Shown here piece by piece: positions 1 to 64,000 of a DNA stretch of 64,000 bases. The stretch spans positions 16,577 through 80,576 of the forward strand of contig NZ_LMTZ01000083.1 of assembly GCF_001456025.1 (NCBI RefSeq). Direction: 5' to 3'. Under the pieces are notes generated by a model that was given only the letters and a program-made list of their open reading frames with translations, did no database searches and was not told the DNA's origin. The position numbers and the translations under genes were made by a program. Each line of letters begins with the position of its first letter. The stretch's first letter is position 1. The DNA comes from Mastigocoleus testarum BC008 (GTDB taxonomy: Bacteria; Cyanobacteriota; Cyanobacteriia; Cyanobacteriales; Nostocaceae).

Positions 1-204
1 TCATAGAATAAAGGTATTATGAGCGTTGTGCGCGCTTCTGCCTAAAACAAGCTCAATCCCATTAAAAAACTGTGTTGAAAAAGTTGGCAGTTGGGAGTAA
101 AAGATATTGGTTTATGGCAATATTTATCAAAAGGCACGTAGCAACAGTCAAAGCCAATTTTGTTTTTACCTGTTTGTGTTTATTCAACCGTGGAGGTCTA
201 GTAA

Positions 205-672
205 ATGTCTGTTCGCCTTTACATAGGCAATTTGCCGAAAGAAGTAATAGATAAGTCAGAGCTACAAGCAATTTTTGCCGAAGAAGGTAATGCAGTTACA
301 ACTAAACTGATTAAAGATCGTAAGACTGGAAAATGCCGTGGTTTTGGCTTTATTACAGTCAATAATGATGAGAAAGCTGACCAAATTATTGAAAAATATA
401 ATGGTCAGATGTTTAAAGAAACTGCGATTAAAGTCGAAAAGGCACTACCTCGTAGCAAAGGAGAGGAAAACAACGAGGAACAAGCTGCAAAAGCATCGAG
501 TGGTGCTGGTAGCCCTCAAAAAGAAGGTAAGAAAGGGAAGAAATCTCGTCGTAATTCACCAAAAGAGACTTCTTCATCTAGTCATGATTCCGATGCAGTT
601 CGTCCAGACCCTCGCTGGGCTGCAGAACTAGAAAAACTCAAGGAGATGTTAGCTGCACAAGCAACAAATTAA
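205..672 (+). CDS. RRM-type RNA-binding protein (cyanobacterial Rbp family)
   Basis: A 155-residue single-RRM protein. RNP2 is LYIGNL (residues 5-10) and RNP1 is KCRGFGFI (43-50), so the RNA-contacting aromatic residues are present. The RRM ends near residue 80. It is followed by a charged Lys/Ser-rich linker and a conserved-looking C-terminal helix (DPRWAAELEKLKEMLAAQ). Many cyanobacterial Rbp proteins are shorter and glycine-rich; this tail is more like the Rbp3 type, which has been linked to localisation of photosynthesis mRNAs at thylakoids. That function is inferred by family only. The ATG at 205 is preceded by a strong GGAGG at 192-196. The gene stands alone and ends in an AT-rich hairpin. 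Confidence 0.93.
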   Translation: MSVRLYIGNLPKEVIDKSELQAIFAEEGNAVTTKLIKDRKTGKCRGFGFITVNNDEKADQIIEKYNGQMFKETAIKVEKALPRSKGEENNEEQAAKASSGAGSPQKEGKKGKKSRRNSPKETSSSSHDSDAVRPDPRWAAELEKLKEMLAAQATN

Positions 673-688
673 TTTGTTTTCTTGGGGT

Positions 689-740
689 ATTAAAAATTAA
701 AAATCAAAGTATTTTCTGTCTTTGATTTTTAATTTTTAAT
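689..740 (+). terminator. Perfect 21-bp inverted repeat after rbp
   Basis: The arms at 689-709 and 720-740 are perfectly complementary over 21 bp with a 10-nt loop. The stem is almost all A/T, and the right arm itself supplies the T-rich 3' end (ATTTTTAATTTTTAAT). It lies 17 bp after the rbp stop codon, so it probably ends that transcript. It could also serve as an mRNA-stabilising 3' hairpin. Confidence 0.6.
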
Positions 741-1984
741 TTAATAGTTAAAAACGAATGAAAAATTTAAATATTTACCTACTTCTGATTATTTACTTCT
801 GATTATTTAATAGATGTCTAGTCTCAGTTCATAAATTACTGATGCATAGATATATCTATTGTCTAAAATGTTACTTTTATATTTCCAAATAAGAGAATTT
901 TTCGTCAAAGGCGATCTAAAAATATCTATCTTATATAAGGTTTACAGGTATATATCATTTTTTCTTGATATAAAAATCCAATAATTTGTTTTTTAAAGTA
1001 TATGTGATGCTTGAGTGCTGCCTTTAAAGTTAACGGGAGTGCTGTAAAGCTGATAGAGTCAGAACTTATGAACCCCAAATATATCATTTTGGTTCAAACT
1101 GGAATTTTCTGAATAGACATTTTTCGGAGATTGGTGTGTGGGCTTTTTTCGTTCAATGCCACACCACCATATAATTTCTTCTTACAAGCTTGATATTTAA
1201 AATTTATAATTTGGCTAACATCTCTTCTTGGGTGGTGCGATAAATGCCTAAGAGGCGTTCCGCGTTCGCTGAAAGCGTCTCGAAGTGATCGAGAAGAGGT
1301 TTTGGCATATGTTTTCATATGCTACTTCGTTAAGGAACCGTATTCACATATCATCTTTAGCTTCTGAAAAGCGGAAAAATTTAAGACATTTCAGTTGTCA
1401 TGATAATTATAAATGAGAAACCTGCTGTTGAGAATTTAAGCTAATGTATGATTTGTTGCTAATTAAAACACGATAAATAGAGCGTAAATTTTATACACTA
1501 GGGCCAAGAGGTAATTAATCATATTATTTATCAAAACTATTAAGGTATTATGTTAAAAAAATATAAATTTTTATAAAGACATCAAGTAATCATTTTATGA
1601 GTACAAATCAAGTAAGTGATAACACTATTTTAAAAGTTGCTTTTTAGACTTTAAATATTTTTTGTTTAAATGTATAAAAAAACAATAAAAGTATCAATTA
1701 GATATATAGTTCGATATCCCCACAAGTAATAATGATTAGACTTTACAAGTATTTTTGAGATTAAGATGGAAATAAAAGTTGAGCAAAATTATTGGATTAG
1801 AAGTATAATTTGCATCTTTTAATATAGTTAACACATAAGTTATTAAAGTAACGAAAATGTAAATTTATTAGACGTTTTAAATTAAAATAAATATTACTTA
1901 GAACAAATAGACAACTGAGGTTGAACGGCAAAGGTGAAACTTTGGCGCTAGTTTAAACCTCTTTAAATCGAGGATCGGAAGGCT
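741..1984. other. 1.2-kb AT-rich intergenic region
   Basis: No convincing gene is visible. The region contains a dispersed repeat (1250-1298) and the leader of the glycosyltransferase gene, with CGGAAGG just before its ATG at 1985. A reading frame on the minus strand across 1094-1318 is produced by the repeat and has no protein features. Confidence 0.5.
1250..1298. repeat. Dispersed cyanobacterial repeat (GGCGTTCCGCG type)
   Basis: The block around GGCGTTCCGCGTTCGCTGAA and CGAAGTGATCGAGAAG is GC-rich in an AT-rich spacer. In the minus frame it reads as RSLRDAFSERGTPLRH, a string I recognise from repeat-derived false ORFs in Nostocales genomes. A shorter related piece (GCTTGCTGAAAGCGTCTTA) lies near 23530. 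Confidence 0.5.
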
Positions 1985-3289
1985 ATGAACTCCAGAACGG
2001 AAGAACGTATCGTCTTGATTTCAGTTCACGGAGATCCTGCAATTGAGGTAGGAAAAGAAGAAGCAGGAGGACAAAATGTTTACGTCCGTCACGTGGGTGA
2101 AGCACTGGCGAAACTAGGGTGGAAAGTTGATATGTTTACCCGTAAAGTAAATGCACAACAAGATGATATTGTTGAGCATACAGAGAATTGCCGAACTATT
2201 CGTTTGAAGGCTGGTCCGACAGATTTTGTTCCACGAGATGATATTTTTGATTACCTACCTGAATTTGTGGATAATTTGCTGAAATTTCAGCAAGAAAATG
2301 ATTTTACATATCCCCTAATTCATACCAATTACTGGTTATCTGCTTGGGTTGGGATGCAATTGAAACAAATTCAGGGAAGTCAGCAAATTCATACATATCA
2401 TTCTTTAGGGGCAGTAAAGTACAATACTGTTAATAAAGTCCCCCTAATTGCCAATACTCGCTTGGAAGTAGAAAAAAATGTATTAGAGACAGCTGAGAGA
2501 ATAGTGGCTACTTCTCCTCAAGAAGAAGAACACATGCGTTCTTGGGTCTCAAGTGAAGGTCAAATTGATATTATTCCTTGCGGTACAGATATTGAACGTT
2601 TTGGTGGTGTTGATAAAGCAGCAGCAAGAGCTAAATTGAGAAGTAAAGCTCAAACTGTAGGTAATGAACTGAAATTTAGCCTCGATGAAGAAATAGTTAT
2701 GTATGTAGGACGTTTCGACCGCCGAAAAGGTATAGAAACTTTAGTACGGGCGATACGAAAATCTAATTTATTTAACTCACCCAATCTCAAATTAATTATT
2801 GCTGGTGGTAGTCGTCCCGGTCAAAGTGATGGTAGAGAACGGGAACGAATAGAAAATATTGTTGATGAGTTGGGGATGAGACAGGTGACATGTTTCCCCG
2901 GTCGTTTGAGCCAGGAAGATTTACCATTGTATTACGCTGCAGCTGATGTATGCGTTGTTCCGAGTCATTACGAACCTTTTGGTCTAGTTGCAATTGAAGC
3001 AATGGCGAGTGGGACACCTGTTGTCGCAAGTGATGTGGGAGGATTACAGTTTACTGTTGTTCCCGAAGAAACAGGTTTATTAGCTCCACCCAAAGATGTG
3101 GAAGCTTTTTGTAGCGCAATTGATCGTATTATTTCTGATTCGCAATGGCGAGATAAGTTGGGTCAAGCAGGAAGAAAGCGAGTTGAGACTAAGTTTAGTT
3201 GGAATGGTGTAGCGCATCAGTTGAGTGACCTTTACACAGAAATCTCAAACATAACACCGGCAGATGCTCCAAGTTTAATTGAGAAGTAA
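1985..3289 (+). CDS. GT4-family glycosyltransferase, sucrose-phosphate-synthase-like
   Basis: A 434-residue GT-B fold enzyme. The N-terminal domain has the GGQNVYVRHVGEALAKLGW motif (about residues 29-47) typical of sucrose synthase, SPS and MshA-like enzymes. The C-terminal Rossmann domain has VMYVGRFDRRKGIETL and the retaining GT4 signature HYEPFGLVAIEAMASGTPVVAS. Cyanobacteria have short SPS enzymes lacking the phosphatase domain, and this length fits them. MshA-like or other sugar transfer is equally possible from sequence. The protein is predicted cytosolic. The start is supported by AAGG at 1979-1982. The neighbours do not point to a pathway. Confidence 0.85.
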   Translation: MNSRTEERIVLISVHGDPAIEVGKEEAGGQNVYVRHVGEALAKLGWKVDMFTRKVNAQQDDIVEHTENCRTIRLKAGPTDFVPRDDIFDYLPEFVDNLLKFQQENDFTYPLIHTNYWLSAWVGMQLKQIQGSQQIHTYHSLGAVKYNTVNKVPLIANTRLEVEKNVLETAERIVATSPQEEEHMRSWVSSEGQIDIIPCGTDIERFGGVDKAAARAKLRSKAQTVGNELKFSLDEEIVMYVGRFDRRKGIETLVRAIRKSNLFNSPNLKLIIAGGSRPGQSDGRERERIENIVDELGMRQVTCFPGRLSQEDLPLYYAAADVCVVPSHYEPFGLVAIEAMASGTPVVASDVGGLQFTVVPEETGLLAPPKDVEAFCSAIDRIISDSQWRDKLGQAGRKRVETKFSWNGVAHQLSDLYTEISNITPADAPSLIEK

Positions 3290-3719
3290 AATAAAAAACT
3301 GAATAATCCAAAAATCGGTAATGGCTAAAAGGCAAAGCTAAGAACTGCTTTTTACCTTTTACCGTTTACTTTTGATATTTTAGATTTTTGATGTTTTAGA
3401 TCTTATTACAGGATAAAAATTGTAGAGTGTGAATAAAAGAAGCCATTTTTTCATCAATATTTAGAAGAATGGAAGGAAGATAGTCAAAACCATAACAAAA
3501 AATGCTTTTGGCTCTATGATCGTGCTTTTTGATCGTTAGAGGTTTATGTTAGTGCAACCATTTACCAATTAGGACAGCCCAATATAATGTAATAGTAAGG
3601 ACGGCAAGTAGTTTACTCAAACGCTTTGAATCCTGAAAGTGAGTAGATTCCAGGCAAAACCTCCTGATTTTAAAAATGCCGAATAATATTTCGATTAGAT
3701 ATAAATTATATTAAAAAAG
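3290..3719. other. Intergenic region, no gene seen
   Basis: An imperfect hairpin (AAAAGGCAAAGC around 3327 against GCTTTTTACCTTTT around 3348) follows the glycosyltransferase and may end its transcript. The rest is AT-rich with no coding signal. Confidence 0.35.
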
Positions 3720-4613
3720 ATGAATTTATCTGGTCAACAATATAGGAAATTAATGGATGCTTTAATGGATGCTTTTCCTGATAAGGCATCACTGGAAAAA
3801 ATGTTATATTTTGAATTAGATAAAAGTCTAGATATAATTGTAGGTGGTAGTAATTTACAAGATATTGTCTTTAATTTAATCAAAGTATCAAAAGCTGAGA
3901 ATTGGATTGAAGATTTAATTAATACCGCACGTAAGTCAAATCCTGGAAATCCAAGTTTAAAAGCTATTGGTGAAGAATTGTTAGCAAATCATCATCAAGA
4001 AATACTATCTGTCCCTTCTCCTAAGACTCCAATTCAACAAAGTACTCAGCAACAAAAAATCCTAATTTTAGCAGCAATTCCCCACGGACTCCGCTTGGAT
4101 AAAGAAATTAGAGAAATTGAGGATGCTATCCGCAGAGCAAATAAACGGGATTTATTTGACATTAGGACAAGAACTGCTGTCCGTCCTCAAGATATTCGTA
4201 GAGCTATTGCAGAAGAACAGCCTCAAATTGTTCATTTTTGTGGACATTGCTTGGAAGATGGCATATTACTGTTAGAAGATGAAGTGGGAAATAATAAGCC
4301 TGTTTCACCAAAAGCTTTGACATCTCTGTTTAAATTGCATCTTGATTATGTGAAATGTGTTTTGCTTAATGCTTGTTATTCAGAAAAACCTGCTGAAGCA
4401 ATTAGCAAGTATATCGATTATGTAATTGGTATGAATAATTCAATCAAAGAAAGAGTAGCGATTGAGTTCGCTAGAGGATTTTATGATGGGTTGAGTTACA
4501 AAAATTCAGGTAATAAAGATGTGTTTCAAAGAGCCTTTGATGAAGCCATAGTTGCGATTGAAATGGAAAATATTTCACAAGGAGTGATACCAGTTTTAAA
4601 AAAAAAGTCTTAA
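3720..4613 (+). CDS. EAD1-CHAT protein (caspase-like protease), zero-frame part
   Basis: This frame encodes 297 residues. Residues 1-90 match effector-associated domain 1 (EAD1), a death-fold-like adaptor of bacterial conflict systems. Residues about 112-290 form a CHAT/caspase-like peptidase: the His motif is VHFCGHC (His176) and the Cys motif is VLLNACYSE (Cys219). The usual GHG is GHC here. The frame stops at 4611-4613 directly after an A9 run. The -1 frame continues without a stop into a GUN4 domain (see 4607-5137), so the intended product is probably EAD1-CHAT-GUN4 of about 472 residues. There is no Shine-Dalgarno sequence before the ATG, only AAAAAAG. A convergent DUF4062-kinase gene ends 184 bp beyond the GUN4 stop. 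Confidence 0.85.
   Translation: MNLSGQQYRKLMDALMDAFPDKASLEKMLYFELDKSLDIIVGGSNLQDIVFNLIKVSKAENWIEDLINTARKSNPGNPSLKAIGEELLANHHQEILSVPSPKTPIQQSTQQQKILILAAIPHGLRLDKEIREIEDAIRRANKRDLFDIRTRTAVRPQDIRRAIAEEQPQIVHFCGHCLEDGILLLEDEVGNNKPVSPKALTSLFKLHLDYVKCVLLNACYSEKPAEAISKYIDYVIGMNNSIKERVAIEFARGFYDGLSYKNSGNKDVFQRAFDEAIVAIEMENISQGVIPVLKKKS
4598..4607 (+). other. Candidate slippery site (A9G) for -1 frameshift
   Basis: Nine A residues (4598-4606) are followed by G. In the zero frame the last seven bases read A AAA AAG, the same heptamer as the classical dnaX -1 site. A TCT codon and the TAA stop follow immediately. A Shine-Dalgarno-like AAGGAG lies upstream at 4579-4584, 16 nt from the heptamer; in dnaX the stimulator is about 10 nt away. 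I did not find a convincing downstream stem. One extra A in the DNA or RNA would also restore the frame. Confidence 0.5.
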
Positions 4614-5137
4614 ATGAGTTCACTATAGAGAAGCTACTAATTACTGAAACTCAAAATACCTGGAAAAATGAACTTAGTAGCGAACACAATATCGACTATA
4701 CATATCTTCAAGATTTACTGAAAGCTGAACAATGGAAAGAAGCGGATCGGGAAACTCTTGCTGTTATGCTGAAAGCAGCCGATAGAGAGAAGCAAGGGTG
4801 GTTTAATAATGAATCCATCGATAATTTCCCCTGTAACGATCTCCGTACTATAAATCAACTTTGGATACAAAATAGTAATAGGCGCTTCGGGTTTAGCGTG
4901 CAAAAGCGCATTTGGGAAAGTGTTGGGAGAGACTATGAAAAGTTTGGTGAGCAGGTTGGCTGGCGAAAAGGAATGTTGACTAAACAGTGGTTGTATTATC
5001 GAGAAATTACTTTTAATATTAATGCCCCTTTAGGGCACCTTCCAACTTTTATGGCTCCTAATATCTCAAGTTGCTGGGGACCTTTTGCCAGACTCGTGTT
5101 GAGACCACTAGGTTTCTTCTCACGCGAAGACTTATAA
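4607..5137 (+). other. GUN4 domain encoded in the -1 frame of the EAD1-CHAT gene
   Basis: From 4607 the -1 frame is open for 176 codons (beginning VLNEFTIEKL) to the TAA at 5135-5137. The GUN4 fold signatures are clear: YLQDLLKAEQWKEADRET, then NFPCNDLRTINQLW, RRFGFSVQKRIW, YEKFGEQVGW and APLGHLP. GUN4 binds tetrapyrroles and activates Mg-chelatase in chlorophyll synthesis; in cyanobacteria it also occurs as a sensor module in multidomain proteins. No plausible start codon precedes the domain in this frame (the first ATG, at 4766, is inside it). This supports a fusion with the upstream frame, by recoding or by a lesion at the A9 run. Confidence 0.85.
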
Positions 5138-5321
5138 GCTACATTCTGTACTATAACCCAAATTCTGTACCCGAACTTTCACAAAAGGGTTTTTAGTGAT
5201 TATTTTTTCGATAATAAAGAGTTAAAAAATACCTTGATTACCTACAATATCCTATTATTTATGGTCTGCTGAAAAAGTAATAAAAAATCAGATAATTACC
5301 TTTTCTACATGTCGTGAAAAG

Positions 5322-7394
5322 TCAGTAATTAAAGGGGTCTACTGTGGTTGGAATGTCTAATGGAACATGCGTCTGATTTGTAACAGTTTTAGAAGATTCT
5401 GGTTTATTCTGCTCAAATATATCTGAGATTACTCGTGTAACAACATGATTACCATTAGGTAAAGTGGCAGCAAAAATTTTACTTTTCAATTGAAACTTAA
5501 TTCGGTTTCTGAGTGGATAACTACTTAAAAGTTTTTCTAAAGTAGACAGAAACTTGCTCATATCTAATCGTTCATTAGGATCGAAACGCAGACAACTCTG
5601 AAGAAATTGTTTCCATTCTATGGTTCCTTCTTTATTTAAAGTGTGTCTTCGTAAAGGTATATGCACAATGGGATTGTAAAATACATCAATTTCAGTATTA
5701 TAACTTCCATAAAATCCAGGTATCATAAGTTTACGCACCTCACCAAGTAAATAACCACCTGTAATATCAGTCATTATCCTAGCCAATGAGTAAACATCAG
5801 ATTTGAATGAAATAGGATCGCCCATAATTACTTCTGGAGCAGACCAATTTGGTGTCCAACCTGGAGCAATTTCACCTTCAGCTATATCAAACCCATCTAT
5901 AATTATTGGTCCATCACTAGACAGTAATATATTAGAGGGCTTAATATCCGCATGTACTAATACTTTCTGTTTATGATAATCCTCAATAGATTGAGCTATC
6001 TTGAGAAATAAATTGCCTACCGATTGCCGAGCTAAGTAAAAATCTATCTCTTTTACGAATTCGCCATAATCGGAAAAATATTCCATAGCATTGTATGTGA
6101 GATACTCTTCAAGAAAGCTAATTGGTTTAATCGTAATATTCTTATCTTCTATACTTAATGCGGATTTGAAGTGAGACTTTGGAAGGTTTATTTCTAATGG
6201 GTCGGCAATAGAATTTATACTGGGTTTGAAGAAAACATCCGGAAGGTTTACTTCAAGTGACTCTAAAATAAAAGGATGCCATTCTACCCATTTACCATTT
6301 TGTTTACCTACAGAATATAACTTATTGTCATTGAGAGATATTCCGAGAAATCGATTTAAGCCTCCCACAGATTCCAAATTTCCATATTCTTCAACTTTTT
6401 CCGCTTTATTTACTTTATCAATAACTTCTGGGTTAGTAATAATATCTCTGTCGTATAGTTCTTCTTCTTGATATAGGGTTGAATCTGATTCAGAAATCAG
6501 ACTGCTTCTCGTTTTTATTCTTTTATTTGATAAAGAACAGCTATCAACTATGCGAAAAAACAAAGATTCAAAAAGATTAGATAAATTATTTTGACTAACA
6601 AACAATTCTTCCGATTGACCATTTTTCATATGTACAGTATATATTCGTTTTTGCTTGCTAAGTGATACAAGCAGTTCATTAAAAATAGCATCCGGAAATT
6701 CTACTGTTAAATCTGGTTTACTAATATGAAGTTTGTCATAAAAATTATTTAATCCATTGGAACGATTAATCTCAAGGAGAAAAAGTAATTTATCTTCTGC
6801 TCTTCCAAGTAAAATGTTTATATCAGGAAGTTGAGTAATTTCAGTATGTAGAGATATCTCTTTAAGAGAAACATAATCCGGAAATTTTATCAGCTTAATG
6901 CCAGTATGTTTATTTACAAAATCAACTATGGCTTCAGTTACAAGCCCTGCTAAATTATCAGGGCTTGAAAAAATCTTAACCGATTGAGCTTCCTTGATTC
7001 TAGCTTTGAATTTTTTCAGCTTCTCCCTGTGCTCAAAATCGAATAGTGCCGGAGGCCAGGCATAAGAATCATCAATAATGAAAGGAAGAATGGGGATATT
7101 ATTTTTTACTGCTGTATTGTATACAACTTCAATGGCACTATACTCCATATCCTTTGGAATATACCCGTATTTATGTGCAATAATTATTATGAGTAAGTCT
7201 GCTTTTTTTACTCTATCTGTGAAGTTTCCATGAGAATAATATTCGTCTTTTGGCCAGTAGAATTCATCATCACTGAAGGAAACTAATGAGTTTATAGAAT
7301 TCAATATAGCCGTCTTATGTTTATGTAAATCTTGAAAAGTTGATGAAACGAAAATACGTAAATTTTTAAACGTACCTATTTGATCTTGAAACAT
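5322..7394 (-). CDS. DUF4062 - protein-kinase-like fusion
   Basis: The protein has 690 residues. Residues 10-165 match DUF4062 (LRIFVSSTFQDL, KADLLIIIIAHKYGYIP, EVVYNTAVKNNIPILPF), a nucleotide-binding-like fold found at the N terminus of NLR-like and conflict proteins. The middle (170-410) is unrecognised. Residues about 430-655 hold a kinase C-lobe: catalytic loop HADIKPSN (Asp483, Lys485, Asn488), Mg-site Asp500 in IDGFD where DFG is usual, SAPE (518-521) and SDVYSLA. I see no glycine loop or VAIK lysine, so the N-lobe is missing or very divergent. The start is supported by GAAAGG before the ATG. It converges on the EAD1-CHAT-GUN4 gene, and a joint role in signalling or defence is inference. 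Confidence 0.8.
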   Translation of the reverse strand: MFQDQIGTFKNLRIFVSSTFQDLHKHKTAILNSINSLVSFSDDEFYWPKDEYYSHGNFTDRVKKADLLIIIIAHKYGYIPKDMEYSAIEVVYNTAVKNNIPILPFIIDDSYAWPPALFDFEHREKLKKFKARIKEAQSVKIFSSPDNLAGLVTEAIVDFVNKHTGIKLIKFPDYVSLKEISLHTEITQLPDINILLGRAEDKLLFLLEINRSNGLNNFYDKLHISKPDLTVEFPDAIFNELLVSLSKQKRIYTVHMKNGQSEELFVSQNNLSNLFESLFFRIVDSCSLSNKRIKTRSSLISESDSTLYQEEELYDRDIITNPEVIDKVNKAEKVEEYGNLESVGGLNRFLGISLNDNKLYSVGKQNGKWVEWHPFILESLEVNLPDVFFKPSINSIADPLEINLPKSHFKSALSIEDKNITIKPISFLEEYLTYNAMEYFSDYGEFVKEIDFYLARQSVGNLFLKIAQSIEDYHKQKVLVHADIKPSNILLSSDGPIIIDGFDIAEGEIAPGWTPNWSAPEVIMGDPISFKSDVYSLARIMTDITGGYLLGEVRKLMIPGFYGSYNTEIDVFYNPIVHIPLRRHTLNKEGTIEWKQFLQSCLRFDPNERLDMSKFLSTLEKLLSSYPLRNRIKFQLKSKIFAATLPNGNHVVTRVISDIFEQNKPESSKTVTNQTHVPLDIPTTVDPFNY

Positions 7395-7886
7395 TAAAAA
7401 ACCTTTCTAAGCTATTGAATTTTCATTTGTTAATATCTTATGTAAGGCGATGTGAAAATTTTCAAAAACAAAAGTATCACCCTATGTTTACTTGAGATAT
7501 TACGATCATTGTAGGACTCCTATTTCGATACCCCCTGAGATATCCCTCTTCTATCATTTTTCAGGTATTCTGAATAAATAAAAAAAATGAATAAAAAAAA
7601 TTCTACAAGGTAAGTCGAGCAATGGATATAGAGCTATAAATCCTTAAACATTTGCCAAGAGATTCTCACTCGACAGTCTCGGTGATAGACGAATATTAGT
7701 GATTAAGAGTTATTTCTATGAAATCCTTTTCCTGTTTACTTTTGTAAGTTTTTGTCCTGTACTGAGATTTTAGATATTGACTTCAGTTGCAGCAAAAAAA
7801 TTATATATGTCAACTAAAAAGCCGTGGGTTAGCTTACTTCAAAGTTATACTAAACATTAAAACTTGTAATTATATGAGCGATCGTC
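7395..7886. other. Intergenic region between divergent genes
   Basis: This AT-rich stretch separates the divergent DUF4062-kinase and RqcH genes and must hold both promoters. No repeat, RNA or further coding region is recognisable. Confidence 0.35.
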
Positions 7887-9614
7887 GTGCAGACTTTTGA
7901 CTATACAACTCTCAAAGCTGTTTGCAGCGATATTCGCGATCGCTGGCTTCCATCACGTTTAGAACAGGTTCACCAACGTGATAAATATACTATTGCAATT
8001 GCGTTGCGTACTCTCAAAGGGCGAAGTTGGCTAGATATTTCTCGCCATCCTCAAGCTGCGAGAATTTGTATTGGCGAACCACCACCACGAAAACCAGACA
8101 CTTTTACTTTTAGTCAACAATTGGTACATCAACTAGGTGGTTTGGCATTAATAGAAATAGAAACTATTGCTCCTTGGGAGCGGGCGATTGATTTAAGATT
8201 TGCTCGTCGTCCCGATGAGAGTCCACTGTATCACCTATATGTGGAAATTATGGGTAAGTACAGTAACATGGTTCTTACCGATGCAAACAATCAAATTATT
8301 ACTGTTGCCCATCAAATCAGTCAACAAAAATCTAGCGTCCGTTCCGTACTCACAGGACAATTATATGAAGCTCCACCTGCTTTAACTAACAGTATTCCCA
8401 GTTTAAGTGAGCCTTTTGAGCGTTGGTGGGAACGAGTAAGTTTAGTACCAGGAAGTATTAAACGTCAATTACTTAAGACTTATCGCGGGATATCGCCATC
8501 ACTACTTGAGTCAATGTTGCAAGTATCGGAGATTAATCCTCAAACTCATACTGATAAGTTAACATCCCAGGAATGGCAAAAGCTTTTTCAAACTTGGCGA
8601 GTTTGGTTGCAATCTTTGGAGCAAGAAAGCTTTAATCCGGCTTTGACAAAAACTGGATATACAGTTCTTGGTTGGGGTGGAGTTGAACCCGTTCAAGATA
8701 TCCAAGTATTGATCGACAAATACTATACGGAAAAACTCAATCAACAAGCTTTTTCCCAACTGCAACATCAATTAAATCAGAAAATCAACAATTTTTTGAC
8801 CAAACTGCGTGTGAAGGCGCAAAACTTTGAGGAACGTTTGCAGCAATCCGATCGAGCAGATGAATATCGTCAAAAAGCTGATTTATTAATGGCTCATCTG
8901 CATGAGTGGAAACCGGGAATTCAAAAGATGGTTCTACCTAACTTTGAAAACGGGGAACCAGTGAAGATAAAGCTTGAACCCGATAAAAATGCTGTTCAAA
9001 ATGCCCAAGGTCTTTATAAAAAACACCAAAAACTTAAACGTGCTCGCTTTGCAGTTGAACCTTTACTTTTAGAAGTCAAGGATGAAATTAATTATTTAGA
9101 GCAAGTTGAAGCATCTATTTCTCAAATAAATAATTACCAAAGTACGGAAGATTTACAAGCTTTGGAAGAGATTCGTGAAGAGTTAGTGGGACAAAAATAT
9201 TTAGAAGATACAGAATATCGTCGTCGCAGTTCTACTCAAACAGCTAGTACCAATTTTCATCAATACCACACTCCAGGCGGTTTTGAAGTTTTAATTGGTC
9301 GTAACAACCGCCAAAACGATCAACTTTCATTCAAGATAGCAGGTGATTACGATCTGTGGTTCCACGCTCAGGAAATTCCTGGAAGTCATGTACTACTTAG
9401 ATTGGAGGCTGGAACTACACCAAAGTCAGAAGATTTACAATTTGTTGCAAATCTCGCAGCTTATCACAGTCGCAGTCGTCAAAGTAAACAAGTTCCAGTG
9501 GTTTACACCCAGCCAAAATATGTTTATAAGCCTAAAGGTGCGAAACCGGGAATTGCGATTTATAAACAAGAGCAGGTTATTTGGGGTAAACCGTATTTAG
9601 TTGAGGGAGATTAG
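7887..9614 (+). CDS. rqcH: NFACT / RqcH (Rqc2) family ribosome quality-control protein
   Basis: A 575-residue protein with the NFACT-N domain (MQTFDYTTLKAVCSDI, then YHLYVEIMGKYSNMVLTD), a central helical coiled-coil region and the C-terminal NFACT-R domain (GGFEVLIGRNNRQNDQLSF, DLWFHAQEIPGSHVLLR). RqcH/Rqc2 binds stalled 50S subunits carrying peptidyl-tRNA and recruits tRNA-Ala to add C-terminal alanine degron tails. Older annotations call the family fibronectin-binding protein. The start is GTG at 7887; an ATG at 7874 is out of frame. The coding sequence contains GCGATCGC (HIP1). It appears monocistronic. Confidence 0.9.
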   Translation: MQTFDYTTLKAVCSDIRDRWLPSRLEQVHQRDKYTIAIALRTLKGRSWLDISRHPQAARICIGEPPPRKPDTFTFSQQLVHQLGGLALIEIETIAPWERAIDLRFARRPDESPLYHLYVEIMGKYSNMVLTDANNQIITVAHQISQQKSSVRSVLTGQLYEAPPALTNSIPSLSEPFERWWERVSLVPGSIKRQLLKTYRGISPSLLESMLQVSEINPQTHTDKLTSQEWQKLFQTWRVWLQSLEQESFNPALTKTGYTVLGWGGVEPVQDIQVLIDKYYTEKLNQQAFSQLQHQLNQKINNFLTKLRVKAQNFEERLQQSDRADEYRQKADLLMAHLHEWKPGIQKMVLPNFENGEPVKIKLEPDKNAVQNAQGLYKKHQKLKRARFAVEPLLLEVKDEINYLEQVEASISQINNYQSTEDLQALEEIREELVGQKYLEDTEYRRRSSTQTASTNFHQYHTPGGFEVLIGRNNRQNDQLSFKIAGDYDLWFHAQEIPGSHVLLRLEAGTTPKSEDLQFVANLAAYHSRSRQSKQVPVVYTQPKYVYKPKGAKPGIAIYKQEQVIWGKPYLVEGD

Positions 9615-9870
9615 GGTGAGCCCGCGCCTTACGGCGTTAGCATAGCGTGGCGTTAGCCATATGGGTATTAGGGATTGGGGATAGCACTGCGTGCCGCCGC
9701 AAGCGGCATATGGGGATTGGGGATTGGGGTGAGTCCGCGCCTTACAGCGAGTGGAGATTGATACCAAATCCGATTTTTAAAACCCCTTTATATTTTTTGG
9801 GATTTCCCCCCACACTTCCCACACCTCCCACACTTCCCTCTCTCATTCTGAAAAGGGGTAATTAATCCGG
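9615..9870. repeat. Cluster of dispersed and tandem repeats (GATTGGGG, CGTGGCGTTAGCCATA)
   Basis: The GC-rich elements GCCTTACGGCGTTAGCATAG and CGTGGCGTTAGCCATA are mixed with GGGATTGGGGATTGGGG runs and a CACACTTCCC tract. The CGTGGCGTTAGCCATA block recurs near 18067 and 19057. Frames reading through here have repetitive, non-protein-like translations. Confidence 0.6.
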
Positions 9871-10076
9871 ATTTAGTATGAGATACCAATTACCAGCGCT
9901 CGCAATTGCTGCAACTAAATTCTGCTCGGCGCAAACTCACCCAATCACCAGTCGCCAGTACCCAATTGCCAATCTAAAACCCCCTATCCTAAGTAAATTC
10001 TTCTTAAAGATAGAGGTTGATTTAGTTTCTCTTATCTTTTTTTGATAAATTTTCACTAAAAATCTGTGTTGCCTGT

Positions 10077-10082
10077 TACAAT
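10077..10082 (+). promoter_or_regulatory. Possible extended -10 promoter of a small RNA
   Basis: TGTTACAAT (10074-10082) is an extended -10 element (TGn plus TACAAT) with no obvious -35. A transcript would start near 10089 and run into the terminator at 10177-10205. Confidence 0.3.
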
Positions 10083-10088
10083 ATTGTT

Positions 10089-10205
10089 AAGAAACATTAC
10101 CCGATGCGTTTTGGGAACGCGCCGGATAAGGTTTAACTCTTTTGAGAAGACAACGTTAAGAAAAGGTTATTTTACGGACCAGCTGTGGTAGGCTGGTCTT
10201 TCTTT
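10089..10205 (+). ncRNA. Candidate structured small RNA
   Basis: This segment of about 117 nt has no coding potential. It lies between an extended -10 and a strong intrinsic terminator. Inside it, CCGATGCGTT (10111-10120) can pair with AACGCGCCGG (10126-10135) as an interrupted GC-rich stem around a TTGGG loop. It does not resemble 6S, Yfr1, tmRNA or RNase P RNA as I know them. It lies beyond the 3' end of the convergent porin gene, so porin antisense action is not indicated by position. Existence as a transcript is inference. Confidence 0.35.
10177..10205 (+). terminator. Rho-independent terminator
   Basis: GACCAGC (10177-10183) pairs with GCTGGTC (10192-10198) across an 8-nt loop, followed by TTTCTTTATT. 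It does not follow any coding region on this strand, which is the main argument for an upstream small RNA. Confidence 0.75.
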
Positions 10206-10388
10206 ATTCCTCTGAGGACAAAGTATTTATTTCTTGACTTGAGACTGAAAATTACTTTCTCTTCTCCAATCAAGAGTCAAGGAAGTAAAATTCTAGATCT
10301 TGATAAATTAATGTCAGAAATAAAATGCCAAAAATAATTTCAGATTGTGTAATTTCAGATTTTGTAATTTCAGATTTTGAGTTGCTGA

Positions 10389-12017
10389 TTAGAAAGTAAA
10401 GGTTGTTCTGAAAGTTCCAATTACAATATCGTCGTTGTTGCTGTTGTGGTCAGGGGCTGTGAGCCAGATGACTCCTGGTGTTACACTAATGTTGTCATTA
10501 ACTTTGTACTGATAGAATGCCTCAATGTGATAAGAGGTATCGCGATCCTCATTTAAACCATCAATACTTGAATCGGTAACTTTTGGTTCCATACCGAATA
10601 TTATACCACCTAAGTTGCCTTTTTTGCCTAAATCTGGTAAGCCAAGGGTTACAGCCCAATTCCAGACATCCGCTTGACCGCGATCGGGGAAGGCTGCAGA
10701 TGTTGAAAGATTGCGTACATTTGAATAACCAGCCCAACCGCCTAATACTAGGTTTTTACTCAGACCTAAAGAAGCTTGAACGCCATAAGAATTACTCGAG
10801 TATGGAGTATCTGCAAGATTAGTTGCATTGTCTATAGGTGATGTAACGTTTAAAGTCGCTGCATTACTTCCTGCACCTCCAAATTGGTTGTAGGAATTAA
10901 TGTAGGTTAAACCAACTTTGAAGCGGTCGCTAGGCTCTAGGGTAAGTTGCGCCAATGCTCCATAAGACCCTTGAAATAAACCATTATCAGTACTTGGATC
11001 GCTAGCAGAACCCGCTAAGTAAGCCAAACTTAAAGATAAGCCCTTACCAAATTCCTGAGTAACGCCAACACCAGAACCATCCATTGCTCCATAAATTGGG
11101 TTACGAGTACCGAAGGTAGATAAAGCACCTTCTGTACCGTCACCGTCAAATAGGTTAACTGTATCGACTACATCATCTGCTGCACCAGCATTGGCGATGG
11201 CAATAACGTTAGTTTTTTTAGTCAGCGGAAAACTGTACCATAAAGCATCTAAAGCTGCATCATTGTCTCCTGTATCGCCAGCAAAGGCTAACCCACCTTC
11301 TGGAGTACCCAGATCGGGGGCAACAATATTATTAGTTTGGATTCGAGTGTAAAGGGTATCTTTACCAGTGAAACTGCTAACGAAGTTAATTCGCGCTCTA
11401 GCTCCTAGGGCTGTATTATCATCATTTGTGTTTCCTTCAAACACATCAGTTATACCCACAACCAATTCTCCTTCGAGTTTGGATGTAGTTGAAAACTGAT
11501 TTGCTTCTAGTTCTGCTGTACGTGCTTCAACCGCATCTACACGACCGCGTAATGTTGCTAACTCTGCTGAAAATTCTTCTTGTAATCTTTCCAGAGCAAC
11601 AATATCTTCCTTACTAACTGCATCAGCAGTAGCAGTTGCAATTAATTCATTTACTCGGTCGAGACAAGCATTTAATCCTGCGGCAAATTCGTATCTTGTC
11701 AATGCTCTATTTCCGCGATAAGTGCTGTTGGGATATCCTGCGATACAGCCATAACGTTCTACCAAGGATTGTAGTGATTGAAATGCCCAATCCGTTGGTT
11801 GTACGTCTGATAGTTGAGATACGGAGGTAACTTGTGCCATGAGTCGATCTTGTTTGGCACTTTCAATGTGAACTTCTGGATTGACGATCACAGAATTTGA
11901 CTCTGTTTGAGATTCTGTTGCAGCAGATATTTCATTTGCTGATGCTATAGTCCCAAAATTCGCGATCGCTGCAAAAATTGCTGAACTAGTAAGCAAAGAT
12001 TGCCAAACTTTTTTCAT
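10389..12017 (-). CDS. SLH-domain outer-membrane porin (OprB / cyanobacterial iron-uptake porin family)
   Basis: This is a typical cyanobacterial porin of about 540 residues. It has a signal peptide (MKKVWQSLLTSSAIFAAIANFG, cleavage after the SANA-like segment). Then come an SLH domain (VQPTDWAFQSLQSLVERYGC, ALTRYEFAAGLNACLDRV) that anchors it to the cell wall, a coiled coil (ALERLQEEFSAELATLRGRVDAVEART) and a long OprB beta-barrel ending in Phe (IGTFRTTFTF). It mediates passive solute or ion passage across the outer membrane. I start it at ATG 12017, which has AGGA eight bases upstream; an in-frame GTG five codons earlier is less likely. It is monocistronic with a long AT-rich leader. Confidence 0.9.
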   Translation of the reverse strand: MKKVWQSLLTSSAIFAAIANFGTIASANEISAATESQTESNSVIVNPEVHIESAKQDRLMAQVTSVSQLSDVQPTDWAFQSLQSLVERYGCIAGYPNSTYRGNRALTRYEFAAGLNACLDRVNELIATATADAVSKEDIVALERLQEEFSAELATLRGRVDAVEARTAELEANQFSTTSKLEGELVVGITDVFEGNTNDDNTALGARARINFVSSFTGKDTLYTRIQTNNIVAPDLGTPEGGLAFAGDTGDNDAALDALWYSFPLTKKTNVIAIANAGAADDVVDTVNLFDGDGTEGALSTFGTRNPIYGAMDGSGVGVTQEFGKGLSLSLAYLAGSASDPSTDNGLFQGSYGALAQLTLEPSDRFKVGLTYINSYNQFGGAGSNAATLNVTSPIDNATNLADTPYSSNSYGVQASLGLSKNLVLGGWAGYSNVRNLSTSAAFPDRGQADVWNWAVTLGLPDLGKKGNLGGIIFGMEPKVTDSSIDGLNEDRDTSYHIEAFYQYKVNDNISVTPGVIWLTAPDHNSNNDDIVIGTFRTTFTF

Positions 12018-12496
12018 ATTTTTATTCCTCACACTGAATATTAGCTGTATGACAAAATACTCTCTACAGCCATGATTTTATTGAGAAATATTATTAATCC
12101 AATCAGTGTAAAAAGCAATGTTTTTAACGACAATCTTATAAAAATAGTAGTTATTTGTTAATCTAAGCTGTAAATTTATTTACGCGTATTTAAAGTAATA
12201 TTTCTATTGAATAATGCTTAAATTAATTATGCAAATGTATTTTTGCTTGAAATTTGAGCAATACTTATTTTTGTATGATAAAACAGTTACAGAACAAAAA
12301 CAAAATATTTAAAGTAACAAGCTACTTTTATTAAGCTTAACTGTATTGATATTAGCTTGCATTAATTTGGTTAGATATAATTTTTTTATTACATATATTT
12401 TGGGTTGGATAAAGTAATTTATTTGATGTAATGAATTGTGCTCCAAAATAATTCTCGTCTCAAAATCTTGAATCTAAAAAAAAATTTCGCTAAAGC
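12018..12496. other. AT-rich leader region between the porin gene and tRNA-Phe
   Basis: About 480 bp without genes. It must contain the porin promoter. A long untranslated leader is likely but no structured element could be singled out. Confidence 0.35.
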
Positions 12497-12525
12497 TTGC
12501 AAAATTCTGTGACCTTTGCTATTGT
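12497..12525 (+). promoter_or_regulatory. Possible tRNA-Phe promoter
   Basis: TTGCAA (12497-12502), a 17-bp spacer and TATTGT (12520-12525) lie 26 bp before the mature tRNA. Each box matches consensus at 4 of 6 positions. Confidence 0.3.
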
Positions 12526-12551
12526 TAATAATCGTAAATTCAAATACGTCC

Positions 12552-12624
<73 letters not shown>

Positions 12625-12632
12625 TACATAAA

Positions 12633-12668
12633 TCCTTGAAACTGGTTTTAGTTTCAAGGATTTTTATT
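12633..12668 (+). terminator. Terminator of tRNA-Phe
   Basis: TCCTTGAAAC (12633-12642) and GTTTCAAGGA (12651-12660) form a perfect 10-bp stem with an 8-nt loop, followed by TTTTTATT. Confidence 0.88.
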
Positions 12669-12742
12669 ACAGTAATAATATCGAAACAAAAATATAGCCT
12701 TCGTTGCGTAGAATTGCGAAATCACACCTCAAGCCTGACACC

Positions 12743-13705
12743 CTAATAGTCGCTGACTTGTTCTTGCAAAAACTTATCGAAGATGAATCGATCAGGGAGA
12801 GAAGGTTGTGCTCCCGGCTTGGTAGTAGCTAAAGCACCTGCTGCAGCGCCCCAAACCACTGCTTTTTTTAAAGATTTTCCCTCGGCTAATGCTGTGGCAA
12901 AACCAGCATTGAAAGCATCACCAGCAGCAGTTGTATCAACAGCTGAAACGGGAAATGCAGGAAGAAAAAATCTTTGGTCGGGGGTCGCACAATAAACTCC
13001 TCGCTCGCCAAGTTTTATCAGTAGGCATTTCAAATTAACATTGTTGAACTTATTGGTACCCCTGGTCATCTTTTGTAATAACAGATCTGCTGCTCTGTGG
13101 GCTGACTCTTCCCCATCAACAGTAAAACCTACTAACTGTCCGGCTTCTACTTCATTCGGAGTCATAATATTCACCAGGGATAAGAGTTCTTCAGGAATAT
13201 CAGATCGTGCTGGTGCTGGGTCAAGAATGACAGTTACACCCCTGTCTCGAGCTGCTTTTGCTGCTGCTAAAACTGCAGGAATAGGAATTTCCAATTGCAG
13301 TAAAAGCGCTTGTGCTGTTGGTAATAAACGGGATAATCGTTCGACATCATCCAGATCTACCCTTCCATTTGCACCTGGTATGACAATGATTTGATTTTCA
13401 CCCGCATCGTCAACAGTAATAATTGCAACGCCAGAATTAACGGTTTCATCGACAAAGACATTTTCAGTTTCCACACCAGCAGCTTGTAAATTCGCAATCA
13501 GCTCGTTACCAAAACTTTGAGCGCCAACACGTCCCACCATGTGGGTTGGAATTCCCAAACGCGCGATCGCAACAGCCTGATTTGCTCCTTTACCTCCGGA
13601 TACACTAAAAAAATCTCGTCCTAGCAACGTTTCTCCTGCTAGTGGTAACCGAGGTGCTGTCGCCACTAAGTCTTTATTTATGCTGCCAAAGACGATAATG
13701 CTCAT
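12743..13705 (-). CDS. rbsK: Ribokinase (PfkB family)
   Basis: The 320-residue protein carries both PfkB signatures: SGGKGANQAVAIARLG near residue 36 (sugar binding) and DTTAAGDAFNAGFA near 265 (ATP site and catalytic Asp). The canonical GAGD anion hole is AAGD here. FGSINKDLVATAPRLPLAGET at the N terminus is typical of ribokinase rather than fructokinase or adenosine kinase. It phosphorylates D-ribose to ribose-5-phosphate. No ribose transporter adjoins it. Length and domain order are normal. Confidence 0.9.
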   Translation of the reverse strand: MSIIVFGSINKDLVATAPRLPLAGETLLGRDFFSVSGGKGANQAVAIARLGIPTHMVGRVGAQSFGNELIANLQAAGVETENVFVDETVNSGVAIITVDDAGENQIIVIPGANGRVDLDDVERLSRLLPTAQALLLQLEIPIPAVLAAAKAARDRGVTVILDPAPARSDIPEELLSLVNIMTPNEVEAGQLVGFTVDGEESAHRAADLLLQKMTRGTNKFNNVNLKCLLIKLGERGVYCATPDQRFFLPAFPVSAVDTTAAGDAFNAGFATALAEGKSLKKAVVWGAAAGALATTKPGAQPSLPDRFIFDKFLQEQVSDY

Positions 13706-13947
13706 AAACTTATTAAAAATAGCGAACCAGCGAAATAATATGCCATCAGATAAGTCCGATGCAAAGCGATAGTAAAGATTTACTTGTTTTTAAACACATC
13801 TACTTTCGATTGCTCAAAATTTCACAAGCTCCTGTTGTTTTGAAAACAGGTATAGAGTGTATTGCAAAGTTTTAAGGTAAATATTCACAAATAAATTTTA
13901 TAGTCGATGTTATCTTTGACTACAAAATTTACAACTATATATCGCAT

Positions 13948-14964
13948 ATGGTGAGGTCTATGAAGAAGAGTTTATTTGCTGGTGGAATAATTTGCTTGCT
14001 ACTAGGGACTGGAATCAAGTATGTACAAACCCCCGCACACGCACAACCAAGAGCAGAACAAAAATCACCAAACGTATCTACAGATACAGAAAATTCTGAA
14101 CAACCCCAACTAAAAAGTCCCCAAGCATCTAAAGTTAAATTACTCAATCGTGGTGCAGAACCCAGACAAAAATTGCGCTTTCAACCTGTCGCTGGTAGCA
14201 AACAGCAGTCAGTGATGATGACAAAAACCAATATGAAAATGTCACTTGATGGAAAGCCAGTACCAGCTTTTAATATTCCTGCTACTGAAGTAACCGTTAA
14301 TACTGTTGTTAATAAGGTGGAACCGAATGGAGATATTAGCTACGATTTCTCCTATTCAGACATAGATGTCATTAAAGACCCCAATGTCCAACCACAAATA
14401 CTTGAAGCAATGCGAAAACAGTTTGCACAACTTAAGGGAATGAAGGGTTCTGGAGTGATGGATAATCGTGGTAATCCCAAAAAATTTAACTTGGTTGCAT
14501 CTGATATTAAAGATCCAATGCTCAAACAGATGATGCAACAAGTCAGTAATTCCCTCAGTAAAGTATCTTCTCCTGTTCCTCAAGAAGCTGTGGGTAAAGG
14601 AGCTGAATGGGTCGTAACCAATAAGGTTGGTTTTAGCGGTATAAATATCATCCAAACACAAACATACAAACTATTGGATATTAAAGATGGTGTTGCAACT
14701 CTCCAGGCTAAAGTTGACCAACAAGCCCAAGCAATGCAAAAAGTGACTTTACCAGGACTACCACCCAGCGCCGCACTAACTCTTCAATCTTATAAAGGTA
14801 ATGGAGAGGGAAAATACCAAATAATGCTCGATAAATTAATGCCGATTACTTCTAATATCTCTGTTGCTTCTAATGTGAATTGGAAAGGTAAATTTACCTC
14901 TAAACAAGAAGATACAAATATGAATCAAGAAGTTTTGGTAAATGTAAATATGAAGTCAAAATAA
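13948..14964 (+). CDS. Secreted DUF6263-like protein of unknown function
   Basis: The 338-residue protein has a signal peptide (KKSLFAGGIICLLLGTGIKYVQTPAHA), a Gln/Ser/Pro-rich linker and a beta-rich domain. That domain includes LRFQPVAGSKQQSVMMTKT and ends in alternating SNVNWKGKFTSK. It looks like the DUF6263 family of exported cyanobacterial proteins, which has no established function. The start could be ATG 13948 or ATG 13960; the latter puts GAGG at 13953-13956 just upstream and gives the more normal MKK signal peptide. A good terminator follows. Confidence 0.7.
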   Translation: MVRSMKKSLFAGGIICLLLGTGIKYVQTPAHAQPRAEQKSPNVSTDTENSEQPQLKSPQASKVKLLNRGAEPRQKLRFQPVAGSKQQSVMMTKTNMKMSLDGKPVPAFNIPATEVTVNTVVNKVEPNGDISYDFSYSDIDVIKDPNVQPQILEAMRKQFAQLKGMKGSGVMDNRGNPKKFNLVASDIKDPMLKQMMQQVSNSLSKVSSPVPQEAVGKGAEWVVTNKVGFSGINIIQTQTYKLLDIKDGVATLQAKVDQQAQAMQKVTLPGLPPSAALTLQSYKGNGEGKYQIMLDKLMPITSNISVASNVNWKGKFTSKQEDTNMNQEVLVNVNMKSK

Positions 14965-15016
14965 AAATTCTTCTTCTTTACATACCTAGAAAATATCACC
15001 AATAAGAGATAAGAAC

Positions 15017-15050
15017 AGCCAAGAATGCAAATAATTCTTGGCTAAATTTC
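15017..15050 (+). terminator. Terminator after the DUF6263-like gene
   Basis: AGCCAAGAAT (15017-15026) pairs perfectly with ATTCTTGGCT (15034-15043) across a 7-nt loop, followed by an AAATTTCTATTTG tail. Confidence 0.75.
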
Positions 15051-15579
15051 TATTTGTTTGTTTTTCCATTGAACTGAATAGTTGTAATTTTACTGGTATT
15101 AATACAAATCTCAAATAGGTAGATTTTATCTACTATAATTGATATTATTTTTATCTTGAAATTAACTCTTCAAGAGTAGAGAATAATTAATTTTATTATG
15201 TAGTAATTATGGCATTTATATCATCGTCATGAATTGTATTTTATTAACCTTGCTGTAATACTAAATACTATGAATAATATTTCTTCAGGCATACTATATA
15301 ATAGAAATTTATTATATGTTACAAGTATCTATAGTTATGTGTAAAATTAGTGTATTTTGTCTTTGCAAAAGATATTTATTTTGGTTTATATAATCTCTAA
15401 TTATACTCTAAAAAATGGGTTTTTATTTTACCTAAAACCAATACAAAATAAAAGTATCTTTCCAAAACACGTTTAGTAGAAATCACACTTTTGTATACTA
15501 AACTTTTGTATACTAAGCTGAATAAGAATATATCATTCAACTTTAATTCAACTTTAAAACTAGAAGGTAATTATTAACC
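15051..15579. other. AT-rich intergenic region
   Basis: No gene, repeat or RNA recognised. A short direct repeat (TTTTGTATACTAA twice near 15490-15515) sits about 70 bp before the patatin ATG and could be regulatory. Confidence 0.35.
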
Positions 15580-16761
15580 ATGCCTTTTCGGATTTTGAGC
15601 TTAGATGGCGGTGGTATTAGAGGGGTCGTAACAGCACAAATACTCTCATTAATTGAAAGGCAAATTGAGCAACCATTAAATGAGTATTTTGATTTAATTG
15701 CAGGAACTTCTACAGGTTCTATTTTAGCTGCAGCTATAGCTACAGGGATTAGAAGCGAAAAAATAGTAGAATTCTACAAAGAGAACAGTTCACTAATATT
15801 TCCTTACCAGAGTCGCTTTTCACTTAAAAGAATAAAATTAATTTTTAAGCATGGAGTATCAGCACCCAAGTACTCAGATCGAGGTTTAACTCAAGTATTA
15901 AAAAGTGTTTTTGGCGATAAAACTATTTTTGATATCCCTTCACCATTATTATTAATAGTTGCTTACGATACGATTGAAAGAAAGCCAATTGTTTTTAAAA
16001 GTTGGCGTCAAGATAAAGGTTATGGGAATATTCCCTTATGGGAGACTTGTGTTTCTTCTGCCTCTGCACCAACATATTTTCCCGCACATAAATTAGAAAA
16101 AATAATAAATGGTCAAGTTTACAAAGCATCGATAGATAACATCTATTTAGATGAAGATGCTTCATGTACAAATAATATATATAACAATACATTACTGAAA
16201 ATTATTAGTGGTCCTGGAAGTGGTCAAACTCGTAAAATCAAGAAATATATAGGGCGTCCCAGAAAAGCTATTTTAGATAAAGCCTGGAAGCAAATACCCA
16301 CTCAAAATTCTATATATTCAATTAAAACGATTTATTCAGCAATTGATGGTGGTGTAACAGCAAACAATCCATCTGCATGTGCTGTAGCAGAAGCTTTGAG
16401 ATTGGGTCATTCCTTAGAAAACATTACTGTACTTTCTTTAGGTACTGGGGATAGAACGCGAATCATCCCTTTTGAAAAAGCTCATCATTGGGGTTTAATA
16501 CAATGGGCACAACCATTAATAGGTGTAGCATTAGATGGATCGGCAGATGTATGCGAATATATAACCGATCAAATGGTTCGCTCCAGACTATTACGTTTAC
16601 AATTTAAATTAGATCGAGAGTTAACTGGTAAACGATTGAGTGATGATATTGATGATGTTAGTAAAGAAAATATAAATAATTTGATCGAAGCTGCAGAAGT
16701 ATACCTCCGACAACCAAATGTAGAGAAGTCGTTAAAAGAATTCTTAGAAAAAAATAAATAG
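15580..16761 (+). CDS. Patatin-like phospholipase with an inserted module
   Basis: The 393-residue protein has the patatin oxyanion motif DGGGIRG (residues 9-15), nucleophile elbow GTSTG (Ser44) and catalytic Asp257 in AIDGGV. Patatins hydrolyse membrane acyl lipids, and related CapV proteins are CBASS effectors. No cyclase or E1/E2/JAB partner is next to this gene, so a CBASS role is not supported. Between the strand that ends in YFPAHK and the DGG motif there is an extra segment (about 180-250) containing GPGSGQTRKIKKY and AWKQIPTQNSIYSI. It resembles a small beta module common in phage structural proteins. No signal peptide is visible. The GTAATTATTAACC before the ATG is a weak ribosome site. 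Confidence 0.87.
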   Translation: MPFRILSLDGGGIRGVVTAQILSLIERQIEQPLNEYFDLIAGTSTGSILAAAIATGIRSEKIVEFYKENSSLIFPYQSRFSLKRIKLIFKHGVSAPKYSDRGLTQVLKSVFGDKTIFDIPSPLLLIVAYDTIERKPIVFKSWRQDKGYGNIPLWETCVSSASAPTYFPAHKLEKIINGQVYKASIDNIYLDEDASCTNNIYNNTLLKIISGPGSGQTRKIKKYIGRPRKAILDKAWKQIPTQNSIYSIKTIYSAIDGGVTANNPSACAVAEALRLGHSLENITVLSLGTGDRTRIIPFEKAHHWGLIQWAQPLIGVALDGSADVCEYITDQMVRSRLLRLQFKLDRELTGKRLSDDIDDVSKENINNLIEAAEVYLRQPNVEKSLKEFLEKNK

Positions 16762-16818
16762 CTAATTATATATCAATGATCGATTAGTAATTACTAATTC
16801 CCAATTCCTAATCAAAAA

Positions 16819-17895
16819 TCACCTTAAAATATCACCAGACTCCACATCAAACCAATGAATATTTTGGGGAGGTAATACTAGTTTTATTTCCTTACTATCC
16901 CAACTTTGATCTGTTGGTAATAACGCACGAATTGTTAATGCTGGAGAATGAGAACTTTTTACATGGATGCTTACTAAGTTGTGCATTCCCAAGTTTTCCA
17001 CTAGAAAAACCTTTCCTTGAATTATCTGTTTGTCATCATCGGAAGTTACTAAACGAACATTTTCTGGACGAATACCCAGAACAATTTCTGATGGTACGGT
17101 AGGGATATCTGGTAATTGAATCTGAAAATCACCCAGCATTGCACTGCGACCTTTACAGGGTAGATTTAGTAAATTCATTTGCGGACTACCGACAAAACCA
17201 GCAACAAATAAATTAGCTGGATGATTGTAAATTCGTTCAGGTGGATCCAATTGTTGGATATAACCATTATTCAGAATTGCGACCTTAGAAGACAAAGTCA
17301 TTGCTTCTGTTTGGTCGTGGGTTACATAAACCACTGGTGCTTTTTCCCTTGCAAATATTTGTTTGAGATCTGCACGAACTCTTTCTCTAAGTAGTGCATC
17401 TAAGTTACTCAATGGTTCATCCAGCAAATATACTTCAGCACGCCGTACTAATGCTCGACCAACTGCGACTCGTTGTCTTTGTCCTCCTGATAATTGACCT
17501 GGTTTGCGATGTAGTAATTCTTTTAAACCAAGAAGTTCCACAACATTTGCTACGCGTTGTTGAATTTCAGCCCGAGGAACTTTTTTTAGCTTCAGTCCAG
17601 ATGATAGATTTTCATGTACCGTCATATGAGGATAAAGAGCATAACTTTGAAAAACCATCGCCATGTTGCGATCGCCAGGTCTTTTAAAAGTAATATCTTC
17701 ACCTCCCAGAATGACTTTACCGCGAGTTGGTTCTTCTAAACCCGCAATCATTCGTAGAGTGGTAGATTTTCCACAACCACTTGGACCCAATAAAGTAAGG
17801 AATTCATTATCATCAACCATCAAACTAACGTCTTTTACTGGGATAATTTTTGATGTGTAAGTCTTATTTAAGTTTCTCAATTCAAGTTTAGACAT
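16819..17895 (-). CDS. ABC transporter ATPase, MalK/UgpC type (carbohydrate importer)
   Basis: A 358-residue ATPase with Walker A GPSGCGKST, Q-loop MVFQSYALYPHMTV, signature LSGGQRQRVAVGRAL, Walker B VYLLDEP and switch His in VTHDQTEA. The C-terminal TOBE/MalK regulatory domain (LGIRPENVRL) marks the CUT1 sugar importer class. It is the last gene of a minus-strand cluster: binding protein, permease, permease, ATPase. Repeats separate it from the preceding permease by 196 bp, so the cluster may not be a single unbroken transcript. Confidence 0.92.
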   Translation of the reverse strand: MSKLELRNLNKTYTSKIIPVKDVSLMVDDNEFLTLLGPSGCGKSTTLRMIAGLEEPTRGKVILGGEDITFKRPGDRNMAMVFQSYALYPHMTVHENLSSGLKLKKVPRAEIQQRVANVVELLGLKELLHRKPGQLSGGQRQRVAVGRALVRRAEVYLLDEPLSNLDALLRERVRADLKQIFAREKAPVVYVTHDQTEAMTLSSKVAILNNGYIQQLDPPERIYNHPANLFVAGFVGSPQMNLLNLPCKGRSAMLGDFQIQLPDIPTVPSEIVLGIRPENVRLVTSDDDKQIIQGKVFLVENLGMHNLVSIHVKSSHSPALTIRALLPTDQSWDSKEIKLVLPPQNIHWFDVESGDILR

Positions 17896-18082
17896 TTTGA
17901 AATTGGTAATCGTTAATGGGTAACAGGTAATTGGTAATTGGTAATTGGTAATTGGTAACAGGTAATTGATAATTGGTAATTGGTAATTGGTAATTGGTAA
18001 CAGGTAATTGATAATTGGTAATTGGTAATTGGTAATTGGTAATTGGTAACTGTAGCCCGTAAGGGCGTGGCGTTAGCCATAA
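17896..18082. repeat. STRR heptamer array (TAATTGG) plus dispersed element
   Basis: TAATTGG-type heptamers (GGTAATTGG, GGTAACAGG and GATAATTGG variants) fill the spacer from about 17904 to 18049. They are followed by TGTAGCCCGTAAGGGCGTGG and CGTTAGCCATAA (18051-18082), which recur exactly at 19041-19072. This is the known STRR repeat class of heterocystous cyanobacteria, here lodged inside an ABC transporter cluster. Confidence 0.85.
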
Positions 18083-18091
18083 ACTGATAAA

Positions 18092-18976
18092 TTAACCCTT
18101 AACAGCTCCAGCGGTAAGACCTTGAACAATTTTTCGTTGGAAAAATAATACCAATACAACTAAAGGAAAAGTTCCCACAACTGTTGCTGCGGCGATAGAA
18201 CCATAAGGTATTTCATAACTGGATGCACCACCCAATTGTGCTGCAGCGATGGGAATAGTTTTCATGCTTTCCCGAGTAATAAATGTTAGAGCAAAAATAA
18301 ACTCATTCCAAGCAAAAATAAATGTCAAAATTCCTGTTGTTACTAACGCTGGAACAGTCATTGGTAGCAAAATATAAACTAACATTTGCACCGTGTTGTA
18401 ACCATCAATTCGTGCTGAATCTTCTAAGTCTTTAGGAAGTTGTTCAAAAAAGCTACGTAAAACTAAAATTGTGAGTGGCAAATTAATTGCTGTATAGGGA
18501 ATAATTAATGCCAAATAATTATTACCCAAATGTAGCCATTGAATGATTTCTAATAAGCCTAAGAATAATAAAATGCCAGGGAACAAAGTTACAATTAAAA
18601 TAGCAGCCAAAATAACTTTGCCACCCCATGGACGTAAACGAGCTAATGCATAAGCCGCAGGTGCTCCTACAGCTAATGCAAAGGCTGTTGAAACAAAAGA
18701 AATAAGGGCACTATTTAGTATATAAAGCCAAAAAGGACGCCTACTAAATAAATCAATATAATGTTTCCAAGTTAAACTCAGAGTAAAATAAGCCGTAGGA
18801 ACTTCTTCTATAGCTTCTTTAGTTTTAAATGAAGTCAATAATTGCCACATTACAGGAGCAAGGCAAAAAATAGTAATTAGAACCACGGCAAGCCATAATA
18901 ATATTTTTCTGCCTACATTTTTTGTAGTATTATTTTCTTCAGAATTAATTTTATATTTAGGAGAAACTGAAGTCAT
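18092..18976 (-). CDS. Carbohydrate ABC transporter permease, MalG type
   Basis: The 294-residue protein has six predicted membrane helices (first ILLWLAVVLITIFCLAPVMW). Its EAA loop, LEDSARIDGYNTVQMLVYILLP, is the coupling helix contacting the ATPase. It pairs with the MalF-type permease encoded upstream in the cluster to form the sugar channel. The substrate cannot be deduced: maltose/trehalose, sucrose and glucosylglycerol importers all belong to this class. Confidence 0.9.
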   Translation of the reverse strand: MTSVSPKYKINSEENNTTKNVGRKILLWLAVVLITIFCLAPVMWQLLTSFKTKEAIEEVPTAYFTLSLTWKHYIDLFSRRPFWLYILNSALISFVSTAFALAVGAPAAYALARLRPWGGKVILAAILIVTLFPGILLFLGLLEIIQWLHLGNNYLALIIPYTAINLPLTILVLRSFFEQLPKDLEDSARIDGYNTVQMLVYILLPMTVPALVTTGILTFIFAWNEFIFALTFITRESMKTIPIAAAQLGGASSYEIPYGSIAAATVVGTFPLVVLVLFFQRKIVQGLTAGAVKG

Positions 18977-18989
18977 TTGTTTGGGATAA

Positions 18990-19075
18990 TTGAAAATTTA
19001 CTAACTGATAATTGGTAATTGGTAATTGTTAATTGGTAACTGTAGCCCGTAAGGGCGTGGCGTTAGCCATAAGTA
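18990..19075. repeat. STRR and dispersed element between the two permease genes
   Basis: TGATAATTGGTAATTGG heptamers are followed by a second identical copy of the TGTAGCCCGTAAGGGCGTGG element (19041-19072). Confidence 0.8.
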
Positions 19076-19204
19076 TGTTAGTAAGAAAAATCATAACTTG
19101 TTTGTAGTAGTGCTTTAGCGCTAAAGCGCTACTACGAGCCAAATACAGATATTTTATATTTATTCACATAGTTTACTTTTTTCTCGCCTACTTACTTAAA
19201 CTAT

Positions 19205-19262
19205 TAGCAAAGCGTGCGCGGTCTAGCGTAAGCGTACTGTAAGTATTGCGCATTAACTGATA
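19205..19262. repeat. Dispersed repeat, short form (GTCTAGCGTAAGCGTAC)
   Basis: GCGTGCGCGGTCTAGCGTA followed by TATTGCGCATTAACTGATAA matches both flanks of the longer copy at 51816-51885 but lacks its central GGATCCG block. Confidence 0.6.
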
Positions 19263-19263
19263 A

Positions 19264-20163
19264 TTAAAATTGCGAACTTCGAGAACGTAAATTTTTAAGC
19301 AGTAAGCTTGCTAGTACAACTGCAAAAATCAATAATAAAAATGTTACGACTACTAGCGCTGCACCATAACCAAAGTCCAAATAGCGCATAACGGTAGAGT
19401 AAATATACATCGACACAACCTCTGTTGCTCCACCAGGACCACCCTCAGTCATAACTTTAATTAAGTCAAAAATTCCAAAAGCTTGAGCAAAACGAAACAA
19501 CATTGCAATCAAGATTTGTGGCATCAATAATGGTAAAGTTATTTGGCGGAAACTTTGCCAAGAAGATGCTCCATCTATAGAATGAGCTTCGTATAAATCT
19601 GGTGAAATCGATTGTAAACCAGCTAAAAGTAAAATACTAATAAATGGGGTGGTTTTCCAAACATCTGCAAATATTACTGCTACCATTGCTAATGTTGGTT
19701 CTCCCAACCAATTAATACCAGTATCTATAAAACCTAAGCGTAATAAAATATCATTAGCAACGCCAAATTGATCGTTAAATATCCACGCCCAAGCTAAACC
19801 AATTAATGCTGTTGGTAAAGCCCAGGGTAAAATTGCGACGGTGCGCATCACACCTCTTCCAACAAACTTTTGATTTAGGACTAAGGCGATACCTAATCCC
19901 AAGAGTAATTCAATAATTACTGATGCTGTGGTGAAAATGGTAGTTGTCCACAAACTATTCCAAAAACGACCATCTCCTACCATTCGTATGTAATTATCAA
20001 AGCCTGCAAAGATTGGCTGTAGTTCGGTACCCAAATTTTTTGTAAATAAACTTAACCAAAAAGCACGAATTATTGGATAACCAAATACGAGCAAAAGTAA
20101 GATTAAAGCAGGTAGTAAAAATATTAAGGCAGTTCGCTGTTCTCGACTTCGGATGGTTTGCAT
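19264..20163 (-). CDS. Carbohydrate ABC transporter permease, MalF/UgpA type
   Basis: A 299-residue membrane protein with six helices (first ALIFLLPALILLLLVFGYPI). Its EAA loop is DLYEAHSIDGASSWQSFRQI followed by TLPLLMP. It forms the inner-membrane channel with the MalG-type partner. It lies 105 bp after the binding-protein gene and is probably co-transcribed with it. Confidence 0.9.
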   Translation of the reverse strand: MQTIRSREQRTALIFLLPALILLLLVFGYPIIRAFWLSLFTKNLGTELQPIFAGFDNYIRMVGDGRFWNSLWTTTIFTTASVIIELLLGLGIALVLNQKFVGRGVMRTVAILPWALPTALIGLAWAWIFNDQFGVANDILLRLGFIDTGINWLGEPTLAMVAVIFADVWKTTPFISILLLAGLQSISPDLYEAHSIDGASSWQSFRQITLPLLMPQILIAMLFRFAQAFGIFDLIKVMTEGGPGGATEVVSMYIYSTVMRYLDFGYGAALVVVTFLLLIFAVVLASLLLKNLRSRSSQF

Positions 20164-20268
20164 TTTTCTTATTTATTACCGAACTTAGGTAATTTATATG
20201 CGAGCTTTAGTTGTTTAGACTTAGTTTGCGATCGTTAGTGTGTAATTTTTAGATTAGAGTTGCAATTG

Positions 20269-21924
20269 TTAGTTAGTGGTTAATAGTAATGCTCCATATT
20301 TTTGTGTGCTTAAACTCTGTTGTATGTTTAAATTTTTCTCTTGAGGTTGTGTGACAGGTATTTCTTCCTGGAATAAATCGATGCTTTTTATATCTTGAAT
20401 TTGTGCGTCATCTTGTGTGAATGATTTTTCTTCCAGTAGTGTGGGTATGACTTCCTCTAATGGAGATAAATCTGTATTTTCTAATACTGGCCTTTCTAAT
20501 ACCGGTTTTTCTAATATTGGTCTTTCTGATATTAATCTTTGAGGTAAGTTTGCGGATTTCTCTTCACTTATTTCTTGTACATTTAATTCGCCATCTGCAA
20601 TTGATATTCTTTGATTAACTTTTTCACCTAATAATTGCCGAGTTTCATTTGCTGCGGCATTCATAGCTGCTTCTGGTGACATTCTATTAGTTAATGCAGC
20701 ACTCAAATAGCGTTGTAAAATATCTGATGCTTGGGCATATTGAGGAATTGGGGGACGTAAAACAGCTTGTTCTACAACCTTTAAAAGTGTTGGGTAGTGG
20801 GGATATTTTTTAACAATTTCTGGGTCTGTAAATAAAGAACGCCTACTTGGTACAAAACCAGCTTCTAAAATAAACTTACGTTGCGCTGCTTCAGAAGTGA
20901 AATACTTAATTGCTTTCCAAGCTTCTTCAGGATGTTTGGAAGATTTAGAAATTCCTAGTGCCCATCCTCCCAAACAAGCTCCACCCGTATTATTAGGAGT
21001 TGCAAGCATTGGTTTGATTGCTATTTTACCTTTAAGTGGAGAATCATCTGTATTCGCAAGGGGCCAAACATAAGGCCAATTCCGTAAAAAAACCGCCTGT
21101 CCACTTTGAAATAATCTTCTAGTTTCTTCTTCTTGATATGTGGTTACACCACTTGGAGAAACTTTATCTGCGATCGTTTGCTTGAGAAACTTAATTGCTT
21201 CAATAGTTGCTGGTCGGTCTAATCCCACTTCCAAATTTTCTGGATTAACCCAAAATCCTCCATGACCTTGTAGAACTTCTGCAAACATTGCAACTAGTCC
21301 TTCATATTGTTTGCCTTGCCAAATGTAACCCCATTTCGCCTTATTTCCCTTTTGTAATGTTTGGGAAATTTTCATTAGATCTGAAAAAGTTTGTGGTGCT
21401 GCAAACCCTGCTTTTTCAAGTAAATCTTTGCGATAATAAAGCATTCCTACATCGGAACGCATGGGAATTCCATATAATTTTTCTTGGTAACGCCTTCCCT
21501 CTACATCTTTTTCAGAGAAAGCTGTTAATTCATCTGAAGAAATTTTATCTGTTAAATCTAATAACCATCCAGCTGCTGCAAATTTTGGAGTCCAAACTAC
21601 ATCCATATTCACCAAATCATAAGGCGAATCACCTAAAATAAAAGCAGAAGTGTAAAGATCCTCTAATAGATTAGTTGAATTTGGACCTTCAACTATATTG
21701 ATACGAATACCTGGATTTTTTGCTTCAAAGTCTTTGATTATTCCTGTTTTCCAAGGTTGAGCATCCGGGGCTGTCATCAGCATATTTAAGGTAACTGGCT
21801 GCTCTGTCAATGCATGTGGCATCGAAGTAAATAGAAGAACTAATATAACGGCAAATATTACCGTTGGCAATTTTAGTTTATGTGGTATTTTCGACAGTAT
21901 TTTAGGCAATTGGAAGTGAAACAT
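20269..21924 (-). CDS. ABC sugar-binding protein (MalE-like) with an extra C-terminal tail
   Basis: The 551-residue protein has an N-terminal membrane or signal segment (LPTVIFAVILVLLFTSM) and a class I solute-binding fold. Motifs include VTLNMLMTAPDAQPWK, GIPMRSDVGMLYYRKDLLEKA, and GGWALGISKSSKHPEEAWK in the hinge. Normal family length is about 420. Residues from about 440 onward are an additional, low-complexity acidic tail with repeats (RPILEKPVLERPVLEN) that no binding-protein family requires. The protein captures a sugar and delivers it to the two permeases encoded downstream. It is the first gene of the cluster. Confidence 0.88.
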   Translation of the reverse strand: MFHFQLPKILSKIPHKLKLPTVIFAVILVLLFTSMPHALTEQPVTLNMLMTAPDAQPWKTGIIKDFEAKNPGIRINIVEGPNSTNLLEDLYTSAFILGDSPYDLVNMDVVWTPKFAAAGWLLDLTDKISSDELTAFSEKDVEGRRYQEKLYGIPMRSDVGMLYYRKDLLEKAGFAAPQTFSDLMKISQTLQKGNKAKWGYIWQGKQYEGLVAMFAEVLQGHGGFWVNPENLEVGLDRPATIEAIKFLKQTIADKVSPSGVTTYQEEETRRLFQSGQAVFLRNWPYVWPLANTDDSPLKGKIAIKPMLATPNNTGGACLGGWALGISKSSKHPEEAWKAIKYFTSEAAQRKFILEAGFVPSRRSLFTDPEIVKKYPHYPTLLKVVEQAVLRPPIPQYAQASDILQRYLSAALTNRMSPEAAMNAAANETRQLLGEKVNQRISIADGELNVQEISEEKSANLPQRLISERPILEKPVLERPVLENTDLSPLEEVIPTLLEEKSFTQDDAQIQDIKSIDLFQEEIPVTQPQEKNLNIQQSLSTQKYGALLLTTN

Positions 21925-22351
21925 TATCTCCGAAATATCTAGTTCGATTTACGAAGCAATTATGATATTTTTAAATATACAGTATCAGTATTTAGGTAAC
22001 TTGCTATTTACTCTTGAGTCGGTTAGTTGTTAATATTGAATGCTTAATTAAACTTATAGATAATATATACCAAATAGTTATTCATATGACATTTGAGTAT
22101 AGATAAGTTTAACTATCAATCTCAATTAATATTAGTTATTTACATTAATAGAATTTTTATAAATTTAGTTATCTTTTCGTGAAGCTATCGCTACAAGTAA
22201 AATATCCAAATTATTTTCTATTTCAAGCCTAAAATTTAAAATTGAAAATATCACTATTGAATCATAACAAGATACCTAAAATATATAGGGATACAGCAAT
22301 GCTGTAACCCCCGTTTTTTATTTGATTTTTTTTACTAGGCTTTTATTTTAA
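21925..22351. other. Intergenic region upstream of the ABC importer
   Basis: AT-rich, presumably holding the transporter promoter. TACAGCAATGCTGTA (22283-22297) is a near-perfect palindrome followed by ACCCCCGTTTTTTATTTG. It could act as a plus-strand terminator, though no plus-strand gene precedes it. Confidence 0.35.
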
Positions 22352-22864
22352 TTATTCATCAATACGTTTAGTGTTACCACCTTTTACCCAAGCTTCCTCA
22401 TCTGTATCTACTACTCGAACTTTTTGCCAAGCTTTATCTCGGCTGGATTGTAAAACAATAACTTTTTTGTTGAAACCCACCCCACCAACAGATTCGGCAT
22501 CTGTGTTGGGTTCAGAACGCAAAATTAAACCTTGTGGCCATGTTACCCGAGCGTTGTAAGCCCCTGGTGGCAAAGGTTGTGAAGATTTTTCTTCTTCTGC
22601 TGACTGTTTATCTTTTTGTGATGGTGTATTTTGGGATTTTGTATTTTTTTTCTCCTTCGCTTTAGAAGTAGTGGTAAATGCTGATTCTCCTGGTTTTACC
22701 CCTGCAGTTATGGCTGGAGGTCGATCATTATCGAACGTTGGTTTGTTGGGGGTTACGGCATTTCGGTTAATAAAGTAAAGCGCAGCAACCACACTACCAC
22801 CAGCTAAAATAGCAATGGCTAAAGCAAAACCAAACAGAAACTTTAGTATGTTGACAAAAATCAT
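22352..22864 (-). CDS. Membrane-anchored SH3-domain protein
   Basis: A 170-residue protein with one N-terminal membrane helix (ILKFLFGFALAIAILAGGSV). A Lys/Ser/Gln-rich disordered linker follows (about 45-100), then a bacterial SH3 (SH3b) domain from ARVTWPQGLILRSEPN to EEAWVKGGNTKRI. SH3b domains usually bind peptidoglycan or the cell wall, so a periplasmic wall-associated role is likely but unproven. The gene stands alone. Confidence 0.75.
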   Translation of the reverse strand: MIFVNILKFLFGFALAIAILAGGSVVAALYFINRNAVTPNKPTFDNDRPPAITAGVKPGESAFTTTSKAKEKKNTKSQNTPSQKDKQSAEEEKSSQPLPPGAYNARVTWPQGLILRSEPNTDAESVGGVGFNKKVIVLQSSRDKAWQKVRVVDTDEEAWVKGGNTKRIDE

Positions 22865-23205
22865 ATCTTCAACACCATCAAGTTATTAATGAGTTAAAGG
22901 CTTAGCCATTAACTGCTGTGTTATCCACTTTAATTTCTCACCTATTATTGCATTTGCACTCGAATCCGTCCCCCCAATAAAAGTACATAAAATCAATTTT
23001 CAGTATATGTCCTGGGATAAGGGTTTAAGATTTCAGCCTAGGAAGTAGAAATTGGGAATTATAAATTTAGAAGAGTTATTTTCTGTATCTGTTCCACATT
23101 CAACCAAACGGTAAAGGTAACACCCTACATTTTTGCAGCATGCTACGTATATAAGCATCTATTTTTTTGGTTGAAATTTCAGAATTTTCTCTCGATATAT
23201 AGAAA
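22865..23205. other. Intergenic region
   Basis: No gene or RNA recognised. It may contain decayed flanking sequence of the IscB remnant that follows. Confidence 0.3.
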
Positions 23206-23244
23206 TTAGAACATACTCACAAAGACCTTGCGGGAGTTAGGAAG

Positions 23245-23265
23245 CCCAGTCCATTTATAACTGGG
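23245..23265. other. Hairpin resembling an IS200/IS605-type right-end palindrome
   Basis: CCCAGT (23245-23250) pairs with ACTGGG (23260-23265) across a 9-nt loop. It lies beyond the stop of the IscB-like remnant, where the subterminal hairpin of such elements is expected. Confidence 0.45.
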
Positions 23266-23305
23266 AGGAAAAACGACGGGGTAATTTATTGCCCCTGAAA
23301 AGCTT

Positions 23306-23509
23306 TTAAAACGAGTAAGAATAAACATCTTTCTTGTGAACTGAAATACAAAATTTATAGTTAATCCCGGCGACTCTTCCTGTTTTAGTCGCAATATCAA
23401 AACTTCCACTTTTACGGCACAATACTCGACCGAAGTAAGTTCCTACTTTCTTCCCTTTTGTGACAACAGCTTTGACAATATACCTGCCATGTACCTTTGC
23501 TGACAACAC
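23306..23509 (-). pseudogene. Remnant of an IscB-type (RRXRR/HNH) RNA-guided nuclease, C-terminal end
   Basis: Only about 67 codons remain. RYIVKAVVTKGKKVGTYFGR, VLCRKSGSFDIATKTGRV and YKFCISVHKKDVYSYSF match, as I recognise them, the C-terminal tail of cyanobacterial IscB/RRXRR-HNH proteins (consensus like VKAVVxKGKKxGTYxGRV, GSFNIxTKxG, RADGYSY). The RuvC parts and HNH domain are absent, and a stop lies 14 codons upstream in the same frame, so it cannot be functional. IscB is the transposon-encoded ancestor of Cas9. The adjacent AAA ATPase gene limits how much of the element could have been retained. Confidence 0.6.
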
Positions 23510-23582
23510 CGTCTGGATATAGTTCTTTTGCTTGCTGAAAGCGTCTTACAGCTTTTAATCCCCTAGATTTTGAAGGATTAAC

Positions 23583-23632
23583 TAATAATTAGCCCTCCTG
23601 TAAATTGGAGGGTTAATTATTACTAATTTTTT
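23583..23632 (+). other. Strong hairpin with a T-tract
   Basis: A 16-bp stem (23583-23598 with 23607-23622, one G-T, CCCTCC/GGAGGG core) is followed by CTAATTTTTT. As a plus-strand terminator it has no upstream gene. It may instead be part of the degraded element, or a 3' hairpin of the minus-strand AAA gene ending at 23655. Confidence 0.5.
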
Positions 23633-23654
23633 AGCGAGTTCCCCTAAGTAATTC

Positions 23655-25169
23655 TTACTGTAACTGTTGCTGTATTCTGTCACTCAAAGGATTATGTTTT
23701 GAAGCTAGACGCGCCCTACCTGCAGCAGCCCACTCCCGTAATTTTTCAATTTGTTCTTGGGCTGTTCTTGCTAAGGGAATAATTTGAGAAGCAGCTTCTA
23801 AAATGTCATCGGTGGTAAAGTCTCGATTCTGACTAAAGCCAATATGCATTGCTTCAATTAAAGTTTGCTCGATTTCGGCTCCAGAAAAATCAGGAGTTTC
23901 ATAGGCTAATCTTTCAATGTCATAATTTTTGATGTTATGAGGACGTAAGCGAGTTAAATGTACTTCATAAATTGCTTTGCGTTCTTCCTGAATTGGTAAA
24001 CCGACAAAAAATATCTCATCAAATCTTCCCTTACGCAATATTTCCGGTGGTAAAGCTTGGATATCGTTAGCGGTGGCAACAACAAATACAGGTGAGGTTT
24101 TTTCTGCTAACCAAGTAATAAATGTTCCAAATACTCGGCTAGTAGTTCCCGCATCTCCTTTACTACCAAGTCCAGAAAATGCTTTATCTATTTCATCTAT
24201 CCACAAAATACAAGGAGCAAGGGCTTCAGCTACCTGGATCATCTGTCGCGTCCGGGATTCCGATTCACCGACTAATCCAGCAAACAAACGTCCGACATCC
24301 AAGCGTAAAAGTGGTAAATGCCAATGGTGGGCGATCGCCTTTGCAGTTAAAGATTTACCAGTTCCTTGAATTCCGATTAATAGCAAACCACGGGGATGGG
24401 GTAAACCATATTGTCGGGCTTTTTCACTAAATGCTCCACCCCGGCGCAATAACCAATCTTTAAGGTTATCTAAACCACCAATATCAGAAATTTGTTCTGT
24501 GGCAGGAATGAAATCCAAAATTTGGGTTTGGCGAATGGTTTGGCGCTTTTCAGCTAATACTAATTCCACATCTTCTGGTTGTAATTCTCCGTGGGATGCG
24601 ATCGCCCGTGCTAAAACTCTACGAATACGCTCCATAGATAAACCCTGACAAGAGCTTACCAAGTCATCCAAAAACTTCGCAGACAGAGAAGTACCAGTTG
24701 AAGCTAACAGACGTTCGATCTCAGTTTTTATTTCTGTCTTGGCTGGTAATGGAAAATCCACCACTGTCAAAACTTCCATCAAATCATCAGGAATATTAAT
24801 GCGCGGCGACAACAGCACAATATTTTTCGGTTGTGACTTAAGAAGGCGGGCAAAATTACGTAGTTTGCGCGCAATCGCTACATCTTCTAAAAATCGGTGA
24901 TAGTCCCGCAAAATAAACACCGCTGGTGCATTTGGAGATAACTTTTCTACTAATTCCAAAGCTTGTAATGGGTTACGCCGCCCAAAACCTTGGTCATTGG
25001 GATTACCCTGGTAACCATCAACAAAATCCCAGATATAAATCGGGCGATTACCTTGATTGGTCGCTTCTTCCCGAATAGCAGCTTCCACCCGTTCCTCTTC
25101 ATAGGTAGCAATGTAAAGCAAAGGATAACGGGCGCGTAGCAGAAGTTTAAACTCGTCACGGAAGCTCAT
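23655..25169 (-). CDS. Ycf46-like AAA ATPase
   Basis: The 504-residue protein has an N-terminal domain typical of Ycf46 (LLLRARYPLLYIATYEEERV) and a classical AAA module from about residue 225. Walker A is GIQGTGKS, Walker B is ILWIDEID, followed by VVATANDIQALPPEILRKGRFDE (sensor and arginine-finger region). Ycf46 is conserved in cyanobacteria and some plastids and has been linked to CO2-responsive photosynthesis regulation. The biochemical target is unknown. Length is normal and the gene is intact. Confidence 0.9.
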   Translation of the reverse strand: MSFRDEFKLLLRARYPLLYIATYEEERVEAAIREEATNQGNRPIYIWDFVDGYQGNPNDQGFGRRNPLQALELVEKLSPNAPAVFILRDYHRFLEDVAIARKLRNFARLLKSQPKNIVLLSPRINIPDDLMEVLTVVDFPLPAKTEIKTEIERLLASTGTSLSAKFLDDLVSSCQGLSMERIRRVLARAIASHGELQPEDVELVLAEKRQTIRQTQILDFIPATEQISDIGGLDNLKDWLLRRGGAFSEKARQYGLPHPRGLLLIGIQGTGKSLTAKAIAHHWHLPLLRLDVGRLFAGLVGESESRTRQMIQVAEALAPCILWIDEIDKAFSGLGSKGDAGTTSRVFGTFITWLAEKTSPVFVVATANDIQALPPEILRKGRFDEIFFVGLPIQEERKAIYEVHLTRLRPHNIKNYDIERLAYETPDFSGAEIEQTLIEAMHIGFSQNRDFTTDDILEAASQIIPLARTAQEQIEKLREWAAAGRARLASKHNPLSDRIQQQLQ

Positions 25170-25334
25170 ACTTTAGATCTTAAAAGATTGGTTATTTCTT
25201 TTATTGTTAAGGTTTATATTGCGTCTTACAACTCACATTTAATAGATACTTTGATTTTTTTCGGCACTGCTAGAAACCGTAATAGCAGTATCATAAATAT
25301 TTGAAGCGTATAAAAAGCGCAGCGTAAATTACTT

Positions 25335-25590
25335 ATGTGGAAAGAAAATATTCTCAAGACCACCGACGGTCAAATATTGTGGTGCGATCATGGTACTGGA
25401 AAATCCCTTATTTTCTTCCATTTACCGAAAGTTTTACTTCCCGTTTTCACTGTATTTTATACGACCAACGGGGCTCAGGTGGTTCTGCATTGCAGGGTAA
25501 TATCGAACTCTGCTTTATTAATGAGTGCGGTCACATACCGTAGTTAGAAAAACCTAACAAGGTAAAACAACTGTCGTTGCTCAATAGAGA
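25335..25590 (+). pseudogene. Degraded alpha/beta hydrolase
   Basis: Three family pieces lie in two frames within 250 bp. ENILKTTDGQILWCDHGTGK in the first frame is the N-terminal strand. RFHCILYDQRGSG in another frame is the DQRGxG motif. NECGHIP followed by a stop and LEKPNKV is the C-terminal catalytic-His motif, normally GHIPWLEKP, with Trp changed to TAG. The nucleophile elbow and about 200 residues are missing. Frameshift, internal deletion and nonsense mutation together make this clearly dead. Confidence 0.75.
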
Positions 25591-25878
25591 ATGCTAATCA
25601 AGAAATTAAGTTATTAAAACATTAATTTTTCCTAGATATTTGCACCAAAAGCATTACACACTGACCAACGCCAAACAACTTATATATTACACCAATAAAA
25701 GTTTATGCAATTGTATTACTCAGTAAAAAGCTAAAACCCTTGGTCTATCAATAAAAACTCATCATAATTAGGTAGCGTTATCACGCATATTTTGAATTTA
25801 CCTGGGTTTGTACTGAGAGGTGCAAAATATGAGACAAGCAATAATGAAATTTCTTGACCCTGAAAGCTAACTAAATTT
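25591..25878. other. Non-coding decayed region
   Basis: No gene recognised between the hydrolase remnant and the duplicated gene fragment. Confidence 0.3.
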
Positions 25879-25975
25879 AAATAATGTCATCACATAGGTG
25901 TTGATCGTCCCGTTCCAACTCTGCATCAGTTTTCAAATAATCTTAGATCCAATTGCAAAGATGCTGTATGTAATA
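25879..25975 (-). pseudogene. Partial duplicate of the 3' end of the AAA-WD40 gene
   Basis: About 97 bp align without large gaps to 27235-27331, the last codons of the AAA-WD40 gene; shared blocks include AGTTTTCAAATAATCTT and GATCCAATTGCA. The copies have diverged visibly. The two copies flank the epimerase gene in direct orientation, which points to a past tandem arrangement or recombination. Confidence 0.75.
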
Positions 25976-26027
25976 GTCACTGGTACACTTTTGGCTTCCC
26001 TTGCATCCGCCATCAAGAAGCGACCAT

Positions 26028-27017
26028 TCACTCAACAGGATATGGTCCCTCATCAAATATGACCGAGTGATAGCCCTTCGAATCTATAACTCTAGCAAGC
26101 GGGCTTCGCGGATCGGTTCCCTTTCTCAGATGGCTCAACACATGAGTGAAATTGTATTTTGGTTCCCACTTTAGGTCTTTTCGCGCCTTGGAGTTGATAT
26201 AGACTCGATCAATCCCTTGGAACATCTTCCATCCATAGCGTTGGTAAATTTGCTCGTACTCAGGAACTCGTTTTCGCAACACGCGCGGTGCATTGGTTCG
26301 CAGTTCAGTAAGGTCTTCGGTCAAGAAGGGCGTAGTTGCACTGATAATGTATTTCCCAAAACCGATTGATGAGGCGTTTTCGCTGGCCAAAAGGTGCGCA
26401 CTAACGACATCTTCCAAATCGACACGTCGAAAAAGAAACTCATTAGCTTTCGCATTTTGGTCGTCATAAGATTGGCGCTGAACCCTGTCATCATCTTCTT
26501 CTGGGAAGAATCGAGACGTGCGAAGAACAACGCAATTAAGACCCCGTTTCCTATAGAAAAGGTGACAAAGGTCTTCTGCCGCCGTCTTCGTAACACCATA
26601 TATGTTCCTGGGAATCGGGGTTACTTCCTCTGTAACCCAAACAGCTGGTGTTCCCAGTGGGAGTCTGAGGGCGTTACCAAATACGCTCGTTGTGCTGGTA
26701 AACACAAATGATGCCACTCCACAGGCGGCAGCTTCCTCCAGCAAAACCAAAGTTCCATGAATATTCGTCTCGACAAACTCTTGCATGCTGTGAGTGGCAA
26801 CATGAGGCTTGTGCAACGTTGCGGCATGATAGACAGTACCCACACCTTTCATACAAATTCTGACGCATTCGCGATCGAAGATCGATCCAACCACCGTCGT
26901 AAACGGTGATGGCTTAATATCCAGACTGACGACCTCATGATTAGCGTCGTGCAATGTACGAACTAGCGCCTCGCCTAGATGCCCAGAACTGCCAGTGACA
27001 AGGATTTTCATACCCAT
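26028..27017 (-). CDS. NAD-dependent epimerase/dehydratase (extended SDR)
   Basis: The protein has 329 residues from the ATG at 27017 (MGMKILVTGSSGHLG). The Rossmann motif is TGSSGHLG and the active site is STTSVFG with YGVTKTAAED (Tyr-x3-Lys). Family members act on nucleotide-sugars or similar substrates, and nothing here fixes the substrate. An upstream TTG would add 24 residues before the nucleotide-binding strand and is unlikely. The DNA looks richer in G/C than its neighbours (for example GCTTCGCGGATCGG and ACGCGCGGTGCATTGG near 26100-26290). The gene sits between two copies of a neighbouring gene end, so lateral acquisition is plausible. Confidence 0.85.
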   Translation of the reverse strand: MGMKILVTGSSGHLGEALVRTLHDANHEVVSLDIKPSPFTTVVGSIFDRECVRICMKGVGTVYHAATLHKPHVATHSMQEFVETNIHGTLVLLEEAAACGVASFVFTSTTSVFGNALRLPLGTPAVWVTEEVTPIPRNIYGVTKTAAEDLCHLFYRKRGLNCVVLRTSRFFPEEDDDRVQRQSYDDQNAKANEFLFRRVDLEDVVSAHLLASENASSIGFGKYIISATTPFLTEDLTELRTNAPRVLRKRVPEYEQIYQRYGWKMFQGIDRVYINSKARKDLKWEPKYNFTHVLSHLRKGTDPRSPLARVIDSKGYHSVIFDEGPYPVE

Positions 27018-27229
27018 AAGTTTAATTGAACAATGCAGATGAGAACTAATATATTCAATGTCATATGAGATTCTTTTAGCTTCTAGCAATGCCGTAACGC
27101 GCTGAACAAATTAGTTAAAATATAGCTAAATCAGTCAATAAGCTTAGACTATTGCAACTAAATATTTTTTTGCAACACAACCAACTTTATATAGTTTGCT
27201 TGACAATATTTAGTAAAAATGTATTGTTT

Positions 27230-30200
27230 TTATTTAATAATGTCATCGCATAAGTGTCTATCTTTCTGTTCCAATTCTGCATTAGTTTTCAAATAATCTT
27301 CGATCCAATTGCAGACGTGCTGTAATACAGGTTCAATTTGAAGAAATTTGTCTAAATCCCATAAAATTACTTTATTATCGTTACCTGCAGAAGCAAGTCT
27401 TTTTCCATCTGGGCTAAAAGAAATTCCATTAATTCCATCATTATGTCCTTTAAGAGTTCTTACCAAAGAACCATCTAATTTCCACAGTTTAATAGTGGCA
27501 TCTCCACTTGCAGAAGCAATCATATCTTTTGTGGGATGAAAAGCAACTGCTCTAACTCGACCCGTATGACCCCTAAAAGTTTTGATTACTTTCCCATGAA
27601 GATTCCATAGCTTGAGGGTTTTGTCCTCACTTGCAGATACAATTAATTTACCATCAGGACTAAAGGCAACATCATCTATACCCCTGGTATGACCTTCAAG
27701 GGTACGGAGTAATTGACCGTCAATGCTCCAAATTTTGACAGTATGATCGCCACTTGCTGAAGCTAGTAATTTGCCATCAGGACTAAAAGTTACTTCTTCT
27801 ACCCTAGCCCTATGTGCTAACAAAGTTTTTAGCAAAGTACCATCAGGTTTCCAAAGTTTTATAGTCTGATCGTCGGAAGCGCTAGCAATAATTTCCCCAT
27901 CGGGGCTAAAAGCTACACCTTCAACTTCATTCCTATGATCTTTTAGGCTTAATAAGAAGTAATATCTATTATCTTCACGATCAAATTTCCATAGCCCAAC
28001 AGTATTGTCTTCAGATGCAGAAGCAATTAATTTGCCATCAGGGCTAAAAGCAACATCCTCAACTTTATCACTGTGGCCTCCAAGTTTATTTTTATCTTCT
28101 TCTAAAACCATAATCAGTTTTCCTTGGGAAGTCCAAAGTTTTATGGTTTTGTCATCAGAAGCTGAGGCAATAATCCGATCTATTCCTTCTGGAGATCTGA
28201 TCTTAACAGGACTGAATTCTACGCTTTCGATTTCATCGTTATGTCCAGCCAATATTGTTAGTAAAGTCTCGTTTGGTCGCCAAATTTCTATTCTACTGTC
28301 TTCAGAAGCTGAAGCAATAGCTTTTCCGTCAGGACTAAAAGCAACAGATCTCACCTCTTCATTATGCACTTCTAGGCTGCGGAGCAAACTTCCATTAAGT
28401 TTCCAGAGTTTAACAGTGTGATCGTCGGATGCTGAAGCAATAGTTTTACCATCCGAACTAAAGGCGAGACCGTCAACTCCTGCTTCATGCTTGTTAAAGG
28501 TATATATCTCTTTGCCATCGGTTTGCCATAGTTTAACAGTATTATCATCGGAAGATGAGGCAATAATATTACCATTGGGGCTGAAAACAACTCTATTAAC
28601 ACCAGAGTTATGACCTTTAAGGGTTTTTAATAAAGTACCGTCAATTTTCCAGACTTTGATCGTACCATCTCCACTAGCCGAAGCAATAAGCTGACAATTA
28701 GGACTAAAATTTACTCCCCTAACTTGATCGGTATGTCCTTCTAAAGTTCTCAATAAAGTACCATCAGTTTCCCAGATCTTCGCAGTATTGTCATCTGAAC
28801 CTGAAACAATGAGTTCACATTTTTTACCAAAAGCAACACTGTTAACTCCAGCGTTATGACCTTTGAAAGTGTTCAGTAAAGTCCCATTTGTCTGCCAAAG
28901 TTTGACCGTTCCGTCCTGACTTGCAGAAACAATGTATTTCCCGTTGGGACTAAAAGCAATTCCTCTAACCCAATCACCATGACCTTCAAAGGTTTTAATT
29001 AGGGTACCATCCATTTGCCAGAGCTTGATGGTTTGATCTCGACTCGCCGATGCAAGGAATTTACCATCAGGACTAAAAGCAACGTCATAAACTGCACCTG
29101 TATGTCCAGACAAGATATTTTTCTCTTTTACCTGGTATGCTGCCTGTAAAAGTACTTCTTCTACCTGATTCTGAAGTTTTTTATCTTTCCAATATAAACC
29201 TTTCAATTTTTGCCTTGCTCTTAAGGCTTCGATCGCAGCATCTAAACTTCGATTCAAAGCAAAGGATTCCTCTGAAGAAGCAATTATTGCTTTAATTTCG
29301 TTAACTAGTGCTCTATGGAACTGAAAGAAAGCTACCATTCCCAACGTAGCAGAGACAGCTAATGCAGTGCTTACTGAAGTTAATAAAATTCTCTGTAATT
29401 TAGAAACTTCTCGCTGCTTTGCCAATCGCGCCTCAGCTTCTTGAGTGCGAGCCATTTCAATTTTTTGAACTTCCCGATTGTTTACTACATGGCTAGCAGC
29501 TAAATACTGATAATCTAAATAATTCAAACTATGTTCGTTTGACCAAGCTTGGGCTTCTTCTAGAGATAAACCTCGTAATAATTGTGACTCATCTTTGCGT
29601 TCGGAATTTAACCAAGCTTTCAATGATTCGGAATAAGGTCTGAGTTTTGCTAATTGTTTTTCTACCCAGTTTCTATCAAATACTTCTTCGTAGATGCGGT
29701 TATAAATTTTTATTCGCCCGTTGTGTCTTTTAACTAATCCACTAAGTAATAATTCGACTTGTTCGTCAATTGCTTCATTTGCTGATATCGAATCTAGGTC
29801 TATGATTTGCTGATAAAGTCCTAATAGGCGTCCAGTTTTTTTAGTATTGACTTGGAAGCGATCGCTAATAGTACGTAAATGAGGTGGCTCATCTTTAGAT
29901 GCCCACTGATCGGTAATATAATTTTTAACCAGTTCAGAAATTGAAATGATATTGGGAGTACCTATTTTTTGGGCATAGTACTTAACAGTTAGGCGGCATA
30001 GTTTCTGAGTTAGAAATGGCTGTCCGCCAGTCCAAGCTAATATGTTTTTGAGCACTTCTTGAGGATTTTTTACTTTCCCCACCAAACCCCTAATTAATGG
30101 TTGGGCTTCTTCAAAAGTAAATCCACCTAGTTCAATCGCCCGACCAATATTGAAAGGAGCTCTACTTTTGTTGGCAATTAAATCTGAAGGTGTTGCAACT

Positions 30201-30739
30201 CCCAACAAGGTGAAAGTGATAATTTTATTTTGAACACAAGCACGGATCAGTGCAAAAAAATCGTCGGTGTTGAAAGGTAGGCTTAAAGTACTATCAATCT
30301 CATCGATAAAAATTACTATTGGTTGTGGAATTAGAGTAGGTAGAACATCTTCCAAAAACTCACCCAAAGAACTGACTGGCGAAATATATTGACGTTTTTC
30401 CAACCATTTACGCAAATTGAACTTTTGACTCAGTCCTAAGCTACGAACTAAAGATAGGGTTATATCGGCATACCATTGTTTCTCGGTTGTATTATGACTA
30501 CCAAGACCAGACAAATCAACAACACCACAAGCAACACCATCATTCATTAACCTCTGGGTTACTCGCACTTGCAAACTGGATTTACCTATTTGACGACAAT
30601 TGAGTACATAGCAAAACTCTTTAGCTTTTAAAGCTTGGTAAAGTTCTTTATCAGCTTTTCGTATTACATAGCTCGGAGCATCAATTGGTAAACGCCCACC
30701 TACTTGATATTGGTAATTTGTTAACTTTTCGGTCGCCAT
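27230..30739 (-). CDS. STAND-type AAA NTPase with 14 WD40 repeats
   Basis: The protein has 1169 residues. An AAA-like (AAA_35) NTPase occupies about 15-360, with P-loop [10 protein letters not shown] (47-56) and Walker [10 protein letters not shown] (141-149). A membrane segment is likely at 451-473 ([20 protein letters not shown]). Fourteen WD40 repeats run from 543 to about 1140, each with GH, FSPDGK and KLW signatures, enough for two seven-bladed propellers. The design matches STAND signal NTPases, in which a repeat domain senses a ligand and the NTPase oligomerises. The effector is not obvious, since the N terminus begins directly with the NTPase. Its 3' end exists as a second, decayed copy at 25879-25975. 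Confidence 0.9.
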
Positions 30740-30931
30740 TAGTTCAAGGTGAGTTCAATTAAATAGCACTACAAAGTCGAGCCAAAATAGACCGCGACTT
30801 GGTATCAGCAAAAAATTTAAATAAACCCCCTTATAAGGGAAGATTATCATTATTTGGTTTGTCCAGTAATCTTTTTGTGAAGCGTTGTGCTTATGAGTCG
30901 CAAATTAAATTTCAATGGTTTAGCTCGATTT

Positions 30932-32248
30932 CTAAGTTCTAATATGCTGACGGAAATACTGCCGATACAGTTCGCACCTAGATATTACAGCATTACCTAG
31001 AAGAGATACTAAGCCTATACTATTTAATTTGAAAGCTAGCATTTGTTCCAATTCTACAGGTCCCGTACATTTTAGAACCTGTTCGTAGGCTGAAATTAAT
31101 TCCATATCCTCTTGGAGGTATCCTAAAAGTTGACGTAGATGACTGCGATAAATGCCTGATTCTGTCGCTGCAGATTTTACAAGATAATCCCAGGTTATAT
31201 GTCTTAATGCCAAGTTGTACAAGGTTAGGCGAACTAAAAAAGGGTGACCGCCCAACAATTGCATAAACTGCTTTAGCCTTTGTGGTGATAATTCTAAATT
31301 ATGTAACCGAGCAAGCTTATAGACTTGTTCGGATTTGAATGTCTGTAATTCAATTGCAACTCCTACATTAAAAGGAGATTTATTGGTGTCTAAAGGAATG
31401 TAAACTTCTGTAGAATGGATAATAATTAATCGTAAGTTGCGCCACACCTCACTCCCTTGGGTTCCGTAGGAAGCTTCCTCATACCAAGAACGCAGCATGC
31501 TGAAAAAATCATCAGCAACTTCCAAGTGACGAAATACTTCATCAACTCGATCCAGGGCTAACACAAGAGGTCTTTTTAGGGCTGGTAATAAAAATTCTTG
31601 AAAGTAATGGGTACAGTTGCTTTTACTCCCATAAATTGAACTCCAATGATGCTCGAGTTGATATTGCTCTCCTTCCAAACCCAATTGGTGAGCGATCGCG
31701 CTACAAAACCACTTCAATAAGCGATCCAAATCAGTAAAAACTTTGGCGTCAGCTTTTTGGAAACTTAATGCAACCGTGTAGTACCCAAATTGTCTAGATT
31801 TTTCCAGAATCCTCACCATCAATGAGGTTTTACCCATTTCTAATGGTGCTTTTATTCGCAGCAAAGCCCCCGGTTGTAAAATTGTTTCGTAGCACAGCGA
31901 TTCACCAGGAACGCGTTCTATATAAAATGGGGAGTTTAAAGGTACTATACCTTTAGGAAATTCTAGTTCTCTTTTTTCATGTGTCGGTACTAGTCTATTT
32001 TGAAACTGTTGCCTGAGAACTGAACGAAAGTTATTTTTGGTGATTTTCTCCCCAAAAGCATTAGATAACTTTTGCCATAATTGAGAACCAACACTCCGAA
32101 TGTAATCAGCATCATAACCACAAGTGTTAGCAATTTCTTGGTAAGTATTTCCTTCCCAACATTTACGGAATACTTGTTCCTGAACAACGCTTAAACGGTC
32201 GGGGTGAAAAACTTCGTCTAGAATAGATAACGTATCTTCTATAGTCAT
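30932..32248 (-). CDS. STAND NTPase with vMAP-like N-terminal helix-turn-helix
   Basis: The 438-residue protein begins with an N-terminal domain (1-85: DRLSVVQEQVFRKCWEGNTYQEIANTCGY) like the vWA-MoxR-associated (vMAP) helical/HTH region of cyanobacterial AAA_35 proteins. The AAA_35 NTPase follows, with P-loop APLEMGKTS (134-142) and Walker B LVLALDRVDEV. It has no WD40 tail. It lies 190 bp upstream of the AAA-WD40 gene on the same strand, with both NTPases of one family, so the two may work together. Operon status is uncertain. Confidence 0.82.
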   Translation of the reverse strand: MTIEDTLSILDEVFHPDRLSVVQEQVFRKCWEGNTYQEIANTCGYDADYIRSVGSQLWQKLSNAFGEKITKNNFRSVLRQQFQNRLVPTHEKRELEFPKGIVPLNSPFYIERVPGESLCYETILQPGALLRIKAPLEMGKTSLMVRILEKSRQFGYYTVALSFQKADAKVFTDLDRLLKWFCSAIAHQLGLEGEQYQLEHHWSSIYGSKSNCTHYFQEFLLPALKRPLVLALDRVDEVFRHLEVADDFFSMLRSWYEEASYGTQGSEVWRNLRLIIIHSTEVYIPLDTNKSPFNVGVAIELQTFKSEQVYKLARLHNLELSPQRLKQFMQLLGGHPFLVRLTLYNLALRHITWDYLVKSAATESGIYRSHLRQLLGYLQEDMELISAYEQVLKCTGPVELEQMLAFKLNSIGLVSLLGNAVISRCELYRQYFRQHIRT

Positions 32249-32926
32249 TATAATTTAACGCTATTTTATAAAAAGCGGAAAAATTCGACAGTTACTTTTA
32301 GCTGCAATCAATGAGAAAAGTCGTATTCTGATTTGCAACTATAAAAGTGAAATACTATGTACTTAAGAACCCTTGATTTCTTAATCGAACTGCTATATTT
32401 GAGTCAAGTAAAGGCTTATAAAATCAGTATTTTGACTTGTTATTATACAAATATATACATATTAGACAAAAAGAAATAGCCGAAAGCGACAATTTATGTC
32501 TTACCAAAGGGTAGCTGTTTCTCTGGGAGGTCGAAATTACCATTCATGTGAGTTATTTTTCACTTAGCAAACAACATGTAATACTAGCAAAAAATTACAG
32601 ACATTGAACTAATTTATGTAGTATTAAACCCGAATAAGTAAATACTTCAATAAATGTCAAGCATTTTGCATAAAATAGACAAATTTTAATTGAAGATAGT
32701 TGAGGTATCTTTATATTTCCTCGCTTTCGGGGATAACGAATCAAAGGTATTTAGCTCTTAAATCTTTATTGAAAATAAATAACAATAAAAATTAATAAAT
32801 TCCCTTCAATATCTATTGTTGATATTGAAAGGATCTTATAGCAGATAGCAGGTAAGTAAGGTATAGATAAATAGCTAAAATTTAGGCGTAAAGCTTATTC
32901 CATTCTTAACTCCTGTATTCTGCTCT
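32249..32926. other. 678-bp intergenic region
   Basis: AT-rich, with no gene recognised. CAATATCTATTGTTGATATTG near 32811-32831 is an imperfect palindrome before the end of the photoreceptor gene. Confidence 0.35.
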
Positions 32927-34267
32927 TTATCTGGTCCAAGGAATTTGTCGCATCTTAGTCAAAGCTTTTACTAATGCCTGCTGTTTTTGCATCGTATTCT
33001 GCAAGTTATCAGTTTGCTTATCGAATTCTTGTTGTAGTTGATATTCTTGAACTGCAAAGGCAAATTGTTTACTAATTTCGCGGGCTAAGTCAATTTCTTT
33101 TGCACTCCATTCACAAGATAGAGTCTTAGTGGTATCTCGCCAAGCATTAAGAGATTGGCGAGGGTATAATTGTCTTTGATCTGATTCAAACTCTCCCGCC
33201 CAAAAAGTTTCTCGCTCTAATTTGTTGCGAAAAATACTTAAATATCCCAATAAGTGCTGACGATACTGGAGTGGAATCATTAAGAGACTACAGACTTGAG
33301 AACCTTGAAAAGCAACCTGCAAAAAGCGTAATTCGTGAACTTGATATATATCTGAAATTGCCCAAATATCATAATCACCAGATTTATAATATTCTTGCCA
33401 AACACTATACTGTTCCATCAATTGGTATTTTGCTAGTTTTGGCATTACAGGCTGTTTACCATGGGTATAAAGCTTGAGACTGTCGCTGGAATTTTCCAGA
33501 CAGTCTATAAAGCTGTCAATTTTGTTTCCCTCACTTTTTTTAGCAATACAAAGCCTACCTCCAGAACCACCAAATGCAACAATAGCTTGCGCCAAAGCAG
33601 CTTGTAATTCTACCGTAGATAATGAATGCAATAGAGTAACGACATGCTTGATACTATTTTCTCTAAGATTTCTCTCTGGTACTTGGGAGAGAAGAGTATT
33701 TTGAGCAATTGCTACTGAAATTTGCTCAACAACCATTTGAACCAATTCCAGATCTGCTTCTGAAATCAAACGTGGTTTACTGTGGTGACATGCTAATAAA
33801 CCCCAGAGTTTTCCATCATATAAAATAGGTAAGACAACAGATGATTTGACACCGATGGCTGTCAAATACTCCAAATGACATGGGTCTACTGCACGATAGC
33901 AAATTTCTTCAGAAAGGATCTCTGCCGTTTCCAAATCATATAGTGCGCTTTGAGCAATTTCTTTAGTGTCAACATTCACAATTGACCGCACTCGTACCTT
34001 AAGATATAACTCACGAGTTTCAGCAGGAATTTCATCACCAGGAAAATGTAATCCCAGCATAGATGGTAAACCATCATCATTTACAGATTCAGCAATTACC
34101 TCACCGCTTCCATCCAGGTTAAACTTACAGACTTTTACCCTATCAATTCCCAGGAATAAACGCAGATCTGCAGCAGCAGCGGTCAAAATGACTTTTAATT
34201 CTAACTTTTGACGGATATATTTTGTTATCTGACGTAATACAGTTGTCTCATTGATATTACTATGCAT
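32927..34267 (-). CDS. GAF photoreceptor (phytochrome/CBCR-like) lacking an output domain
   Basis: The 446-residue protein has a first GAF domain (about 15-195) with the bilin-type sequence FPGDEIPAETRELY and a chromophore-type Cys130-His131 in DPCHLEYLTAIGV. A linear tetrapyrrole is therefore probably bound. A second, divergent GAF-like region covers about 215-410. The C terminus stops inside a coiled coil (LQNTMQKQQALVKALTKMRQIPWTR). In related proteins that helix leads into another GAF, a histidine kinase or a GGDEF domain. Just past the stop another frame reads SLDQIKS, close to the usual RESLDL continuation, so a frameshift truncation is likely. Confidence 0.8.
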   Translation of the reverse strand: MHSNINETTVLRQITKYIRQKLELKVILTAAAADLRLFLGIDRVKVCKFNLDGSGEVIAESVNDDGLPSMLGLHFPGDEIPAETRELYLKVRVRSIVNVDTKEIAQSALYDLETAEILSEEICYRAVDPCHLEYLTAIGVKSSVVLPILYDGKLWGLLACHHSKPRLISEADLELVQMVVEQISVAIAQNTLLSQVPERNLRENSIKHVVTLLHSLSTVELQAALAQAIVAFGGSGGRLCIAKKSEGNKIDSFIDCLENSSDSLKLYTHGKQPVMPKLAKYQLMEQYSVWQEYYKSGDYDIWAISDIYQVHELRFLQVAFQGSQVCSLLMIPLQYRQHLLGYLSIFRNKLERETFWAGEFESDQRQLYPRQSLNAWRDTTKTLSCEWSAKEIDLAREISKQFAFAVQEYQLQQEFDKQTDNLQNTMQKQQALVKALTKMRQIPWTR

Positions 34268-34735
34268 TTCCTAAATTCAGTTTAAGTTGATTTAATGTTT
34301 AAATTTGCATTTAAAGAGTATTTTTTTAAATTTTTTAACGTTAGAGTTTTTGGTTCTTAATTCGTAAAATAATCAGAATATTCAACCAAATACTTCATAA
34401 GTTATAACTGGATAACTTATAATTTCAAAACTTAAAACTATTTCCAAGAAATTATTCCATATTGAGCAAGCGATATTAATAGAAGAATATCTAAGTAGTG
34501 ATTATTTGACAAATTTAGGGAGAAATAATTTATAGAAATATAGTTTTTCAGTATATATTATGCTTGATTCTATATTTTTTTCTCCGATAGCACAATCATA
34601 GTTATAAACGCATTAAAATCTACCATGAATCGATTCAATGACAAACAATGACAAAGTTTTTGCCTCTATCCATTACATGCTTGTAAGTATTTAAAATCAT
34701 GTAAATTCAAACAATATAACTTCTAACCACATACA
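34268..34735. other. AT-rich intergenic region
   Basis: No gene, repeat or RNA recognised. It contains the photoreceptor promoter. Confidence 0.3.
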
Positions 34736-35116
34736 TTAAGCATGTGGTAATTTATCTATGTTTAACCATTGCAAAATATTTTCGGGGACTTCTTCGAAAT
34801 GTTCTAGCAAGAAATCCATTAAAGCAAGGTGAAGTAAATCATTTTTTGTTGGGTAGTGCTTATCAGAATTACTTCTAAACCAATTTCTTACAGTAGAATC
34901 AGAGCGATCGCAAATTTGAGCAATATCTTTATAAGTAACACCCCATTTTGTGTAGAACTGCTTTGGTGTCATGCCAAAATCCCAGTTTTTATAAAGTGAA
35001 ATTAGACGCTGTTCTCTCGTGGTGATCTTACGTATCATAGATGTTGCTTTTACTTCAGAATTTTTTTTGTTTCCCAGAGGATATATTCTCATATCTATCT
35101 CGTATTTTTGGAACAC
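34736..35116 (-). CDS. Small helix-turn-helix protein
   Basis: Up to 126 residues. The core (from about residue 28: MIRKITTREQRLISLYKNWD) is followed by a helix-turn-helix-like stretch KQFYTKWGVTYKDIAQICDRSDSTVRNWFR, in which VRNWFR looks like a recognition helix. Specific function is unknown. The longest frame starts with GTG at 35116; ATG 35092 or ATG 35038 (MIRK) are alternatives and no clear ribosome site decides. It is probably a DNA-binding regulator. Confidence 0.6.
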   Translation of the reverse strand: MFQKYEIDMRIYPLGNKKNSEVKATSMIRKITTREQRLISLYKNWDFGMTPKQFYTKWGVTYKDIAQICDRSDSTVRNWFRSNSDKHYPTKNDLLHLALMDFLLEHFEEVPENILQWLNIDKLPHA

Positions 35117-35183
35117 TCAATCAGTAAACTAAATATTTAAAGTTAAATCTGTGATAAAAAGTATGTCTTTGAAGTAAGGAAAT

Positions 35184-35333
35184 ATGGGAAATTGTGAGGA
35201 ATTGATATTACATAATCACACAGCTACTCAGAATTTTGTCGCAACTGGTTTTAAAATAAGACCTCATTTAAATACAAGAATTTTTGATACTTTTAAAGAC
35301 CCCACTATAGAAATTAAATATCAGCTGGTTTGA
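35184..35333 (+). CDS. Possible small protein (49 residues)
   Basis: ATG at 35184 is preceded by AAGGA (35176-35180) at good spacing, and the frame runs 49 codons to TGA at 35331-35333. The protein begins MGNCEELILHNHTATQ and has mixed composition with no membrane helix. There is no known family. It could be a real short gene or a fragment of a decayed one. Confidence 0.3.
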   Translation: MGNCEELILHNHTATQNFVATGFKIRPHLNTRIFDTFKDPTIEIKYQLV

Positions 35334-35609
35334 TTGCCGTGTTCTTCAGCGTGAAATATCCACAATACTTGCAAAATAGAAGATAAATCTTAAGCAATAC
35401 CCACATAATTTATTTAAATTAAAACAAGTTAATCACAAAAATGCCGAAAATTTACGGAGTATTTTAAGTAGCATTATAGGCTATGTTTTGAACAAGATTA
35501 TAAATGATTACATATTTGTGATGTTGTTAGTAGTGATGTCGAGTAATTACTAATCGGTATTAAATTTATCTACTATTCATAACCTATTAGTAACTACTTA
35601 TAAGAAGAA
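35334..35609. other. Intergenic region before the methyltransferase-HIT gene
   Basis: No feature recognised except the start region of the next gene, which has AAGAAGAAATG with only a weak ribosome site. Confidence 0.3.
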
Positions 35610-36476
35610 ATGAAAAACCGAAATAATGAATTCAGTCACCTTACAGCAATAGAAAGGACTAAATTATCATTTCCTGCAAACTTTTTATTAAGAAAACAAC
35701 TACTAAAAGGTAGAATTTTGGACTTTGGCTGTGGCTTTGGAAATGATGTAAAGCTCTTAAAAGCAAAAGGATTGGATATAATTGGGTACGATCCATACTA
35801 TTTTTCTCAATACCCCTATGGTAAATTTGACACAATAATTTGTTGTTATGTTTTGAATGTTTTATTCCCTGAAGAACAAGCGAATGTTTTAATGGAAGTA
35901 TCACATTTATTAAAACCTGGAGGTAAAGCTTACTACGCGGTGAGGAGAGATATTATCAAAGAAGGTTTTCGAGAACATTATGTCCATAAAAAACCAACCT
36001 ACCAATGTATCGTTAAGCTTCCCTTTAAGACTGTATATTTAAATGATAATTGTGAGTTTTATGAATATACTCACTACAATCAACAAATTAATTCATCAGA
36101 ACGCTGTATATTTTGTAATCCGCATAAAAATCTCAAACTATTGACCGAATCTGCCACAGCTTATGCAATGTATGATGGTTATCCTGCAAGTAAAGGTCAC
36201 GTTTTAGTTATTCCTAAACGACATATAAGTAACTATTTTGACTTAGCCTTTAAAGAGCAAGCTGCTTGTTGGTTGATGGTAAATAAAGTGCAAGCATTGA
36301 TCGCTAAAGAATTTGCACCTGATGGATTTAATGTGGGAATGAATATCAATCGGGATGCGGGACAAAATGTTATGCATGCCGGGATTCATATTATTCCGCG
36401 TTATAAGAGTGATGTTACCGGTGCTAAAGGTGGAATTAGAAGTGTGATTCCAAGACGTAGCATGGCATTAAAATAA
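35610..36476 (+). CDS. SAM methyltransferase - HIT domain fusion
   Basis: The protein has 288 residues. Residues 1-135 form a short class I methyltransferase: ILDFGCGFGNDVKLLKAKG (SAM loop, 36-54), DIIGYDP, and FDTIICCYVLNVL. Residues 160-288 form a HIT domain: CIFCNP (166-171, zinc-type Cys pair), AYAMYDGYPASKGHVLVIPK and GFNVGMNINRDAGQNVMHAG. HIT enzymes use HxHxHxx, with the middle His as nucleophile. Here the site reads HAGIHII (256-262), so the middle His is Gly258. Classical nucleotide hydrolase activity is therefore doubtful. The fusion links a methyl donor reaction with a nucleotide-binding fold; the substrate is unknown. Confidence 0.85.
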   Translation: MKNRNNEFSHLTAIERTKLSFPANFLLRKQLLKGRILDFGCGFGNDVKLLKAKGLDIIGYDPYYFSQYPYGKFDTIICCYVLNVLFPEEQANVLMEVSHLLKPGGKAYYAVRRDIIKEGFREHYVHKKPTYQCIVKLPFKTVYLNDNCEFYEYTHYNQQINSSERCIFCNPHKNLKLLTESATAYAMYDGYPASKGHVLVIPKRHISNYFDLAFKEQAACWLMVNKVQALIAKEFAPDGFNVGMNINRDAGQNVMHAGIHIIPRYKSDVTGAKGGIRSVIPRRSMALK

Positions 36477-36483
36477 GCACTAA

Positions 36484-36521
36484 CATACAAGTACTAACAT
36501 ACATGTAGCAATACTTGTATG
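36484..36521. other. Inverted repeat after the methyltransferase-HIT gene
   Basis: CATACAAGTA (36484-36493) and TACTTGTATG (36512-36521) are perfectly complementary. There is no T-tract, so it is a hairpin or processing site rather than a standard terminator. Confidence 0.4.
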
Positions 36522-36692
36522 ATGCTGCAACAACTTCTGTTGCCATTTTTCAAGTTATTGAAAATAATATTCTCCAATAGAATCAAAAAATTCGAAATTA
36601 GCATTTCCCATAGAGTATTTATACATTACAGATTTTCAGCTGGTGCATTTTACTCCAGCTTGAATAGTAACTAATGTACTTGGAAGTGCCAT

Positions 36693-37370
36693 ATGCTGCT
36701 AACAGCCTTACCACGATTAAACTTGAGATCTTTGATGGTAATAAGGGGATTTATTTCCCTTTGGATGAATCTTAATCAAGTCGAATCTGTATTCGATATT
36801 GTGGAGGGAATGCGATATAACAATGCGACTAAATTAGCCGCAAATTACCTCAAGACAAAACCAGAAGTTGAGGAAATAATCAACGAACGTTATGTCGGAG
36901 CAACACCAAATCTAGATGTTTTGCTGGAATATCCGGAAGAATCTTTAGGTTATATATATGCTTCTCATATGAAGAAATTAGGTTTTACACCGGGTTCCTA
37001 TCGTAAGATAAAAATTGAAGATGACATCAGCTATATTCTTTTTCGCATGAGGCAAACTCATGATATCTGGCATGTAGTAACAGGATTTGATACAAGTCAG
37101 ATGGGAGAATTAGGAATTCAATCATTTAGTCTTGCTCAAACCCGTTTACCTATGCCAGTGATATTATTAGCTGGAGGATTGTTTAGAACTATTTTTCAAA
37201 GTCCAGAATTACTTGGAACTTTGTTAGAACAGCTTACTTCTGGGTATACGATGGGCTCTAAAGTGAAACCATTATTTGCTCAAAAGTGGGAAGCAAATTG
37301 GGAGAAGCCTTTGTCTCAGTGGAGAGAAGAACTAGGTATTAATTTATTACATACTTGCGTTTCTGACTAA
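36693..37370 (+). CDS. Coq4-family protein
   Basis: The 225-residue protein has the Coq4 zinc motif HDIWHVVTGFDTSQMGELG (His123, Asp124, His127 and Glu139, the HDxxHx11E pattern). In eukaryotes Coq4 acts in ubiquinone synthesis, where it was recently tied to oxidative decarboxylation of the ring. Cyanobacteria make plastoquinone instead, and the role of their Coq4-like proteins is not settled. It is of normal length and intact. It lies between the methyltransferase-HIT gene and ureC without overlap. Confidence 0.85.
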   Translation: MLLTALPRLNLRSLMVIRGFISLWMNLNQVESVFDIVEGMRYNNATKLAANYLKTKPEVEEIINERYVGATPNLDVLLEYPEESLGYIYASHMKKLGFTPGSYRKIKIEDDISYILFRMRQTHDIWHVVTGFDTSQMGELGIQSFSLAQTRLPMPVILLAGGLFRTIFQSPELLGTLLEQLTSGYTMGSKVKPLFAQKWEANWEKPLSQWREELGINLLHTCVSD

Positions 37371-37607
37371 ATAACTTGTTAGTGAATAATCCCTATTAGT
37401 ATTAACTAGACTCGGCTTTTATTGAATTTTGAGAAAGTCTTAACAATAAATTAGATAGTGTCAGCAATAAAGATTTAAATTTTATAAACTTAAATCTTGT
37501 AGTCATAAATTTATCAGATGAAATTATAAATTTATACAAATAATTCTCACTATATCCTTGAATATGCTCAAAAATATTCAAAGTGATTTAACCGAGCTTA
37601 TTTTTCT

Positions 37608-39329
37608 ATGCCCTACCGAATGTCACGGCGTGCTTACGCTGAAACCTATGGTCCCACAGTCGGCGACCGCGTCCGACTTGCTGATACAGAATTATTTATC
37701 GAAGTCGAACGAGATTTCACTCAATACGGTGAAGAAGTAAAATTTGGTGGCGGTAAAGTAATTCGCGATGGAATGGGACAATCTCCCATCTCTAACAGTG
37801 ATGGTGCTGTTGATATGGTAATAACTAATGCTTTAATTCTCGATTGGTGGGGTATCGTTAAAGCAGATATTGGCATTAAAGACGGCAAAATATTTAAAAT
37901 TGGTAAAGCTGGAAATCCTTATATTCAAGATAATGTAGATATTATTATTGGTCCCGGAACCGAAGCTGTAGCTGGTGAAGGAATGATTCTGACAGCTGGT
38001 GGTATTGATTCCCACATTCACTTTATTTGTCCCCAACAAATCGAAGTTGCGATCGCATCTGGAATTACTACAATGTTGGGTGGCGGTACAGGTCCTGCGA
38101 CTGGCACAAATGCTACTACTTGTACCCCAGGTCCTAATAATATTTACCGAATGCTGCAAGCTGCTGATGCTTTTCCAGTTAACTTAGGGTTTTTGGGTAA
38201 AGGTAATAGCAGTCAACCTCAGGGATTAGTCGAACAATTGCAAGCCGGAGCGATGGGCTTAAAACTGCATGAGGACTGGGGAACTACTCCTGCTGCGATC
38301 GATACTTGTTTGAGTGTTGCTGATAAATATGATGTTCAAGTTGCAATTCACACTGATACTCTCAACGAAGCAGGTTTTGTAGAAAATACCATCGCTGCTT
38401 TCAAAAACCGGGTCATTCACACTTATCATACTGAAGGTGCAGGGGGCGGACACGCACCAGATATCATTAAGGTTTGTGGGGAAGCTAATGTTTTGCCATC
38501 TTCTACTAATCCTACCCGTCCTTATACTTTAAATACTTTAGACGAACATCTGGATATGTTGATGGTGTGTCATCACCTCGACCCTGCAATTCCAGAAGAT
38601 GTTGCTTTTGCTGAATCCCGCATTCGTAGAGAAACCATAGCTGCAGAAGATATTTTGCACGATCTCGGAGCCTTTAGCATGATTGCTTCTGATTCTCAGG
38701 CAATGGGACGTGTTGGTGAAGTCATAATTCGTACTTGGCAGACAGCCCATAAAATGAAAGTTCAGAGGGGTAATTTATCTAAAATTCCTCAAGGAGAAGA
38801 ACAAAGAGCAGATAATTTTCGGGCAAAAAGATATGTAGCTAAGTATACAATTAATCCGGCGATCGCTCACGGCATTTCTGAGTATGTGGGCTCGGTGGAA
38901 GAAGGGAAATTAGCTGATTTATGTTTGTGGCGTCCGGCTTTTTTCGGGGTGAAACCGGAGATAGTTATTAAGGGTGGATTTATCGCATGGTCGCAGATGG
39001 GGGATGCAAATGCAAGTATTCCCACACCACAACCCGTTCACATGCAACCAATGTTTGGTAGTTTTGCAGGAGCGCGTCACGCGACTTCATTGACTTTCAT
39101 TTCCCAAATTTCCCTGGAAAGGGGAATTCCTAGTCAACTTGGTCTACAAAAGAAAGCGATCGCAGTTTCTGGAACTCGTAACTTGAGCAAGAGGGATATG
39201 AAGTTAAATGATGCCTTACCTAATATCGAAGTCGATCCAGAAACCTATGAAGTAAAAGCAGATGGTGAATTATTAACCTGCGAACCCGCTACAGTTGTCC
39301 CCATGGCACAGAGGTATTTTTTGTTTTGA
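37608..39329 (+). CDS. ureC: Urease subunit alpha
   Basis: The 573-residue protein is full length. Nickel ligands and active-site features are visible: DSHIHFI (His-x-His), carbamylated Lys219 in [23 protein letters not shown], and the flap MVCHHLD. It hydrolyses urea to ammonia and carbamate as part of UreABC. ureA, ureB, ureD and the accessory genes are not next to it: coq4 lies upstream and a glutaredoxin-like gene converges downstream. The urease operon is therefore split in this genome. There is no Shine-Dalgarno sequence before the ATG. Confidence 0.96.
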
Positions 39330-39374
39330 AGTATTTTATATTTGCAAGTGTGACTAATAGAACTCCTAAAATCC

Positions 39375-39710
39375 TCAGATAAAATCAAGATCGGGATTTT
39401 GAGCCATAATCTCAGAAATTTCGTCACTTTCAGACACTTCTCGATCAAAAATCTCTTTAAGAAATTTATGATATGCCTTGTAAACGCGCGTAGAACCATC
39501 ATCATCAGTGACGATAAAAAAGGGTGCAGCTTCTACGTTATATTTTGACGCTAAAGCAAATCCTTCACTTGATGGTTCGCGCTCGTCAGCAACTATAATT
39601 TCATTAATTTGGTCAATTAATCCCAAATCTTTTAGTTCTTTGAGGACTTTGGCAGACTTAGGACAATCGTTACCATTCAATGTTATCTTTTTGACGATTG
39701 TAATATGCAT
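39375..39710 (-). CDS. Glutaredoxin/thioredoxin-fold protein, single active Cys
   Basis: The 111-residue protein has LNGNDCPKSAKVLKELKDLG (a CPxS-type monothiol site) and a cis-proline segment VEAAPFFIV typical of the thioredoxin fold. The C-terminal tail is acidic. It is probably a redox or thiol-binding protein; the partner is unknown. It converges on ureC with only 45 bp between the stops. Confidence 0.7.
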   Translation of the reverse strand: MHITIVKKITLNGNDCPKSAKVLKELKDLGLIDQINEIIVADEREPSSEGFALASKYNVEAAPFFIVTDDDGSTRVYKAYHKFLKEIFDREVSESDEISEIMAQNPDLDFI

Positions 39711-39783
39711 AGTATGTAGTAAGTAGTTATTTGGGATTTTGTTAATGTAGCTATTTTAATTTTGAATAAGTTTTAAGTAATAT

Positions 39784-40260
39784 CTACTTAGTTACTTTTC
39801 GAGCTAGAGTATTCAAAGCATTCTCAATTCTTTGAACAGCTTCTTCACCACAATTCTTAAACTTATGGCGGAAAGATAGATATTTTGGACTGTTATAGCC
39901 AAGCCATACTTGCCCTTTTTCATCTTCCCAAATAAGTGCTTTTTGTGGTAGATCTATTGCTGCGCTTTGATTGCACTGCATTAAAGGCGTACCGGCTTTA
40001 GGATTACCAAATATGATTAACCGAGTTGGGCGTAGCTTTTGCTTTACAGATTCTGCTCCTGCTTGGTGGTCAACTTTTGCAACAATGTTTAAACCTTGCT
40101 CTTTGGCAAAAGATTCAAAGCGCTGGGCTGTTTCTGGAACACTGTAGATACTTTTGAATCTTAGTATCCCATCTTTTTTATTATTACTGATTATAGGACT
40201 TGCGTAAGCAGGAGTAATAAATATGCCGCATGCCAAAATAGTTAAGAAAAGTTTTTTCAT
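39784..40260 (-). CDS. Exported DUF302 protein
   Basis: The 158-residue protein has a signal peptide (MKKLFLTILACGIFITPAYA). It has the DUF302 core: SVPETAQRFESFAKEQGLNI, PTRLIIFGNPKAGTPLMQ and AIDLPQKALIWEDEKGQVWL. DUF302 proteins are small alpha/beta proteins of unknown function, often periplasmic. The length is normal. It is oriented like the preceding glutaredoxin-like gene, 73 bp upstream of it, so the two could be co-transcribed. Confidence 0.85.
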   Translation of the reverse strand: MKKLFLTILACGIFITPAYASPIISNNKKDGILRFKSIYSVPETAQRFESFAKEQGLNIVAKVDHQAGAESVKQKLRPTRLIIFGNPKAGTPLMQCNQSAAIDLPQKALIWEDEKGQVWLGYNSPKYLSFRHKFKNCGEEAVQRIENALNTLARKVTK

Positions 40261-40433
40261 AATTTTTTGAAATCAATTATAAATTTTGAAATCAATTATA
40301 AATTTTTGAAATAAAATGCAAATAGAATTGTTGATTCCAGTTAAACAATCTACCTATTTGGGTAATATACTACTTTTCCATGAGGTTTTATCGTGTTAGA
40401 AATGGCTAATTTAAACTAGGTTAATACAAACAC

Positions 40434-40868
40434 GTGAAACCCGAAAATAATACTCAAATAGTACTACTAATTTTGGTAGCTCTTAACATAATTTCTACAA
40501 CGCTGCACTACACGGATAATGCTATCTTTGTCGAGCAATACCCCGAACCCGAATGGTTTACGACAGTAGGAGTTTTTGCCACTCTGATTCTTATGACACC
40601 TTTTGGATTATTGGGTTATTGGCTATATCGGAAAGGACTTTTTTGGTGGTCTTACCTGTGTCTGGGTTTTTATTCCATTACTAGCGTTTCCAGTCCGGGA
40701 CACTACCTGTATCCAATGGTAATTCCAATGTCGGTCAAGATGCATTTGTTGATTTGGTGTGATGCGATCGCTGGATTATCTCTAATTGGTTTTATTATCT
40801 GGTCTGGATTATTTCTACAAGAATGGCAAAAAGGCAAAAAATTGAAATTTAATCAACAAAATAAGTAG
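40434..40868 (+). CDS. Small membrane protein, four predicted helices
   Basis: The 144-residue protein has hydrophobic segments at about 8-26, 44-64, 70-92 and 104-128 (for example IVLLILVALNIISTTLHYTD and LLIWCDAIAGLSLIGFIIW) and a basic C terminus. Family unknown. It starts with GTG at 40434. The coding sequence carries ordinary codon use and a GCGATCGC site. Confidence 0.65.
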   Translation: MKPENNTQIVLLILVALNIISTTLHYTDNAIFVEQYPEPEWFTTVGVFATLILMTPFGLLGYWLYRKGLFWWSYLCLGFYSITSVSSPGHYLYPMVIPMSVKMHLLIWCDAIAGLSLIGFIIWSGLFLQEWQKGKKLKFNQQNK

Positions 40869-40935
40869 TGGTAATTGGTAAATGGTAATTGGTAATTGGT
40901 AATTACTTTTCCGATTACCTATTACCCATTACCAA
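40869..40935. repeat. STRR heptamers between convergent genes
   Basis: GGTAATTGGTAAATGGTAAT heptamers are followed by their inverse (TTACCTATTACCCATTACCA). The two runs together can fold into a hairpin between the convergent membrane-protein and cysH genes. Confidence 0.7.
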
Positions 40936-40945
40936 TCTTGAAAGA

Positions 40946-41698
40946 TTAATTATTCTGTGCTGTATTCATCGAGTGGAAACCACATTCTTTCATTGTTGCT
41001 TCTTCCCACCACCAACGACCTTGACGTTCGTGTTGATGTGGTAAAACAGTTCTCGTACAGGGTTCGCAACCAATACTAACAAAACCTTTGTCATGTAGCT
41101 GGTTGTAAGGAACATTGTTAGCTTCAATATATTGCCAAACTTGCTTTGAAGTCCAATTAGCTAACGGATTGAATTTAATTAGAGTACGTTCTGCAGTCGA
41201 AAAAGCTGAGTCAATCTGAATTACAGGAACGCTTGCACGAGTGGCAGGGTTTTGATCTCTGCGTTGACCTGTAATCCAAGCATCGAGATGGGCTAGTTTG
41301 CGGCGTAGTGGACGCACTTTACGAATACCGCAGCATTCTTTGTGACCATCCTCATAAAAACTAAATAATCCTTTCTCTCTGACTAGATTTTCGACTTCTG
41401 TTGAATCGGGGAAAATTACATCTATTTTAATGCGATATTGCTTTCTTACCCTGTCGATAAATTTGTAGGTTTCCGAATGCAGACGACCTGTGTCGATGGA
41501 AAATACTTGAATATCTTTTTTGATTTTAGATGCCATATCAACCAGAACAACATCTTCCGCACCGCTGAAAGATATGGAAATATTGTCAAACTGCTCTAGA
41601 GCGAAGGCGAGAATTTCTTGCGGACTTTTTGTCGCATATTCTGCTTCAAGTTTGCTAATATCGGCTGATTTAATTAAACTCTCTTTAAGATCGGTCAA
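40946..41698 (-). CDS. cysH: Adenylyl-sulfate (APS/PAPS) reductase
   Basis: The protein has 250 residues with PP-loop-like [12 protein letters not shown], the Cys pairs [12 protein letters not shown] and SIGCEPCTR that bind a 4Fe-4S cluster, and the C-terminal catalytic Cys in KECGFH. The Fe-S cysteines mark the assimilatory APS reductase type. It reduces activated sulfate to sulfite for cysteine synthesis. I start it at TTG 41698 because AAGGAGG lies five bases upstream (41704-41710) and the protein then begins [10 protein letters not shown]. Longer frames starting at ATG 41737 or 41725 would place that strong ribosome site inside the gene. Confidence 0.92.
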
Positions 41699-41737
41699 AA
41701 TCCCCTCCTTATTATACCGAGTCATGCACAACTGCAT

Positions 41738-42208
41738 TTAAAGATATAAGTTACTCTTTAAGTGATTGACATTTGAATTCAAACTTTGCGATCGCAAATT
41801 GTCTGAGCCCCAACTTTTGGCATTCAAAAACTTTTGAGTCGTATCCTCTATCCTAAACTGTTACGAGCACTACAAAAATATATAAGTGGCAAATGACTTG
41901 AAATCCTAATAAAATTTGGGCTTTAAGATGTAGGTCGAAAAGCAAAAATGAAGCTAGTATCAAATCCTATGGCGTTGATGGTGTTTTAGGGAGCTTTTCG
42001 GATTCGGAAGATGTCTTAGAGATCCATTCCGGTTCTGATTTGTCCGGGTTAAAAGTATCAGTATTCGAGCTTAATTTTTAACTTATTGAAGTTTAAAACA
42101 CAACTCAGCCTGTGAAAATTTGAGTGTTTCCAGAAACTAACTCTAATAAATTGCCTGCTAAGAAATAACTCAACTAGAATAGTGATCGTTAAACTAAGGG
42201 GAAACAAC
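41738..42208. other. Intergenic region between divergent cysH and ttcA
   Basis: It must hold both promoters. The stretch 41940-42060 is richer in G/C (GAGCTTTTCGGATTCGGAAG, CCATTCCGGTTCTG) than the rest and could be a leader or old coding remnant. I do not recognise it. Confidence 0.3.
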
Positions 42209-43006
42209 ATGGAAGCGACAAAGGTTGTTCGCTCAAAAACCTACAAAAAATTAGAGGAACGCCTGCGTAGTTTAGTCGGAAAAGCTATCCGCGATTACAA
42301 TATGATCGAAGATGGTGACAAAGTTATGGTATGCCTTTCTGGCGGCAAAGATTCCTACACAATGCTCGACATATTGCTGAGTCTTCAACGTCGCGCTCCC
42401 ATAAATTTTGATATTCTGGCGGTAAATTTAGATCAAAAGCAACCAGGATTTCCCCAACATGTTTTACCAGAGTATTTGCAATCTTTGGGTGTAGAGTACC
42501 GAATAATTGAAGAAGATACTTACAGCATCGTTACAGAAGTGATTCCTCCAGGAAAAACCATGTGTGGTTTATGTTCGCGCTTGCGCAGAGGAATTCTTTA
42601 CCGAGTTGCTAATCAAGAAGGTGCAACAAAAATTGCTTTGGGACATCATCGAGATGATATTGTCGAAACTTTATTTTTAAATATGTTTCATGCAGGTAAG
42701 CTTAAAGCTATGCCTCCCAAACTCCTAAGTGATGACAAACAAAATGTGATTATTCGACCTTTAGCATATTGTCCGGAGCATGATATCCAGAAATATGCAG
42801 AGATTAAGGAGTTTCCGATTATTCCATGTAACCTTTGTGGTTCTCAAGAGAATTTACAAAGAGCGCAAATAAAGCAAATGCTTCAGGCTTGGGAACAAGC
42901 ATATCCTGGAAGAATTGACAGTTTATTCCGCAGCACACAAAATGTCACGCCTTCCCATCTTGCAGATACTCAGTTATTTGATTTTTCAGGCTTAAGCCAA
43001 GAATAA
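42209..43006 (+). CDS. ttcA: tRNA 2-thiocytidine synthetase TtcA
   Basis: The protein has 265 residues from ATG 42209, which is preceded by AAGGGG (42196-42201). Motifs are the PP-loop SGGKDS, the Cys pair [11 protein letters not shown] and the later [13 protein letters not shown]; the family binds a 4Fe-4S cluster through such cysteines. It thiolates cytidine 32 in tRNA anticodon loops. A GTG nine codons earlier is possible but has no ribosome site. Three bases after the stop a 100-bp repeat begins. Confidence 0.93.
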
Positions 43007-43008
43007 AG

Positions 43009-43108
43009 ATGAGAATTTAATAACCTGTAATTCTGAAATTTGGAATGGTGCGTTACGCGATGCTAACAGCACCCTACTTTTGTACTTTATTTAATCCACA
43101 TTCCTAAC
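43009..43108. repeat. 100-bp dispersed repeat, copy 1
   Basis: It is identical to 56489-56588 except for one base (T/C at 43061 versus 56541). The inner part GGTGCGTTACGCG...GCTAACAGCACCCTAC forms an imperfect hairpin and is related to GGTGCGTTACGGCTGACGCC near 51775. It has no coding capacity and looks like a MITE-type non-autonomous element. Confidence 0.85.
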
Positions 43109-43128
43109 TCAAAACTACAGTTTAATTT

Positions 43129-44727
43129 TTACTGACTGACAATGTCTTTGATTGTTCTTAAAGCTGAGATTATCGCCCCTTGAATCCAGCCCTGATCCAG
43201 AGAGCAATGTTCGCCAGCAAAAAACAATTTTCCTTCTGGAGCAATAGTGTCTTCATAATATCGGACAAAATCTCCAGGATTCATAAAACAAAATGCTCCT
43301 CCAGCCCAGTCATATTCATCCCAAAACATTGAAGCGCTATCATCGACCATACCCTCTTCCATTATTTCTGGATGAAAATTAGCGATTGTATTCTTCACAA
43401 CTTCTTCTCTTTTTTTATGGGGTAAAGTACCTAATCTTCTTGCATCTGCACCCCAAGAATAACTTCCAAGTAAGACTCCAGGACCTTTACTAACATCCTT
43501 ATCAATGACTTCTCGGTCGTATCGGACAAATGACGTATGTAATCCTTTAGTTTTACTCATTTTACGAACCGCCATAGGTCTAAAATTATCTGACGGATAA
43601 TAGATGGAACGATTAATTAAATCTGTTTGCGAACCTCCACCAATAATTTTGTACTTACTTTCCCAAAATCTTTCCCTGCAGTGAAGTAATACTTTGATGG
43701 AAGAAGCATAACTCAAATTTCTGATGGCTCTATTTTTAGCTTCACTCAATCCAATTAGTTTAATTCTTCTTAAAACAGCAAAAGGAATAGTGCAGATTAC
43801 ATAATCACAATCAATTGATTGTATGTCACTTTTATCTTTAGTGTTCCTGAGAACAACTTGAATTTTTTCCTGCTGTTTCTCGAGAGAAATTACTTCACGA
43901 CCATAGTTAATGTTTACATTGTCCTGTAGCTTAGAAGCTAAAGTAGTGGGTAATAAGTCCAGACCTCCAACTATTTCGTCCAACAGTCCAGTTTGATTTG
44001 ACTCTCGAGGCTCCTGAGAAATTTCATCGCGAAGAAACATCGTTACAGCTTTGTCCCACCAAACTTCTAACGCAGTAATAGCACCAATTAAATCTAAAGC
44101 ATCTTGACTATTAACAAATCTTCTGAGGAAATCACCTAGTGATAACTGGTCGAGTTCTTGTATTCTGCTGGTTATTGGACCCTTAGCAAACAATGCTTCT
44201 AAGTCTTCTGATTTAGACTTTATTTCCTCAAGCAAAGAGGCAAATGGAGTACCAAGTAGTACCAGTAGATTTTCATCGTTGGCGATCGCTCTCTTGACTA
44301 TTTCTTTCTCTCCAAGAGTTAAATTCAACTTCGGAATTAACTCCTCTAAAGCTTTCTTATGTTGGCTCTTGATTCCTTTGATGTAATAGAAAGCGTCATC
44401 TTCGTCGTGATCGTTAACAAATCTACGGAAGTCTAACTTACATACATCCTTTGCATAATATCTAGTATGGTCATGAGCTTCGGGAATTCTCATCGCACCG
44501 AATTCGTGATATTGACCATCAGCAAATCTTTTTGTCCAAACCCTACCACCGACTCTATTACTAGCTTCATAGATCGTTACTTCGTGACCTAGTTTAGACA
44601 ATTCATAAGCAGAAACTAAACCAGCCATTCCTGCACCAAGTATGACTATTTTTTTGCGTGGTTTTCCATAGTCAATACTGTCAATCTCGTGCAGTTTACT
44701 TTTAATTGGTTCAAAGATGGTGTCCAT
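43129..44727 (-). CDS. FAD-dependent amine oxidase (L-amino-acid oxidase-like)
   Basis: The 532-residue protein has the dinucleotide motif VILGAGMAGLVSAYELSKLG (28-47) followed by the GGR motif in RVGGRVWTKR. It has the substrate-domain segment FHEFGAMRIP-like (YHEFGAMRIPEAH) and the C-terminal FAD segment FFAGEHCSLDQGWIQGAIIS. RxxP-type residues after the GAM motif are characteristic of L-amino-acid and monoamine oxidases, giving a keto acid or aldehyde plus H2O2 and ammonia. No signal peptide is visible. The gene stands alone. Confidence 0.9.
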   Translation of the reverse strand: MDTIFEPIKSKLHEIDSIDYGKPRKKIVILGAGMAGLVSAYELSKLGHEVTIYEASNRVGGRVWTKRFADGQYHEFGAMRIPEAHDHTRYYAKDVCKLDFRRFVNDHDEDDAFYYIKGIKSQHKKALEELIPKLNLTLGEKEIVKRAIANDENLLVLLGTPFASLLEEIKSKSEDLEALFAKGPITSRIQELDQLSLGDFLRRFVNSQDALDLIGAITALEVWWDKAVTMFLRDEISQEPRESNQTGLLDEIVGGLDLLPTTLASKLQDNVNINYGREVISLEKQQEKIQVVLRNTKDKSDIQSIDCDYVICTIPFAVLRRIKLIGLSEAKNRAIRNLSYASSIKVLLHCRERFWESKYKIIGGGSQTDLINRSIYYPSDNFRPMAVRKMSKTKGLHTSFVRYDREVIDKDVSKGPGVLLGSYSWGADARRLGTLPHKKREEVVKNTIANFHPEIMEEGMVDDSASMFWDEYDWAGGAFCFMNPGDFVRYYEDTIAPEGKLFFAGEHCSLDQGWIQGAIISALRTIKDIVSQ

Positions 44728-45661
44728 GGTTAAAGATACTTAATGAATAAATAATGCTGAGTTAGAAATTTCAACGAAAAATCAGATATTGAGTAATTAC
44801 AAAATGATTTCCTCTACTTTGTAAATAAAGGTACTGAAGCAGAAACAAGAGTATTATTTGATGAATAGTGTGACGGTCTTTATATTTGTTATGAAGTTAA
44901 TATATTTTCCGAATACTCCAGTTCCAACACTAAAGCTAGATAATTATTTTCACTCGGCTATTGACAAATGAACTAATTTCTGAAATTTACTAAGTGCAAA
45001 TCAAATAAACTTATGCACTTTCTCTTACATGTATCAGGATTTACGCAACTTTCGCAGTACGCCCCTTAGCAAATAGTGCTTATGTACTATATTAAAAGTG
45101 TGTTTCATTGGATTCACCCAAATTAATAACAATAATTCAGGACTTACGCGCAGACAACCTAAATACAGTCATTGCAACGGTAGGTTAGCAAAGCATTTCC
45201 GCAAGGAAATAGCATTCACTGTAGGTGTGGTTCATCTCAAACCAATGACCTTGCGGTCACGCTATAGCTATAGCTGCGCTACCTGCGGAGCCGCTACCTT
45301 ACGGATCCGCTAATGAAAATTCGTAAATGATGCGTAACTTCTAGATATTTTGAAACTAGCGAAAATGATAATCTTACAATCATTCGTTGGATATATCCCA
45401 GATCCTAAGATTTATAAAGAAGTTACTACAACTGATAATCTACGGTGTACGTTAAATTTTAAAGCAATAAAAGGTATTAACACTCTTATTGACTATAAAT
45501 AAGCAGCAATCAAGTATATAAGTTATATCGGAGGACGGTGGAAATAACCCCATGTACGCATTGGCTGTCGATTTATGAGAGTGAGTGCTTTTTCTGTATT
45601 TGGATTTAGCACCTAAGCTATTTGACGACCTGATAAGAATTCTTAGTAGTGAAATCAATAA
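44728..45661. other. Intergenic region with repeats and possible gene debris
   Basis: Near 44810-44930 a broken frame reads FVNKGTEAETRVLFDE, stop, CDGLYICYEVN, which looks like a decayed gene I cannot name. The next part carries dispersed repeats (45125-45320). Confidence 0.35.
45125..45320. repeat. Dispersed repeats including an inverted copy of the GGATCCG element
   Basis: CAGGACTTACGC starts a non-coding block. At about 45262-45313, CTATAGCTGCGCTACCTGCG and CTTACGGATCCGC match in reverse the GGATCCG...CAGGTAGCGCAGCTATAGG element found near 51841, 56187 and 56323. Confidence 0.65.
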
Positions 45662-45943
45662 AATAATTTAAAAGCTGTATTTGAAAAATTAATTAATGCA
45701 TACAGTAATGATGGTAACTATTTTGTAAATAAAATTAGAGGTCGTTTACCTCCTGATATTTCCAAATTTCATGGCCGTGCGATTGAAGTATCTCACCTCA
45801 AGAATTCGAGCTATAGTAATCGGTTTGTATCAATTTTAAGGTTCGCAGGAAGAAGCAATGGGTTTTACAATTCAACCAATAATCAAAAAATATATCAAAA
45901 CAAATTATTTATATTTGCTAACTGGATAAATACTTTAGTTTGA
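45662..45943 (+). pseudogene. Open frame without start codon, unidentified
   Basis: 93 codons are open between TAA (45659-45661) and TGA (45941-45943) with protein-like composition (YFVNKIRGRLPPDISKFHGR, IEVSHLKNSSYSNRF, FIFANWINTLV). There is no ATG, GTG or TTG at a sensible place near the 5' end, so it is most likely the surviving C-terminal part of a lost gene. I do not recognise the family. Confidence 0.4.
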
Positions 45944-46392
45944 TGTAATTGTAATATTTAAGGATTAGTTTTGAACCTAGGGCTAGCAGTAATACTAAAT
46001 ATTTAAATATTTAGCCAAAATAAATATTCTGTGAGAGCAAGAATAATCATAAATCACTGAGCAAATCTTCTATTCGTATTCATTCGCATTTACCACAGAG
46101 AAATCGCATACTTATTGTAAACCTTATAATGAGAGGCTAACATTCCATTTATTACTGATATTTTTTATACCAATTTATTTTAAGGTTACTACACTTAGAA
46201 CGCGGTAAGCCGAACATTTATCAAATGAAGGAAACAGCCTAGACCCCGCGCCGCCGAAAGGCTCCATCCGTCGCAGCCACCCCGCAGGATGGTAAATAGT
46301 CGCAAGACAGGAAACTAATGCGTAGCATTATTTTTTGCAATTGGTATTAGAAATAAAACTTCTTAGTAATAAATGGTACCCTGTTAGAAAAA
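45944..46392. other. Intergenic region
   Basis: Mostly AT-rich, with a GC-rich patch at 46240-46295 (CCCCGCGCCGCCGAAAGGCT, CGCAGCCACCCCGCAGGATG) that may be a dispersed repeat. No gene recognised. Confidence 0.35.
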
Positions 46393-46710
46393 ATGATGGG
46401 AAATGAGCAAATAAATGAACTGCTTTGTAATATCCAGATAATCAAAGATAAGGCGACAGAAACAATAAACTTTTTGCTCGATAAACAAAAATTAGATTTT
46501 GAGCAGGTTAAAGACGTTTACGGAAAATTGGAGATTGTTTGCGGTAAAACAATCAGTAGTCAAGTTTTTATTGAGATGAGTGTAACTGATACTTGTTCGG
46601 AGTGTGGAGAAAAGAAGATTTCAATTAATTGGGATACTGGAATGCTTGAATGTCAAAACTCAAAATGTGGACATCAGTGGTTAATCAAACCCCATCGCAA
46701 ACTGACTTAG
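46393..46710 (+). CDS. Small zinc-ribbon protein, unknown function
   Basis: A 105-residue protein with an N-terminal helical region (IKDKATETINFLLDKQKLDF) and a C-terminal zinc ribbon: CSEC (about 75-78) and CQNSKCG (about 91-97), four Cys in two knuckles. It could be a nucleic-acid or protein-binding adaptor. There is no family assignment and no meaningful neighbours. The second Met (46396) is an equally good start. Confidence 0.55.
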   Translation: MMGNEQINELLCNIQIIKDKATETINFLLDKQKLDFEQVKDVYGKLEIVCGKTISSQVFIEMSVTDTCSECGEKKISINWDTGMLECQNSKCGHQWLIKPHRKLT

Positions 46711-46730
46711 TTTTAATGTGCTTCTAGAAG

Positions 46731-46752
46731 CCCACCGGCTTTTAGCCGTGGG
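46731..46752. terminator. Hairpin between convergent genes
   Basis: CCCACCGGCT (46731-46740) and AGCCGTGGG (46744-46752) form a GC-rich stem with one bulge. It can serve both convergent genes. Its form (GAAGCCCACCGGCTTTTAGC) also resembles terminal hairpins of IS200/IS605 elements. Confidence 0.45.
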
Positions 46753-46780
46753 TTGTTGACTGCATAAGTCCTGGTACTAT

Positions 46781-47155
46781 TTATCCATTCCCGGTAATTG
46801 CGTGTTCTTGCAAAATTTCTAAGGGTAAATACTTTAATGTAGCCTCATGGGTTGCTGATAAATCAATTGGTGGTGCAAAACCTGCTTCCATGGCTTCTTT
46901 CCAGCGAGAAGCGCACAAACACCATTTATCTCCAGGTTTTAAACCAGGGAAGTTATAGCCTGGAACAGGTGTACTCAAATCGTTACCTTTCGATCTGGTG
47001 TAATCAAGAAATTCTGCGGTAACTTGAGCGCAAACGACATGACTACCAAAATCTTGGGGACCAGTTTCGCAGCTACCATTACGATAAAATCCCGTCATTG
47101 GAGATGTACAACATACTTGGAGTTTTTCCCCTAGCACATTTTTGCTTTGTGTCAT
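46781..47155 (-). CDS. DUF2237 family protein
   Basis: The 124-residue protein matches DUF2237 end to end: NVLGEKLQVCCTSPMTGFYRNGSC (split Cys motifs), GSHVVCAQVTAEFLDYTRSKGNDL, PGDKWCLCASRWKEA and the C-terminal APPIDLSATHEATL. Conserved cysteines suggest metal or redox chemistry, but the function is unknown. The length is standard. Confidence 0.88.
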   Translation of the reverse strand: MTQSKNVLGEKLQVCCTSPMTGFYRNGSCETGPQDFGSHVVCAQVTAEFLDYTRSKGNDLSTPVPGYNFPGLKPGDKWCLCASRWKEAMEAGFAPPIDLSATHEATLKYLPLEILQEHAITGNG

Positions 47156-47869
47156 TGCTTGTAAAATTTTCCTGTTTTCAAGACTTCGAACTGGAATTGA
47201 GATTCCAAGATAATTTTAAGCTGTTAATTCGTGCTTTAGCTTAAATGTGGAGTTATGGGAAAATTCATGTAATTTATTTTACCGTTAATTAACCTTTCTA
47301 TTCTGTTAGACGTATCGCACAACTATTTGAAATCAATAATCGGTAAATACTGTAGCGACAAGAAAACTTTTTACTCTTTATAGAAAGATAATTAATGCTT
47401 TGTATACTATTAATGGTGTAATCAATACAAAACTTAACGAAAAACAAGTATAGTATTTAATTTTATATTTACGGCTGTTATCGCCGCAACGCATTACTGC
47501 TACCATACATGCTTCTTTTAAGCTCTCGGATTACTTGTTACTGAGTCTAGTGAAGAAGGCAGAGGGCAGAGGGCAGAAGGCAGAAGTGAGCAATATGGTA
47601 GGGGCTTCCAACCCACTACCAATTGCAAGCCACCAAATTTAAATTTTGGTGGGGGTCTTAAACCCTTGCTCCCTCCGGTCGCCAGAAGCTCTACGGCATA
47701 TACCTTCTGCCTTCTGCCTACGTTCACGCAGTGCGTACAAACTTCTGCCTTTCCTGATAAATACAGATATATGGAATATGTGTATATCCAAATAAAGGCT
47801 AATTTTATATTTTTTGCTTATGTGTAGCAAATATATCTGTACTTTAATAAAACAAAGATTAACTCATTT
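47156..47869. repeat. Intergenic region with heptamer repeats
   Basis: The 47550-47590 stretch has GGCAGAG/GGCAGAA heptamers, and CTTCTGCCTTCTGCC at 47704-47719 is their inverse, so the two can pair. The rest is AT-rich. Frames through here (such as one on the minus strand from 47727) are repeat artefacts. The nrtS promoter must lie near the end. Confidence 0.55.
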
Positions 47870-48115
47870 ATGAAAAGGAATTTGAAAGAATTTGGTGCTA
47901 GCCTAGTTAACCCAAACTATGCTCCCATTGGAGTTAAAGTTGCAATTGTAGTTGGTTCTATTTTATTTATAATCAACCACGGCACAACATTAATAAAAGG
48001 CAAAATGAATCAAGAGCGTTGGATTTCTGCGACTATCAGTTATTTAGTTCCATATATGGTGTGCGTATATGGTCAACACACAAGTAGTGCTAAGCATAAG
48101 TCAGATGAGTCGTGA
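47870..48115 (+). CDS. nrtS: NrtS-family nitrate/nitrite transporter
   Basis: The 81-residue membrane protein has two helices. NPNYAPIGVKVAIVVGSILF and INHGTTLIKGKMNQERWISA are hallmarks of NrtS, the small nitrate/nitrite transporter described in cyanobacteria. Some strains need two paralogues; only one is in this window. No NtcA-type GTAN8TAC site with good spacing could be identified upstream. Translation starts at ATG 47870 without a clear Shine-Dalgarno sequence. Confidence 0.75.
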   Translation: MKRNLKEFGASLVNPNYAPIGVKVAIVVGSILFIINHGTTLIKGKMNQERWISATISYLVPYMVCVYGQHTSSAKHKSDES

Positions 48116-48282
48116 CTAGCAATACTTACTCCCGTGGGGTTTTGAGCAGTCCAACGCTTGAATGCATGGTGGAATGCACTCGGTTCCGAAAACACTAGTA
48201 AAAATGCTACATCATGAAGCTACATCATGAATTGAATTGTTGGGCTGTTTGAGATAGCGCATTGCCAATTCTTTACGCCGTT

Positions 48283-48402
48283 TCAGCTAAAAGTTGCTAA
48301 TATAGTCTCCCCAAGCCTTGCTCGCGTCTAACGCAAAGGTTCCGTATTCCCTACAGTACTCAATCCTCGACGAAAGATATTTCTAGCTGCATTCTCGTCT
48401 CT
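48283..48402 (-). pseudogene. TnpB (IS200/IS605 or IS607 group) C-terminal remnant
   Basis: The minus strand reads RDENAARNIFRRGLSTVGNT, then EPLR, stop, TRARLGETILATFS, stop. RDxNAAxNI..GLSTVG is the C-terminal RuvC-III motif of TnpB RNA-guided nucleases. A TAA precedes the fragment and another stop interrupts it, so only about 40 codons of a dead copy remain. The downstream sequence to about 48125 (AAAACCCCACGGGAG) may be the element's right end. Confidence 0.65.
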
Positions 48403-48494
48403 AACTTTTTATTCTCATTATTAACTCCTCATAATTAGTGTGACACAGTACTAGTGGTCTGTCCCATTAGTTGTCAGTTTTACCACAAAACTCG

Positions 48495-48522
48495 GTAGAG
48501 ACGTTGCATGCAACGTCTCTAC
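48495..48522. repeat. 28-bp perfect palindrome (GTAGAGACG...CGTCTCTAC)
   Basis: GTAGAGACGTTGCA is followed directly by its reverse complement. Relatives are at 58729-58755 (27 bp with one central base) and 62653-62672. All three lie in intergenic DNA. Confidence 0.8.
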
Positions 48523-48785
48523 AACCCATCATATTTAATGGGACAAAGCACTAGAGCATTCTTGGTTTGTATATTGCAAAAGTAGCGCAACTGTTACCCG
48601 TCCAAAGACTTTTCCAAAGTATTCAACCCAGACGCGGAATTGAAATAACAGATCGGAAAAGCAACAAAGAGTGAGGAGTTTTAGCCAACTAATTGTCATT
48701 AAACTTACAAGGAAACAGTTGACATTAATTATAGTGAAAACTACCATAAATGGATAACCCGTTAAAAATGAGGGGTAAGGGTTAA
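48523..48785. other. Leader of the NAD gene cluster
   Basis: No gene. It holds the presumed promoter and operator of pncB; an NrtR operator is expected here but no convincing palindrome was found. AAGGG lies just before the ATG at 48786. Confidence 0.3.
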
Positions 48786-50249
48786 ATGAAAGATGTCGCA
48801 AAGTTTGACCGTGTGTATGAATACGAGCGGCAAAAAATAAATAATGATAATCAAGATTGTGAGAATCAAAGCTATGAGAATCGAGAACTAACTATAAATA
48901 GTAACGACTATAGTTTGCTGACCGACCTTTACCAATTGACAATGGCTGCTTGCTACCACGCAGAAGGTGTGGAACAAAAAAGTGCAAGTTTTGAGTTATT
49001 TGTCAGGCGCTTACCTGAAGGTTTTGGTTATTTGATTGCTATGGGGCTAGCGCAAGTATTAGAGTATTTAGAAAAATTGCGCTTCAGCGAAGGACAGATT
49101 AAAGCTTTGCAAGCTACGGGAATTTTTGCTAAAGCTCCCGAGGAATTTTGGCAGTTGTTAGCATCCGGTGGTTTCAGCGGTGATGTTTGGGCTGTACCTG
49201 AAGGAACGGTTATATTTGCAAACGAGCCGATATTGCGAGTAGAAGCGCCTTTATGGCAAGCACAATTAGTTGAAACTTATATATTAAATGCAATCAATTA
49301 CCAGACATTAATTGCAACGCGAGCCGCAAGATTGCGCGATATCGCGGGTAAATCAGCTAAATTATTAGAATTTGGTACCAGGCGAGCATTTAGTCCCCAA
49401 GGCTCATTATGGGCTGCACGGGCTGCACTTGCTGGTGGTTTAGATGCTACATCCAATGTATTAGCAGCCTTACTATTGGGAACTCAACCCAGTGGAACGA
49501 TGGCTCATGCTTTGGTAATGGCGCTATCAGCAATAGAAGGTGGTGAAGATAAGGCATTTACAGCTTTCCATCGTTACTTTCCCGGCGCACCTTTATTGAT
49601 TGATACTTATGATACTGTTGCTGCAGCTGAACGCTTAGCTTCTAAAGTAAACTCAGGAGAAATTGAATTAAACGGGGTAAGGTTAGATTCTGGAGATCTA
49701 GTGGAATTATCTCAAAAAGTGCGATCGCTACTTGGAGATGTACCAATTTTAGCTAGTGGCGACATCGATGAATGGGAAATTGCTAGATTAAAAGCAGCAG
49801 GTGCTCAAATAGATGGTTATGGAATAGGAACCAAACTAGTAACTGGGGAACCTGTGAATGGAGTTTATAAATTAGTTGAAATTGATGGTATTCCAGTAAT
49901 GAAAGAATCTAGTGGTAAGTTAACTTATCCAGGACGCAAACAGATTTTTCGTTGTTTATCAGCAGGAAAAATACAAGCCGACTGTTTGAGTTTAGCGACC
50001 GAAGATACTTCTGGAGAATCTAAAATCCTTTCTCAAGGCTTAATACAACAACCATTATTAAAATTAATAATGAAATCAGGTCAGAGAGTAGCAAAGTCGG
50101 AAACGATCGCCCAAATTAGTGAAAGAACCACTTTATCTGTTGCAACTTTGCCAGAATCAGCAAAAAAATTGAACGAACCAGGAACTGCAAATGTAGAAAT
50201 TTCTCCAGCATTAATTCAGTTAAGTGAGAAAACCAGAAGAAATAAGTAA
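48786..50249 (+). CDS. pncB: Nicotinate phosphoribosyltransferase
   Basis: The 487-residue protein shows NDYSLLTDLYQLTMAACYHA, FVRRLPEGFGYLIAMGLAQV, LLEFGTRRAFSPQGSLWAAR (phosphoribosylated-His region), NGVRLDSGDLVELS and GYGIGTKLVTGEP. These are the standard NAPRTase motifs. It makes nicotinate mononucleotide from nicotinate and PRPP, the first step of NAD salvage. The first 35 residues (NDNQDCENQSYENRE) look disordered. It heads the cluster pncB-nadD-nrtR-nadE. Confidence 0.95.
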   Translation: MKDVAKFDRVYEYERQKINNDNQDCENQSYENRELTINSNDYSLLTDLYQLTMAACYHAEGVEQKSASFELFVRRLPEGFGYLIAMGLAQVLEYLEKLRFSEGQIKALQATGIFAKAPEEFWQLLASGGFSGDVWAVPEGTVIFANEPILRVEAPLWQAQLVETYILNAINYQTLIATRAARLRDIAGKSAKLLEFGTRRAFSPQGSLWAARAALAGGLDATSNVLAALLLGTQPSGTMAHALVMALSAIEGGEDKAFTAFHRYFPGAPLLIDTYDTVAAAERLASKVNSGEIELNGVRLDSGDLVELSQKVRSLLGDVPILASGDIDEWEIARLKAAGAQIDGYGIGTKLVTGEPVNGVYKLVEIDGIPVMKESSGKLTYPGRKQIFRCLSAGKIQADCLSLATEDTSGESKILSQGLIQQPLLKLIMKSGQRVAKSETIAQISERTTLSVATLPESAKKLNEPGTANVEISPALIQLSEKTRRNK

Positions 50250-50254
50250 TGAGT

Positions 50255-50392
50255 AAGAAGTAATGAGTAATGAGTAATGAGTAATGAGTAATTGGTAATT
50301 TGGTCTTCCCCATCCTCCCACACTCCCCACACTTTCCCCAGTCGCCAATCCCCAATCCCCAATCCCCAGTCGCCAATCCCCAATCCCCAATC
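50255..50392. repeat. STRR array between pncB and nadD
   Basis: TAATGAG heptamers (50255-50290) are followed by CCAATCCCCAATCCCC and CAGTCGCCAATCC units up to 50390. The array ends two bases before the nadD ATG, leaving no room for a ribosome-binding site. Confidence 0.88.
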
Positions 50393-51001
50393 ATGAAAAT
50401 TGCTTTATTTGGTACAAGCGCAGATCCGCCAACTGCTGGACATCAGGCAATTCTAAGTTGGTTGTGTTCTAAGTACGATCGTGTTGCGGTTTGGGCTGCA
50501 GATAATCCTTTTAAGTCCCATCAAGCAAGTTTGTCCCATCGTGCAGCGATGTTGGAATCATTAATTAACGATCTCAAAACAGATCTCAAAACACCAGGAA
50601 ACATTGCTTTAGAACAAGATTTAAGTAGCTTGAGGACTATTGAAACATTGGCAAAAGCTAGAGAACTTTGGGGAGACGAAACCGAATTTACTTTAGTTGT
50701 TGGTTCTGATTTAGTTGCTCAATTACCGCGCTGGTATCAGGCGAGGAAGTTATTACAGCAAGTAAAATTATTAGTAGTGCCGCGACCTGGATATGCGATT
50801 AATCAAAGCAGTTTGCAAGCAATACAAAGTATTGGTGGAGAAATTGCGATCGCTAATCTAACTGGCCCAGATGTATCCTCCACAGATTACCGTAAAAATG
50901 GTAATTTAGAAAACCTGACGCCATCTGTCGCTGCATATATTCTTATTGAGCATTTATACGAATGCCAGGACAACAGCAACGAAAACCTACAAGTGCAATA
51001 A
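50393..51001 (+). CDS. nadD: Nicotinate-nucleotide adenylyltransferase
   Basis: The 202-residue protein begins MKIALFGTSADPPTAGHQ, the nucleotidylyltransferase GxFxPxHxGH motif in variant form. ISSTDYRK-like (VSSTDYRKNG) replaces the usual ISSTxIR signature. It adenylates NaMN to NaAD, between PncB and NadE in the pathway. ATG 50393 is chosen because everything upstream in frame is STRR-derived (PHSPHFPQSPIPNPQSPV). Its last 40 bp overlap the next gene. Confidence 0.92.
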   Translation: MKIALFGTSADPPTAGHQAILSWLCSKYDRVAVWAADNPFKSHQASLSHRAAMLESLINDLKTDLKTPGNIALEQDLSSLRTIETLAKARELWGDETEFTLVVGSDLVAQLPRWYQARKLLQQVKLLVVPRPGYAINQSSLQAIQSIGGEIAIANLTGPDVSSTDYRKNGNLENLTPSVAAYILIEHLYECQDNSNENLQVQ

Positions 51002-51708
51002 ATCAACAACCTTTGGCTGATTTCAAGGTTGGTGTTGATAATGTCATCTTTTCTGTGGATATTACTGAGAATCGATTATTGGTTCTGTTAGTAATGCGGC
51101 AACAAGAACCATTTGCAAATTATTGGAGCCTTCCAGGGACTTTAGTACGTCAAGGCGAGTCTCTTGAGGATGCTGCCTATCGGATTATGGCAGAAAAAAT
51201 ACGAGTTAATAATCTTTATTTGGAACAGTTATATACTTTTGGTGGTCCGAAGCGCGATCCAAGGGAAGCTTGTGATAGTTATGGCGTGCGTTATCTTTCG
51301 GTGAGTTATTTTGCTTTGGTGAGATTTGAAGACGCACAATTAATTACTGATGGTGTCACAGGTGTGGCGTGGTATCCAGTTAAAGATGTACCACAACTCG
51401 CTTTTGACCATAATGAAGTTTTGAATTATGGAAATTGTCGTTTGCGAAATAAGTTGGAATATTCTCCGGTAGCTTTTGATGTTTTACCGAAAATGTTTAC
51501 TTTAAATGATTTATATCAGTTGTATACCACTGTTTTGGGGGAAAATTTCTCTGACTATTCTAATTTCCGCGCCCGTTTACTAAAGTTAGGTTTTTTATAT
51601 GATACCGGGGTTAAAGTATCCCGAGGTGCTGGACGTCCAGCTAGTTTATATCAATTTGATGCAGATGCTTTTGCACCTTTTAAAGATAAGCCTTTGGTGT
51701 TTATTTGA
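50962..51708 (+). CDS. nrtR: NrtR-type Nudix transcriptional regulator of NAD metabolism
   Basis: The 248-residue protein has a Nudix domain (about 20-150: NYWSLPGTLVRQGESLEDAA) and a C-terminal winged helix (from about 165: FTLNDLYQLYTTVLGENFSD, SRGAGRPASLYQFD). The Nudix box is degenerate: R-I-M-A-E-K replaces the catalytic REUxEE, as expected of an NrtR that senses ADP-ribose or related compounds instead of hydrolysing them. Its place between nadD and nadE supports control of NAD synthesis. The ORF overlaps nadD by 40 bp. Confidence 0.88.
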   Translation: MPGQQQRKPTSAINQQPLADFKVGVDNVIFSVDITENRLLVLLVMRQQEPFANYWSLPGTLVRQGESLEDAAYRIMAEKIRVNNLYLEQLYTFGGPKRDPREACDSYGVRYLSVSYFALVRFEDAQLITDGVTGVAWYPVKDVPQLAFDHNEVLNYGNCRLRNKLEYSPVAFDVLPKMFTLNDLYQLYTTVLGENFSDYSNFRARLLKLGFLYDTGVKVSRGAGRPASLYQFDADAFAPFKDKPLVFI

Positions 51709-51916
51709 GGGATTGGGGACTGGCGACTGGGGACTGGCGATTGGGGTAATTTAATTATGCGGTGAGCGCTCGCGGTGCGTTACGGCTGACGCCTAACACA
51801 CCCTACAAAACTATAGCGTGCGCGTTCCTAGCGTAAGCGTACCGGATCCGCAGGTAGCGCAGCTATAGGTATTGCGCATTAACTGGTAACTGTTAACTGA
51901 TAACTGATAACTGATA
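51709..51916. repeat. Repeat-filled spacer before nadE
   Basis: GGGGACTGGCGACTGGGG units are followed by GGTGCGTTACGGCTGACGCC (51775-51794), then by the GGATCCG element (51816-51885). Last come AACTGAT/AACTGTT heptamers that run up to the nadE ATG at 51917. Confidence 0.85.
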
Positions 51917-53740
51917 ATGAAAATTGCGATCGCTCAAATTAATCCAATTATTGGAGATTTAAAGGGAAATGCTGATAAGATTCTCCATGCTGCACAGAAA
52001 GCGAATACTGCTGATGCGCGGTTGTTGCTAACGCCGGAGTTATCTTTATGTGGCTATCCACCGCGAGATTTATTATTAAATCCTAGTTTTGTTGATTCTA
52101 CTAATCTAAGTTTGCAAAAGTTAGCTGCAGAAATTCCCCCAAATATTGCTGTGTTGGTAGGTACGATTACAGAAAATATCAATGCTGCAAGTAATGGTGG
52201 GAAAACTTTATTTAACAGTATTGCTTTATTGGAAGCAGGTAATATCCAAAAAATCTTTCATAAGCGACTGTTACCTACCTATGATGTATTCGACGAACAC
52301 CGCTATTTTGAACCGGGTTTACAGGCAAATTATTTTACTTTAGATGGTCTGAATATTGGTGTCACCATCTGTGAAGACTTATGGAATGATGAAGAGTTTT
52401 GGGGTAAACGCACTTACAAAATAAATCCTTGGGCTGATTTATCAGTTCTTGGAGTGGATTTAGTGGTAAATTTATCGGCTTCTCCCTATACTCTTGGCAA
52501 ACAGGGTTTTCGAGAAAATATGTTGAAGCATAGCGCTCAGCGGTTTGAGCTACCAATTATCTATGCAAATCAAGTTGGTAGTAATGATGATTTGATTTTT
52601 GATGGTAGAAGTTTTGCTTTAAACCGTCGGGGTGAAGTTACTTGTCGCGCTCGTGGTTTTGGTACTGATTTAGTCGTAGTTGAATTCGATGAAGCAGCAA
52701 AAGATTTGCAACCGACTAGAATCGAACCTGAGTATAGTTGCGAAGATGAAGAAATTTGGCAAGCTTTAGTTTTGGGAGTGCGGGATTACGCTCGTAAGTG
52801 TCGTTTTTCTAAGGCTGTGCTTGGTTTGAGTGGAGGGATAGACTCGGCGCTAGTTGCAGCAGTCGCAGCAGAAGCTTTGGGTCGTGAAAATGTTTTGGGT
52901 GTTTTAATGCCTTCACCTTACAGTTCTGACCATTCGGTTAATGATGCTTTAGCATTGGTAGAAAATCTTGGTATTAATAGTAGCACTTTACCGATTGGGG
53001 ATTTAATGCAAGGTTACGATCGCACCTTTGCTGAACTATTTGCTGGTACAGAGTTTGGTTTGACAGAGGAAAATATTCAATCCCGGATTCGGGGAAATTT
53101 ATTAATGGCGATCACCAATAAGTTTGGTTATTTGCTGTTGTCTACCGGTAATAAGTCGGAAATGGCGGTTGGTTACTGTACTCTTTACGGTGATATGAAT
53201 GGTGGTTTGGCTGTAATTGCTGATGTTCCCAAAACTCGGGTTTATTCCCTTTGCAATTGGTTGAACACTCAAAAAATAAACACTCAAAATATAAATATTC
53301 AAAAAATAAACAATCAAAAAATAAACAATCAAAAAACTACCCACAAAAGACCGCCAAAGGAAGTTATCCCAACAAATATTATTACTAAAGCACCCAGCGC
53401 TGAGCTTAAACCGGATCAAGTAGACCAAGATTCTTTACCTGCTTATGAAATATTGGATGATATTTTGGAGCGATTGGTAAATAAACATCAGTCAACAGGG
53501 GAAATTATTGCTGCAGGTCACGAGCAGGTGGTTGTAGAACGAGTCGTGCAATTGGTTGCTCGAGCAGAATTTAAACGCCGACAAGCACCTCCAGGTTTGA
53601 AAATTACTGATCGCGCCTTTGGTACTGGTTGGCGAATGCCGATTGCTAGCAATTGGCTAGATGCGATAAAAAGTAAGAATAAATTAGCAATTGAAATGAG
53701 CAATGCTAATGAAGGACATACGGACAGTTCCCCAGGATAG
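51917..53740 (+). CDS. nadE: Glutamine-dependent NAD synthetase with a repeat-derived insertion
   Basis: The 607-residue protein has an N-terminal nitrilase-fold amidase (catalytic Cys152 in VTICEDLW) that releases ammonia from glutamine. The C-terminal synthetase has PP-loop SGGIDS (305-310), GDMNGGLAVIADVPKTRVY and DQDSLPAYEILDDILERL. It converts NaAD to NAD. Between WLN and EVIPTNIITK the protein carries about 28 extra residues (TQKINTQNINIQKINNQK...), encoded by five 15-bp repeats at 53267-53341. The loop is probably surface exposed and activity may survive. The ATG directly follows STRR heptamers, with no Shine-Dalgarno sequence. The last 12 residues are not conserved in type. Confidence 0.93.
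   Translation: MKIAIAQINPIIGDLKGNADKILHAAQKANTADARLLLTPELSLCGYPPRDLLLNPSFVDSTNLSLQKLAAEIPPNIAVLVGTITENINAASNGGKTLFNSIALLEAGNIQKIFHKRLLPTYDVFDEHRYFEPGLQANYFTLDGLNIGVTICEDLWNDEEFWGKRTYKINPWADLSVLGVDLVVNLSASPYTLGKQGFRENMLKHSAQRFELPIIYANQVGSNDDLIFDGRSFALNRRGEVTCRARGFGTDLVVVEFDEAAKDLQPTRIEPEYSCEDEEIWQALVLGVRDYARKCRFSKAVLGLSGGIDSALVAAVAAEALGRENVLGVLMPSPYSSDHSVNDALALVENLGINSSTLPIGDLMQGYDRTFAELFAGTEFGLTEENIQSRIRGNLLMAITNKFGYLLLSTGNKSEMAVGYCTLYGDMNGGLAVIADVPKTRVYSLCNWLNTQKINTQNINIQKINNQKINNQKTTHKRPPKEVIPTNIITKAPSAELKPDQVDQDSLPAYEILDDILERLVNKHQSTGEIIAAGHEQVVVERVVQLVARAEFKRRQAPPGLKITDRAFGTGWRMPIASNWLDAIKSKNKLAIEMSNANEGHTDSSPG
53267..53341. repeat. 15-bp tandem repeat inside nadE
   Basis: Five units of AATCAAAAAATAAAC type (starting 53267, 53282, 53297, 53312 and 53327) keep the frame because the unit is a multiple of three. 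Confidence 0.9.
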
Positions 53741-53760
53741 ACCCTTAAAAATTATTATCG

Positions 53761-56106
53761 GTGCTGGCGAGCAGTCATACCCCGGTTGGATTGCTACTCT
53801 TAACTAGCACATTTTCAAACCCTTACGAAAATCAACCAATTGCTAGCGATGATGACAGTGGTGAAGGAAGAAATGCCAGATTAGTTATTAAGTTACCCAA
53901 AACTGGTACTTACACAATCGGTGTTATGAACCGTAAACCAGGGGAAATAGGGAAATATCAACTAACTTGGCGAGAAGCACTACCCCGAGATATAGAACTA
54001 GCAGAAGCAGAAAAACTCAATCAACAAATAATTCAACTGGAGAAACAAGGGAAATATGCACAAGCCATTCCCCTAGCCCGACGTGCATTAGCTCTGCGTC
54101 AAAAAAATTTAGATGGCGACCATCCCAATGTGGCAACTAGCTTGAACAATTTAGCAGCACTGTACTCAAGCCAAGGAAGGTACCCCCAAGCCGAACCCCT
54201 TTATCAACAAGCCCTCCAGATGACAAAGCGGCTGTTTAAAGGCGACCATCCCAATGTGGCTACTAGCTTGAACAATTTAGCATTCCTGTACGATAGCCAA
54301 GGAAAGATCGATCAGGCTATTGAATTTTTAACCCAAGGATTGGAAATTCAAGAAAGGTACCTGGCTTACAACCTTACACCAGGATTTGAACGTCGAAAGC
54401 GGCAATATTTAGCTAAACTTTCTGGGACTACAGATGGTACTATTTCCCTACATCTCAATTCTGCGCCACAAAATCCCCAAGCTGCTCGTTTAGCCCTAAA
54501 AACAATATTACAACGCAAAGGAAGAATCTTAGATTTCCTCACTGATAGCCAAGGAATTCTCCGTCAGCGCCTCGACGATCCAGGAAGTAAGACATTATTA
54601 AAGCAACTATCCCAAGCCCACACTGAATTATCAAACCTAGTTTTTAATGAACCAGAAAAACTAAAACTATCTCCAGAAGCATATCGCATTGAGGTGGGAA
54701 AACTGGAAAAACGAGCAAAATCATTGCAAGCTCAGCTTAGCGATCGCAGTAAAGAATTTCGTATCCAATCCCAACCCGTAACAGTAGAAATAATTCAAAA
54801 ACTTATCCCTGCGGATACAGCTTTGGTGGAAATATTTCGCTACAGACCCTTTAATCCCAAAGCAAAGCCTGACAAGCGATGGGGTAAAGCTCGTTATACT
54901 GCATATATTTTATCTGCCCAAGAGGAACCCCAAGGCATAGATTTAGGTGGAGCAGAAGAAATTGAACAGGTTTTAGGTCATTTTCGTTTGTCTCTGCGAG
55001 ATAGTGGTACTAAGATTTCTCTAGTCAAAGAATATGGACGGGAACTAGATAAAATTCTCATGGAACCAGTGAGAAAACTATTAGGTAATACCCGCAAAAT
55101 TTTAATTTCTCCCGACAGTAATCTCAATCTGATTCCCTTTGAAGCCTTGGTAGATGAAAAAAATCAATATCTCGTAGAAAACTATACTTTTACTTATCTT
55201 ACCTCTGGCAGGGATTTAATTAGATTAAAGAATCAATCTCCCAATGGCGAATCTCCCAATGGCGAATCTGCTAACCAAAAATCCACCAATCAAACATCTA
55301 TAATCATCGCCGATCCAAACTTCAGTCGTCCTGGAGAAACAGTTGCAATTAACCCAACAACCGAACCGAAACCCGAACTAAAACCCAATAACAATTCCCA
55401 AAACCCCGATCGCAAACCTTCCATTAAGGTATCCCAGAGTAATTTCCCACCTTTACCAGGAACCAGAAAAGAAGCTGAAGCGATAGCACCATTGTTAAAT
55501 GTTGAACCTTTGCTCGGTCGAAAAGCAACAGAAGCAGCAGTCAAACAAGTTCAAGCACCAAAAGTTCTCCACATTGCAACCCACGGCTTTTTTGAAACCA
55601 ACCCTCAAACCGAACTAGATCGCCAAACCCTCACTGATAACCCCCTGCTGCTTTCCGGTTTAGTTCTTGCAGGTTTGAGAGAACTAAAAAGTGGTGCTGA
55701 GGATGAAAATGGTATTCTTACTGCATTAGAAACATCAAGCTTAAACTTGTTGGGAACTGAACTGGTGGTTCTTTCCGCTTGCGACACCGGTCAAGGTCAA
55801 GTTACCAACGGCGAAGGAATTTATAGTTTGCGTCGCGCTTTAGTCATCGCTGGTTCGGAAAGTCAGGTTATTAGTTTGTGGAAAGTTGAAGACAATGCAA
55901 CTAAAAACTTAATGACAAATTATTATCAGCAACTGTTAGATCCAAAAGCCAAAACCGGTCGCAGCGAAGCATTACGTCAAACCCAATTAAAAATGCTGCG
56001 GGGAGCAATATCACAGAAAGAAAACTTACCCAAAAAACAATATGAACATCCCTACTACTGGGCGGCGTTTATACCTTCCGGCGACTGGCGCGGCATGGGA
56101 GAATAA
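53761..56106 (+). CDS. PPC-TPR-CHAT protease-like protein, N-terminally truncated
   Basis: The protein has 781 residues from GTG 53761. Residues 1-72 are the second half of a pre-peptidase C-terminal (PPC) beta domain (IASDDDSGEGRNARLVIKL, TGTYTIGVMNRKPGEIGKYQ). Two to three TPR/Kinesin-light-chain repeats cover 80-200 (DHPNVATSLNNLAALYSSQG). A linker follows, then a CHAT domain with HIATHG (His608) and LSACDTG (Cys674), ending in YWAAFIPSGDWRG. The usual signal peptide and first half of the PPC domain are missing, and a TAA lies in frame at 53746. The gene begins 20 bp after nadE and looks like the stump of a recombined gene. Confidence 0.85.
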   Translation: MLASSHTPVGLLLLTSTFSNPYENQPIASDDDSGEGRNARLVIKLPKTGTYTIGVMNRKPGEIGKYQLTWREALPRDIELAEAEKLNQQIIQLEKQGKYAQAIPLARRALALRQKNLDGDHPNVATSLNNLAALYSSQGRYPQAEPLYQQALQMTKRLFKGDHPNVATSLNNLAFLYDSQGKIDQAIEFLTQGLEIQERYLAYNLTPGFERRKRQYLAKLSGTTDGTISLHLNSAPQNPQAARLALKTILQRKGRILDFLTDSQGILRQRLDDPGSKTLLKQLSQAHTELSNLVFNEPEKLKLSPEAYRIEVGKLEKRAKSLQAQLSDRSKEFRIQSQPVTVEIIQKLIPADTALVEIFRYRPFNPKAKPDKRWGKARYTAYILSAQEEPQGIDLGGAEEIEQVLGHFRLSLRDSGTKISLVKEYGRELDKILMEPVRKLLGNTRKILISPDSNLNLIPFEALVDEKNQYLVENYTFTYLTSGRDLIRLKNQSPNGESPNGESANQKSTNQTSIIIADPNFSRPGETVAINPTTEPKPELKPNNNSQNPDRKPSIKVSQSNFPPLPGTRKEAEAIAPLLNVEPLLGRKATEAAVKQVQAPKVLHIATHGFFETNPQTELDRQTLTDNPLLLSGLVLAGLRELKSGAEDENGILTALETSSLNLLGTELVVLSACDTGQGQVTNGEGIYSLRRALVIAGSESQVISLWKVEDNATKNLMTNYYQQLLDPKAKTGRSEALRQTQLKMLRGAISQKENLPKKQYEHPYYWAAFIPSGDWRGMGE

Positions 56107-56480
56107 GGGATAAGCTGTCTGTCGTGCATTAAAAATGCACAACAGCAAGTAAAAAGTAAAAAGTCATTAGCGTCTAGCGTAAGTGTACCGGATCCGTAGG
56201 TAGGGCAGCTATAGGTTATGACGCTGTAGACACTTAAGTGTCTGTGCTTACGCCCCCCCCACCTTGCTAACACTTTATGTTTGCCCGCATCCTAGCGGAT
56301 GTTAGCGTTGCTAGCGTAGCGTACCGGATCCGTAGGTAGCGCAGCTATAGGTATTGCGTGACGTAGTCATACAGCTTTGCTGTCTATAACGCGTCACACT
56401 ACATTAATGCGTGTCCGTAGGACATTATTGAAGAAAGTTTGAGACTTCGCTATCGAATAAAATAATATACAAATTAGATG
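56107..56480. repeat. Dispersed repeat cluster with two GGATCCG elements
   Basis: Two direct copies of TAGCGT(A)...GTACCGGATCCGTAGGTAG...GCAGCTATAGG lie at about 56170-56217 and 56310-56352. Between them are shorter palindromic pieces (CACTTAAGTGTCTGTG, CATCCTAGCGGATG). No gene recognised. Confidence 0.75.
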
Positions 56481-56488
56481 CGTAAGGA

Positions 56489-56588
56489 ATGAGAATTTAA
56501 TAACCTGTAATTCTGAAATTTGGAATGGTGCGTTACGCGACGCTAACAGCACCCTACTTTTGTACTTTATTTAATCCACATTCCTAAC
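56489..56588. repeat. 100-bp dispersed repeat, copy 2
   Basis: It is 99/100 identical to 43009-43108 in the same orientation. The near identity of non-coding DNA 13 kb apart implies recent copying or conversion. Confidence 0.85.
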
Positions 56589-57127
56589 AACTTATCAAAT
56601 TTCTGGAAACAAAAATACATCAACATAATTTGCCAAAACTATCTGACGAGTAATATAAATTTGCATCGCTAATAACTGAATTGGATTTCCATCAGAATAT
56701 AAAATAAAATCTTCAAACCATTTTTTACTACCAGAAACTCTGTAAAAAAACCTGGGCTAGGTTTATCTTTGAGTTACTCTATTATTGTGAAAAAACATTT
56801 TGGTAAATTAAAGTTTAGAGAATGTTCCAAAAGTCATATTATTTACCTAAAATATCTTGGTTCCCCCTAAATCCTCCCCTGAGTTGGGGGACTTTTGCCC
56901 CCTTTTTTAGCGGGTTGGGGGATCTCAATAGTGACTTTTGGTAATAAACGAGACTCTTAAAACATCTTCTTAACTCTAAACCTAGCCAATAAACAGAAAT
57001 ACTGATTCGTTTACCTCTACAATCTGGAAACTGCTAGTGGTAGAAAAGTTCTATTGCAATGTCCTTATTAGGGTTTCTGTTATCATCAAAGGTGTGTATC
57101 ATAAAAACAAATTAATATAAATTCAAA
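56589..57127. other. Intergenic region with a CCCCC/GGGGG hairpin repeat
   Basis: At 56862-56930, TTCCCCCTAAATCC, GTTGGGGGACTTTTGCCCCC and GGGTTGGGGGATC form nested hairpins, a pattern I know as a dispersed repeat in filamentous cyanobacteria. No gene recognised elsewhere. Confidence 0.45.
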
Positions 57128-57460
57128 ATGGTAGAACGCCCAATCAAAAAATCCGATCGTCAGCCAAAATTAAAGACTGACGATAATTCTGGGAATTCCA
57201 ATCCCACTCCCACAGGTGAGCGTTCCAATCCAACTCGGGAACGACGAGGAAATCGTAAAAACTCCAAAGGTAAGGGCAGAAAATCTTCCTTCAAGGATGA
57301 AGAAAAGCAGTATGTGAATCCTGCTTTAGCTCGTCCTCCTAAGCCACCCAAACCTAAAGAAAAGGAGGAGATAGAAGCTTCTGCTGAGTCTGAGCCTGAA
57401 ACTACTCCAGAAACTGAAGAAATTTCGTCAGAATCTCAAGAAGAGAAAGCAGAAGAATAG
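57128..57460 (+). CDS. Small disordered charged protein
   Basis: The 110-residue protein has a basic, Lys/Arg/Asn/Ser-rich first half (RERRGNRKNSKGKGRKSS), a Pro-rich linker (ARPPKPPKPKEKEE) and an acidic Glu-rich tail. It has no folded domain, signal or membrane segment. This split basic-acidic layout suggests a nucleic-acid or protein-binding disordered protein. The family function is unknown. Confidence 0.6.
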   Translation: MVERPIKKSDRQPKLKTDDNSGNSNPTPTGERSNPTRERRGNRKNSKGKGRKSSFKDEEKQYVNPALARPPKPPKPKEKEEIEASAESEPETTPETEEISSESQEEKAEE

Positions 57461-57948
57461 AACTTAAGCGCCATTGTGGATACGTGACTACAAAGTTCAC
57501 TTGAACTGATATAGATAGTATCTAAATATAATTAATTTTAATGATAACTGATGTTCGCGACTCATAAGATACGCGAACAAATTTTTTCTGTCAAAAAATA
57601 CAAAATTGCCAGAAAATCCAAAAACTTAATAAAAGCTAATCCGAAACAATATTTTAAACATTCGACCTTAATAAAAATTTATAGCCTAATCAAAAATACG
57701 GCTAAATACAAAAAATAAACTATATATTGTTCTGTAAGACATTGATATTACTTACTTTAATCTTGTTTTATAGAAACAAATAGCACTTCGCATGTACCAG
57801 TTGCTCAGGATTTTTGTTTGAAAGTTCTAGTTTTTAAAGCTTTGGTTTAAGTATTGATTTATCTCTTGCACCTATAACTAATTCTCGATTATCACTGGGA
57901 CATAGGCAAAAAATTATCAACCTGAAGTTTAATAAAGACGTCGCGAAC
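57461..57948. other. AT-rich intergenic region
   Basis: No gene or repeat recognised. It contains the leader of the PEP-CTERM gene. Confidence 0.35.
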
Positions 57949-58578
57949 ATGAAACTATTTCATAATTTAGCAGCAGTAGCAGCAACAACAGTCTTAGGGT
58001 TTGGAGTAATTTCAGCACCAGCTAGTGCAGCAGGTTTTAGATCTTGTACCACCGGTAGTTATGACATTTCAGATAATGTCACAGGCGCTTCTAATTGTGA
58101 CATTAGCAACGATTTCAGCCAGGATTCCGTAAGTCCCAATAAACCCCTCACAGTTAATGAAGCAGGCTTTTTTGGCAATACTGATTGGATGTTTGGTGGC
58201 AAAATTGGTAGTAACAGTGGTTACAAAGGTACATCTGACGGACAATCAGGCAGTTGGGACATATCAAATGTAATTAAAAGTACTTGGGACGACGTCATGC
58301 TTGTGTTCAAATCTGGACAAGGAACACAGCTTGTAGGTTATCAACTTAATGATGCAGTAAGTTCTGGTACTTGGGAGTCACCTTTTGAAAAAGCTGCATT
58401 TAATTTCAAAGGTAAAAATACTAAAGATGTATCCCACATTAGCGTTTACTACAGGGAAGAACAAGAAACACCCAAAAAAAGGTCAATACCTGAGCCCACT
58501 TCAATGTTAGGTTTGTTAGGATTTGGTGTATTTGGAACTGTATCTACACTAAAACACAAGCAAAAGCAGGAAGCATAA
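57949..58578 (+). CDS. PEP-CTERM sorted exported protein
   Basis: The 209-residue protein has an N-terminal signal peptide (VAATTVLGFGVISAPASA) and a beta-rich extracellular body. Its C-terminal PEP-CTERM signal is SIPEPTSMLGLLGFGVFG plus a helix and a basic KHKQKQ tail. Exosortase recognises such signals and sorts the protein to the cell surface or matrix. Related cyanobacterial proteins are often surface or exopolysaccharide-associated. No exosortase gene is in the window. Confidence 0.88.
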   Translation: MKLFHNLAAVAATTVLGFGVISAPASAAGFRSCTTGSYDISDNVTGASNCDISNDFSQDSVSPNKPLTVNEAGFFGNTDWMFGGKIGSNSGYKGTSDGQSGSWDISNVIKSTWDDVMLVFKSGQGTQLVGYQLNDAVSSGTWESPFEKAAFNFKGKNTKDVSHISVYYREEQETPKKRSIPEPTSMLGLLGFGVFGTVSTLKHKQKQEA

Positions 58579-58728
58579 AATAAAGTTGTGCTTTGCTTTA
58601 CAAGTCTCAACTAAGTATTTTACAGGGCGATATATCTTAATTTTTACAAGATTTTGTCGCAATTAAATAATTAGAGGCGTAGACAGACTCGTATTTTATC
58701 TACCATTTAATAATCCCAAAAACATCAT

Positions 58729-58755
58729 AGAGACGTAGCAATGCTACGTCTCTAC
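58729..58755. repeat. Palindrome TAGAGACGTAGCA/TGCTACGTCTCTA
   Basis: Two 13-bp arms around a single central A, related to the 28-bp palindrome at 48495-48522. It sits between the PEP-CTERM gene and the end of ndhJ. Confidence 0.8.
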
Positions 58756-58806
58756 AACTTGTGAAAAATTATTCGGTTGCCTACTCTTATGAAAAAAATA
58801 TCAGCT

Positions 58807-59334
58807 CTAATGAGCGTCCTGCAATTCATAAAAATCAGGCGACACGTAATCTTTACGCAAAGGATAACCAATCCAATCTTCTGGCATTAAGATACGCTTC
58901 AGATTTGGATGTCCTTCGTAAACGATACCGTACATATCATAAGATTCGCGTTCTTGCCAATCTACGGTTTTCCAAATCCAGTAAACCGAGGGAACTCTAG
59001 GATTTTCCCTAGGCAAAAATACTTTAACGCGTACTTCTTCTGGACGATCTGCATTATCACTTACTTTAATCAAGTGATACATGCTTACAATTTCTTTACC
59101 TGGACCCAAGTCAATTCCAGACTGACACTGGAGATAATTAAATCCGTAGGCATATAAAGCCGTTGCAATTGGTAGCAATAAATCCGGCTCAACCTTAATT
59201 ATCTCCACCCCTTCATGGTCAGCTTCTAAAGATTCATGGTTGTCAAAACCATTTTGCGTTAACCACTGAGATACTTTACCTGCTTCTACAATAGATGCTT
59301 CTGTTTCTGCTGCTGGTTTAGATTCTTCAGCCAC
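58807..59334 (-). CDS. ndhJ: NDH-1 subunit J (NuoC-like)
   Basis: The 175-residue protein carries the 30-kDa subunit signature [20 protein letters not shown] followed by [14 protein letters not shown]. It belongs to the peripheral arm of the cyanobacterial NDH-1 complex, used in respiration, cyclic electron flow and CO2 uptake. It starts with GTG at 59334 behind AAGGAGG and overlaps the end of ndhK by 8 bp, which implies translational coupling. It is the last gene of ndhC-ndhK-ndhJ. Confidence 0.97.
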
Positions 59335-60052
59335 CTGGATTTACCTCCTTCTGGGATTTAGAAGTCATCAAAGCAGGGGGTACGGGCATTCCCATCGCTT
59401 CTGTTAATTGTTGCGGTGGAGTTTCGCGAGTACCTGATTGCAAATACTTGCCAGTTAGAATTTGTTCTACAGGCTTCATGCTGTGAGTGGTGCTGTAGTA
59501 GCGGTGAGTTTGCTTGACTAAGCCCCGCTCCTGCATTGAATTATCTGCAATCTTCTTCCTTAATTTGATAATTGCGTCAACAATCGCTTCTGGGCGTGGA
59601 GGACAACCCGGTAAATAAACATCTACCGGAATTAATTTATCAACACCACGTACGGCAGTAGGAGAGTCGATGCTGAACATTCCACCAGTAATAGTACAAG
59701 CACCCATAGCAATCACATACTTGGGTTCTGGCATTTGTTCGTAAAGCCGCACCAACTGGGGTGCCATTTTCATGGTGATTGTTCCCGCCGTAATAATCAA
59801 ATCTGCTTGACGTGGGCTAGAACGGGGAATCAGTCCAAAGCGGTCAAAATCAAATCGCGAACCAATCAAAGCTGCGAACTCAATAAAGCAGCAAGCAGTC
59901 CCAAATAACAGGGGCCACAAACTAGAAAGTCTTGCCCAGTTGTACAAATCGTCAACTGTAGTCAGAATAATGTTTTCTGACAATTGTTGGGTTACTTGAG
60001 GACGCTCAATCGGATTAATGATGTCTTGTTTCGAATTAGTTTCTAAGACCAT
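59327..60052 (-). CDS. ndhK: NDH-1 subunit K (NuoB-like, Fe-S cluster N2)
   Basis: The 241-residue protein has the cluster N2 ligands in GTACCFIE (paired Cys) and [11 protein letters not shown], and conserved [20 protein letters not shown]. The C-terminal 50 residues are the variable cyanobacterial tail. It carries the terminal Fe-S centre next to the quinone site. It overlaps ndhC by 10 bp upstream and ndhJ by 8 bp downstream. Confidence 0.97.
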
Positions 60053-60405
60053 TCCAAAGCTCCTTTACGCCATGCATAAACTAAGGCAACTACAAGAATT
60101 GCAATAAAAATTAATGCTTCAATAAATGCCAACAGTCCCAAACGGTGGAAGGCAACTGCCCAAGGATATAGAAATACAGTTTCTACATCAAAGACAACAA
60201 ACACTAAGGCAAACATGTAATAGCGAATGTTGAACTGGATCCAGGCACCCCCAATGGGTTCCATCCCGGATTCATAAGTAGTACGCCGTTCTGGATTGCG
60301 ACTGCTGGGTCGCAGGAGCTTGGAAGCTGATAAAGCTAAAGCTGGTACTAGGCTGCAGAGAATTAAAAAGCCTAGGAGGTACTCGTAACCGCTGAGGACA
60401 AACAC
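60043..60405 (-). CDS. ndhC: NDH-1 subunit C (NuoA-like)
   Basis: The 120-residue membrane subunit has three helices and the conserved loop [20 protein letters not shown], then [13 protein letters not shown]. It lies at the junction of membrane and peripheral arms of NDH-1. It starts with GTG at 60405. It is the first gene of the operon, divergent from rubA. Confidence 0.97.
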
Positions 60406-60618
60406 AATAAGCTTCTAAAGAATAAGGATCGGAATAAATAGAATAACTTTGTTACGTTCTTTCACATTATATATGCTCCATCTTTATTGAATGCTGGAAA
60501 AGCTGCTGGACGGATATTTGATTAGTTTTATAAGTGATATATAGAACTAATATTTATGTCATAATTTGTAACGTATATTTAATATTTTTTTTGCAAGTTG
60601 TAAATTTTACATGGAACC
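60406..60618. promoter_or_regulatory. Divergent promoter region of ndhC and rubA
   Basis: 213 bp between genes read in opposite directions. It must contain both promoters; individual boxes could not be assigned safely. Confidence 0.4.
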
Positions 60619-60951
60619 ATGAGCGAACAAGCTGTTGAAAACGCCTTAGACCGGTATGAATGTCGTGCTTGCGGTTACATTTACGAACCTCTCAAGGGAG
60701 ACGACAAAAATGATATTTCACCAGAGACTTCTTTTGAGGATCTACCCTTCAAGTGGCGTTGTCCGGTGTGTGCTGCTCCAAAAAAAGCTTTTACCAATGT
60801 TGGACCAGAAGGTCAAGCCTCAGGTTTTAAAGAAAATCTTGGCTATGGCTTTGGCGTCAATCAATTAACACCAGGGCAAAAAAATATCTTGATTTTTGGT
60901 GCTTTAGCAGTTGGTTTCTTATTCTTTCTCAGTTTATATGGTTTAAATTAA
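60619..60951 (+). CDS. rubA: Membrane-anchored rubredoxin
   Basis: The 110-residue protein has a rubredoxin domain with paired Cys knuckles (YECRACGYIYEP and WRCPVCAAPKKAF). A linker and one C-terminal membrane helix follow (ILIFGALAVGFLFFLSLYG). RubA is required for photosystem assembly in cyanobacteria and plants. It heads the conserved block rubA-ycf48-psbE-psbF-psbL-psbJ. Confidence 0.95.
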   Translation: MSEQAVENALDRYECRACGYIYEPLKGDDKNDISPETSFEDLPFKWRCPVCAAPKKAFTNVGPEGQASGFKENLGYGFGVNQLTPGQKNILIFGALAVGFLFFLSLYGLN

Positions 60952-61372
60952 TAATCGCTGTCATCAAAAATCGATTAGCAGCAGTTTAATCAAAACTTAT
61001 GAGATAGCAAAGAAAATAATAAGACAGAAGAATTGATATTTAGTGGCAATTGTTCGGCTACACCTTACAACAATACTGTCTTTAAGTAAAGTTCTATGTC
61101 ATTACCGAAATGACAAAGGCTAAGTACTGTCTGCCTTTGATGAACTTGTTACTAGATTTTGAGATTTTAATCCTGCGAATTTAATCCTACGAATTTAATC
61201 CTGCGAATTCAATCCTGCGAATTCAATCCTGCGAATTCAATCCTGCGAATTCAATCCTGCGAAAAATATGGAAACTGCATAGCATTCCAGGATATTACTT
61301 TTCAGTTGTCGAAAAGTCCCTATCTCTTAAGAGAATTTTAGAAAAACTAATCAATACAAAAGTACTTGTACA
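60952..61372. other. Spacer between rubA and ycf48
   Basis: 421 bp containing a 14-bp tandem repeat array at 61169-61261. Otherwise no feature. Confidence 0.5.
61169..61261. repeat. 14-bp tandem repeat (AATCCTGCGAATTC)
   Basis: Six full units start at 61169, 61183, 61197, 61211, 61225 and 61239, plus 9 bases of a seventh. The first two are AATTT variants and the later ones are identical, each joining GAATTC. No spacers are present. Confidence 0.92.
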
Positions 61373-62422
61373 ATGAAAATTTGGCAGCAGAAAATTTGGC
61401 AACAGAAAATTTGGCAACAATTATTCGGATTCTTCTTGGTTATTCTTTTATGTGTGGGTTGTTCTAAAGTAGAATCTATCGCCTATAATCCATGGGATGT
61501 AGTTGCCCTACCCACAGAAGAGAAAATACTAGATATTGCTTTTACTCAAAATTTAGAGCATGGCTACTTGGTAGGAGCAAATTCAACTATTTTAGAAACT
61601 CAAGATGGCGGTAATAGCTGGAAAGAAATTAATTTGGAATTAGGCGATGAGAACTATCGTTTCAATTCCATTAGTTTTAATGGTCAAGAAGGTTGGATTG
61701 TCGGCGAACCTGCTTTGATGCTACACACCACTGATGAAGGTCGCTCTTGGTCGCAAGTTATTCTAAGTGAAAAATTACCTGGTACTCCAGTTAATATCGT
61801 GGCTTTAGCTGAAAACACTGCTGAAATGGCTACCGATGTAGGTGCAATTTATCAAACTGATAATGGTGGTAAAAATTGGAAAGCACAGGTAGAAGGTGCT
61901 GTAGGTATTGTAAGAAATATGGAACGTTCCCCAGATGGTAGATACGTTGCAGTTTCAGCGAAAGGAAACTTCTATTCTACTTGGGAACCCGGACAGCAGA
62001 CTTGGCAGCCCCATAATCGAAACAGTTCCCGGAAAGTAGAAAATATGGGCTTTACAGGAGATAATCAAATATGGATGCTTGCCCGTGGCGGTCAAATTCA
62101 GTTTAGCGAACCAAATAATCCCGAAGAATGGCAAGAACCAATATATCCAGAATTTTCCACTAGTTGGGGATTATTAGACGTAGCTTACAGAACTCCTGAT
62201 GAAGTTTGGCTCAGTGGTGGTAGTGCTAATTTACTCCGCAGTACTGATGGCGGACAAACCTGGGAAAAAGATAGATTTGTAGAAGAAGTACCCACTAATT
62301 TTTTCAAAGTGGTTTTCTTATCTGAGAAACAAGGCTTTGTAATTGGCGATCGCGGTGGTTACTTACTCAAATACAACCCAGACATATCAGAAGTGGCTCC
62401 ATCTGAGGGAGATGAGGCTTAA
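61373..62422 (+). CDS. ycf48: Photosystem II assembly factor Ycf48
   Basis: The 349-residue protein has a lipoprotein-type signal (FFLVILLCVGCSK) and a seven-bladed propeller of Ycf48/HCF136 repeats (LETQDGGNSWKEI, HTTDEGRSWSQV, YQTDNGGKNWKA, LRSTDGGQTWEK). It assists D1 insertion and reaction-centre assembly in the thylakoid lumen. The N terminus is unusual: KIWQQ occurs three times in a row, encoded by three 15-bp direct repeats at 61376-61420. This lengthens the positively charged n-region. No Shine-Dalgarno sequence precedes the ATG. Confidence 0.95.
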   Translation: MKIWQQKIWQQKIWQQLFGFFLVILLCVGCSKVESIAYNPWDVVALPTEEKILDIAFTQNLEHGYLVGANSTILETQDGGNSWKEINLELGDENYRFNSISFNGQEGWIVGEPALMLHTTDEGRSWSQVILSEKLPGTPVNIVALAENTAEMATDVGAIYQTDNGGKNWKAQVEGAVGIVRNMERSPDGRYVAVSAKGNFYSTWEPGQQTWQPHNRNSSRKVENMGFTGDNQIWMLARGGQIQFSEPNNPEEWQEPIYPEFSTSWGLLDVAYRTPDEVWLSGGSANLLRSTDGGQTWEKDRFVEEVPTNFFKVVFLSEKQGFVIGDRGGYLLKYNPDISEVAPSEGDEA

Positions 62423-62929
<507 letters not shown>

Positions 62930-63178
62930 ATGTCAGGTACTACTGGCGAGCGCCCATTTTCCGACATTATCACCAGTGTTCGTTACTGGGTAATTCATAG
63001 CATCACCATACCAGCATTATTTATTGCAGGTTGGTTATTTGTAAGCACCGGCTTGGCTTATGATGCATTTGGTACACCTCGTCCAGATGAATACTTTACC
63101 CAAGCACGTCAAGAACAGGTGCCTATTGTTGATAATCGCTTTGATGCGAAAAAACGAGTTGACGAATTTATTAAGTAA
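62930..63178 (+). CDS. psbE: Cytochrome b559 alpha subunit
   Basis: The 82-residue photosystem II protein has the haem His in [11 protein letters not shown], a single membrane helix ([20 protein letters not shown]) and a lumenal tail. It binds haem jointly with PsbF. AAAGG lies about ten bases before the ATG. It is the first gene of psbE-psbF-psbL. Confidence 0.98.
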
Positions 63179-63193
63179 TAAGCAGCTTTTACT

Positions 63194-63331
63194 ATGACTA
63201 GCGGAAATAACATTAATCAACCAGTACAATATCCAATTTTTACGGTTAGATGGCTTGCTGTTCATACCCTAGGCGTGCCAACCGTATTCTTTTTAGGTGC
63301 AATTGCAGCAATGCAGTTTATTCAACGCTAG
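63194..63331 (+). CDS. psbF: Cytochrome b559 beta subunit
   Basis: 45 residues beginning [16 protein letters not shown], with the haem ligand in [11 protein letters not shown] and one helix ending FIQR. It lies 15 bp after psbE and completes the haem site with PsbE. Confidence 0.97.
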
Positions 63332-63340
63332 GAGAATTCA

Positions 63341-63460
63341 ATGGATAGAAATAGCAATCCTAATAATGTGCCAGTAGAACTAAACCGGACCTCTCTTTTC
63401 TTAGGTCTTTTACTAGTGTTTGTTCTAGGTATTCTGTTTTCCAGTTACTTCTTTAACTAA
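63341..63460 (+). CDS. psbL: Photosystem II protein L
   Basis: 39 residues: [20 protein letters not shown], then a helix and the invariant SSYFFN end. GGAG lies at 63331-63334 and the gene is 9 bp after psbF. PsbL sits at the monomer interface near QA. Confidence 0.97.
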
Positions 63461-63882
63461 TTGAAATAACTGTTGATATTCAATATTTATTTAACAGAAC
63501 AAAGCTGGTAATTATTCAACCAAATTTGCCACTTTGTCATGTTTATCTGTGTAATTTATCAGATAACAAAACCAAGGCAAGGTACAATAGGTGTACTAAA
63601 CGACGCGTTCTTCCCTCAAGGAATTCGCGACGAAAATAACTGTCTTCAATAATTAATACTGCCCCTGTATTGCAGGGCAACAATCCTGGGTTCGGCTTTA
63701 AAGCTGATAAAGGTTGCAAAACCAGAAAAGGAAAATGAGTCACTTACCACCTGACTAGTGGCACATTTTGGTAATGTGTATAATTTGGCTTTTCCTGAGA
63801 CAGGAAACTCCAGCCACTGATTCAATCTTGGTTGTGAGTAATTTACTCAGTGTTGACTTTTTAATATAGGGAGGAGAAAAAA
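63461..63882. other. 422-bp spacer between psbL and psbJ
   Basis: No gene recognised. The spacer has a hairpin TTATCTG...CAGATAA (63542-63565), and GGAGGAG lies just before psbJ. In the usual cyanobacterial arrangement psbJ follows psbL closely, so this gap is notable. It may contain a separate psbJ promoter. Confidence 0.5.
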
Positions 63883-64000
63883 GTGTCTGGAGGTGGCAGA
63901 ATACCCCTTTGGATCGTAGCTACGGTCGCAGGGTTAGGCGTAATTACTGTTTTAGGCATTTTCTTTTACGGAGCTTATGCTGGAGTTGGTTCTTCGGTAT
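63883..64000 (+). CDS. psbJ: Photosystem II protein J (runs off the window)
   Basis: It starts with GTG at 63883 behind GGGAGGAG. The visible 39 codons read [20 protein letters not shown], then a glycine-rich membrane helix and [13 protein letters not shown], which is nearly the full length of PsbJ (about 40 residues). The stop lies beyond the window edge. PsbJ influences forward electron flow at the QA/QB side and photosystem II assembly. Confidence 0.95.

Follow-up and report, generated by a model that had tools for sequence, protein, structure and literature searches.

In HIT enzymes the middle His of the histidine triad acts as the nucleophile. The closest described counterpart of the protein analyzed here is a laboratory mutant, Fhit H96N (PDB 2fhi), which likewise has the HIT fold with the middle His replaced and the other triad His kept; the portions of a review at hand describe it as binding its substrate tightly without cleaving it, while the tumour-suppressor effect is kept (PMC4074825). 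The bacterial HIT/Hint hydrolases (1y23, HinT) have the fold, the pocket residues and the Gly-Gln before the triad in common with our protein, which is 36–37% identical to 1y23 but lacks the nucleophile and is fused to a methyltransferase. A HIT domain joined to an unrelated enzyme is also found in NitFhit (1ems, a nitrilase-Fhit fusion judging by its PDB title), where the partner enzyme differs. For the methyltransferase half, the nearest named family is TIGR04096 (DNA phosphorothioation-associated putative methyltransferase), whose N-terminal part is related to it (62.5 bits, residues 10–85; 29% identity over 112 aa to one member), although this score is far under the cut-off of 150 and leaves the protein outside the family. 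No HIT match was found in the two TIGR04096 members scanned, and no Ssp or Dnd gene was seen beside the gene studied here. HNH nucleases of Dnd and BREX loci, e.g., wHTH-SAD-HNH, have been described (PMC10853773, PMC12839542); in the portions of these papers at hand, the word HIT is absent from the former, and in the latter it occurs four times, never for the domain, with no occurrence of "histidine triad".

Here we describe a methyltransferase-HIT fusion gene in a 64,000-nucleotide stretch of the Mastigocoleus testarum BC008 genome (hereafter the window). In comparison with Fhit H96N, the change is natural, extends across most of a branch and is recurrent, the domain is fused to a methyltransferase, and ligand binding is putative.

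Methods

Homologues were gathered from 60 genomes including the own one (59 with some match, 31 with a full-length match), from the best 80 of 488 relatives in a genome collection, and from the genomes with a match in the phylum (41 of 386), in the order (143 of 388) and in the phylum of a non-cyanobacterial member, L080 (15 of 296). These samples overlap and a subset of the matches was fetched, giving 217 loci that represent 187 distinct proteins. For comparisons by site, 122 representatives were grouped by position 258 into 75 cyanobacterial proteins without the His, 36 non-cyanobacterial proteins with it and 10 cyanobacterial proteins with it; one HNH-linked member without the nucleophile (L211) was excluded from these groups and from those used for dN/dS. 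Alignments A2 and A4 were made without rows containing internal stops. An AlphaFold2 model was built with 79 sequences (mean pLDDT 89.9, pTM 0.87).

Domain organization of the gene

The features of the gene, in window coordinates, are as follows.

35610..36476, + strand: methyltransferase-HIT fusion gene, 288 aa plus stop, starting with ATG (ORF list, Pfam, full-length homologues)
35610..36080, + strand: class I SAM methyltransferase half, about residues 1–157 (Pfam; fold match to 7bgg over model residues 4–156; viral-contig relatives that match this half alone)
35715..35747, + strand: SAM-binding motif region ILDFGCGFGND, residues 36–46 (invariance in alignment A2)
36090..36422, + strand: HIT domain, about residues 161–271 (Pfam PF01230; Foldseek and VIA-align to 1y23, Fhit and Hint)
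36105..36116, + strand: CIFC pair, C166 and C169 within residues 166–169 (both Cys in at least 90% of 116 sequences, A2)
36375..36377, + strand: first triad His, H256, codon cat (His in 186 of 187 distinct homologues)
36381..36383, + strand: lost nucleophile position, G258, codon ggg (codon reading and homologue counts)
36387..36389, + strand: last triad His, H260, codon cat (His in 187 of 187 distinct homologues)

The first half scores as Methyltransf_23 (residues 24–111, 47.6 bits against a cut-off of 27) and has the Rossmann fold and glycine-rich motif I of class I SAM methyltransferases; L37, D38, G40, G42, G44 and D46 do not vary among the 116 A2 sequences. It resembles small-molecule methyltransferases (7bgg, Z 13.8; 3h2b, Z 12.9), and the motifs that mark N6, N4 or C5 DNA methyltransferases, [DNS]PP[YFW] or PC[QN], are absent from the 288 residues. 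The second half has both the fold and the profile of the HIT superfamily (residues 176–266, 68.3 bits against a cut-off of 21.5). Structure prediction, which the initial annotation had proposed as a check, agreed with this assignment, as the HIT half of the predicted model matches 1y23 with a Z score of 16.8 (rmsd 1.6, 106 residues), the Fhit H96N-ligand complex 2fhi with 14.8 (rmsd 1.9, 104 residues), and also Fhit and Hint by Foldseek and VIA-align; in whole-model searches the match lists were filled by this half.

Residues 256–262 read HAGIHII, and alignment to the Bacillus subtilis HIT protein 1y23 places its middle His opposite G258, so that the initial annotation was correct on this point by translation, codons and alignment alike. 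Among the features of active HIT enzymes, the flanking triad His, the Gln before the triad and an acidic or Asn residue contacting the ribose are present (H256, H260, Q252 and D189, the last of which we take to be the ribose-contacting residue by carrying its role over from Fhit/Hint), and the middle His nucleophile of HxHxH is replaced by G258. In RefSeq such fusions go by the name "bifunctional class I SAM-dependent methyltransferase/HIT family protein"; a literature search by the first part of this name found no paper.

Window positions 27424–45424 recur on contig C83 of the same assembly, 100% identical over 18,001 bases. This assembly is listed as 37.5% contaminated, and the C83 copy is probably an assembly duplicate, hence it lends no independent support to Gly258. 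Just downstream of the fusion gene lies a gene for a Coq4 domain protein (36693–37370, + strand), and the window also encodes a 1169-aa protein with 14 WD40 stretches (27230–30739, − strand).

Position 258 across homologues

The middle His is absent in 133 of the 144 distinct cyanobacterial homologues, where position 258 holds Ser (72), Asn (21), Ala (18), Thr (15), His (11), Gly (4), Leu (2) or Gln (1); the Asn of Fhit H96N thus stands at this site in 21 of the 144. In the 43 distinct non-cyanobacterial proteins it holds His in 42 and Ala in one. L211 (genome G877), with the triad HAALH and Thr at the position of N241, is the only HNH-linked member read without the nucleophile. The initial annotation had asked whether Gly is fixed among homologous fusions, and this can be ruled out, with Gly in 4 of 187 distinct sequences and Ser as the commonest replacement. 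The nearest relative (L002, 93% identical) also has Gly. The retention of the first and last His and of the CIFC pair, likewise claimed from the single sequence, was borne out across the family; the sole exception at H256 is L216, which has Gln. As controls, HxHxH is intact in HinT from every one of the 20 relatives fetched, as it is in L252 and L255, two further HIT proteins encoded by the own genome. As read from these alignments, the loss of the His at 258 is neither chance nor a sequencing slip, because 133 of 144 cyanobacterial homologues are without it and the nearest relative has Gly as well.

A first tree of 122 proteins, made with column 258 left out, requires at least five changes between His and not-His, three of them forced by supported branches. 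In a more careful tree of 58 of the 122 rows, for which every third row was taken from two large groups and the long rows L211, L215, L216, L086 and L208 were left out, at least five changes are again required and four are forced, with the 11 non-cyanobacterial rows together across one 100/100 branch; a partial sequence, L217, was set aside from both. Counts of this kind cannot tell gain from loss, and the changes are read as repeated losses given an ancestral His, as the other phyla suggest. Among cyanobacteria, the His is kept in a single MAG (L030/L074/L149) and in members of one family, f14, where Asn, Gln and Leu are also found at this site. Asn is encoded by AAT in all 21 cases and Ser by AGT or AGC in all 72, never by TCN, and several early-branching cyanobacterial rows of the careful tree have Asn. 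The codons would fit a path from His (CAT) through Asn (AAT) to Ser (AGT), with Thr, Ala and Gly reached later.

Constraint on the HIT half

In the nucleophile-lost group, E180, P192, H197, K203, N241, N245, Q252, H256, H260 and P263 are each conserved in 75 of 75 sequences and D189 and R264 in 74 of 75, both exceptions being L180 (G425). This fusion gene has two in-frame stops; together with L008 (G056), whose fusion gene is likewise interrupted in frame, it may represent a broken gene or an assembly error. When positions within residues 160–281 were counted as shifted if a residue was present in at least 90% of the non-cyanobacterial group and in less than 70% of the lost group, only 193, 258, 272 and 274 qualified. 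Of these, 258 is the only triad member, its contrast arising by construction since the groups were defined by it, and 272 and 274 lie in the C-terminal tail. Residues 179, 185, 191, 221 and 223 are fixed only in the nucleophile-lost group, and position 228 changes there from Lys to Gln.

With pairs picked greedily and a simple counting method, dN/dS for the methyltransferase, middle and HIT parts was 0.114/0.090/0.116 in 56 nucleophile-lost pairs, 0.057/0.042/0.090 in 6 non-cyanobacterial pairs and 0.132/0.099/0.092 in 4 His-keeping cyanobacterial pairs. On these estimates purifying selection on the HIT half is clear and roughly equal in strength to that on the methyltransferase half. The constraint appears somewhat weaker in the lost group, both in the HIT half (0.116 vs. 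0.090 and 0.092) and, relative to the non-cyanobacterial pairs, in the methyltransferase half (0.114 vs. 0.057). A pseudogene or decaying domain is ruled out for the family by these ratios, although single copies may be broken.

Gene neighbourhoods

In all 45 non-cyanobacterial loci, representing 43 distinct proteins (L080–L086, L088–L110 and L203–L217), the gene immediately upstream of the fusion has the same orientation and encodes an HNH nuclease. The gap to the matched start of the fusion gene, taken in 30 loci, was 82 nt at one locus and between −16 and +21 nt at the other 29. An HMM built from two clusters of these nucleases (24 and 6 members, about 15% identical to each other) matched 44 of the 45 upstream genes, of which 30 had built it and 14 were independent matches, and the five members scanned (L082, L081, L217, L211, L216) belong to PF13395 (HNH_4). 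At L214 a different nuclease, PF13391 (HNH_2), occupies the same place, which argues for a functional need for a nuclease there. No match to the HMM lay beside the fusion gene in any of the 172 cyanobacterial loci, even at an E value of 1 and with at least 1 kb of upstream sequence in 163 of them.

A search of the HNH model against the PDB gave nothing at E < 0.001, with Cas9 as the best match. PADLOC, run on six HNH or methyltransferase-HIT proteins, returned only weak partial matches to ThsC (HIT part), mad2, Cas9 HNH and PDC-M01B; none of these six had a strong match to a named anti-phage defence family. Neither PADLOC nor NCBIfam names the pairing of the fusion with the HNH gene, and the literature searches listed no description of the fusion or of the pair. 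In 120 of the 190 eligible neighbour proteins from 30 non-cyanobacterial loci, candidate defence families detected by PADLOC had two or three members each among the 25 of 126 families listed, a count without a matched control from which we draw no conclusion. Transfer on mobile elements was also rejected, as 80% of the Bacteroidetes member L082 was covered by none of 72,556 plasmid records (106 with any match) and by none of 50,697 phage records (37 with any match).

Several related arrangements were seen along the way. In L217, the first ~80 residues of the HNH frame (2356–3795, − strand) match methyltransferase domains, a possible methyltransferase-HNH fusion that adjoins a divergent, partial methyltransferase-HIT match. 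An HNH relative on a viral contig (L278, 62% identical) is followed downstream by a gene other than methyltransferase-HIT, showing that the HNH gene can occur without it. A further 22 viral-contig relatives (L256–L277) match the window protein within residues 1–157 only and are without HIT, the five complete ones read being 147–165 aa long; by eye, those in L259, L261 and L270 lie just after a sigma-factor-like gene.

The cyanobacterial neighbours are mixed. Among the nearest upstream genes, scanned with Pfam in 92 of 113 loci, a Uma2 putative restriction endonuclease was found in 22, the others being ABC-2 membrane proteins, Hsp70 and more, and no HNH was present in the 25 of 85 families listed. 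Clustering places a Uma2 gene 64–166 nt upstream of the fusion, in the same orientation, at 22 of the 113 loci (e.g., L033, L059), all of them with Ser at 258. These loci may have regained a nuclease neighbour, an idea to which we give little weight because Uma2 genes are common in cyanobacteria.

Of 60 cyanobacterial genomes, 17 encode homologues of the HNH nuclease, 13 of them with an alignment spanning 310 or more of 351 residues; these genes are located either on a different contig from the fusion gene or a long way from it. Ten such loci were fetched, and four were scanned in part with PADLOC and NCBIfam. Beside the HNH homologue, these four had matches to DndA/SspA and TIGR04096 (L223, G057), to DndC, DndD and SspC (L226, G047), to TIGR04096 (L227, G056), and to SspB and SspD (L228, G048). 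By eye, L229 is similar to phosphorothioation loci, and L222 (own genome), L224, L225, L230 and L231 are not. Some cyanobacterial HNH copies carry an HTH-like extension at their start, again as seen by eye. The HNH of L228 is 32% identical to that of L082 over its length; from this and the TIGR04096 kinship, HNH nucleases of this family and methyltransferases of the fusion's type meet in two settings.

Counting only branches in the His state, the His-keeping cyanobacterial clade has three to four losses on a total of 1.94 substitutions per site, as against one (L211) on 10.23 in the HNH-linked set. The binomial split (0.014 or 0.003) makes a link between absence of the HNH gene and loss of the nucleophile suggestive only, with few events, phylum and linkage confounded, and a contrast picked after looking. 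The nucleophile persists in eleven distinct cyanobacterial members that have no adjoining HNH gene, and L211 has lost it beside one, thus the absence of HNH neither always leads to the loss nor is needed for it.

Discussion

On balance, and with modest confidence, we read the protein as a methyltransferase with a binding-only HIT domain. The HIT half would no longer form the covalent nucleotidyl-His intermediate. Like Fhit H96N, it would still bind its ligand, a nucleotide or something similar, and the bound ligand may be presented to the methyltransferase or gate it. The initial annotation had already proposed a domain that only binds nucleotides and feeds or regulates the methyltransferase, and the missing nucleophile with the retained pocket residues fits this; the ligand binding itself, and any feeding or regulating of the methyltransferase through it, stays putative.

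Folding or dimerisation could instead account for the conserved residues. Dimers are common among HIT proteins, and the nucleophile position tolerates seven other residues, as might be expected if the HIT half were a ligand-free scaffold that keeps the dimer together and stabilises the methyltransferase; we consider this distinctly unlikely, since H197, N241, N245, Q252, H256 and H260, which have no obvious folding role, are present in every one of the 75 nucleophile-lost sequences. The same retained pocket, with both outer His, would also suit a HIT half that is still a hydrolase or transferase, working by direct attack of water or through another nucleophilic residue. This is improbable, as Ala, Gly or Leu occupies 258 in 24 of 133 distinct lost sequences, so that no replacement nucleophile is needed there, and Fhit H96N does not cleave, according to the portions of the review at hand (PMC4074825). 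By sequence, the candidate substitutes would be the newly fixed residues 179, 185, 191, 221 and 223 and the changed residue 228.

A special case of the binding-only reading is that the HIT half holds the very nucleotide that the methyltransferase half methylates, e.g., a dinucleoside polyphosphate or a capped RNA end. The fusion architecture is in its favour and HIT proteins act on dinucleoside polyphosphates. According to the portions of a 2020 paper at hand (PMC7044304), the enzymes that methylate bacterial NpnN caps had yet to be identified at that time. The methylated caps come from Escherichia coli, with no direct link to this family, and we regard this case as quite improbable. As for Gly258 being a private mutation or a sequencing error, which its presence in only 4 of 187 distinct sequences might invite, the probability is practically negligible. 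The initial annotation had reasoned that homologues with the usual HxHxH would make Gly258 private; such homologues do exist, in Bacteroidota, Ignavibacteriota and 11 of 144 distinct cyanobacterial proteins, but the loss, shared by 133 of the 144, by L002 with the same Gly and by other lineages with other residues, spans most of the branch and recurs.

Returning to the binding-only reading, the cyanobacterial protein looks like the derived, mostly orphaned half of a two-gene module. The ancestor would have been an HNH nuclease with a methyltransferase-HIT protein, an arrangement still present outside cyanobacteria, and once the HNH partner was gone the hydrolytic step may have become unneeded, so that binding alone was maintained, if the events took this order. 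A bolder version, rather unlikely as a whole, would be that an undescribed HNH and methyltransferase-HIT module couples HIT chemistry on a nucleotide or nucleic-acid end to DNA cutting, and that cyanobacteria lost the nuclease and repeatedly converted the HIT enzyme so that it does no more than sense a nucleotide or hold a substrate and in this way drives a solitary methyltransferase; this would be a natural, evolved counterpart of Fhit H96N.

These results point to a pair formed by an HNH nuclease and a methyltransferase-HIT protein, kin to parts of phosphorothioation loci and unnamed in the libraries used. The natural, repeated replacements of the nucleophile, together with close relatives that keep the His, would offer paired natural proteins for the question of binding versus cutting by HIT domains that was raised for Fhit.
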